Source of the DNA: a virus
DNA: 38,972 nt
Reading direction: 5' to 3' (one strand)
IMG/VR virus record: IMGVR_UViG_3300032083_001335
Coordinates: 1 to 38,972 of that record
Shown: positions 1 to 38,972 of the stretch, one piece after another
Position numbering within the stretch: position 1 is the stretch's first letter
How the letters are laid out: each line of letters starts with the position of its first letter
Translations under genes and position numbers: made by a program
Notes under the pieces: generated by a model
What the model saw: only the letters and a program-made list of their open reading frames with translations
Databases searched by the model: none
What the model was told of the DNA's origin: nothing

Positions 1-204
1 TTTAAAGACGATAACGACTGGAATGAGAAGGCTATTGTAGGCTTTGTAGCTTTTGCTATTATGTGCCTTATAATGATAGCTGACCTAACAGTGGTATGGT
101 TTGGTAAAGACTTTATGATAAACGAGCACGTATACGACTCCTTCGTTTGGGTTGTGTTGGGCTCGTTTGGTATTTCTGGGGTAGAAAAATTTTCAAAGAA
201 ATAA
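1..204 (+). CDS. Partial small membrane protein, holin-like (5' end missing)
   Basis: Frame 1 is open from the first base and ends in TAA at 202-204, giving 67 residues of a C-terminal part. Two hydrophobic stretches are visible, about residues 11-31 and 48-62, separated by a short polar loop, and the tail is basic (ends EKFSKK). This is a small two-helix inner-membrane protein. Its place next to an endolysin and a second holin-like gene suggests a lysis role such as holin or antiholin, but that is inferred from topology and position only. The start lies upstream of the window. The next gene starts inside its stop codon (TAATG), so the two are translationally coupled. Confidence 0.6.
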   Translation, partial: FKDDNDWNEKAIVGFVAFAIMCLIMIADLTVVWFGKDFMINEHVYDSFVWVVLGSFGISGVEKFSKK

Positions 205-389
205 TGGGGGGAGCTAATTGTACTTGTAAAGCTGTAAAGCGAAAGAAGAAAAGTAAGAAGGTGAAGACCATGAAAAAAGGTGGATCTATAAAAGATGCCT
301 GCTACCACAAGGTAAAAGCAAGTTACAAAGTATTCCCTAGTGCTTACGCTTCTGGAGCTATAGCTAAGTGTAGAAAGAAAAGAGGATAG
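204..389 (+). CDS. Small basic Cys-containing phage protein
   Basis: This encodes 61 residues, very rich in Lys and Arg. The start chosen is ATG 204, which overlaps the previous stop as TAATG; an in-frame ATG at 147 would run back through the upstream gene and add residues that look like frame-shifted sequence. There are four Cys: two in NCTCKA near the N-terminus, one in DACYHKV and one in AKCRKK. The C-terminal half (KVKASYKVFPSAYASGAIAKC) resembles a small conserved family of unknown function that I recall from marine phages (usual form ...WPSAYASGALVKCRK...). No function is established. Basic charge and paired Cys would fit nucleic-acid binding or a structural zinc site, but this is a guess. 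It starts a run of three similar small basic genes. Confidence 0.7.
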   Translation: MGGANCTCKAVKRKKKSKKVKTMKKGGSIKDACYHKVKASYKVFPSAYASGAIAKCRKKRG

Positions 390-391
390 TA

Positions 392-646
392 GTGGCAGTT
401 AGAAAGACACAAGCAGGACTGAATCTTAAACGATGGTTTAAGGAAAAGTGGAAAGACGAGAAAGGAAACGTTTGTGGCTCTTCTAAGAATAAGGCTATTA
501 AAAAGTGTAGGCCTACTAAAAAAGTTTCTTCTAAAACTCCTGTAACGTGGAAAGGCGTTGGACCTAGAAAGTCTGCAGTAGTAGCTCAGAAAAAATCTGT
601 AGGCATGGGAAGAAAAACAAAGGCAATACGCAAAAGTAAAAAGTAA
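392..646 (+). CDS. Small basic conserved phage protein, function unknown
   Basis: This is an 84-residue Lys/Arg-rich protein starting at GTG 392, two bases after the preceding stop. The pattern LKRWFKEKWKDEKGNVCG, then KKCRPTKKVSSKTPVTW, then AQKKSVGMGRKTKAIR matches a family common in marine phage and viral metagenome genomes, which I recall as a domain of unknown function (possibly DUF5872; the accession is from memory). It has two Cys, in VCGSS and KKCRP. The family often has neighbours like those here. Its role is unknown; DNA- or RNA-binding is possible from its charge. The stop (TAA) overlaps the ATG of the next gene as TAATG. Confidence 0.75.
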   Translation: MAVRKTQAGLNLKRWFKEKWKDEKGNVCGSSKNKAIKKCRPTKKVSSKTPVTWKGVGPRKSAVVAQKKSVGMGRKTKAIRKSKK

Positions 647-930
647 TGGCTAAAGCGATACGAAAAACAACAACAGGTAAAGGTGCTAATTACAGACCTA
701 CAAAGTCTGGAGCTGGTATGACTAAGAAAGGAGTCGCTGCTTACAGGCGTGCAAATCCTGGTAGTAAACTTAAAACAGCCGTAACAGAAAATAAACCTAC
801 AGGAAAAAGAGCAGGAAGAAGAAAATCCTACTGTGCTAGATCTTTAGGTCAGTTAAAAAGAAGTAGTCAGAAGACTCAGAACGATCCTAACTCAAGGATA
901 CGCCAAGCAAGGCGAAGATGGAAATGCTAA
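646..930 (+). CDS. Small basic conserved phage protein with C-terminal Cys motif
   Basis: This encodes 94 very basic residues. The order of motifs is: N-terminal AKAIRKTTTGKGANYRPTKS, the stretch GAGMTKKGVAAYRRANPGSKLKTAV, RRKSYCARSLGQLKR, and the C-terminus NDPNSRIRQARRRWKC. The last two resemble a family seen in many marine phages (RRKSFCARM...NDPNSRI...RKWNC); I recall it as a DUF without known function. Conserved Cys sit in SYCARS and in the final residue. Coupled by TAATG to the gene before it. With the two preceding genes it forms a three-gene basic-protein cluster next to lysis genes. Packaged nucleic-acid-binding proteins are one possibility, but nothing in the sequence proves it. Confidence 0.75.
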   Translation: MAKAIRKTTTGKGANYRPTKSGAGMTKKGVAAYRRANPGSKLKTAVTENKPTGKRAGRRKSYCARSLGQLKRSSQKTQNDPNSRIRQARRRWKC

Positions 931-945
931 GAAAAAAATGTAATA

Positions 946-1224
946 ATGGGAATAAAGATTAATGAAAGTACAAGCATAAGCTTTGATATTAAAAGTTTGA
1001 GTGTAATAGCAATAGGCTTATCCATCATAATAGGAATGTGGTTTACACTACAGAACGATATAGCTGAGGCTAAAGAGTTACCTAAACCTTTAGACCCTGT
1101 AATAACAAGGATGGAGTTCGACATGAAGGATCAACTTATTAGGCAGACTATTATGTCTACCCAGGAAGATGTTCAAGAAATTAAAGATGATATTAAACTC
1201 ATTAAAGAAAAATTATATGAGTAG
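946..1224 (+). CDS. Single-span membrane protein with helical tail
   Basis: This 92-residue protein has a short polar N-terminus, one clear hydrophobic segment at about residues 17-35 (SLSVIAIGLSIIIGMWFTL), then a charged region ending in a likely coiled coil (about residues 65-91). Such one-span proteins with a long helical tail are common in phage lysis modules, where they can act as spanin-like or antiholin-like partners. No lipobox or signal cleavage site is visible, so it is not a recognisable o-spanin, and i-spanin is only a possibility. Its end overlaps the start of the next gene by 8 bases (ATG 1217 lies before TAG 1222-1224). Confidence 0.65.
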   Translation: MGIKINESTSISFDIKSLSVIAIGLSIIIGMWFTLQNDIAEAKELPKPLDPVITRMEFDMKDQLIRQTIMSTQEDVQEIKDDIKLIKEKLYE

Positions 1225-1573
1225 GATTCTTTTTTTTATATTGTTTTTAACCCCTTTAACTTTAAAGGGTCAATCTTCTATAGGTGTTGACAACTTTGAC
1301 TGGGAAATAAGAAGAGGGATAGTAGCAGTAGAGTTTTGGGCAGGATGGAATAGAGGAAACGAAATACTGTTTATGCACGAGCTAAAAAACTGTAGAGCTT
1401 ATAGACACATAATAAGAAGGGACGCATCTTTACTGGAAAGGTATAAAATAACCTCAGCACCTACCATTATAATATTTAAAAACGGTGAGGAAGAGTATAG
1501 GTTTGCACCTAACATAATGCTTAAAGTAACAGCAACAAAAAATCAAGTACAATCAGCAATAAACGAACTTTAA
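1217..1573 (+). CDS. Exported thioredoxin-fold protein lacking CXXC
   Basis: Start ATG 1217 gives 118 residues with a signal peptide (MSRILFFILFLTPLTLKGQS, cleavage near residue 19); an earlier in-frame ATG at 1169 would bury that signal peptide. The mature part has the thioredoxin outline: a beta strand GIVAVEFWAGW (34-44), the helix that normally carries the active site, and the cis-Pro strand ITSAPTIIIFKNGEE (78-92). Where thioredoxins have WCGPC this protein has W44-N-R-G-N48, so neither redox Cys is present; its only Cys is at 59. It should therefore not act as a disulphide oxidoreductase and may be a binding or chaperone-like protein in the periplasm. I recall similar proteins in other Bacteroidetes phages near lysis genes. 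It overlaps the previous gene by 8 bases and precedes the endolysin. Confidence 0.75.
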   Translation: MSRILFFILFLTPLTLKGQSSIGVDNFDWEIRRGIVAVEFWAGWNRGNEILFMHELKNCRAYRHIIRRDASLLERYKITSAPTIIIFKNGEEEYRFAPNIMLKVTATKNQVQSAINEL

Positions 1574-1583
1574 TTAAACTAAA

Positions 1584-2039
1584 ATGAAGCTAAGTAATAA
1601 CTTTTCTCTATCAGAAGTAACTCGCAGTAGTACTGCTAAAAGAATAGGTATAGACAATGCACCGAATAAAGAACATCTTAACAACATTCAGGCTCTTATT
1701 AGAAAAATCGTGCAGCCTTTGCGAGATGCTATCGGTCCTATTCGCATTAGCTCTGGTTATCGTAGCCCTGAACTCAATCGTGCCATTGGTGGTAGTAACA
1801 AAAGCCAGCATTGTAAAGGTGAAGCTTTGGATCTGCAGTTTTGGGAAGGAGGAGAAATGAATAATAAGAAAATTTACGACTGGATACTATCTAGTGGTAT
1901 AGACTTTGATCAAATGATTAACGAGTTTGACTACTCTTGGATACACATATCTTTTAACGAGTTTAAAAACAGAAAGCAGGTCCTTGAGGCTTACAAAGAC
2001 GAAGACGGAGATACTAGATATAAATACGCTGAAGTGTAA
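1584..2039 (+). CDS. Endolysin, M15-type peptidoglycan peptidase
   Basis: This 151-residue protein has the full outline of peptidase family M15 (subfamily A, D-Ala-D-Ala carboxypeptidase/L-Ala-D-Glu endopeptidase fold): an N-terminal helical part with NFSLSEVTRSSTAKR, the strand RISSGYRSPELNRAIGG (54-70), the zinc motif SQHCKGEALDL with H76 and D83, and the third ligand region WIHISF with H121. Length matches stand-alone phage M15 enzymes. It cuts stem peptides of the host cell wall at lysis. There is no signal peptide, so it should need the neighbouring holin to reach the wall. Its stop (TAA 2037-2039) overlaps the holin-like gene's ATG as TAATG, a coupling that supports a lysis cassette. 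Confidence 0.9.
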   Translation: MKLSNNFSLSEVTRSSTAKRIGIDNAPNKEHLNNIQALIRKIVQPLRDAIGPIRISSGYRSPELNRAIGGSNKSQHCKGEALDLQFWEGGEMNNKKIYDWILSSGIDFDQMINEFDYSWIHISFNEFKNRKQVLEAYKDEDGDTRYKYAEV

Positions 2040-2425
2040 TGAGTAAGTTACTAGACATATTAGGTGGAGGTGTGGTAAAGCAGGTTGGTGATGTTTTAGA
2101 TAAGCTAACAACAACCAAAGAAGAAAAGCTTGCTGCACAACAGAAGATAGAAGAGGTTTTATTGAAGGCAGAAAGCCAAGCTCAAGAGCAAGTTACTAAG
2201 CGTTGGGAGGCTGATATGAAGTCTGACAACTGGCTATCTAAAAACATTCGTCCTTTAATCTGCATATTCTTAACTGTAATTTTTGTAGTTTTGTCAATGT
2301 TTGATGGCAACGTAGGAGGATTTATTATTCAAGAAACGTACGTTCCAATATATCAGACGTTATTAATAACAGTATACGGGGCTTACTTTGCAGGTAGGTC
2401 TATCGAGAAAATAAAAAAGAAGTAA
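2039..2425 (+). CDS. Holin-like membrane protein (3TM holin family type)
   Basis: This 128-residue protein has an amphipathic, charged helical N-terminal half (about residues 1-65), the motif SDNWLSKNIRPL (62-73), and two hydrophobic segments at about 72-89 and 101-119, ending in a basic tail (EKIKKK). The long coiled N-terminus followed by NWLSKNxRPLI and paired membrane helices fits the holin family described for gene-transfer-agent and phage release (three-TM holin, Pfam PF11351 as I recall it). It would form membrane lesions that let the M15 endolysin just upstream reach the peptidoglycan. One-base overlap with the endolysin gene supports co-expression. Confidence 0.8.
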   Translation: MSKLLDILGGGVVKQVGDVLDKLTTTKEEKLAAQQKIEEVLLKAESQAQEQVTKRWEADMKSDNWLSKNIRPLICIFLTVIFVVLSMFDGNVGGFIIQETYVPIYQTLLITVYGAYFAGRSIEKIKKK

Positions 2426-2428
2426 ACA

Positions 2429-3970
2429 ATGAGCTCATTAAAAGGTAAAACAATATCAAGGACATATCAGAAGTTAATTCAGTCTGATAACGAAATAACT
2501 GATGGTACTTTAAAGCAGGTTAGTACAGGTAATGGAACGCCTACAGCTATGAAACTCTCTACCAACAAAGCTGAGTTTCAGCAATTAGGTGTTGGTACTG
2601 ATGGTATAACTCCAGATGGTTTACTTCACGTATTATCTGTAAGTGCAGGGGCTGTAACGGCTAGTTCTTTTGCTAACCAGTTAACTTTAGAAAACTCTGG
2701 AGACGCAGGTCTTTCTATACTTTCTGGAGCTTCTAGTTTTGGTCATATATATTTTGGTGATGCTAACGACAACGACGTAGGTGGTATATCTTACGATCAC
2801 TCTAACGACGCAATGAATTTTACCGTCGATGGGTCTCAGTCTATGAATCTTGATAAGTCAGGAAACTTAACTATTGGAGGTGTGTTATCTCAATCAGAAG
2901 ATAGATATTTTCTTGACGAGTACTTTCATAGCCTTCCCTACAAAGATGTTCAACAAGCAGAAGTAACTCAAGGAACTAGTGCTACGGAAGCTGTATCTAG
3001 TTCAACTAAAATGACTAGAATTACTACTTACGCTAACGATTTGGCTGCGTCAGACTCTCAAGAGTTTACGTTTAATAATACAATGATACATCCTAACTCT
3101 CATGTTTTAGCTTACATTATAAATAGTAGTGGTGCCATTGCAGATAACGCTATGGTAAACGTCATGGTTCATGATGTTGCTAATGGTTCGTGTAAAATTA
3201 GGGTAGCTACAAACGCAGTAGATATTGCGTCTCAAACTTTTGAAATAGAAGTTGTGGTAGACCCTCATATACAAGCAAACTTTCACTGGTCTTTAGATGG
3301 TACAAATGCTGCTGAAAACTTTATTACTTACGCTGGTTCTCAACCAGGTTTAAGAGTTGTAACTAATGGTTCTGATAACGATCAAGTCATACTTCATCCT
3401 AAGATTTCTTCCCAAGGAAATGGCACTGATCTGTTAAATGTTACGCCTTGGAGAAACGTTCTTTTTAGCCCTGAGTTTGAAACAGAACTTAACATAGCAA
3501 TATCAACTCATAGTGACATTGCTAACCAAGCTATTTGGGCTGGTATGAAGCTATCAAATACTGGTACTTACGCTACTGACGTTGATCAGGCTTATTTTTT
3601 ATACGCTACAGATGACGATTTAGGAGCTTTAACGACAAATGGGAACCTTCACTTCGTGTATAGTGTTGCTGGCGTTGATTACGTAACAGATTTAGGTATC
3701 GCAGTTGCTGTTAGTACTGTATATAGATTAAGAATAGTTTTTGATGACAACGCAAAAATTAGTGTTTTTGTAAACGGTGTTCAGTACGGTTTAACTCACA
3801 CTCCTACAACTACAACTGCAGGTGGAGTAACACAACCAATAACGACTTCTAAGTCTTTAGCTACTACTTCTAATGCGTCTTTAATACCAGTTGTAGGTTC
3901 GCAAAATTTATCGGGCTCTGCTAGATATCTTTATTGTCACTTTATAAAAATATCAAGAACGTTAGCATAA
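2429..3970 (+). CDS. Fibre-like structural protein with C-terminal lectin-like domain
   Basis: This encodes 513 residues with no signal peptide. The N-terminal part (about 1-60) is a polar stretch typical of virion attachment. Residues about 85-155 carry the marine-phage fibre pattern LENSGDAGLSILSG...YFGDANDND.GGISYDHSNDAMNFTVDG, followed by SGNLTIGG. Residues about 165-190 (YFLDEYFHSLPYKD) look like a linker. The rest, about 190-513, is Ser/Thr/Asn-rich beta sequence, including AGMKLSNTGTYATDVDQAYF, YSVAGVDYVTDL and VFVNGVQYGL, as in concanavalin A-like (LamG-type) jelly-roll domains. A host-receptor or capsid-surface binding role is likely. It lies between the holin and packaging genes, away from the giant tail protein, so a head-fibre or accessory tail fibre is possible. 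No catalytic residues were recognised. Confidence 0.7.
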   Translation: MSSLKGKTISRTYQKLIQSDNEITDGTLKQVSTGNGTPTAMKLSTNKAEFQQLGVGTDGITPDGLLHVLSVSAGAVTASSFANQLTLENSGDAGLSILSGASSFGHIYFGDANDNDVGGISYDHSNDAMNFTVDGSQSMNLDKSGNLTIGGVLSQSEDRYFLDEYFHSLPYKDVQQAEVTQGTSATEAVSSSTKMTRITTYANDLAASDSQEFTFNNTMIHPNSHVLAYIINSSGAIADNAMVNVMVHDVANGSCKIRVATNAVDIASQTFEIEVVVDPHIQANFHWSLDGTNAAENFITYAGSQPGLRVVTNGSDNDQVILHPKISSQGNGTDLLNVTPWRNVLFSPEFETELNIAISTHSDIANQAIWAGMKLSNTGTYATDVDQAYFLYATDDDLGALTTNGNLHFVYSVAGVDYVTDLGIAVAVSTVYRLRIVFDDNAKISVFVNGVQYGLTHTPTTTTAGGVTQPITTSKSLATTSNASLIPVVGSQNLSGSARYLYCHFIKISRTLA

Positions 3971-3984
3971 TTAAATTAAACTAA

Positions 3985-4260
3985 ATGGAATCAATTAACC
4001 CTATTATTAGAAAGATAACTATAGGGGACTTAAAGCAAGGTCTTACCTATCAGGTAGGCCAGAGAATGCTAGGAGGGTCCCTTAGAGTTACAGCCATCAT
4101 TCAAGATGAGGCAGCGTGGTACAAACATCAACAAGTAGTGTACGACGTATACGTGAAGAAAGAGACTGAAGAGTTTTCTAGACCCTGGAAGAGGTTTTTC
4201 TCTCAGCCTACAGCGATAGAGTACAACACAGACAATCTAGAAGAGTACGAGGTAAAGTAA
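3985..4260 (+). CDS. Small conserved-type phage protein, function unknown
   Basis: This 91-residue soluble protein is predicted mostly beta. The pattern is INPIIRKITIGDLKQGLTY, then QVGQRMLGGSLRVTAIIQDE, then VVYDVYVKKETEE, then RPWKRFFSQPTAIEYNTDN. I recall small proteins of this outline (IGDPKQGL.Y.VG...GG...I..I and a final W..F...P..IEY) upstream of terminase genes in Bacteroidetes phages, but know no function. There is no membrane segment or Cys. It lies 14 bases after the fibre gene and 16 before the GroES-like gene, and is probably co-transcribed with both. Confidence 0.6.
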   Translation: MESINPIIRKITIGDLKQGLTYQVGQRMLGGSLRVTAIIQDEAAWYKHQQVVYDVYVKKETEEFSRPWKRFFSQPTAIEYNTDNLEEYEVK

Positions 4261-4276
4261 ATTTAAAGACAAAGAC

Positions 4277-4846
4277 ATGAGGCCAATTAAAGATAGCTAC
4301 TGGATAGAGGTAGAAAAAGAAACAGAAGATACCATTACGTTAAACGGAAAAGAGTTGTATAGAGATACTTCTTACGACCCTATGAAGTTAGCGAGACAGT
4401 ATGGTACGGTTTACAGGGCTCCGATTCACGATACTAAAGATTCGGGAATACAGGAAGGCGATAAAGTATGGTTTCACCATTTTATAGCTACACCTGTAAA
4501 TCTTGTTAAGCACGCAGACAAAAAGAATATATATCAGGCTAGTATGGAGCAGATATACTTAATAAAAAGGAATGACGAGTATATTCCTGTAGGTGTATGG
4601 AACTTTATGAAGCAGGAAATGAAAGATCCAGAAAAATCAGATTCTGGTATATTTTTAGGGTCAGAAGCTCAAGAAGTAGACTTGCATGGTGAAGCCGTTA
4701 TTATTAACGAGTGGATGAAGGAGCAAGGCGTAGAGGAAGGAGATAGAGTAATGTGGAGCGAGAACTCTGAGTACGATATGGATATAGACGGAAGAAAACT
4801 TCTTCGTATGCGTAACTTTGATGTTCTTTGCAAGTATGAAGGATGA
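4277..4846 (+). CDS. Tandem GroES-like (Cpn10) co-chaperonin protein
   Basis: This 189-residue protein looks like two Cpn10 folds in a row. Domain 1 (about 4-97) has MRPIKDSYWIEVEKETEDTI, the long mobile-loop region, QYGTVYRAP, the turn SGIQEGDKVWFHHF (56-69) and a final strand EQIYLIKRN. Domain 2 (about 102-187) starts YIPVGVWNFMKQE, then a mobile-loop-like SDSGIFLGS (121-129), HGEAVIINEW, GVEEGDRVMW (151-160), DMDIDGRKLLRMRNFDVLCKYE. The GxxxGDxVxF turn and the closing 'ylimre.dIlai'-type strand are GroES hallmarks. T4 gp31 is the known precedent of a phage Cpn10 that works with host GroEL to fold the capsid protein. A similar role is inferred here. The tandem arrangement is unusual, since most GroES subunits have one domain. 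Its end overlaps the next gene by 11 bases. Confidence 0.75.
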   Translation: MRPIKDSYWIEVEKETEDTITLNGKELYRDTSYDPMKLARQYGTVYRAPIHDTKDSGIQEGDKVWFHHFIATPVNLVKHADKKNIYQASMEQIYLIKRNDEYIPVGVWNFMKQEMKDPEKSDSGIFLGSEAQEVDLHGEAVIINEWMKEQGVEEGDRVMWSENSEYDMDIDGRKLLRMRNFDVLCKYEG

Positions 4847-5123
4847 TAATAAAAACTACGCTCTTGAAACTTTAGAGAAGCTAATAGAGGCTAGTAAAGG
4901 AGCTGTTGATCTTTTAATAGAAGAGATTGGCAAGCCTTTAGTAGAGGAAGACGATGCTAGGCGAAGACAGGCGATAAAAGCTAAACGAGAATGCTTTGAG
5001 GATTGTCAAGAAATTCTTTTAGGTATTAAGAACCTTGAAGATAGAATTAAAGAGGGCGAGTCCCTTATAGAAGATAAGAAAGACTTTAAAGGGTCTTTTG
5101 CTGAGAGGTATGCAAAAAAGTGA
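4836..5123 (+). CDS. Small helical protein; candidate small terminase
   Basis: ATG 4836 gives 95 residues (MKDDNKNYALETLEKLIEAS...); an in-frame ATG 18 bases upstream would extend further into the preceding gene and looks less likely. The protein is almost all alpha-helical and highly charged, with a probable coiled coil over about residues 45-80 and the C-terminus GSFAERYAKK. It overlaps the large terminase start by 14 bases. Small terminase subunits, which bind the pac/cos site and hand DNA to TerL, usually sit exactly here and are small and helical. No helix-turn-helix is clear, so the small-terminase call rests on position and fold class only. It could instead be an unrelated packaging accessory. 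Confidence 0.5.
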   Translation: MKDDNKNYALETLEKLIEASKGAVDLLIEEIGKPLVEEDDARRRQAIKAKRECFEDCQEILLGIKNLEDRIKEGESLIEDKKDFKGSFAERYAKK

Positions 5124-7191
5124 TAAAGTATATTTAATTGAAGGCAGTGAGGGTGAGGTTTTAGAGTTTGACAACTTAAAGATCGTACTACCTAAAAAGC
5201 CTAGATTAAAAAAGGACATACTCTACCACAACCTTCCCAAAGGAAAGCAGAGGTGGACCAGGGAAGGAATGCCAAAAGGATTAAGTAGAGATAACGCCAC
5301 AGATTATGTGGACTATATAGAAGAAGAGTTTAGACGTAGAAGAGATGGGCTTTGGTTTTTTAATAACGGAGTACCAACCTATATTACAGGCTCTCACTAT
5401 ATGTTTATTCAGTGGAGTAAGATAGATGTTGGATACCCTGATTACAGGGATGCTAACAGAACGTTCTTTATTTTTTGGGAAGCGTGTAAGCTAGATAAAA
5501 ACTCTTATGGGATGTGTTTCCTCAAGAACAGGCGTAGTGGTTTTTCGTACATGGCTAGTAGTGAGATTGTAAATCAGGCTACTCAGACTTACGATAGTAA
5601 CTTTGGTTTATTGTCTAAGACTGGTGCTGATGCTAAAATAATGTTTACGGATAAGGTTGTTCGTATATACAGAAACTACCCTTTCTTTTTTCAGCCTATA
5701 CAGGATGGTTCTAGTAACCCTCGTGTAGAGTTAGCCTTTAGGGAGCCTGCTAAAAAGATTACTAAGAATCAAAAACATATCGAAGAGTCTGAAGCTTTAA
5801 ACTCTACAATAGATTGGAGAAACACCGCAGACAACAGTTATGATGGTATGAAGCTCAAGCTTCTAATCCATGATGAAGCTGGAAAGTGGACGGGTCAAAA
5901 TTCTATTAAGAAGAACTGGGGGGTTACACAGACCTGTCTACTTTTAGGTCGAAAGGTTGTTGGTAAGTGCATGATGGGTTCTACTGCGAATAAGCAGCAA
6001 GATGGTGGTGCTGAGTTTAAAGATATATTCTACGACTCTAATACTGACGATAAAGATCTTAACGGCAGGACTAAAAGCGGTTTGTACAAACTGTTTATAC
6101 CTGCGTACGATAACTTAGAAGGCTTTATAGACGAGTATGGCTACTCTGTTATAGAAACCCCCAAGAAGCCAATTATGGGTATTGACGAGATGCTTGTAGA
6201 CATTGGGGCTAAAGATTATATTCAGAACAGAAGAGACGCTTTAAAGAACGATACTACAGCTTTATCTGAATTTAAACGTCAGTTTCCATTTACTGTAGAA
6301 GAATCCTTTAGAAATGACACACAAAGTTGTATCTTTGACGTAGAAAGAATCTATCAACAGATGGATTACAACGAGGTTAATAACGCAACGACGACTAGGG
6401 GAGAGTTTGTTTGGAGGAATGGGAAGCAAGATGAAGAGGTTATTTGGATACCTCATAGAAAAGGTAAGTGGGAGATTAGTTGGGTTCCAGAACATCAAGA
6501 TCAAAACAATATCTCTAGTAGGTACGGTAAAAGATTTCCTGGAAGGTCAGATGTCTTGGTGGCAGGCTGTGACCCTTATGACCATGACACCACTACTGAT
6601 GGCAGGAGATCTGATGCTTCTGCTCATGTTTTTCACAAATTTAGCATGGCAAGTGATGCGTCTATGCAGTTTGTATGTGAGTATATTAATAGACCGCCTA
6701 AAGCGGAAATATTTTACGAAGACATGATTAAGATGTGTGTCTTTTATGGTTGCCAGATATTAGTGGAGAATAACAAAGTAGGTATATTAAAGTACTTTGA
6801 GAATAGAGGATACTACGAGTATCTTATGGATAGACCAGACATGACGCATACAGACTGGAGTAGAGGTAAGCAAAAGACAAAGGGTATACCTGGATCTGGT
6901 GCTGCTGTAATTAACGCTCAAGCAGAAGCTATAGCTACGTATATATACGATCACGTTGGTCAAAATGAAAATACTGGTGAGATGGGAAGGTGTTATTTTA
7001 ACGTCTTACTTGATGACTGGAGTAGATTTGAAATAGATAACAGAACAAAATACGATGCTAGTATATCGTCCTCGTTGGCTTTACTAGCTTCACAGAAGTA
7101 CATAAAACCTAAAAAAGAATTAAAAATATCGTCTCCTTTAGTTAAAAGGTACAATAACAAAGGGATGTCTAGTAAAAAATTAAGGGCATGA
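5110..7191 (+). CDS. terL: Terminase large subunit (ATPase-nuclease)
   Basis: ATG 5110 gives 693 residues; a TTG at 5098 is in frame but less likely. This is the DNA-packaging motor, which pumps genome into the prohead through the portal and cuts concatemers. The ATPase part has a divergent Walker A region, FLKNRRSGFSYMAS (137-150), typical of some Bacteroidetes-phage TerL proteins in lacking GKT, and Walker B LLIHDEAGKW (251-260) with D255-E256. The C-terminal RNase H-like nuclease shows VAGCDPYDHDT (D488), ILVENNKVG (E553) and NRTKYDASISSSLALLA (D649). These three acidic residues are the expected metal ligands. The length is on the long side for TerL but usual for this phage group. It overlaps the portal gene by four bases (ATGA). 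Confidence 0.9.
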   Translation: MQKSDKVYLIEGSEGEVLEFDNLKIVLPKKPRLKKDILYHNLPKGKQRWTREGMPKGLSRDNATDYVDYIEEEFRRRRDGLWFFNNGVPTYITGSHYMFIQWSKIDVGYPDYRDANRTFFIFWEACKLDKNSYGMCFLKNRRSGFSYMASSEIVNQATQTYDSNFGLLSKTGADAKIMFTDKVVRIYRNYPFFFQPIQDGSSNPRVELAFREPAKKITKNQKHIEESEALNSTIDWRNTADNSYDGMKLKLLIHDEAGKWTGQNSIKKNWGVTQTCLLLGRKVVGKCMMGSTANKQQDGGAEFKDIFYDSNTDDKDLNGRTKSGLYKLFIPAYDNLEGFIDEYGYSVIETPKKPIMGIDEMLVDIGAKDYIQNRRDALKNDTTALSEFKRQFPFTVEESFRNDTQSCIFDVERIYQQMDYNEVNNATTTRGEFVWRNGKQDEEVIWIPHRKGKWEISWVPEHQDQNNISSRYGKRFPGRSDVLVAGCDPYDHDTTTDGRRSDASAHVFHKFSMASDASMQFVCEYINRPPKAEIFYEDMIKMCVFYGCQILVENNKVGILKYFENRGYYEYLMDRPDMTHTDWSRGKQKTKGIPGSGAAVINAQAEAIATYIYDHVGQNENTGEMGRCYFNVLLDDWSRFEIDNRTKYDASISSSLALLASQKYIKPKKELKISSPLVKRYNNKGMSSKKLRA

Positions 7192-9590
7192 TTTACAATA
7201 ATAGTAAGGAAGAGTTAAACGGCTATCCTTCACCTCTATCTACTAACGAAGAAAAAGCTTCTAATGGCTACGGTCTTAATTACTTTAAGGCTATGTACTA
7301 CGAGTGGAAAAACAACGGAGACGTATATTTTAGAGATACTAAAATGAGGTACTCCCGTAATAGGAGTTACGCTGAAGGTAATCAAGATATAGGTAAGTAC
7401 AAAGACTTGCTTGACGTTCAAGGGGATTCCTCTTACCTTAACATAGACTGGACACCTGTATCTATTATTCCTAAGTTTGTTGACGTTATTATTAACGGTA
7501 TGGTAAACCAAGAGTACGATGTTAAAGCTAAGTCTATAGACCCTATAGCTGCAGCAGAAAGACTTGACAAGAAAAAGAAGATGTTTGCTGACATGATCAA
7601 CAAAGACTTCTTGGAGGATATGGAAGATCAGACAGGTGTACCTATGACTTCTAAAGGTTTTGTAGCTGAAAACCCTGAAGAGATTGAAATGTTTATGGCC
7701 CTTAACTATAAACAAAACGTAGAGATTGCTTTAGAGAAAGCTATTGAGTACACTCTTGATGTAAACGACTACGACGAACTTAAGCGTTATATGATACGTG
7801 ACCTTGTAGTTTTAGGTATATGTGCCGCTAAAACAGAGCTATCTAAAACAGAGGGTGTAAAGATTCGACACGTAGACCCTTCTAATCTTATTACTTCTTT
7901 TTCTGCAAAGCCTGACTTTAAAAACATACGTCACGCTGGAGAGATTTACTCTATTACTATTGCTGATCTTAAACAACAAGCAGGAGACGAGTTTAGTGAG
8001 GAAGAGTACATATCTATAGCTAAACAATACGCAGGAAAAAATAACAACCCTATTAATTATAGCACTACAGCGTTTTATGATAACGGCAGCGAGACTTACG
8101 ATTACGATAAGTTTAGCGTTAACATATTGGACGCTGAGTTTATTACTTCTCACTCCTTAAATTATGAGAAGAAAGAAAATAAACATGGAGGATACTCTGT
8201 AAACAAGAAAGGGCCTAAGTACAAGGCTCCGAAAAAGTCAAAGACTAAAAGAGAAGATCTGGGGTCTACTGTAAAGGTTATATATAAAGGTAAGTACATT
8301 ATAGATACAGACTACATCTTTAACTACGGGTTAATGAAGGATATGCCTAGACCTAAGTCTAACCTTTCAGAAACTAGACTTTCGTATATAGTTTACCAGC
8401 CAAACTTATACAAAATGAAGTCTAAGTCTTTGGTAGATCGTATGATTCCTTTTGCTGACCAGATACAGTTAGCTCACCTTAAGATTCAGCAGGTACTTGC
8501 TAAGGCTAGGCCAAAAGGTGCTGCGTTTGAGGTTGGCTCTTTAGAGAACGTATCTAAAGGAGATGGTGGTACTTTTACTCCTATGGAGCTTCAGGAGATT
8601 TACGATCAAACTGGTAACATTTACTATCGAAGGATAGATGATGAAGGCCAGATGACTGGAGCTATGCCTATACAGGAGTTAGAGAATGGTATTGGTAGAG
8701 ACTTCGGTACTCTTATTAACGTGTATCAGCATAACTTACAGATGCTTCGTGACGTTACAGGTGTCAACGAGGCTAGAGACGCTTCACAACCGTCTAGCGA
8801 AGCTTTGGTGGGTGTACAGAAGTTAGCACTGCTAGCGTCTAACAACGCCACTAGAGATATTAATGACGCTTACCTTAACGTAACAAAAAGAGTATCTCAA
8901 AGCATTACTGTTCGTATGCAGGATTTGGTAAACTTTAAAGGTCTTCATGGTATGTACACCAACGTTATTGGTGAGACTTCTATGCACAGTATAGATATGA
9001 TGAAGAAACTTTCTGTCCACGAGTTTGGTATTACTTTAGATGTAGCACCTAGCGAGGAGGAAAAGCAAATGATGGAACAGAACATACAGGTTTCGTTAGC
9101 TCAGAAAGAACTAAGGCTAGAGGATGCTATTATGATTCGGTCTATTAGAAATATTAAGATGGCTAATCAGATGCTTATCCTTAGAAGGACTAAGTACCAG
9201 AAAGATCAGCAAGCTCAAGCACAGCAGGCTTCAGAACAAAACGCTATGCTACAGCAACAGTCAGCACAACAAGCAGCACAACTTAAGCAGCAGGAGTTGC
9301 AGACTGAGATGCAAATCGAGCAGGCTAAAGCTCAGGCTAAGGTTCAGGCAGATATGCAGCTTAAACAGTTAGAGTATCAGCTTAAAGAGCAGTTCGAGCA
9401 ATCACAGCACGAAAGAAGGCTTAGGGAGATAGAGCTATCCAACCTTGGTAAGGAAGGTCAGGCGTCTATTCAAGGCTCTGTAAGAAAAGATGTTCAACAA
9501 CAGTCTGCTATGAATCAGTCTCAGATGATAGAGCAAAGACAAGGTAAAAGAGGTCCTTTAGGTCAAGAGCAGCAAGAAGTAGAAGAATAA
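7188..9590 (+). CDS. Portal protein
   Basis: This 800-residue protein should form the dodecameric ring at the capsid vertex through which DNA enters and leaves. Evidence: it directly follows terL with an ATGA overlap; the N-terminal region has SYAEGNQDIGKYKDLL and SYLNIDWTPVSIIPKFVDVI, a pattern I know from portals of crAss-like and other Bacteroidetes phages; the region at about 514-545 (HNLQMLRDVTGVNEARDASQ...VGVQKLALLASNNATRDI) matches the portal crown/stem helix pattern. The last part, about 667-745, is a long Gln/Ala/Lys/Glu coiled coil (QQASEQNAMLQQQSAQQ and similar), then a polar, Gln-rich tail. The long C-terminal coiled coil may form a barrel inside the capsid. Identification is by position and pattern. 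Confidence 0.85.
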   Translation: MIYNNSKEELNGYPSPLSTNEEKASNGYGLNYFKAMYYEWKNNGDVYFRDTKMRYSRNRSYAEGNQDIGKYKDLLDVQGDSSYLNIDWTPVSIIPKFVDVIINGMVNQEYDVKAKSIDPIAAAERLDKKKKMFADMINKDFLEDMEDQTGVPMTSKGFVAENPEEIEMFMALNYKQNVEIALEKAIEYTLDVNDYDELKRYMIRDLVVLGICAAKTELSKTEGVKIRHVDPSNLITSFSAKPDFKNIRHAGEIYSITIADLKQQAGDEFSEEEYISIAKQYAGKNNNPINYSTTAFYDNGSETYDYDKFSVNILDAEFITSHSLNYEKKENKHGGYSVNKKGPKYKAPKKSKTKREDLGSTVKVIYKGKYIIDTDYIFNYGLMKDMPRPKSNLSETRLSYIVYQPNLYKMKSKSLVDRMIPFADQIQLAHLKIQQVLAKARPKGAAFEVGSLENVSKGDGGTFTPMELQEIYDQTGNIYYRRIDDEGQMTGAMPIQELENGIGRDFGTLINVYQHNLQMLRDVTGVNEARDASQPSSEALVGVQKLALLASNNATRDINDAYLNVTKRVSQSITVRMQDLVNFKGLHGMYTNVIGETSMHSIDMMKKLSVHEFGITLDVAPSEEEKQMMEQNIQVSLAQKELRLEDAIMIRSIRNIKMANQMLILRRTKYQKDQQAQAQQASEQNAMLQQQSAQQAAQLKQQELQTEMQIEQAKAQAKVQADMQLKQLEYQLKEQFEQSQHERRLREIELSNLGKEGQASIQGSVRKDVQQQSAMNQSQMIEQRQGKRGPLGQEQQEVEE

Positions 9591-9592
9591 TA

Positions 9593-9622
9593 TTGCGATT
9601 GTAAATAAAATCGTTATATTTG
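9593..9622 (+). promoter_or_regulatory. Bacteroidetes-type promoter for the capsid unit
   Basis: TTG at 9593-9595, a 19-base spacer, then TATATTTG at 9615-9622. This fits the Bacteroidetes primary sigma consensus (-33 TTG, -7 TAnnTTTG). It lies in the 58-base gap after the portal gene and 26 bases before the scaffold-like ATG, so a capsid-unit transcript should begin about 7 bases after 9622. Confidence 0.7.
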
Positions 9623-9648
9623 CGAAATAACAGGTAAATTTAATTAAC

Positions 9649-10725
9649 ATGGATATAAGAGAACAATTAGTACAGAAATTTGGGGGAGAGGTTCAACAGG
9701 ACCAACCTCAGCAAAATATTGTTGACTTAACTGGTGATGAAAACCAAGCAGTTGAGACAACAGAAAATACAACTCAGGAAGAACCTGGTGTTGTAGACTT
9801 AACAGGAGAGAGTTCTTTAAATACTGAGGAACCCAATGTTGACGAACCTCAAGGTAGTCAGCAGGAGGAGGGAGAGGAAATCAGTGATGACGAAGTTGTC
9901 TTACAATACCTTAGCGAGAAGCTTGGGCGAGACCTTTCATCATTTGATGATCTTAACACCCCTGGAGCAGAAACAGAAAGTAGTGACTTCGCTAGCGAGC
10001 AGCTTCGAGTTATTAACGACTATGTTAAAAACACAGGGCGTACAGTTCAAGATTACCTAAACACTCAATCTGTTGATTTGTCTGACGTGTCTGACGACGC
10101 TGTAATAAAGGAGTATCTACGTGTAGAGAATCCAAATTTGACTGAAGCTGAGTTAAATGATTATGTTACAGCTACTTACAAAACAGACTCTGAAGAGTAT
10201 ACTGCGAGAGATGTTAACGCTGGTAAGGTTCAGCTTAATAAGGACGCTAGAACTGCTAGAGACTATTTTAACAAAGTGAAAGAGGATTACGCTACACCTT
10301 TAGAGGCTAGTGATCCTGGAGTATCTGCTGAAGAAAGGGTTGAGTGGATTAACGAGATGGAGTCTACGGTTAGTGACTTAGATGGGTTATCCTTTTCTAT
10401 GAACGACCAAGGCGAAGAGTACATTTACAATCTAGACGACGATGCTCGTCAAGAGATTAAAACGTACAACTCTGATCTAGAAAACTTTTTCGACAAGTAT
10501 GTAGACCAAGGCGGTAGCTGGAATTTTGATAAACTTAATACGGATATGTACATCCTAAATAACATCGACAAGATTGTTAGAGGAGTTGCTAATCAGTATA
10601 AGAGCAAAGGAACAGAAAGCGTAATTAATGAGATTAAGAACCCGTCGTTTACACAAGATAAGCAAGCGACGAATCAGAAACAAGAGTCAACTCTCGATAT
10701 GTTAAGAAGACAAATTCTTGGTTAG
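9649..10725 (+). CDS. Scaffold-like acidic head protein
   Basis: This 358-residue, strongly acidic protein lies between portal and major capsid, the usual scaffold slot. The first 90 residues are Gln/Glu/Asp/Thr-rich and probably disordered, with two copies of a V-D-L-T-G motif (IVDLTGDE at 24-31 and VVDLTGES at 48-55). Residues about 95-330 are helical and charged, including EKLGRDLSSFDDL, DDAVIKEYLRVENPNLTEAEL and EEYTARDVNAGKVQLNKDARTARDYFNKVKE patterns broken by short polar loops. The C-terminus (TLDMLRRQILG) is a short basic-amphipathic helix, as scaffolds often use to grip the capsid protein. Scaffolds guide prohead assembly and then leave. No sequence family was firmly recognised, and an internal core protein is an alternative. 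Confidence 0.65.
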   Translation: MDIREQLVQKFGGEVQQDQPQQNIVDLTGDENQAVETTENTTQEEPGVVDLTGESSLNTEEPNVDEPQGSQQEEGEEISDDEVVLQYLSEKLGRDLSSFDDLNTPGAETESSDFASEQLRVINDYVKNTGRTVQDYLNTQSVDLSDVSDDAVIKEYLRVENPNLTEAELNDYVTATYKTDSEEYTARDVNAGKVQLNKDARTARDYFNKVKEDYATPLEASDPGVSAEERVEWINEMESTVSDLDGLSFSMNDQGEEYIYNLDDDARQEIKTYNSDLENFFDKYVDQGGSWNFDKLNTDMYILNNIDKIVRGVANQYKSKGTESVINEIKNPSFTQDKQATNQKQESTLDMLRRQILG

Positions 10726-10742
10726 AAATTAATTATTTATTT

Positions 10743-10760
10743 TAAAAACATAAAAAAATG
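10743..10760 (+). promoter_or_regulatory. A-rich translation leader of the capsid gene
   Basis: The 18 bases taaaaacataaaaaaatg end in the capsid ATG (10758-10760). Seventeen of the 18 are identical to the leader of the next gene at 12176-12193. No Shine-Dalgarno motif is present; A-rich leaders are known to drive strong translation in Bacteroidetes. Confidence 0.55.
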
Positions 10761-12164
10761 GCAACAGTAAATGTAGCTGCAGGAATAGGTGTAACACCTT
10801 CAAATGTAGCGGTTGCGTCAACATCAAATTATATCGGTAGTGACGTTTTGTTAGCATCTTCAGTAGGAACTGCAGCAAACGTACCTTTACATAAACGTGA
10901 TGTAGATGAACAACTAATTAAAAGATACGGTGATCAAGGTATTACTGGATTAATGGAACTTTTAGGTTCTAAAAAAGAAACAACATCAGACACTTTTGAG
11001 CACTATGAAGAAACTCATCTTCATAATACTTTTACGGCTGTTATTACTACAGGTGTATTAACTATAGACACTAGCTCTTTAGATTCTGGATCTAATGATG
11101 GTAACCCAGCACTTCGTGCAGGAGACTTGATTTTAGGTGCTTCGGGTGCTACTTACTATGTTCAAGCAGTTTCTACTGTAGATACATTTGTACTTAAGCA
11201 AGTAGCTGACGGTGCTTTAGCTGTAGCTGATGCAGATACAAAATTCTCTATTATTGGGAATATTTATGCTGAACAAACAGGACAACCAAAAGGTTTAACT
11301 CCTCGTGTTCACCAATACCAAAACAATACTCAAATTATTAAGGAGTCATTTACCGTTTCAGGTTCTGAAGCAACTAATGCTGTTTACGTAAAGGTTAACT
11401 CTCCTGAGTTTGGGTCTGGTTACTTATGGTACTTACAAGGTGAGGCTGATACTTACCAACGTTTCTTAGACTACTCTGAGCTTGCAATGATTGTAGGTGA
11501 CCCTGGTGATGGTACGTTAACTGATGCTGCGACTGACGCTGCAGGTAATGCTCTTAAGCCAACTGAAGGTCTATTAAAGTTTATCGAAAACAAAGGTCAA
11601 AATATGGATCTTGGTTCTTCTGCAATTACAATGGCTGACTTTGACGCTGCTGTTAAGTCTTTAGACAAGTTTAGAGGATCAAAAGAAATGGCTCTTTACG
11701 CAGGTATTGATCTTTCTTTAGATATTGACGACCTATTAGCTTCTCAAGGTGCTTACGCAGCAGGTGGTGCTAACTATGGTACTTTCGCTAACAACAAAGA
11801 TATGGCGTTGAATTTAGGATTTAACTCTTTCTCTCGTGGTGGTTACACTTTCCACAAGAAGACTTATGACCTATTTAACCGTCCTGATTTGTTAGGAGCT
11901 ACTGGCTTCAAATACAATGGTTTCGGTATGTGTATTCCTATGGATTCGCAAAAAGATGCTAAGTCTGGTGAGAAGATTCCTTCGCTTCGTATGAGATACA
12001 AAGCAGCTAACGGATACTCTCGTGAGATGGAGCACTGGTTGACAGGTTCTGCAGTTCTACAAAACAAAACTAACGAAACAGATGAGTTACGTTGTAACTA
12101 CAGAACTGAACGTGGTTTTGAAGGATTTGCTCCTAACCGTTTCTTATTGTTCAAGAAATCATAA
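10758..12164 (+). CDS. Major capsid protein
   Basis: This encodes 468 residues forming the icosahedral shell. It follows portal and scaffold-like genes, has a strong A-rich leader, and is followed by a small capsid-associated gene and a terminator, all typical for the most highly expressed phage gene. The region at about 48-93 (RDVDEQLIKRYGDQGITGLM...FEHYEETHLHNTF) resembles the N-arm and E-loop segment of capsid proteins from Cellulophaga podoviruses and crAss-like phages. The rest has alternating strands and helices consistent with an HK97 fold, with an inserted-looking beta-rich part (about 95-160, LTIDTSSLDSGSN...) and the late region EMALYAGIDLSLDIDDL. No Cys-rich or crosslinking site is evident. 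The fold is not visible directly, so this is a position-and-pattern call. Confidence 0.82.
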   Translation: MATVNVAAGIGVTPSNVAVASTSNYIGSDVLLASSVGTAANVPLHKRDVDEQLIKRYGDQGITGLMELLGSKKETTSDTFEHYEETHLHNTFTAVITTGVLTIDTSSLDSGSNDGNPALRAGDLILGASGATYYVQAVSTVDTFVLKQVADGALAVADADTKFSIIGNIYAEQTGQPKGLTPRVHQYQNNTQIIKESFTVSGSEATNAVYVKVNSPEFGSGYLWYLQGEADTYQRFLDYSELAMIVGDPGDGTLTDAATDAAGNALKPTEGLLKFIENKGQNMDLGSSAITMADFDAAVKSLDKFRGSKEMALYAGIDLSLDIDDLLASQGAYAAGGANYGTFANNKDMALNLGFNSFSRGGYTFHKKTYDLFNRPDLLGATGFKYNGFGMCIPMDSQKDAKSGEKIPSLRMRYKAANGYSREMEHWLTGSAVLQNKTNETDELRCNYRTERGFEGFAPNRFLLFKKS

Positions 12165-12175
12165 TTATTAATATA

Positions 12176-12193
12176 TAAAAACATAAGAAAATG
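12176..12193 (+). promoter_or_regulatory. A-rich translation leader, copy of capsid leader
   Basis: The 18 bases taaaaacataagaaaatg end in the ATG at 12191-12193 and differ at one position from the leader of the capsid gene at 10743-10760. It probably serves to match expression of the two virion proteins. Confidence 0.55.
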
Positions 12194-12574
12194 GAAAAGT
12201 ATTTTTACGTAAGACAAGACTCTACATTAGCAAATGATGATGACGAGACTGCTGGATCAACAGTATTCAAAGTTTCTGACCTAATTAGTATGGGTTCTGC
12301 CTCTGACACTGCTTTAGCTTTACGATTTAAACCTCGTTTTAACGCTTTTAGTGGTGGAGAAGGTGCTAATGTTGATTATAAAACAGACTCTGTTACATTA
12401 ACAGTTGCAACTAATAATCAAAAAGCTGTTATAGAAGCAATATGTGCTGCTATAGCTGTTCCACAAATTGCTGGTTCACCAAACTTGATTAATTTGTATG
12501 ATGCAGTTAATGCGACTACTGATATTACAGGAGTTTCTGGAGCTTCAGTAGCTCTTGCAGCAGCTCAAGCTTAA
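12191..12574 (+). CDS. Small capsid-associated protein, decoration-type candidate
   Basis: This 127-residue protein directly follows the major capsid gene and shares its leader sequence. It starts MEKYFYVRQDSTLANDDDET and has the stretch DYKTDSVTLTVATNNQKAVIEAICAAI (about 62-88), then a Gly/Ala/Ser-rich C-terminus (DITGVSGASVALAAAQA). I recall small proteins of this pattern after capsid genes in marine phages, without a proven function. It could be a capsid decoration (cement) protein, given its gene position and expected high expression. It is followed at once by a strong terminator. Confidence 0.6.
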   Translation: MEKYFYVRQDSTLANDDDETAGSTVFKVSDLISMGSASDTALALRFKPRFNAFSGGEGANVDYKTDSVTLTVATNNQKAVIEAICAAIAVPQIAGSPNLINLYDAVNATTDITGVSGASVALAAAQA

Positions 12575-12598
12575 TAAGGAACTATTAGCTATATTACT

Positions 12599-12622
12599 GG
12601 AGGGGAGAAATCCCCTCCTTTT
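12599..12622 (+). terminator. Strong terminator after the capsid unit
   Basis: A perfect 8-bp stem, GGAGGGGA and TCCCCTCC, with a GAAA (GNRA) tetraloop at 12607-12610, followed by TTTT at 12619-12622. It lies 25 bases past the stop of the small capsid-associated gene, and so ends the unit that starts at the promoter at 9593-9622. Confidence 0.85.
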
Positions 12623-12652
12623 ATAACTTTAATTTAATTTTAGACAATTATT

Positions 12653-13534
12653 ATGACTACGAAAAACAAAAGGAAGGCTGTAGTGCCTCCATCAACTAGT
12701 AAGGTAGAAGCTAAGGCTCCCTTAACAGAAAAAAAGTTTGTACCTCAGTTTACAAACAAAGGACAAGAGTATAAGGCTTCTGTTTATATTTTAGCAACTA
12801 ATGCTAAAAACCCAAGAACTAAAATGCCTCAATATCCTGTAGTTTCCTTATTAAAGGCTGAGGACATTATATTTGATCCTGAAACAGGGGAAAATAAAAA
12901 AATTAGATACGTTCCTGGAGAGTCATCTATATTTGCTGACGATCAACCAGAGGGTGTTAGAATGAGAGAACCTATTGCTTTTAATAATGGTTTTCTTTTT
13001 GTAGATCACACAAACCCTACACTTAAAAAATACTTAGACACTTGTAACGCTAACGGTAGTAATCCACATAGGATTAAGTCTAAATCTATAACATTTAAAG
13101 AAAAGGATAGCGAAAAAGATGCTCAACAAAAAATAGCTAAGGTGGCCGATGTTATGGACGCTGTGCAAAGTGCTCTTAAAATGCCTTTAAATGAGCTTAT
13201 AGGGTACGCTAAAGTGTTAGGTATTAAGACTGATAAGAGTGTTGATGAGATTCGCTGGGATATGAAGGTTCAGGCAGAAAAAAATCCTACCGCTTTCTTA
13301 GCAGGAATGAACGACCCACGAACAGAAATGAAGCAGTTGTTGCTTATGGCTCAAGAGTCAAGTATCATTTCTATGAAGAAAACAGGGATTACTTGGGTGT
13401 CTTCAGGGAACACTATTTGTGTACCTGCAATTGGAGTTAAACCTATCGACAGGATGGTAGACTTCTGCTCTGAAGGAGAAGGAGAACAGATCTATGCTGA
13501 GATAGAGAGAAGACTTCAAGCTCTTAATGGATAA
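12653..13534 (+). CDS. Phage structural-type protein with HeH/LEM-like C-terminal segment
   Basis: This 293-residue protein is isolated between two terminators. The N-terminal 30 residues are basic and Lys/Pro-rich (disordered). Residues about 40-125 form a beta-rich part with YILATNAKNPRTKMPQYP, then KKIRYVPGESSIFADDQPEG and REPIAFNNGFLFVDHTNP. I recall similar 'RYV.GE.SIF.DDQ' patterns in structural-region proteins of marine phages. Residues about 178-215 (LNELIGYAKVLGIKTDKSVDEIRWDMKVQAEKNPTAF, read as consecutive halves) resemble a HeH/LEM helix-extended-helix, a fold found in phage DNA-binding and assembly proteins. There is no enzyme motif. It may be a minor virion or capsid-assembly protein. 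A weak -7-like TAATTTTA sits at 12635-12642, so it may have its own promoter. Confidence 0.6.
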   Translation: MTTKNKRKAVVPPSTSKVEAKAPLTEKKFVPQFTNKGQEYKASVYILATNAKNPRTKMPQYPVVSLLKAEDIIFDPETGENKKIRYVPGESSIFADDQPEGVRMREPIAFNNGFLFVDHTNPTLKKYLDTCNANGSNPHRIKSKSITFKEKDSEKDAQQKIAKVADVMDAVQSALKMPLNELIGYAKVLGIKTDKSVDEIRWDMKVQAEKNPTAFLAGMNDPRTEMKQLLLMAQESSIISMKKTGITWVSSGNTICVPAIGVKPIDRMVDFCSEGEGEQIYAEIERRLQALNG

Positions 13535-13558
13535 TGACTTAATGTAATATATGTAATT

Positions 13559-13587
13559 AAAGGGGGCTTTGTGCTCCCTTTTTTTTT
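13559..13587 (+). terminator. Terminator before the connector genes
   Basis: The stem AAAGGGGGC (13559-13567) pairs with GCTCCCTTT (13573-13581) around the loop TTTGT, with one G-T pair, and runs into an uninterrupted T tract to 13587. It ends the transcript of the 293-residue gene and lies just upstream of a promoter-like element. Confidence 0.85.
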
Positions 13588-13605
13588 ATATACCGATTTA
13601 TTTTG

Positions 13606-13613
13606 TATTTTTG
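13606..13613 (+). promoter_or_regulatory. Candidate promoter -7 element
   Basis: TATTTTTG fits TAnnTTTG of Bacteroidetes promoters and lies 22 bases before the ATG at 13636, directly after a terminator, which argues that transcription restarts here. No TTG is present about 19 bases upstream (the terminator T tract occupies that position), so the match is only half of a consensus. Confidence 0.4.
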
Positions 13614-13635
13614 CTATTGAATAAATATTACTATA

Positions 13636-14379
13636 ATGACAATTGATGAAATATATAGACTCGTGCAAGCCTTTGCTAGCAAGGATCAGAGGGGTTTTAT
13701 AACTCCTTCTGAGTTTAACTTGATGGCACAGCAAGCAGAGCTAGAACTATACAACGAGAGACTCCAGGTAGTTATGGAAGGCTCGCAGGCTAAAAAGATT
13801 GCAGGTTACTACAAGAAGGGTCTAACACCTGCTGTAGCAGAACAAGACATACTTACATTTTTATATAAAGGTGAAATTACTTTAACTAAAGGTGAAGGAG
13901 CTATTCTTTCTGACTATGTATGTCAATTATATGCCACCACTTACACTTTGTCGGTATTAAATTCAAAAACCCAAAAGTACGAAGATAAAACCTTTGCTTT
14001 ACTGCAGCATGCCGTAGATGTAGTAACAACAAAAAATGTAGGACAAATACAAAGAAGTTCTTTAGTAAAACCTTCTCTTGATTTTCCAGTAGCTCTTTTG
14101 TCGTCAAATACTGGGTCTGTAAAGGTTTCTGTATTCCCAAACACTATAACTGAGGTTTCTTGCTACTACTACCTATACAATAATAAACCTACATGGAATT
14201 ACGTTACTATAGCAGGAAAACCTGTTTACGACTCTTCTAACTCTGCAGCTTTTTTAATATCTAGTAGATGTCATGGAGAGCTAGTTATAAAGATACTAGG
14301 ATACTTAGGAGTAAGTATAAGAGAGGCTGACTTAGTAAACTACGCTCAAGCTAAAGAGGTTGAACAAGATAAAGTATAA
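13636..14379 (+). CDS. Head-tail connector-like (neck) protein
   Basis: This 247-residue protein follows a terminator and a promoter-like element. The N-terminus MTIDEIYRLVQAFASKDQRGFITPSEFNLMAQQAELELYNERL matches a pattern I recall from structural proteins of Bacteroidetes phages just upstream of the tail gene ('DEIYRLV...K.QRG.I.P.EFN'). The middle has beta strands and a polar segment (about 75-170), and the C-terminus is acidic-helical (AQAKEVEQDKV). Two consecutive connector-like genes here could form the adaptor and ring layers below the portal of a short-tailed phage. It ends two bases before the next ATG. The assignment is from position and motif. Confidence 0.6.
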   Translation: MTIDEIYRLVQAFASKDQRGFITPSEFNLMAQQAELELYNERLQVVMEGSQAKKIAGYYKKGLTPAVAEQDILTFLYKGEITLTKGEGAILSDYVCQLYATTYTLSVLNSKTQKYEDKTFALLQHAVDVVTTKNVGQIQRSSLVKPSLDFPVALLSSNTGSVKVSVFPNTITEVSCYYYLYNNKPTWNYVTIAGKPVYDSSNSAAFLISSRCHGELVIKILGYLGVSIREADLVNYAQAKEVEQDKV

Positions 14380-14381
14380 TT

Positions 14382-15107
14382 ATGAGTAAATATATTTCTA
14401 TAAAAGATATAGTTAACGATCTTCAATTGATGATAGATGATACGTCTTATGATAAAGACGCTCACATTTATCAAATTAGAATGTTAGCACTTCAAGGGCT
14501 TAGGGAACTTACATTTGACGCAGAACAAAGGATTAAAGCTGTAGATAAAGTGGTGGACTCTAACTTATCCTTTGGAACCCCTAACGATTTAGTTGATATA
14601 AAAAGAATAGGGTTTTTAGATGATAAAAATGTTTTTCACCCTTTCTCTAACGACAATAATTTAAGTATTAACGGAGCATCTAAAGCTAACATTTTAAGGA
14701 GCTCTAGCGATGATGAAAATAATCCTTACTACCACACAGACTTAGGTAAAAAGTTTGGCGTAGGAGGAGGTCAAAACTCTTTAGGGTACTACAGACTTGA
14801 TAGAGAAGATAACGCTATATTTTTCTCTTCTAACCTAAAAGGAAAAACAGTTTATTTAGAGTATATAGCTGACACAGCAACATCCACTAATCCAAAAATT
14901 CATGTTTTTTGTGAAGAAGCTTTAAGGTGTTATGTATACTATAAGTATATTCAGCGTAAGCGTGGCGTTCCTGCTAACGAGAAGCAGATAGCTAAAAGAG
15001 CCTACTACAACGAGAAAAGATTAGCTAGAGCTCGAATGATGAACTTTAGCAAAGAAGAGGCTATGCAAGTTTCTAGAAAAGCATTTAAACAATCTCCAAA
15101 GATTTAA
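14382..15107 (+). CDS. Head-tail adaptor / tail-ring-like protein
   Basis: This 241-residue protein is the gene between the neck-like protein and the giant tail protein, the usual slot for a tail tubular A-like ring protein of podoviruses. It has an alpha-rich N-terminus (IKDIVNDLQLMIDDTSYDKD, then HIYQIRMLALQGLRELTFDA), a beta middle (LSFGTPNDLVDIKRIGF; NAIFFSSNLKGKTVYLEYIA), and a C-terminal helical part HVFCEEALRCYVYYKYIQRK...AYYNEKRLARARMM...SRKAFKQSPKI. The 'EEALR.Y.YYKYIQ...AYYNE.R.ARAR' pattern is one I associate with connector proteins of crAss-like and Cellulophaga phages. It lies 2 bases after the previous gene and 6 before the next. Confidence 0.65.
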   Translation: MSKYISIKDIVNDLQLMIDDTSYDKDAHIYQIRMLALQGLRELTFDAEQRIKAVDKVVDSNLSFGTPNDLVDIKRIGFLDDKNVFHPFSNDNNLSINGASKANILRSSSDDENNPYYHTDLGKKFGVGGGQNSLGYYRLDREDNAIFFSSNLKGKTVYLEYIADTATSTNPKIHVFCEEALRCYVYYKYIQRKRGVPANEKQIAKRAYYNEKRLARARMMNFSKEEAMQVSRKAFKQSPKI

Positions 15108-15113
15108 TAGATA

Positions 15114-18100
15114 ATGGCAAAGGATAAAAGAGTATTTACGGGTGGGATGGATAAAGATTCTGATCCTCGTCTTATTAAAAATGGTGATTATCGACACGCA
15201 GAAAACATAAGAAATATAGCATCTTCTGATGGTACTTCTGGTTCTGTAGAGAATATAGAATCTACAATTAAAGTCCCTTACTCTTTTAAGGGCGAAGATG
15301 TTGATCAAATCATTGAAATTGACGAAGGAACAGCTTCTGTATTGCCTCAAAAATCTGTCTTTTATTCTCAGACCATTACTTTTGAGTTTAAAGGTAGAGA
15401 AGAAGATTGGGGCAGTAAAGAGAAAAACTCTTTTAGCATATACTCATATACTCCTGAAAAGGAATTAGAGCAGATAGGTCATCAGTGGTCTTCTAACGGT
15501 AGGCTTTCTTGGTCTCAAAATTCTTTTAAACCAACCCCTGAGCACCTTTGGGAGATGTTTAACGAAGAGACTGGTAAGATAAGTAAAAACATACCAATTT
15601 TAGATATAAATACTGGGGAGTGGGAAACAGCTCATTCTAAAGTTGACTTTTTAAGTTCTAGTTTTTTACGTGGGGGCAACAAGGTAACGGTAGAGATAAT
15701 AGCTGATAAAAGAGGTGTTTCTTTTTTATTAGACTTTATAAGCCCTGGTTCTGATAGGTACTGGAGTCAAACTATAGAAGAGTTTCCCCCTTATGGTAAG
15801 ATGAATTTAAAGGGTGGTCCTAACTCTGTAGTTTACGAAACGTTAGTTTTATCATCTCAGTCTAGTTTTAATTCAGAAGACACTAACAACCAAACGTTAG
15901 ACGAGTTTATTGACGCTGAGGGAAATTCTTTCGAGAACAACACTCCAACACCTTTAGAGGGTGATACAATTACTGAGTATACATTTTCTTTTGAGGGTCA
16001 GGAGCCTACAACGGCTCAGGACGCGAGTGAAGTTCAAATATTCTCCTACGTTGAAAACGCTCTAGGAGGGTTTGAGGTTACGCCAGTATTATCTTTTGGT
16101 GGTGGTTTATATAACTCTGGTCAAACCTACGAGTTTAACGCTAACCAAGTTAGTTTGTCAAACTCTTTGCACGACACATTTGAAGGGTTTTATGGGAACG
16201 TACTCCACCAAGGTGAGACCGCTATTAACGGTGCTTTAGATAGAAGCAAAGGGCAAGTTTCTTTAAGCTTCCTTAAAGGTGAGGCTTTAAATGGTAATAA
16301 TTTTTCTACTATACAGGACTCTGCTAACGCTTCAGTAAACGACTTTAACTTCCTTAAAGGTTTTTTTAACTTAGAATCTTTAGAGGAGTATTCTGAACAA
16401 GCTAATATAGAGATTTCTAATGGTAATGTTACCTTAACAGAATCTAGTCTTGCTAACGGAGACTCTTGGAAGTTTCCCGTAGAGTTAAAGAAGAATCAAG
16501 CTTACTTAGTTCAGGCTGATATTTCTGAGTTTAACGTTGCTTCTGCTGTTTTAGACGTTACAATACCTTCAGCTCAAGGAGGGCCAGATAGCATAGCTCC
16601 AAGCTCTTCTAACAGCGACTTATCTATTAGCGGTGTAAATAATACTTTTGAGTGGATTGTTCCAGCATCAGAGGTGTATCACGACGCTAACTTTATAGAG
16701 GTTAAATTTACTAGTGGAAGCATTGCTGAGGACGAGACTGTAGTTATAAAAAACCTTAGAGTATCTAAACTAAAAAAGTCTTCTTTTAAGTTTGACATAT
16801 CTTTAAGAAGTTTGACTGATTTTAACTTATGTTTTGGTAGTTCTCAAGAGCAAGTATTAGAGTCTCTAGAGGAAGGGATAGCCTTATCAAATCAACAATC
16901 TTTTGTTGAAGGGTTTATTATATCTAAGCTATCTTTGGAGAGGAAGCAGGGAAAAGACTTTAGTTACGTTTCTGATCAACTTATTGAAGCTCAGGAAAAG
17001 ATTGTAGAGCTTAACGGTGTTATATCTTCTTTAAATATAGATTTAAAAAACTTAAAAACAAGTTACAACGATACCTTAAAAGATATAAATGGAGTGTTAC
17101 CACTAGATGGTAACGTTGCTTTTACTCTATTCAGTGAGCTTGAAAACAAGTCTGCTACTTTAGCAAGTACAATTATTGACGTTAACACTAAGGTTGATGA
17201 TCTTGTATCTAAGGTTACGGCATTTCAAACTCAAGAAGAAATAACTCAAATAGCAGGCTTAAACGAATCAATAGAAAATCTTGAAGCAGAAATTGCTGCT
17301 TTAGAACAAAGTTCAAGTACTGCTGCAGCTCAGGCTTTAATAGATATTGAAGCTGCTAGAGATGCAGGTGAGGCTTCAGTAACTCCAGAAGACGGTGTTT
17401 CTCAAGCAGACGTAGACGCAGTACAAGCTTTGTTAGATACTGCTAAGAACAGTCTTGCAGCAGCGTTATTAGATGTTGAAGGCTACAATGATGGTGTTAC
17501 TCAGGTACACGTAGATGCAGTACAAGCATTGTTAGATCAAGCTGGTGTTGATCTAGGCATTTTAGAAGTAAAAGTATCAACCTTAACTACATCTCAATCT
17601 ACTTTAACATCTCAATTAACTGATGAGGAAGCAGAAGTAATACGAATACAAGCTTTGTTAGATGCTGCTCTTGCGAACCAAGAAGATGGTATTACACAAA
17701 CAGATGTTAATAATGCAGTCGCTCCAATAAAGGCTTTGTTAACTCAAGCTCAAACTGAAATAAACGCTGTAAATCCAAATGATGGTCTTGCTGACACTGT
17801 TGTAGATAGCTTTCAAGATTTAATAACTACAGCTTTAGCAACTTTAACAACGAAAAAGGAAGAGCTAACTGGCGTGTTTGACAGCACCCAAACATCTAGT
17901 GACATAGCTGATATAAACACTAGCATTGCTGCACTTCAAGCAGAAATAGTTAGGCTTCAAGGTGTTGAAACAAATCAAATTACTCAAGGTGATGTTGACA
18001 CTGCTGTCACTAATTTAAAAGACATTCTTGTAAACGCGTCTACGGTAACTTTATCAGAAAGTAGTCTTACATCTACTGACGCAGCAACTCAGGCTTTACT

Positions 18101-21100
18101 AGACGCTATATCTAAAGAGGTAACTGACGCTAGTACTATAATTGCAGATGCTGTTACAAAGATTGATCAGCAAAAGCAAAATGCTGTAACTGCTGCTGTA
18201 TCTGGTTTGTATACTCTTACTCAGTTAAACGAAGAATACATTAAGGCTTATATAAAAGGTACTACATTAGTGGTACCTGAAGGAGGTGCTTCTCAAGCTG
18301 ATACTGACGGTGAAATAGCTGCTGCAATTGCTACTGCTGAACAACTTATTGCGTCAGGAAAACTCACCTCTTTCACAGAAGGTGTTAACTCAGTAATTCA
18401 AGAAGATGGTATTAATAATTTCCACATTGATAACGCTAAAACTAGTGGTTATGCAGACGGTGCTGCTTCTGTAGACATTACTAAGGATAATGCTGCTGCT
18501 TACGCAGACGGTGTAGATGTTGTAAAAAACAATCCTAGTGCTTATAGTCTTTACACACAAGCACAGTATGAAGCTAATTTTACCGATGGTGTTAATTCAG
18601 TAGATCTTACTATTTTAGGCAACCCACAAATAGCAACAATAGCAGGTGAAAAATATGCTGCTGGTGTAACAGCAACGCAAGAGTTATTTAACAATAATTT
18701 ATCCATCCAATTAACTCCAGAGCAGGCCGAAAATGCAGGTCTTGTTTGGGCTCAAGGTATTAGAGATGGATATTTTGGTGAAGGTGTTAACTCTGTAGAC
18801 ATCACTTCGGATAATACTGCTGCATATGCAGACGGTGAAGCTGCAGGTAAAATTTTAGGTGCTGCTTCGGTAGATCTTACCGTTAATAACCCAGCGATTA
18901 AACTTATATCAGATTCTGCATTTACTGCAGGAGCTAACTCAGTAACGCCAGAGGACGGTATTAAACAAGCTGATGTAGATGCAGTTCAGGCAAAGTTAGA
19001 TTCTTTAAACTCTTTAATAAGTGCACTGCCTGATTCTTATACAGATTCAGCTAGTATTACTAATAGTATAACTGCTATTGAAACATCTGTAGAAAACGTT
19101 GTAGCTGTTAAAAAATCTTTTACAGACTCTTTACTGGCTGCCTTTAACGCAGGTGAGGCCTCAGTAGATATTACTACGGACAACCAGAGTGCTATTGATG
19201 GTGCTGTTGCTAAAATAGATACTGCTTTAACTAACGCTAAAACTGATCTTAAAATTCTTGAAAGTGACCTTACCGTTATTACTGAAGGCACTAAAAACGC
19301 ACTACAATCTTTATTAGACGTAGCTAATCAACAGATAACTAATGCTGAAAATGCTACGACCTTAGTTCAAGCAGACTTAGATGCAATAGAGGCTAGCCTT
19401 TCTGCTGCTAATCTTTTGTTAGACGCTACAGTAGTAAAAACAGATTCTGAAACTGGAGAGATTATAAATAATACACAAGCTTCTCTAGATGCTGTTATAG
19501 CAGAACTAGCAGATCTTAAAAATCAGTTGTTTGGGTTTGACGCTGAAAAATACGCTAACGTTCAAGCACAGGTTGATGCTGCAGTAGCTGCTGCTACTGA
19601 TACTATGTCTTCTGCTGTGGCTGCTGCTATAGCTGCTGCTGTTTCAATTCAGCAACCAAGTACTGGGATAACTACATCTAACATTAACACAGCTATTGAT
19701 GCTGCTATAGCTACTATAGTTCCAGATGATGGTATTACTCAAGCTGAAGTAGATGCTGCACGCGCAGCAGGAGCTGCATCTATAACACCTGAAGATGGTA
19801 TTTCTCAAACAGACGTAGATGATGCTGTAACTGCTGCTATACTTGCTTTTGCTGGTCCTAACGCAACATTTACTCAAGCAAATATAGATGATGCTGTTAG
19901 AAACGCAACAATCCTTATCACCCCTGAAGATGGTGTTACGCAAGATAATGTTGATGCGGTTCAAGCTTCTTTAGAAACAGCTATATCAACTTTAAGAGCT
20001 GCGTTAGGTCTTTCTGCTGACGCACCAGCAGATACTGCTGCAGATATTTCAGCACTAGAAACTAAAATAGGTCAGTTAAATGCTGCTCAATCTGCTTTAA
20101 ATGCTTTAGACACAAGTGCGTCTACCACTGGAGGGGAGACTATAGGGGATGCTGCAGCTTTAATAGCTGACTACAATACCCTTAAACTTTCTGAGAACGC
20201 TCTTCAATCTCAAATAGATGATATAACTGCTCTTTTAGCGTCTACTACAGGAACGTTTGCCGCAGGAGAAGGGGTGAGCTCTCTCGTTGATGACACTATA
20301 CAAGAAACAATAGAGACTTTAAAAACTGCAAATAGTACGTTGACTACTTTAATGACAACTACTAAATCTAGCATAGAAACTGTATCTGGTACTGTAACGA
20401 CACTATATAACAACGCTCAATTAGTGACTGATGCTGAAAAATATATTTCGTCGCTGATAATGAGCACAACCCTTTCTGATACTACTGGGATTGGTTTTGA
20501 TAGCACCACTAACTTATATAATGACCCTGGTGTAGACTCACCATCTTTTGGCTTAGAGGCTGGAGGGTTGATTGGGGAAATCCCACAAGGGTTTCTTGAC
20601 CCTATAGACCCTTCCACTTCTACAGATTTATTCTACTTACTAAAACGTTTAACAGATACTTACAATCTTTTATACAACAACTACTCTACCCTATACACTG
20701 ACTACACTACTTTATCAAACGACCCAGACACCCAAGTCACACAAGCAGATGTAGACGCAGTACAAGCTTTGTTAGATGCATCAACCGACGCAGAAAGTTT
20801 AGCTAACGAGTCTTTACAATTACTTTACGGTAACGAGCCTGAAAACTACATAGGTAACGGTAGCTTTGATAATGGTACTACCGCTGGTTGGTTTAATCTG
20901 TACGACGAAGATAACGCTAATAAATTTTGGATTATTGAAGACGAAAAACTAGTAAGGTCTCCTCATTCCGATTCAGAATCTTCAGGTGGTGCACGTTACA
21001 TAGGAAGTGATGCAAGTAAAGACAAAAGAATACAACCTGGTAAGTATATTGTTTCTGTAAGTTTAAAATCTTTAGGTGAAGGAGCAGAGCATGATAGCGA

Positions 21101-24100
21101 CTCTTTAAGTGTAAGTATCTCAGATACACATGGAAACCTTTTGGAAATCCTTGATGTTAACGGGTTAGGGTTTAGCACTACAGTTCTTAACATTGAAAGC
21201 GTTGAAGATGATGTTTTCTTTGATTTGTCGTTTTATTTTAATGGGAACCCTGATTTAGACTTTAACTTAGGTGTTGACGACATACAAATACTTAAAATAC
21301 CTGAGCAAGATTACGATCAAGATACTTTAAACGCCCTTATTACTAAGCTAATTATTCAGCAATCTATTATTGATTATGATAACCTTATTGCTACAACGGG
21401 GGAGGAGTACGCTTCAAGTTTAGTTACCACTAATGCTGCTTCTTATGCAGACGGTGCTGCTTCAGTAACGCCAGAAGATGGTGTTAGTCAAGCTGATGTA
21501 GATGCTGCCGTAGACGCTGCAAATCTTGAATTTGCAGCAAGTTTAATATCTAGCCTCCAAAGGATAGCTTTAGGCTTTGAGGATGTTGCTAACGTTAGAA
21601 CTTTGGTCTTAGATGGTTTGGTAGCTACAGATTTAAATAATTGGGGACATATCCAAAGTTTAAACCTTGAGGAGCTTAAAGATTATATCTTCAACAAGAT
21701 AGATGAGAGTGTAGATTTAGGGTCGTATAGTGAAGAACAGCTTCTTGATATGCCTGAAATAGAAAATTTAGTTTTAAACTCCAATACCCTTCTTTCTAGT
21801 CAAATAAGTGAGCTAAAAACTGAGAACGCCCTTATTACTACTAATTTTGAGTCGGACTTTTCAAAGTTTGCTTCTTTGTTCTCACAGGCTTTAACATCTA
21901 TTGAAACTGAAAATAACGACGCTATAACTGAATACGTGGATACCTTAAGCTTTGCTGCTGACTACGCAGGATCTACAGGTGTTTTAACTGACAAATCATT
22001 TTCTAATGTTGCTAGGACAATAAATGGGACAAGGCTATCAGGGTCTAGCTCTATTGTTATAAGTGATTATTTTGCAGGAGAGTGGGTTCCAGGAAATTCT
22101 GTATTTACAGAAAACGGAAGTTTAGTAGGTGTAATAAGTTCAGTAACGGATGCTAGTAGTACGATTAATTTAGTATCTGGTACTACGTTTAATCTTACCA
22201 ATGGATCAGAAGTTTTTAGCTCTAAGCTAAACCAGTTGCTTACAGATGGGGTTGCCATTGACAGTATTGCAGAAAAAGGAGACCTTCTTTTTATTAAGAT
22301 TGGTGGAACAATTACGGAAATAGGAGAAGTTAGTAAAATTGAAAATGGCCCTGACGTAGGTAGTGATGCCGATCAAAGGCTTATAACCTTCAAAGAAAAT
22401 ATTTCAGTTAACATACCTATAAATACTGAGATTTTATTCAACAAACTACTTAACGACCTTAGAGATGAGTTTAATGTAAAGTCTACTTCTATAGAAGAGT
22501 TCTTGTCGGATATTTTAGGTCAAGTGTCTAATCTATCTAACGTAGACGAGGGCATGGGGTCTTTACTTGAAGCTTATAGGTTTACCTTGTTCGGAACTCC
22601 ACTAAAAAATATAGAGTCTTTAAATAACCTTGGGGAGTTAAAGCTTTTAATGAGGAATCCTGACGTTGCAGGCTACGAAGACTGGAATGCTGATAATTAC
22701 GTTGTTAAAATTGTAGACGGAAATAATAACGACTATACTGACACCAATGTGGTTAGTACTATCTTAGGTAACCATGATGAGTTTGCTAACGGAGAAAGCA
22801 CAGCATCAGGTGGAGGGAATTTAACAGAAGAACAGAACATTGCTTCAGGCTCTCATTTTCACTATAAAATTATCCCTTCAGATAGTGACTCTCTTGCTAC
22901 TATATTAAAGTTAAGATTTTCATTTGGTTCTGGAGATATAATATCAATTACTGAAGACGATGAAGGTGATGGTATGTCTATTAGTAACCTAGATATTGTT
23001 GATATAGATGGAGATGATATTACGAATGGATACTCTTTTGTTTTAAGCATCGTTAAAGGAGCTAGTGCTAATAAGTGGGAGTTTACTTTGTCTAACGACG
23101 AAGACAAGTCAAACGTTTTAAACAGCCAAACAGTTCAGTGGGAAATAATAGAAGAAGAGTTTGATCAAACACAGCAAGAAGTTCCAGGAAGCAAATTTGT
23201 AAGTGATGTCAACTCTAACCTATCAACAATAACTAATGTAAACGATTCTGCATGGATTATAAACGAACACACTTCAGGTCAAAGTTGGGCGTGGAATAAT
23301 AACGGTTATTACGAGGGTGTTAACGGTGGTGTTGTTTCTCCAGAAGATGGAGGAGGGTTTAATCAATCAAACTCTTTATCTTTACCTGTCCCAGAACTTA
23401 AGCCTAACACAACTTACGAGATTTCTTTTATCAAAGGGACTGAGTTTGAAGGTATTACTGAAAACGTTATTTTTGACGACTGGGCAGTTCCAAATATAAT
23501 AGACCTCCAAGATATAAATACTTGGGAAGACAACGTTTCTAATTATCCTACAGACTACACTCCTTTAAGTCGAGGTGGAGAAAATGGAACTTACTGGTCT
23601 ACAGAAGAGGCTGACGGATCAGACGCTGCAACTAAAGTTAAGGTAGGAATTTTTAATAGTGACGGTACTATAACAGTTAACACTACAGCTCTTAAGACTG
23701 ATTTTTATAGATTAAGACCTGTAACTATAATACAAAACGCACCAGCATCCGCTACTGTAAGCTCAAGTTACGCAGGGGGTATAGTAATAAAAAGAAGTGG
23801 AAATACCGTTAAGGTTGTCGCTTTAAGTGACGCACAACATAACTTTGCCGATACGGTAATTTTAGACGCGACAGATACATCTATTGTAAATGGCTCTAAC
23901 ACTCCTGTACCTACTACTTTGAGTAGTAGCAGTAATTCAGAAAGTTTTTCTATAAACTCTTATGGCAACACCCTTTACACTGGAGGTCCTACCAACAAGT
24001 TTCAAGTAAAGTTTCATCTTGACCTTGATAGCTCAGGAAAATTAGATATTAATAGTATTCCTTACGAATCCCCATTAGCTTTTAACCCTTCAGCTCAAAC

Positions 24101-27100
24101 TCAAGAGTTAGAGATTAGCTTTAAATTTGCTTACGAGTATACGGAAGGTGGCACAACAAAAAGATATAGCGGACATTTTTACCTTTTAGTAGACGCTACA
24201 GGTATATCATCTATACCAGAGTTAAAAAACCTTATTATAAATAGATGGAATGCTTCATCAAACTTAGACGACATTAATTATGGGGGTCAATCTGACCTTA
24301 TTAAATCAGGATCACAGGTTCGTTATTACTTTGGTGAGGGACCTGATGGAGTAAGTCCTGACAACCAAAACAACCAAGATTATGCAACTTTCTCCACAGA
24401 TAACTTAATTATATCAAGCTCAACGGGTGGGTTGGATTTTGTTTTTGTAGGTAACGAAACTAACAGCTTTCCTCCTGGTAGTCCAACATCCCCTGAAAAA
24501 CTTATTCTTAATAGCTCAAAATGGTTTTCTGGCTCTGTAGGTACTACCTATGGCCTTCCTTCTTATGAAGAAGCGGACAGGTATATTTTAACGTCTCCTG
24601 AAGGGCCAACAAGAGTTCAGTTTGCTCTTTCTGGATGGTATTTTCCTGAATTGACATTCAAAATTACAGACATAGTATATGAAAGAGATCAATTTAAAGG
24701 CGGAGGCTTTTTTTATTCTGAGTTTTCAGCCTTAGAGGATCAAGTATCAAAAGAAAATCTTTTAGACATTCCACAATTTAAAAAACACCCTGCGTTATCT
24801 ATTTGCCAAAGCTACACTTCTACTGTTTCTGTTGGAGTTGATGGGTTTTGTGATTTACAAATAAGTTTAGATAACGGAGCAAAACTTGGAACTGGGATTC
24901 AACCCAACAACAATTTTGTACCAGATGGTTTTAAAAATAATTTTTTTAAAAAATCTTTGCTTTCGACTACTGCTCGCCAACTTTTTTTCAGTTCAGGTAT
25001 ATCGGCTGAACCTATTTATAATTATACGCAGAGTGGGGTTGACTATTTTGTTAAAGACGTTACAACCACTGATGGTGTTTTTTTAAGACTTGTAACTAGT
25101 GCTTTCTACGACCCAGAGGAAGAGGGTGCTGGACACATTGTAGTTAAACCCAAAATGGATGGTTTTAGGGGGAAGTTTTATGGTGTTCAAATTCAAGAGT
25201 TTACAACAAGAGCAGTAAACGTAGAGCCTTCTAGAAGAATATTATCACTTCTTGGGGAAAAAATTCAGGAGGCAGAAACTCACAACGTTATAAACCAGAG
25301 TCCTGTTTACGGAACAGCTTTAATTAACGCTTACAACGGCAACAAGACCCTAATGAAGAATAACACCACAGGTAATGTTGACGTAACTCCTTTAATAGAA
25401 GGTGGGTATGTTTGTGTTGGTACTTATGAAGATAAGCCTAAGAATAGAATATACTACTTCGTCTCTGAGGAAAATAAAGACAAGAAGAGAGATAGTATCC
25501 TAGAGTACGACTTGATGGCAGATAAGATTACTACTGTCTATCAAGATGACGTAGGGTGTAGCTCTGACAACTCTAACGCTATACTTACCTTTAGTGAGAG
25601 TAACCTAATTACTGGGATAAACAAAGTTGATGACATTCTATACTTTACAGATGACCTTAACAGACCTAGAAAGATTAACGTGGAGTTGGCTAAAGCTAAC
25701 GAGGAGAATATATCAAACCCTCCGTACACGTTCCAAGATACTTTCTTTAGAACGTTTAAGAGTACTGTTTTTGTTGGTGGAGATAACGAACACCCTTTTG
25801 TAGCTGGAGACTACATATACACTCAGTATGATTCTACTAGCTACTTGAACAAGTGCTTTAACGGGTACGCTAAGGTGCTAGGTATAGTCCCTAAATTAAA
25901 CGAAGGTGTTACCATCGCTATTAATAAAGGAGAGACTACAGTAACCTTATCTAGTGCTGACCATGGGTTAATAGGAGCTAACAAGGGAGACTTTTTAGCT
26001 ATTACTGACGGAACACTCCCTCACTACTATAAGATAGCTTCTGTTAGCGGTGCTACCGTAACATTAGAGAGTCCTTACAACGAGCCTAGTAAGACTGCTG
26101 CTAAATCACTTAAAGTAGATGGTGTTAGCGTGTCTGGTATTATTACAGATTGTCCTTTTGGAAAGTCTGTAGCTACAGCTCAAGGAAAGATATTTTATGC
26201 TAACCCTAAAGGAGCTTACTCTCCTCTTATTACTTTTGGTAACTACGAGGAAAAGATGAAGTACTTTGATGTTGTAAAACATCAGCCTACTCATAAGCCT
26301 TCTATAGAGATGGTTAAAGAATCTGGTGTTGCTACAAATAACATTATAGATAACGTGTTTCAGTTTAAGTACAGGTACAACCATACTGACGAAGAGAACA
26401 CAACTTACAGCCCTATATCTGACGTAGCTATAGATGGTTCTTATGCTACCAACGCACCTATAAACGCTTTAGACTTTAACCTTGTAAAAAACAGGATAGA
26501 CGTTTCTTATGATAACGCTATTTCTGACGTAGAGTTTATAGAGGTTGTAGGTAGGAAGGGTAACGATGGTAAATTCTTCTTGATAGAATCTATTCCTAAC
26601 AACTTTATAAACTACCTTAAAGAGCTTAAGAATGATCTTATTTTAGATTCTGAAGATGATTACGTCATTGACAGATCTAATATAAAGTTCTATAATAATG
26701 GTGTTTATCCTTTCATTGACGAGTTAGACTCTAACAAGTTGTTTGACGCTGTACCTATTAAGGCTAAAGCTCAGACTATACTATCTAACAACAGGTTAGC
26801 GTATGGTAACATTGTTGAGGGGTATGATAATACAGATCTAGCTGTTAGAACTATCTTTAGCAGTGAAGAAGCTCCTATACTAGAGAGTCAAACCAGTGAC
26901 GTACCTTTTAGCCCTACTATACCTAGTGGGTATAGAGAGAACGCAACTGGGTACGACCACAAAAGTGGTTATGGTAAAGCTACGTTTAATCCTACCATCG
27001 ATCTTAACAACATTGACCTAAGCAGTGATAAATCTCAATTCTTAGAGCTTGACTTTAACTCTAAATTTAAGTTTGAAACTAGTAATGATCTAAGCGGAAT

Positions 27101-30100
27101 ATTTGGAAATCAAAAACACGAACATAGAACCTCTAACTTTTATGGTGCGTGGAGGGTTACAGGTATTAGAACAGCTCAAGAGCTGGCTGACTTTGTTGTT
27201 GGTCAAATAAACATTGGAGATTTTGTTGGAGGTACAGGATCTAAACGATATACGAACAACACTAATAAAGCTACGGTATCTGCTTCTTCAAACTCTAGTG
27301 GTCAAGTAACCATAAGGTTTGCGTGGACTGTACCTAACAGTGCTGGTGGTGGAAATATTAAAGACACAAAACTAGAATTTAAAAGCCAAACTATAGCTGG
27401 TAAGTTTACGTCTGGAGTAGTAGGTGTTGGATCGTTTAAGTCTGGTGCTTTCCATAACTTTGGTATCGCTTATTTTGACGAGACCAATAGGTGTTCTTTT
27501 GTAAATACAGCACCTGTTTATTCTAACGTAAAAATTTCTCAAGAATCTCAGGGTAAAGAAGAAACAACTATTGACCTTAATGGTACTAGAGCCTACAATC
27601 CATTCTATACTGAGCCTGGTGGTCCTGACTTAGGTCAAGGATCTAACGTGTCTATTGAGATATATAACCAGCCTCCAAATTGGGCTAAGTTTTATCAAAT
27701 TTACTACACAGGTAACAACACTGTAGATGAGTTTGTTCAGATGACTGTTACTCGTGCAGAGCATGGTGCTTCTGGCTCTGGAGACGATCAGATGTACCTT
27801 AGTTTAAACTCTTTAAAAGGTCAAAACTATAGTTACAATCAAACAAACAACTCTCAAGTTAAGTACGACTTTGTTCCTGGGGATAGAATTAGATTTATAA
27901 GCTGTTTGAAAAATAGTACTAGACTTAAGTTTAATGAGTATGTAGACTTAGAAATCGCAGGTGAAGACCTTTTCCAGGGTACTGATAACGCTATAGGCGA
28001 TGAGGGTGGTTACTACATTAGAATTAACGATCCTAAAAATGACGCTGTAAAGGTTGTCTCTAATGATGGGGAAACTACGGGTACAGTAGATTTATCTACT
28101 ACAGGTAGTAGAAACTCAGAAGCTGATAGCGGATACAACGGCTTAATTGTAGAGATATACAGGCCTAAGAAGAACTCAGAAGAAGAGTTTATGGTTTACT
28201 ACGAGGTTGGTAAAAAGTACCCTATACGCAACAGAATGCACAATGGAGATTCTTCTCAGGGTGGTTCTTTTTCGATTGACCAAGCTTCAGGTGTATCTGT
28301 ATCTGAAACTCCTGCTATAGTAAGTATAAATACAGGAGACATCTATTTAAAACCTAGGACTATGTTTACTTCTGGCAACGATACTGGTTCTAATGCAGAA
28401 ACATTCTTCCCTGAAGATTATAATCTTAACGATTTCCATAATACTAACCACTACTCTAAAGGTAGAATAAATGTTATTAACACTAACTCTAAAGCTAGAA
28501 GGTTAGAGGCTTCTGTTTATTACTCAGAACCATACTCTAGTACGGGGTCTATTAACGGATTATCCTCATTTAACTTAGCTACGCAGCCTTATTTTGATTA
28601 CAACAAGGCGTTTGGTTCTATTCAGTCTTTGCAGACTAAGGATGACGACTTAATTATATTCCACGAAAACAAGGTTGGTAGAGTACTTGTTGGTAAAGAC
28701 GTTTTAAACACAGCTTCTGGAGACGGATTAGTATCCTTAAGTAGGGATATTATTAAGAATTACGTTACTGTTTATTCTGGAGACTACGGTTGTTGTTTGC
28801 AGCCTGAAAGTATTGTTAAGAATAACGATACGTTCTACTTTATGGATATTAAGAAAGGGGCCGTACTTAGACTGTCTAACGACGGCATCACCCCTATATC
28901 TGACAATGGTATGAAAGATTACTTTAGAGACATTGGTGAGATGTATGTAGAGTATGACCCTGAAACTCAAGATAATCAAGTGTTTAATATAGTTGCTGGA
29001 TTTGATCCTAAGTACAACGAGTACGTGATTACTTTACCTGCGGTCTACGATAAGACTGAAGGTTTGTGGGATTCTGAGGTTAATATCTGGAACGCTAAAT
29101 CAGACCGATACTCTAATGTTAAGCCAGATAAAATATTTTTTGCTAAGACGGTTGCTTTTAATGAGGACATTAATCGTTGGACTTCTTTCTATGGTTTCTA
29201 CCCTGAGTTTTACTCTAGGGTTAACAATCAGTTTGTTGGATTCCAGGCTGGTTACTTATTTAAACACAATATGACTGATAGGTATCACCAAAAGTTGTAC
29301 CTAAACAGCCCTGTTCTGTCTAAGTCAAACCCTAATTATAACGTTTGTTACGATAAGGTTTTAGATTCTAGCTTAGAGTTTCCTTTTAATGCTGAACCTG
29401 ATACTGTCAAAAACTACAACGCAATATCTTTAAATAGTGATACTAAACTCTTTACTGAGATGAAAACTAACATCGGACAAACTGGTGCTGGGGAAGATAA
29501 CTATGGTGGCTATGACAACGTTATATCTTCAGGTATTGGATTTAGAAAGGTAAAGGGTGAGATACAATCTGTTAACGGTAAGTACTTAGTAGGTAACACA
29601 AACTCCTCTATAGGTGAGGTTTGTAAATTCTTTGAAGATTTACACAAGGGAGATGTTATTAGAATTATAGGAAAGAAAAGCTCAGGAGACTTAAGAAGCT
29701 TTCCTAGCTACGCTATTGTAAGGTCAATATCTTCTAATAGCTTGTTAATTTTAAATAAAGAACTTGACTTAGCTGTAGTATCTCACGTAGAGGTTATAGA
29801 CTACAAGACAAAAGAAGGTATACAGTACTCTCAAATTCCTTTCGTGTCTAGTATGGACTTCGAGTCAGAAACTCTAGGCTTTAATGGCGATGGTTCTGAG
29901 TTGAGTCTTGCAGGTTCTGTAAGTGGTTTTGAGTATTCTGACGATCCTGGGGTTTTTGTTTCTATAATTGTTAGTAATAAACTCGTTTACCCTGGGGATG
30001 ATATTCCTGCTAGCAGGATGATAACTGGTGCTAAGTACGCTTTAATTAAAGTTGGAGAAAATGACAAGTTTAATATTAACAACGTATCTATGGGTATTGA

Positions 30101-30521
30101 CGGTGGTTATAAGAACTTAGCAGGAGAAGTCTTTACTTGTTCTTCTCAGTCTTCGTCTACCACTACTAGGGTTAAATCAATAACTGATAGAGCTTTTATT
30201 CAAAACCTAGATAATGGTGAGATTATTTTTGTTGGGCATCCATTTCTTCGTGTTGATTCATCAGAAGCTCAAAATAAGCTTAGAGTATCTTTATCAAAAG
30301 AAGGTAAAGCGTTCGTTTCCTCAAACCCTACTGGTAACTTCGTTTTATTTTTAGCTAAGGATGGTAACATTGAGGGTGAGAGATTAAAGGGTGGATACAT
30401 GATGACAACGTTAACAACGAAGTCACCTAGCTCTACCTCTAAGTCAGACCTACCTAAGTATAAGTTCAACCTCTACTCTGCTAGTGTGGACGTAGATAAG
30501 AGCGAGTTAAGTGGAGAATAA
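15114..30521 (+). CDS. Giant tail/nozzle protein with large fibre-like insertion
   Basis: This is one continuous frame of 5135 residues, about 40% of the window. Residues 1-60 (RVFTGGMDKDSDPRLIKNGDYRHAENIRN...) and about 3356-5135 (including GNKTLMKNNTTGNVDVTP, RIYYFVSEENKDKKRDSILE, VDDILYFTDDLNRPRKINVE, GCCLQPESIVKNNDTFYFMD, LRLSNDGITPISDNGMKDYF) look like the two parts of one Bacteroidetes-phage tail/nozzle (muzzle-like) protein with a beta-propeller. Between them lie about 3300 residues of other material. Residues about 436-556 (GNVTLTESSLANGDSWKFPV...) and 1913-2063 (GNGSFDNGTTAGW...) are jelly-roll, carbohydrate-binding-like. Residues about 623-730 are coiled coil. Residues 756-2140 hold TPEDG repeats. 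Residues about 2696-2830 hold a further jelly roll. I infer that it closes the head and carries receptor-binding fibres. An assembly error (fusion) is unlikely, since the frame stays open and codon use is even. Confidence 0.75.
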   Translation: MAKDKRVFTGGMDKDSDPRLIKNGDYRHAENIRNIASSDGTSGSVENIESTIKVPYSFKGEDVDQIIEIDEGTASVLPQKSVFYSQTITFEFKGREEDWGSKEKNSFSIYSYTPEKELEQIGHQWSSNGRLSWSQNSFKPTPEHLWEMFNEETGKISKNIPILDINTGEWETAHSKVDFLSSSFLRGGNKVTVEIIADKRGVSFLLDFISPGSDRYWSQTIEEFPPYGKMNLKGGPNSVVYETLVLSSQSSFNSEDTNNQTLDEFIDAEGNSFENNTPTPLEGDTITEYTFSFEGQEPTTAQDASEVQIFSYVENALGGFEVTPVLSFGGGLYNSGQTYEFNANQVSLSNSLHDTFEGFYGNVLHQGETAINGALDRSKGQVSLSFLKGEALNGNNFSTIQDSANASVNDFNFLKGFFNLESLEEYSEQANIEISNGNVTLTESSLANGDSWKFPVELKKNQAYLVQADISEFNVASAVLDVTIPSAQGGPDSIAPSSSNSDLSISGVNNTFEWIVPASEVYHDANFIEVKFTSGSIAEDETVVIKNLRVSKLKKSSFKFDISLRSLTDFNLCFGSSQEQVLESLEEGIALSNQQSFVEGFIISKLSLERKQGKDFSYVSDQLIEAQEKIVELNGVISSLNIDLKNLKTSYNDTLKDINGVLPLDGNVAFTLFSELENKSATLASTIIDVNTKVDDLVSKVTAFQTQEEITQIAGLNESIENLEAEIAALEQSSSTAAAQALIDIEAARDAGEASVTPEDGVSQADVDAVQALLDTAKNSLAAALLDVEGYNDGVTQVHVDAVQALLDQAGVDLGILEVKVSTLTTSQSTLTSQLTDEEAEVIRIQALLDAALANQEDGITQTDVNNAVAPIKALLTQAQTEINAVNPNDGLADTVVDSFQDLITTALATLTTKKEELTGVFDSTQTSSDIADINTSIAALQAEIVRLQGVETNQITQGDVDTAVTNLKDILVNASTVTLSESSLTSTDAATQALLDAISKEVTDASTIIADAVTKIDQQKQNAVTAAVSGLYTLTQLNEEYIKAYIKGTTLVVPEGGASQADTDGEIAAAIATAEQLIASGKLTSFTEGVNSVIQEDGINNFHIDNAKTSGYADGAASVDITKDNAAAYADGVDVVKNNPSAYSLYTQAQYEANFTDGVNSVDLTILGNPQIATIAGEKYAAGVTATQELFNNNLSIQLTPEQAENAGLVWAQGIRDGYFGEGVNSVDITSDNTAAYADGEAAGKILGAASVDLTVNNPAIKLISDSAFTAGANSVTPEDGIKQADVDAVQAKLDSLNSLISALPDSYTDSASITNSITAIETSVENVVAVKKSFTDSLLAAFNAGEASVDITTDNQSAIDGAVAKIDTALTNAKTDLKILESDLTVITEGTKNALQSLLDVANQQITNAENATTLVQADLDAIEASLSAANLLLDATVVKTDSETGEIINNTQASLDAVIAELADLKNQLFGFDAEKYANVQAQVDAAVAAATDTMSSAVAAAIAAAVSIQQPSTGITTSNINTAIDAAIATIVPDDGITQAEVDAARAAGAASITPEDGISQTDVDDAVTAAILAFAGPNATFTQANIDDAVRNATILITPEDGVTQDNVDAVQASLETAISTLRAALGLSADAPADTAADISALETKIGQLNAAQSALNALDTSASTTGGETIGDAAALIADYNTLKLSENALQSQIDDITALLASTTGTFAAGEGVSSLVDDTIQETIETLKTANSTLTTLMTTTKSSIETVSGTVTTLYNNAQLVTDAEKYISSLIMSTTLSDTTGIGFDSTTNLYNDPGVDSPSFGLEAGGLIGEIPQGFLDPIDPSTSTDLFYLLKRLTDTYNLLYNNYSTLYTDYTTLSNDPDTQVTQADVDAVQALLDASTDAESLANESLQLLYGNEPENYIGNGSFDNGTTAGWFNLYDEDNANKFWIIEDEKLVRSPHSDSESSGGARYIGSDASKDKRIQPGKYIVSVSLKSLGEGAEHDSDSLSVSISDTHGNLLEILDVNGLGFSTTVLNIESVEDDVFFDLSFYFNGNPDLDFNLGVDDIQILKIPEQDYDQDTLNALITKLIIQQSIIDYDNLIATTGEEYASSLVTTNAASYADGAASVTPEDGVSQADVDAAVDAANLEFAASLISSLQRIALGFEDVANVRTLVLDGLVATDLNNWGHIQSLNLEELKDYIFNKIDESVDLGSYSEEQLLDMPEIENLVLNSNTLLSSQISELKTENALITTNFESDFSKFASLFSQALTSIETENNDAITEYVDTLSFAADYAGSTGVLTDKSFSNVARTINGTRLSGSSSIVISDYFAGEWVPGNSVFTENGSLVGVISSVTDASSTINLVSGTTFNLTNGSEVFSSKLNQLLTDGVAIDSIAEKGDLLFIKIGGTITEIGEVSKIENGPDVGSDADQRLITFKENISVNIPINTEILFNKLLNDLRDEFNVKSTSIEEFLSDILGQVSNLSNVDEGMGSLLEAYRFTLFGTPLKNIESLNNLGELKLLMRNPDVAGYEDWNADNYVVKIVDGNNNDYTDTNVVSTILGNHDEFANGESTASGGGNLTEEQNIASGSHFHYKIIPSDSDSLATILKLRFSFGSGDIISITEDDEGDGMSISNLDIVDIDGDDITNGYSFVLSIVKGASANKWEFTLSNDEDKSNVLNSQTVQWEIIEEEFDQTQQEVPGSKFVSDVNSNLSTITNVNDSAWIINEHTSGQSWAWNNNGYYEGVNGGVVSPEDGGGFNQSNSLSLPVPELKPNTTYEISFIKGTEFEGITENVIFDDWAVPNIIDLQDINTWEDNVSNYPTDYTPLSRGGENGTYWSTEEADGSDAATKVKVGIFNSDGTITVNTTALKTDFYRLRPVTIIQNAPASATVSSSYAGGIVIKRSGNTVKVVALSDAQHNFADTVILDATDTSIVNGSNTPVPTTLSSSSNSESFSINSYGNTLYTGGPTNKFQVKFHLDLDSSGKLDINSIPYESPLAFNPSAQTQELEISFKFAYEYTEGGTTKRYSGHFYLLVDATGISSIPELKNLIINRWNASSNLDDINYGGQSDLIKSGSQVRYYFGEGPDGVSPDNQNNQDYATFSTDNLIISSSTGGLDFVFVGNETNSFPPGSPTSPEKLILNSSKWFSGSVGTTYGLPSYEEADRYILTSPEGPTRVQFALSGWYFPELTFKITDIVYERDQFKGGGFFYSEFSALEDQVSKENLLDIPQFKKHPALSICQSYTSTVSVGVDGFCDLQISLDNGAKLGTGIQPNNNFVPDGFKNNFFKKSLLSTTARQLFFSSGISAEPIYNYTQSGVDYFVKDVTTTDGVFLRLVTSAFYDPEEEGAGHIVVKPKMDGFRGKFYGVQIQEFTTRAVNVEPSRRILSLLGEKIQEAETHNVINQSPVYGTALINAYNGNKTLMKNNTTGNVDVTPLIEGGYVCVGTYEDKPKNRIYYFVSEENKDKKRDSILEYDLMADKITTVYQDDVGCSSDNSNAILTFSESNLITGINKVDDILYFTDDLNRPRKINVELAKANEENISNPPYTFQDTFFRTFKSTVFVGGDNEHPFVAGDYIYTQYDSTSYLNKCFNGYAKVLGIVPKLNEGVTIAINKGETTVTLSSADHGLIGANKGDFLAITDGTLPHYYKIASVSGATVTLESPYNEPSKTAAKSLKVDGVSVSGIITDCPFGKSVATAQGKIFYANPKGAYSPLITFGNYEEKMKYFDVVKHQPTHKPSIEMVKESGVATNNIIDNVFQFKYRYNHTDEENTTYSPISDVAIDGSYATNAPINALDFNLVKNRIDVSYDNAISDVEFIEVVGRKGNDGKFFLIESIPNNFINYLKELKNDLILDSEDDYVIDRSNIKFYNNGVYPFIDELDSNKLFDAVPIKAKAQTILSNNRLAYGNIVEGYDNTDLAVRTIFSSEEAPILESQTSDVPFSPTIPSGYRENATGYDHKSGYGKATFNPTIDLNNIDLSSDKSQFLELDFNSKFKFETSNDLSGIFGNQKHEHRTSNFYGAWRVTGIRTAQELADFVVGQINIGDFVGGTGSKRYTNNTNKATVSASSNSSGQVTIRFAWTVPNSAGGGNIKDTKLEFKSQTIAGKFTSGVVGVGSFKSGAFHNFGIAYFDETNRCSFVNTAPVYSNVKISQESQGKEETTIDLNGTRAYNPFYTEPGGPDLGQGSNVSIEIYNQPPNWAKFYQIYYTGNNTVDEFVQMTVTRAEHGASGSGDDQMYLSLNSLKGQNYSYNQTNNSQVKYDFVPGDRIRFISCLKNSTRLKFNEYVDLEIAGEDLFQGTDNAIGDEGGYYIRINDPKNDAVKVVSNDGETTGTVDLSTTGSRNSEADSGYNGLIVEIYRPKKNSEEEFMVYYEVGKKYPIRNRMHNGDSSQGGSFSIDQASGVSVSETPAIVSINTGDIYLKPRTMFTSGNDTGSNAETFFPEDYNLNDFHNTNHYSKGRINVINTNSKARRLEASVYYSEPYSSTGSINGLSSFNLATQPYFDYNKAFGSIQSLQTKDDDLIIFHENKVGRVLVGKDVLNTASGDGLVSLSRDIIKNYVTVYSGDYGCCLQPESIVKNNDTFYFMDIKKGAVLRLSNDGITPISDNGMKDYFRDIGEMYVEYDPETQDNQVFNIVAGFDPKYNEYVITLPAVYDKTEGLWDSEVNIWNAKSDRYSNVKPDKIFFAKTVAFNEDINRWTSFYGFYPEFYSRVNNQFVGFQAGYLFKHNMTDRYHQKLYLNSPVLSKSNPNYNVCYDKVLDSSLEFPFNAEPDTVKNYNAISLNSDTKLFTEMKTNIGQTGAGEDNYGGYDNVISSGIGFRKVKGEIQSVNGKYLVGNTNSSIGEVCKFFEDLHKGDVIRIIGKKSSGDLRSFPSYAIVRSISSNSLLILNKELDLAVVSHVEVIDYKTKEGIQYSQIPFVSSMDFESETLGFNGDGSELSLAGSVSGFEYSDDPGVFVSIIVSNKLVYPGDDIPASRMITGAKYALIKVGENDKFNINNVSMGIDGGYKNLAGEVFTCSSQSSSTTTRVKSITDRAFIQNLDNGEIIFVGHPFLRVDSSEAQNKLRVSLSKEGKAFVSSNPTGNFVLFLAKDGNIEGERLKGGYMMTTLTTKSPSSTSKSDLPKYKFNLYSASVDVDKSELSGE
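17380..21530 (+). repeat. TPEDG / D-I-T-x-DN coding repeats in the giant tail gene
   Basis: In-frame degenerate repeats. One type reads [V/I]TPEDG[V/I][S/T]QADVDAVQALLD (near nt 17380, 18947, 19780, 19920, 21466, with shorter forms at 17495, 17685, 19720 and 20735). The other reads AYADGxASVDIT.DN (near 18440-18510, 18780-18890, 19150). The best-preserved DNA copies are 17406-17438 and 20745-20777, which are 32/33 identical (gcagaYgtagacgcagtaca then agctttgttagat), with a third close copy at 17508-17537. They probably build a long helical or trimeric fibre shaft. All copies are in the coding strand and frame, so this is a protein repeat, not a CRISPR or IS. Confidence 0.85.
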
Positions 30522-30534
30522 TAAAAAAAAATAG

Positions 30535-30542
30535 TACATTTG
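30535..30542 (+). promoter_or_regulatory. Candidate promoter -7 element for the internal-protein genes
   Basis: TACATTTG fits TAnnTTTG and lies in the 36-base gap between the giant tail gene and the next gene, 15 bases before its ATG (30558), after an A9 tract. No TTG at the right -33 distance was found, so this is a half match. Confidence 0.4.
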
Positions 30543-30557
30543 TAAAAATCATTTCTT

Positions 30558-31469
30558 ATGAAGATTAAATCATACCCTAAGTATAAAAAGAAGAAAAACA
30601 CCCCTAAAGCTATAATTGGGGCTGCAACTGCAGGTATAGGGCTTGGTAAAGCTATTTACGGTGGCTTCCAAGCCAGAAAGGCTAAGAAGGCTGAGAAGGC
30701 TTTTGATAAGTCTAGGCTACAGAAAACTGTATCTTCTGCTACCCAGCAGATGGCTGACGAACCTATAGATCAGTCTTACGTAGAAAACCTACAACAGCAA
30801 CAGGCTGCAGATAGAGCTTCAGCGATGGGTGCTTTATCTAAAGACCCTAGAAACGTCCTAGCAGGTGTACAAGCACTAGAGGGTCAAGCTTCCAAGCAAA
30901 GGACTGCTTTGTTGGGTATGCAGGATAAGGCTAAGACAGCAGCTATGGGCAACCTAGCTAAGGCTCAGGATCGTGTTCAAGATCAAAATGTTGGTATAGC
31001 TCAACAAGAACTTGCAGGTATAAGGGGTCAGAAGGCTGCTGCAGAGCAAAATATATTTGGCGGTGTTGAAGACATTGCTTCTGGTGTGGGCCAATTGTTT
31101 CCTACTGGAGAGAAAGGTGCTAAGATAGAAGCTGAAGAAGGTGGAGTTACTCCTGATGAGTTTGATCACGACACTAACAAGATTGACTTAGTTCAAGACG
31201 GTGAGAAGATTGGTGAGGCTACAGGTGGAGAACTTATACTACCTCCAGATGACGTAGAGGCTGTAAGGTCTGCTTTGAAAGAAGGAGATAAAGACGCTGC
31301 GTTTAAGCTTATGGAAGACTTAGTTGCTAAGTACGACAAGAATGTTATGGAGTCTGATGATGATAGTGGTGAGGAAGAGGCTGAAGAAGAGATGCCAGTT
31401 ATGAAGCATGGTGGTTACCTTGAAAGAGTTAAGGCTCGCATGGGTGCTTACATGAAACCTAAATACTAA
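30558..31469 (+). CDS. Internal virion / ejection-type protein
   Basis: This 303-residue protein has a basic N-terminus (MKIKSYPKYKKKKN), then a Gly/Ala hydrophobic segment AIIGAATAGIGLGKAIYGGF (18-37). Residues about 40-170 are a Gln/Ala/Lys-rich helix with likely coiled coil. The segment KIGEATGGELILPPDDVEAV, then RSALKEGDKDAAFKLMEDLV (about 217-256), is a pattern I recall from minor virion proteins of Bacteroidetes phages. An acidic stretch (SDDDSGEEEAEEEM, about 266-279) precedes a basic end. The hydrophobic helix and long Ala/Gln-rich helix resemble podovirus ejection proteins (compare T7 gp14 in position and style only). It is first of a tight three-gene group (gaps of 3 and 2 bases) after the tail gene. 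Confidence 0.55.
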   Translation: MKIKSYPKYKKKKNTPKAIIGAATAGIGLGKAIYGGFQARKAKKAEKAFDKSRLQKTVSSATQQMADEPIDQSYVENLQQQQAADRASAMGALSKDPRNVLAGVQALEGQASKQRTALLGMQDKAKTAAMGNLAKAQDRVQDQNVGIAQQELAGIRGQKAAAEQNIFGGVEDIASGVGQLFPTGEKGAKIEAEEGGVTPDEFDHDTNKIDLVQDGEKIGEATGGELILPPDDVEAVRSALKEGDKDAAFKLMEDLVAKYDKNVMESDDDSGEEEAEEEMPVMKHGGYLERVKARMGAYMKPKY

Positions 31470-31472
31470 GAC

Positions 31473-32945
31473 ATGGCAGACGGTTTATTTTTTACGGGTA
31501 CTGTTTTTAAGAACAATAGAAACCTGATACAGGAGGAGAACTCTAGAAAGCAACTTGCCATGCAGGAGGAATCCCTCAACATGAAGAAAGAGGATGCTGC
31601 CGCTAAAAGAAAGAAGGCTAGGCAAGATCAGGCTGAGGCGTATCAAGAGGATGCTGACCTTAGTGGTATTAACGACCCTAGGCTAGCTAAAGCTCTTTCA
31701 AACAAAGCCGAAGAGGTAAACAAGTTTGCTGCTGATAATTATGAGAATCAAGACGACCCTACGTTTAGGTCTGAACTAAAAGCTAAAAGGTCTGAAGTAC
31801 AATTATTTGGAAAGTACCTTACTAAGCTCGACAGTACAATAGCTACATACAATCCTTTAAACGAAAATGCTCAGAATCTAAGATACAAGTCTGATGATGA
31901 TGGTAACAATCTTTTTGAGCTTAACTTAAACAACGAAATTGCATCTTTTGAAGATGGAACTTTTGATCTTAACGCTAACATAGCTTCTTTCAGTGATAGG
32001 TATGACAAGACTATTATTAAGGATATGCCTACTCCTGACTATCAATCATATTTAGATGATATTCAGACTCAGTATACTGATGAAAAAGGAAATGTTTACA
32101 AGGGGTTGGCTGATAAGGATAAGACTCGATTCAAAGAGAACTTTGTCAACAACCACGTGATTAACGCTTCTACTGGTACTTTTAAAACAACTCAAGCAGA
32201 AAACACTTATTCAACAGGTGAGACCTTTATAATCGGTGGAGATAGCTACTCAGGTATAGAAGCCTTCTTTAAAGAGAAAAAGGGAATGCAAAACGTTGAG
32301 CAGATAAAGCCTGAGGAATTAGCAGCACTAGACCCATCTAATAAAGAACTATTCGATAAAGACCTTCACCTAGAGTATGTAGATTACTTAGCTGACATGG
32401 TTTGGAAGAGAGAGAGTAAGGGAAGAAAGCGGATGATAATTAAGGAGCAACAAAATGGTAATAACGAAAAAGGCTTAACTGAAAGTCAACAGGCAATGCT
32501 TAGTGTGGTAAGTAAACCTCACGAAACAGAAGTGTATGGTGACGTTACCCTAAAAGATAAAGTCTTTACTGGTATCAAAGAGGTTAAGGTTAACGTAACT
32601 CCTGACATGATGCTAGAAGGTCAAGGTGATGACGCTAAAGATGAGTTAGTTAAGACACATCAATCAGAAGTTATTTCTGGTGGAGAATACGACCCTAAGA
32701 GACCTATGCCAGGATTGGTTATTGGTGTGGGACAAACTATGGATGGCACTCCAGCAGCAAAGGTAAAAGCATTTAATCAGGTGTTCTTAGTACCACTAGA
32801 GCTTCTATATACAGAGATCAAAGATGCTAACGTAGTTGAGAAGGGCGGCTTAGGACAAGCTATACTAGAGTCAGCTTCAGGGGCAGTTACAGAGACAGAA
32901 ACACCGACACCTACTCAAGGAGTTGGGGCAAAATATAACAAGTAA
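31473..32945 (+). CDS. Internal virion protein, helical, function unknown
   Basis: This 490-residue protein lies 3 bases after the preceding gene. N-terminal MADGLFFTGTVFKNNRNLIQ is followed by a strongly charged helix (about 20-110: RKQLAMQEESLNMKKEDAAA, then KRKKARQDQAEAYQEDADLS) that is a likely coiled coil. The middle (about 110-330) is mixed and the end (about 340-475) is beta-rich, with VNVTPDMMLEGQGDDAKDEL and AKVKAFNQVFLVPLELLYTE, then a Thr/Pro-rich tail (TETETPTPTQG). No enzyme motif is recognised. Its position between two other presumed ejected proteins suggests an internal core or ejection protein (compare T7 gp15 by slot). Gene order and helical content are the only support. Confidence 0.5.
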   Translation: MADGLFFTGTVFKNNRNLIQEENSRKQLAMQEESLNMKKEDAAAKRKKARQDQAEAYQEDADLSGINDPRLAKALSNKAEEVNKFAADNYENQDDPTFRSELKAKRSEVQLFGKYLTKLDSTIATYNPLNENAQNLRYKSDDDGNNLFELNLNNEIASFEDGTFDLNANIASFSDRYDKTIIKDMPTPDYQSYLDDIQTQYTDEKGNVYKGLADKDKTRFKENFVNNHVINASTGTFKTTQAENTYSTGETFIIGGDSYSGIEAFFKEKKGMQNVEQIKPEELAALDPSNKELFDKDLHLEYVDYLADMVWKRESKGRKRMIIKEQQNGNNEKGLTESQQAMLSVVSKPHETEVYGDVTLKDKVFTGIKEVKVNVTPDMMLEGQGDDAKDELVKTHQSEVISGGEYDPKRPMPGLVIGVGQTMDGTPAAKVKAFNQVFLVPLELLYTEIKDANVVEKGGLGQAILESASGAVTETETPTPTQGVGAKYNK

Positions 32946-32947
32946 AC

Positions 32948-35900
32948 ATGAACGAAGAAGCTTTAAAGGACGCACATAGCCTATTTTCAAACTCAGGCTA
33001 TAACGGGGATATAAATGAGTTTCAAACACTACTTTCTGACAACGCTGAGGCGTTTGCAGACTCGTATGGTTTATTTACTAAGTCTGGTTACAGCGGATCT
33101 GAAGACGACTACAAGTTGTTATTAGGATTAAAAAAAAAAGATACTTCAGAGTTGCAAGAAGCAGCAGCTCCAGAGGGTACTCAGGATACTCCATCCACTT
33201 CGGAGACTGGTCAATCTTCATTGGCACAAAAAACTCAAGATAGCTTAAACGAAAGACTTTCTGGATACAAGGACTTATCTGCGGAAGACAAGATTGCCTT
33301 TGACAAAGAAGAGGAGCTTAGACCTTTTTACGAGGCTGAGGGTGTTGACTATGATCAATTCTTATACTCAAGCCAGTTAGAGAAAGAAAGAAAAGAAAAG
33401 AAGTCTAAGACTAGAGTTAAGCAGACACCTGAAGGTATTCAGGCTAAAAGGTATCTAGCATCTGTAGACGAAAACGCATTCCAAGCTAATACTAAGTATC
33501 ACGAATCTAAATATCAAAGCGTTCTTAATAGTAGTACTTCTCAGGAAGACTTTATGTCTAAAATTGAGAGCGAGGGAGTTGACTTAAATTACATTCCCCT
33601 TAACAACTTTTTAATTGACGGAGAGAAGGTTAGCTACAAAGACTTAGAAAGAAAGCTGTACGATAACGACTTTATTGACAAGTTTCAAGCTGGTGATGTT
33701 GATGTAAGCATTGTAAACCCTGAAAATGCAGAGTCTTTAAAATACTTAGAGGACCTAGCTCAAAGACAGATAGAGTCTGGAGGTAGATGGGGAGATATAG
33801 CTGAAAGTACATTAGCAGGAGGTTTAGACCAACTAGTAGCTGGATCTTTAGAACTTATAGAGGGTGCTAACGCTTTAGCCTTAGATGCTTTTGAAGGGGT
33901 TATTGTTAAGCCATTCTCAGAAGCCCTAGGTGGTGAGGAGATTGAGTACGGTAGAAACTTTGAGGAGTACATGAAGTATGGTAGCTACTATGGCAAGAAG
34001 GTAAAAGACTACGCAAAAGAAATTAGAGAAGAGACCAGAGCTTACCAAGAGGGTAGTATAACCAAGTCTATGCTTAAAGGAGATTGGGGTAACGCCTTCT
34101 TTCAGGTAGGTAATGGGGTTGCTGAGTCTGCCCCTTTGATTGCTACCATGTGGCTAGGTACTCCTATGCTCGCTAGAAAGGTTGGGCAAAAGGCTGCTGA
34201 AAGAATAGTTACTAGCTTTGCTGGTGTTGGAGCTGGTGGTGTTAAGTCTTTAGAATTAAAAGAGCAAAGACTAAATGGAGATCTAAACATAAGCGACTTA
34301 CAGCTTTTAGCTAACGCTGCGTTAACAGGATTTGCTGAGGGTTACTTTGAGAAGAACACCCTTAAGATCATAAATGGTATGCGTGATGTAGAAAGGCTGG
34401 GTAAAATATCTCCTGCAGACCTTGCTGACAAATTCGTTAAAGGCTTTGGTAAAAGCTTTGGTCTAGAAGGTTCATCTGAAGCTGCTACTGAGTTATCTAA
34501 CACTTTTACTGACGCTATTACAGGGGCTGGAACGCCAGAAAGCCTTACAGACGTTTTAGTTAGAATGAGTGACGCCTTCATTATTGGTGGTATTATGGGT
34601 GGTGGTATGCATACCATAGCTTATGGTGCTAAAGCTTGGTCTGACTTCACCTCTTTAAACGACGATATTGCAGTAGTGTTTACTATGCAAGATGGTAAAA
34701 AGAAGGAGATGAAGCGTGGAGAAGCTATTAAGTTTATAAAAGACAAAGACGTTTCTCAAGCCATTAGAAATGGTGATATTAAAATGGACGCTTCTATTAC
34801 AGAAAATGGTAGGAGTAAAATAGAAGAAATTATATACGGATACTACGCTCCAGACAACGTACTCTCAAGAGAGGTTATGATGCAGAGAGAGATAGAGGTT
34901 CAGAACTTAGTTAAAAAGGTTGAGAAATCTAAAGACCCTACAGCAGAAGATGTTAATGCTATTGCTGACGCCCTATCTAAAATGGAGGCTGAAGGTAAGA
35001 AAAACAAGTACAACGTAACTAGCAGGACTGAAGCCACAAGAGCTAGGGTAGGTAAGTTCTTTAAAGACAATGGTATCGAGATTGTAGATGCTGTGAACGA
35101 TCAAGACGCTTCTATGTCAACTATTACAGAGACTGTAGAGTCTAACTCTATAGAGACAATAGAGGAGTATAATGCTGTTGAAAAACAACTTGAAGACGGT
35201 AAAAGAAAACCTACCATTGTTAAGTCTCAAGATCAGAACGGTATTAAGATTAAGGGTGAGCAAACTCAAAAGTCTAGCATCACTCAAGGGAAGTTTAAAA
35301 GCGTATCCTCAGCGAGGAATGCTATGAAAGATTTCAAAGCTAAATTAGAGGCTAACAAGAACGTTAAACCTACAACTGAGCAGATAGCCAAGGATAATAA
35401 CAAAGCGTTCTTAAACACGAAGAAAGACGGTTTAGATAAGGTTCCTAAGAAGGTTATAGATAGTGGTAAGTACCACATTATATCTCCTGATCGGTCTGGA
35501 CTTACTAAAGCTGAGTTAGAGTCTAGAATGGAAAACACCAAGGCTGACTTAGAGGCTTCAGGTGCTACCGTATACACCATCACAGAAGTGGTGGACGGTA
35601 AGCCTAGAAAAAGTTTTTTAGTAACAAACACTACAAACGCTGCAGCTTTAGGTACTGCTAGAAACCTTCAGGTACAGTCTGTATTCTCTGGTAAAGATGG
35701 TGTCTTAAATACCGACGGTAGCGTTGTTCCTTTAGATAACTCAAGCCTTAGTGGTCCAGAAGCTAGACAAGCTGGAGACATATCTATTATCAATATAAAC
35801 GGTAGAAAGACTTCTATACACAGAGGGGTAGATAAAAGTAAAACAACATTTGGTAAAAGCTTTGACTCTAACAACGTGCACAAGCTAGACGAAAGCGACC

Positions 35901-38900
35901 CTAACTACGATAAAGATATATTAGATGGAGTGCCTTCAGATAGAAAGCGTGCTCTAGGTTTTGCGTTTAAGTTACTGAGCTCTATTGGTGGGCTTAAAGT
36001 GACAGTGGTCCGCAACTCAGATAATATGTACAAGCAATTAAAAGCTTTGGGTTACTCTAATGAGAAGGCTACAAAAGGTGCAAACTCTAACGCTTTCTTT
36101 AGGGGTCAGGATAAGAGTATATACATAAACCTTGAGAACGTAAAAGGAAACACTTTATTCCACGAGATTGTGCACCCATTGGTGGACTTCATGAAGAAGA
36201 ACTCCCCTGAGACTTACGCTAAAATAGAGAAGGAAGTATCTGAGGGTAAAGTTAAAAGAAGATACATTGAGGGTGGTAGAAGAATGAAGGGGACCTACTT
36301 AGAGTGGGCTCAGAATCATCCCTACTATAGCACGTTATCTAAAGAGGCTCAGATCGAGGAGGCTTTTGCTGAGATGATTGGTGATGCTGCTTATGGACAC
36401 TTCGTAGACAGAAACTCAAGACTAGGTAGACTAAGAGCTTTGATTAGCGAAATACTATCTAAGATTGGTGTTACTGTTACTGATCAACCTGAGAAGGTTA
36501 GTTTAGATGACCTTAACCTAGCAGGAATAACAAAGAACCTAACTGGGGCTTTGGTCAACGGAAGAACCATTACTGTAGGCAAGGTAGAGTTTGAGGTTGG
36601 CGACGTTGAACCTGATGTAGATGATCGCCTTAGCTTAGACGTTGTAGACAGAAGGTCTCAAATACAATATTCCTACGACTTTAATTCTGAAGCTTTTAAG
36701 GAAATGACCGATGATGGTACTATTTCTAATGACAAGTCAATAGAAGACTTTAAAGGAAAAGAGTTTATTATTCACTCTCCTGACGCTATGTTCTCAGGGA
36801 GTATTATAGACAAGGACGGTACTATATTGGTAGAGGGTAAAGGCGGTTTACTTTTTACGTTTAAGTTTAACGAGGAAGGTTACTTCTGGGCTTCTACGGA
36901 TCAAAGAGCACAGGACATGGTTAATCTATTAAATTCTACCATAGAAAAAAATGGTGGAAAAATATACATGGCTCTTGTTACAGCACCAAAAGATAAACTA
37001 CTTTCAAATACTGCTTCATCTAGGGGTATTATCAACTTGTTTACTTCAGACAACTTTATATCTAAAATGGGTATGAGCAAGCCTAATGTTTATAAGGCAC
37101 TTGTTAATGCTGCTAATAAAGTTCAAGGTAAAGGATCCAAAGCAGTTGGTTTGAATTTAAATTTAAAATCGTACAGACCTATAACTGATTTTCATCAAGA
37201 TGCTGTTGAGAAAATATGGAACAAACTTCACTACGATGAATCTAGATTTAAAGACAGAAAGTTGTTTACAAATACCTTTCTTCAAGAGCTTCAAAAAAAT
37301 GCTTTTCAATCTGAAGCTAGTAAAACTAACTTTATAAACTTTATAAAGTCTAGCTTAGGTGACGACAGTAAAGTTAGGTTCAATAAGAAAGGGGAGCCTG
37401 TATTCCAAAGCATGAAGGCTGCTGTTGTTAATGTTCTTACAGAGCCATCACTAAGGGGTGAGGAAAAAACTAATAGGGTGTATGCTGTCTTAGAAATAGA
37501 TGGTCCAGTAAAGGCTGTAAAGACAGATTCTTATGAGAGTTATGGAACCTCTATAGTTTCAGCAGAAGGCAATAGGGCTAAGATCCACAGGCTAGATGAC
37601 AGAAAAGCGTGGTATGATGTTTTTCAAGACCCAAAAACAGGCAAGCCAATAGGTAAAACTGTTATTGGAAAAGGCGACAAAGGAAACATAATTTACAGAA
37701 AAGATCAGATAATGACTACTGTAGCTGGTGTAAGCTCTATGCCTTTAAAGTTCCAAGCACCAAACGTAGAAGAGGTTGTATGGGAAGAGTCTAAGATTGG
37801 TAAAGGTGATAGAGCCATAACCAACAGAAACGACGCTGTACAGAAAGCTGCTAACGATTACTTTGCTAGAGAGATCGAGTATGAAGAGTACTTGAAAATA
37901 GTTAAAGACAACAGCCTGATTAAACCTATAACTAAGTTTATGGACCCTGCGTCTTTAGAGAACGTTGAGTTTGCTATAGGTAAGAAATCCATAAGCAAAA
38001 AGACAGGTGAGAGCATGATAGACGTTCCTATTGAGGAGGGTCGTGAAGTTGGCGTAAGGTTAGACATAAACGCTTACGTTGATAAAAACACTTGGGTTGT
38101 TACTGTCCATGATAGTAAAGTTAAAAGAGATGGTAGTTTAGATGTTGGTGGTTCACCCGTATCTTATACTAACGTAGCTAGAATAAAAAACGTAACCTTT
38201 GCGTCAAATCCTGGTGCTGCTCTAAATATTGCTAGAGGTAAATCTAAAGCTACGATAGCTAGGGTTATGGGTAACTGGAGTCCACTAGAAGGGGACACCC
38301 CAGAAGCTAGAGCAGAGAACGCTAAGAGTATTGTTGTTGAAGTTATGAATGACCCATCTTGGGTACAGGTTGGTATGAATCCATTCAGACACTCTTACTT
38401 CTACGATAGACTAGATGGTATGCCTGTAGTTAAGGCTGATGAAGTTGTTCAGATCGGTGGGTTGGTTTACGCTAAGAATGCTGAGAAGGTTAGCCCACTT
38501 GACGAAAGGTTTAGAGACCCTAAATCTGGACTTAGATTCCAGGCTCCTGCATACGATATGGAGTATACACCTAACGCTTTAATATCTTTATCTGCTAGTA
38601 ATATTGAGGAAGCTTCTGCAGAGGATTGGATGAGGTTATTTATTCCTGGTAAAAAAGGTCCTAAGCCTGGGTACGTAAAGGGTACTTCAACAGATGTTAC
38701 GTCTATGGGTCTAGAGGAAATACTTAAAGCTTACCAAAAGGAAGCTAAGGTTAAGAGTATACCTAAAGAGGTTGTAGAGAGTTTGATAGCTACCAATATG
38801 GCTCCTATTGAAACTACTATTTTGGATGATGTAAGTCAAACTATGTATGGTAATTACACTCTTCCTGGGGGTGACAACTACAGAGAGTTTCTTATTCATG

Positions 38901-38972
38901 ACGTTTCTGGTAATGACTTGTACAAAGCTCCTCACTACAATAAGTTTGGCAGTGAGCTTGGTCAAAACTTAA
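32948..38972 (+). CDS. Giant large-polyvalent-type protein with zincin protease motif (partial)
   Basis: ATG 32948 opens a frame still open at the window end (2008 codons; last full codon 38969-38971). Two 30-residue N-terminal repeats are SLFSNSGYNGDINEFQTLLS (11-30) and GLFTKSGYSGSEDDYKLLLG (41-60). Hydrophobic stretches lie at about 281-315, 384-412, 418-436 and 541-564. Region 841-916 has a 'SFLVTNTTNAAALGTARN' segment. A zinc protease motif, NTLFHEIVHPLVDF, has H1072, E1073 and H1076, with EEAFAEMIGDA (E1142 likely third ligand). Region 1271-1371 has GSIIDKDGTILVEGKGGLLF and YFWASTD. Near 1793-1865 is HSYFYDRLDGMPVVKADEVV-QIGGLVYAKN. Near 1886-1985 is EEASAEDWMRLF and YGNYTLPGGDNYREFLI. 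The last three resemble large polyvalent protein domains of phages and plasmids (Iyer, Aravind and colleagues, 2017). I infer a protein injected with the DNA. Confidence 0.8.
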   Translation, partial: MNEEALKDAHSLFSNSGYNGDINEFQTLLSDNAEAFADSYGLFTKSGYSGSEDDYKLLLGLKKKDTSELQEAAAPEGTQDTPSTSETGQSSLAQKTQDSLNERLSGYKDLSAEDKIAFDKEEELRPFYEAEGVDYDQFLYSSQLEKERKEKKSKTRVKQTPEGIQAKRYLASVDENAFQANTKYHESKYQSVLNSSTSQEDFMSKIESEGVDLNYIPLNNFLIDGEKVSYKDLERKLYDNDFIDKFQAGDVDVSIVNPENAESLKYLEDLAQRQIESGGRWGDIAESTLAGGLDQLVAGSLELIEGANALALDAFEGVIVKPFSEALGGEEIEYGRNFEEYMKYGSYYGKKVKDYAKEIREETRAYQEGSITKSMLKGDWGNAFFQVGNGVAESAPLIATMWLGTPMLARKVGQKAAERIVTSFAGVGAGGVKSLELKEQRLNGDLNISDLQLLANAALTGFAEGYFEKNTLKIINGMRDVERLGKISPADLADKFVKGFGKSFGLEGSSEAATELSNTFTDAITGAGTPESLTDVLVRMSDAFIIGGIMGGGMHTIAYGAKAWSDFTSLNDDIAVVFTMQDGKKKEMKRGEAIKFIKDKDVSQAIRNGDIKMDASITENGRSKIEEIIYGYYAPDNVLSREVMMQREIEVQNLVKKVEKSKDPTAEDVNAIADALSKMEAEGKKNKYNVTSRTEATRARVGKFFKDNGIEIVDAVNDQDASMSTITETVESNSIETIEEYNAVEKQLEDGKRKPTIVKSQDQNGIKIKGEQTQKSSITQGKFKSVSSARNAMKDFKAKLEANKNVKPTTEQIAKDNNKAFLNTKKDGLDKVPKKVIDSGKYHIISPDRSGLTKAELESRMENTKADLEASGATVYTITEVVDGKPRKSFLVTNTTNAAALGTARNLQVQSVFSGKDGVLNTDGSVVPLDNSSLSGPEARQAGDISIININGRKTSIHRGVDKSKTTFGKSFDSNNVHKLDESDPNYDKDILDGVPSDRKRALGFAFKLLSSIGGLKVTVVRNSDNMYKQLKALGYSNEKATKGANSNAFFRGQDKSIYINLENVKGNTLFHEIVHPLVDFMKKNSPETYAKIEKEVSEGKVKRRYIEGGRRMKGTYLEWAQNHPYYSTLSKEAQIEEAFAEMIGDAAYGHFVDRNSRLGRLRALISEILSKIGVTVTDQPEKVSLDDLNLAGITKNLTGALVNGRTITVGKVEFEVGDVEPDVDDRLSLDVVDRRSQIQYSYDFNSEAFKEMTDDGTISNDKSIEDFKGKEFIIHSPDAMFSGSIIDKDGTILVEGKGGLLFTFKFNEEGYFWASTDQRAQDMVNLLNSTIEKNGGKIYMALVTAPKDKLLSNTASSRGIINLFTSDNFISKMGMSKPNVYKALVNAANKVQGKGSKAVGLNLNLKSYRPITDFHQDAVEKIWNKLHYDESRFKDRKLFTNTFLQELQKNAFQSEASKTNFINFIKSSLGDDSKVRFNKKGEPVFQSMKAAVVNVLTEPSLRGEEKTNRVYAVLEIDGPVKAVKTDSYESYGTSIVSAEGNRAKIHRLDDRKAWYDVFQDPKTGKPIGKTVIGKGDKGNIIYRKDQIMTTVAGVSSMPLKFQAPNVEEVVWEESKIGKGDRAITNRNDAVQKAANDYFAREIEYEEYLKIVKDNSLIKPITKFMDPASLENVEFAIGKKSISKKTGESMIDVPIEEGREVGVRLDINAYVDKNTWVVTVHDSKVKRDGSLDVGGSPVSYTNVARIKNVTFASNPGAALNIARGKSKATIARVMGNWSPLEGDTPEARAENAKSIVVEVMNDPSWVQVGMNPFRHSYFYDRLDGMPVVKADEVVQIGGLVYAKNAEKVSPLDERFRDPKSGLRFQAPAYDMEYTPNALISLSASNIEEASAEDWMRLFIPGKKGPKPGYVKGTSTDVTSMGLEEILKAYQKEAKVKSIPKEVVESLIATNMAPIETTILDDVSQTMYGNYTLPGGDNYREFLIHDVSGNDLYKAPHYNKFGSELGQNL

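Follow-up and report, generated by a model that had tools for sequence, protein, structure and literature searches.

A predicted zincin metallopeptidase domain in the giant ejection-type protein of a tailed phage with relatives among the viruses of marine Flavobacteria

Why would a tailed phage place a metallopeptidase motif in the middle of a giant protein encoded beside its ejection-type genes, and does the motif belong to a working protease? The question is raised by a 38,972-nucleotide stretch of viral DNA (IMG/VR record IMGVR_UViG_3300032083_001335), here called the window, whose last gene encodes a giant polyvalent protein that is probably ejected (32948..38971; plus strand, as for all features described below unless stated otherwise). 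The visible 2008 amino acids contain no internal stop and the frame is still open at the contig end; since one relative, locus L008, is complete at 3492 amino acids, the full product is expected to reach about 3,500 amino acids, with its 3' end lying past the contig.

Active site and predicted fold

A preliminary description of this DNA had pointed to HEIVH and a downstream EEAFAEMIGDA in this frame as a complete zincin arrangement, and both lie exactly where it put them: HEIVH at residues 1072-1076 (36161..36175), supplying the presumed zinc ligands H1072 and H1076 and the general base E1073, and EEAFAEMIGDA at 1137-1147 (36356..36388), with E1138 as the likely third ligand. The arrangement is also borne out among homologues, since HExxH is kept in 55 of 56 distinct homologous domains and the remaining one starts at a contig edge, downstream of the motif. 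A chance origin was rejected on this conservation and on shuffling of the giant protein, in which 1.5% of 5000 shuffled versions had an HExxH anywhere and not one had HExxH with E[EQ]xxA further on. Near 32345 the minus strand also encodes HEQKH, which was put down to chance.

In a 38-sequence alignment with identities down to about 22%, H1072, E1073, H1076, Y1127, E1138 and G1205 are invariant, and E1138 is so in a 41-sequence alignment as well. The third zinc ligand is therefore most likely E1138 rather than E1137 (98%) or E1142 (93%), and it sits in a second predicted helix (1132-1148), downstream of HExxH. Just upstream of this second active-site helix lies Y1127 (36326..36328), a candidate transition-state tyrosine by analogy with anthrax lethal factor and PPEP. 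Because the general base is conserved along with the metal ligands, the domain is apparently catalytically competent, as far as sequence can predict it. Taking the alignments (A3, A5 and A7), the structural model and the profile comparison together, we have very little doubt that residues ~995-1210 (35930..36577) form a zincin domain whose active site is intact.

The support from profiles is uneven. The preliminary description had staked its zincin on a match to zincin profiles and on the retention of H1072, E1073 and H1076; no homologue has lost any of these three residues, but whole-protein scans with Pfam, NCBIfam and PHROGs returned no zincin model above cut-off, so that the identification stands on conserved residues, fold and a match to the N4 virion RNA polymerase (vRNAP), and went unsupported by any curated profile. 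Below that level, DUF5700, a "putative zinc dependent peptidase" family, matches 7 of 12 members weakly (best E 2.8e-4). Some homologues match a PHROG metallo-protease family (1.1e-5) or a PHROG virion RNA polymerase family (4.7e-5), IrrE/ImmA-type peptidases show a weak, motif-level resemblance, and an hmmsearch of PDB sequences gave no significant match to the M34 (lethal factor) family. With hhalign, the zincin profile matched a profile built from ten N4-like vRNAP C1 domains, which carry HExxH, at 95.2% (E 2.7e-8, with the register at the second Glu off by 4 residues), against 0.7% for an unrelated control profile, and it matched gp74 of Tenacibaculum phage Gundel_1 at E 1.3e-9. This is a family poorly covered by public models.

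A model from 12 sequences reached a pLDDT of 59 and an AlphaFold model from 38 sequences, covering residues 975-1615, a pLDDT of 77, with the zincin core mostly at 70-89. Its elements run from an N-terminal helix through strands, the HExxH helix and an insert to the Glu helix, which is the order given for polyvalent metallopeptidases (MPTases) in PMC5512222. For the zincin part, VIA-align is topped by lethal factor and PPEP entries at Z 6.5-7.7, moderate scores that all stay below 8: the lethal factor catalytic domain 560-776 gave Z 7.7 (rmsd 4.9, 165 aligned) and PPEP-1/Zmp1 Z 6.8 (rmsd 3.9, 149 aligned), lethal factor being counted only at 560-776 and not where its non-catalytic N-terminal domain (~50-260) was aligned. 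The modelled fold is thus a moderate match to the lethal factor/PPEP type. Foldseek against the PDB gave no match to the zincin model with E <0.01, and a search of predicted viral structures recovered the structural proteins of elemo (9e-36) and Gundel (1e-4). The N4 vRNAP, the best VIA-align entry for the first model (Z 5.7, rmsd 9.6), was discarded because the aligned residues 2373-2639 belong to domain C2 and not to the HExxH domain C1 (2124-2375); the link to N4 therefore rests on the profile comparison and not on structure.

Relatives, late genes and the modular giant

The source is a tailed phage whose relatives are viruses of marine Flavobacteria. Against phage records, tblastn found 68 Flavobacterium elemo phages (E 1e-57), the gene product being a 3694-amino-acid "structural protein" that is 29% identical to the window giant over 765 residues, spanning HEIFH and the EE motif; L008 is 44-59% identical to the window giant. 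A scan of viral contigs with a single sequence found nothing whereas a two-sequence alignment as query succeeded, and profile-driven scans then gave 11, 65 and 19 loci; a scan of genome contigs returned no relative. The zincin subgroups are only ~14-25% identical to one another, and at one locus, L009, the frame 6767-13500 has a second HExxH (HEVQH, residue ~1741) alongside the conserved zincin. The terminase and portal of the window (5098-9590) match the elemo phages as well as marine Flavobacteriia phages of the Pachyviridae/Pervagoviridae, and the terminase also weakly matches crAss-like phages.

The late genes of the window run from terminase, portal, capsid and tail genes to a protein of ~200-300 amino acids, one of ~490 and the giant, an order that recurs in elemo, Panino and ctfjg026, and the operon ends alike in Cellulophaga phages phi38:1 and phi18:3. 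Upstream of the giant, a 303-amino-acid ejection-type protein (30558..31469) is T7 gp14-like by a sub-threshold Pfam T7_gp14 match (E 0.029) and weakly homologous to Panino CDS0072, itself homologous to phi18:3 gp120. It is followed by a 490-amino-acid protein (31473..32945) that gave no sequence match and whose likeness to phi18:3 gp121 is one of position only. For the three phi18:3 counterparts (gp120, the small one; gp121, the middle one; gp123, the giant) the annotation as virion proteins comes from experimental MS/MS, and the C-terminus of L008 is homologous to gp123 (E 5e-36). The earlier placement of the giant gene next to two ejection-type genes is thus upheld, in that their positional equivalents are virion proteins, and by the same analogy the window giant is probably itself packaged; the elemo and Gundel giants are labelled structural without a stated basis. 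Furthermore, HExxH is absent from the giants of phi18:3, phi38:1 and Panino, so the zincin is a module that such a virion protein can have or lack. Elsewhere in the window, the 5135-amino-acid tail protein (15114-30521) resembles its relatives of 946-1613 amino acids over its first ~55 residues and again only from ~3408, and carries an insertion of ~3,350 residues with SVTPEDGVSQADVDA-like repeats.

The giant itself is made up of several segments. Its N-terminus has two ~40-residue repeats (SLF..SGY.G...; 32948..33145), and residues 1-100 are 35% identical to the N-terminus of the Podoviridae sp. ctfjg026 giant (E 7e-11). A Gly/Ala-rich, weakly hydrophobic segment (residues ~349-563; 33992..34636), traced by blastp, recurs in the elemo and Panino giants and, by way of L008 and elemo, in that of Gundel; elemo and Gundel connect it to phi18:3. 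A DUF3293-like domain follows (residues ~852-912; 35501..35683), assigned because PF11697 scores above its cut-off at the aligned place in relatives (25.5 bits in L008 against a cut-off of 25, and 48.9 in elemo gp18); the window giant gives no significant match of its own. Behind the zincin lies a module (residues ~1246-1605; 36683..37762) that is better conserved than the zincin, with the A4 profile finding it at 65 viral loci, and whose model, which has a helical insert, aligns with YTHDF3 in VIA-align at Z 7.0 (rmsd 3.8, 147 aligned); Foldseek weakly lists the EVE endonuclease VcaM4I. The resemblance of the modelled module to the YTH/EVE (PUA-like) fold is only suggestive.

The loci L088, L091 and L093 share window residues 1 (or 61) to ~1221-1365 at 41-52% identity and then diverge, L088 and L093 having a different module behind the zincin and L091 (4998-12332), in place of the YTH-like module, a segment resembling part of the methyltransferase-annotated Panino giant. 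This swapping of the domains right behind the zincin places it at the border between a delivery half and the cargo, and, together with the DUF3293-like domain, zincin and YTH-like module in one chain, it agrees with the original view of the giant as a polyvalent protein.

What the zincin might cut

Our proposal is that the giant (~3,500 amino acids) would be packaged and would then leave the virion along with the DNA, by way of a channel that the two upstream proteins help to form, much like the N4 gp50-51-52 and T7 gp14-15-16 sets; that the zincin, with zinc held by H1072, H1076 and E1138, E1073 as general base and Y1127 probably steadying the transition state, would refold in the host and cut its own polypeptide or the two partner proteins; and that this cleavage after delivery would free the exchangeable cargo domains. 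This is the reading we favour, although we judge the mechanism as a whole evenly poised between right and wrong. One point against it is that delivery does not require the zincin, since the MS/MS-proven gp123 of phi18:3 has none. The giants without a zincin are here 1691-1935 amino acids long and the complete zincin-bearing ones at least 2482, which is a weak hint at a processing role, drawn from few proteins and confounded with domain number. Also counting against self-processing, we saw no cleavage site, product or activity in this analysis, and the N4 vRNAP has an HExxH domain yet is reportedly packaged unprocessed (PMC5512222). Iyer et al. weigh these possibilities too, their examples being P1 DdrB, which is cut before packaging, and the N4 vRNAP, which is not (PMC5512222).

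The main rival, of modest likelihood, is that the zincin is instead an effector that cuts a specific host protein after ejection, for example a defence or regulatory factor. This is a possible use listed for polyvalent MPTases by Iyer 2017 (PMC5512222), the fold class is that of secreted effector proteases, the IrrE/ImmA-type peptidases with their weak motif-level likeness cut regulators, and the zincin can persist while all other cargo changes. However, no host target is known, the domain is conserved over phages of presumably different hosts where such effectors usually vary, and its fixed position at the border of delivery half and cargo fits processing better. Cutting of virion proteins, either the giant or its two partners, during assembly (as a step of head maturation) or passage and before the host cytoplasm is reached has a precedent in the prepackaging autoprocessing of P1 DdrB inferred by Iyer 2017 (PMC5512222); we consider it improbable, given that the N4 vRNAP with its homologous domain is packaged uncleaved (PMC5512222) and that the related Cellulophaga phages assemble though their giant protein has no zincin. 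A structural zinc site devoid of peptidase activity might be read from PMC12633501, which notes only the motif for the N4 domain and no activity, but such a site needs its ligands alone, and the invariance of E1073 and Y1127 in every complete homologue makes this very improbable.

Returning to self-processing after delivery, the YTH/EVE-like neighbour is the concrete cargo candidate, and the pair of zincin and YTH/EVE-like module recurs in dozens of phage contigs. The injected chain might couple a protease to a reader of modified bases, with the protease freeing a module that binds modified nucleic acid, an idea that we put forward as doubtful; if true, the reader could shield phage DNA from modification-dependent restriction or bind host RNA. 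The module is the less expected part of the protein, and finding the fold of a modified-base reader in a protein that a phage ejects would be a surprise.

Comparison with known systems

A literature search joining internal virion proteins, ejection and metalloproteases found no paper, and the sources found hold no description of the elemo and Gundel zincins. These two proteins, elemo gp18 (3694 aa) and Gundel_1 gp74 (2482 aa), have the same mid-protein HExxH zincin at the same site beside ejection-type genes, and elemo gp18 also shares the DUF3293 domain and the downstream module with the window giant, while both differ from it in their remaining cargo domains. The preliminary description had likened the giant to T7 gp16, and this comparison holds for the gene order, T7 gp14-gp15-gp16 being likewise three consecutive late genes with the giant last and the 303-amino-acid protein matching T7_gp14 below threshold; however, gp16 has a transglycosylase where the window giant has a zincin, and matches to gp15 and gp16 were looked for in the window and none found. 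The N4 trio of gp52, gp51 and the 3,500-amino-acid gp50, whose C1 domain (2124-2375) has HExxH (PMC12633501), is closer and is the closest arrangement described, differing in that no RNA polymerase is recognised in the visible 2008 amino acids of the window giant. The M34-like enzymes (lethal factor, PPEP-1/Zmp1) resemble the predicted fold at the moderate VIA-align scores given above and differ in their biological setting and in the stretch from HExxH to Glu, which is longer in the window zincin.

The phage polyvalent MPTases, typified by N4 vRNAP C1 and published as 12 clades by Iyer 2017 (PMC5512222), likewise pair HExxH with a Glu much farther along, on another helix, and have the same N-terminal helix, three-stranded sheet and two helices, and the same embedding in a giant ejected protein among unrelated domains. 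The window giant is thus a fresh, divergent case of this known type of phage protein and not a new system. Since MPTase domains are the commonest component of polyvalent phage proteins and their substrates are largely unproven, a family that has cultured members (Flavobacterium elemo and Tenacibaculum Gundel phages) as well as zincin-free relatives with MS/MS data makes the choice between self-processing and host targeting directly testable.
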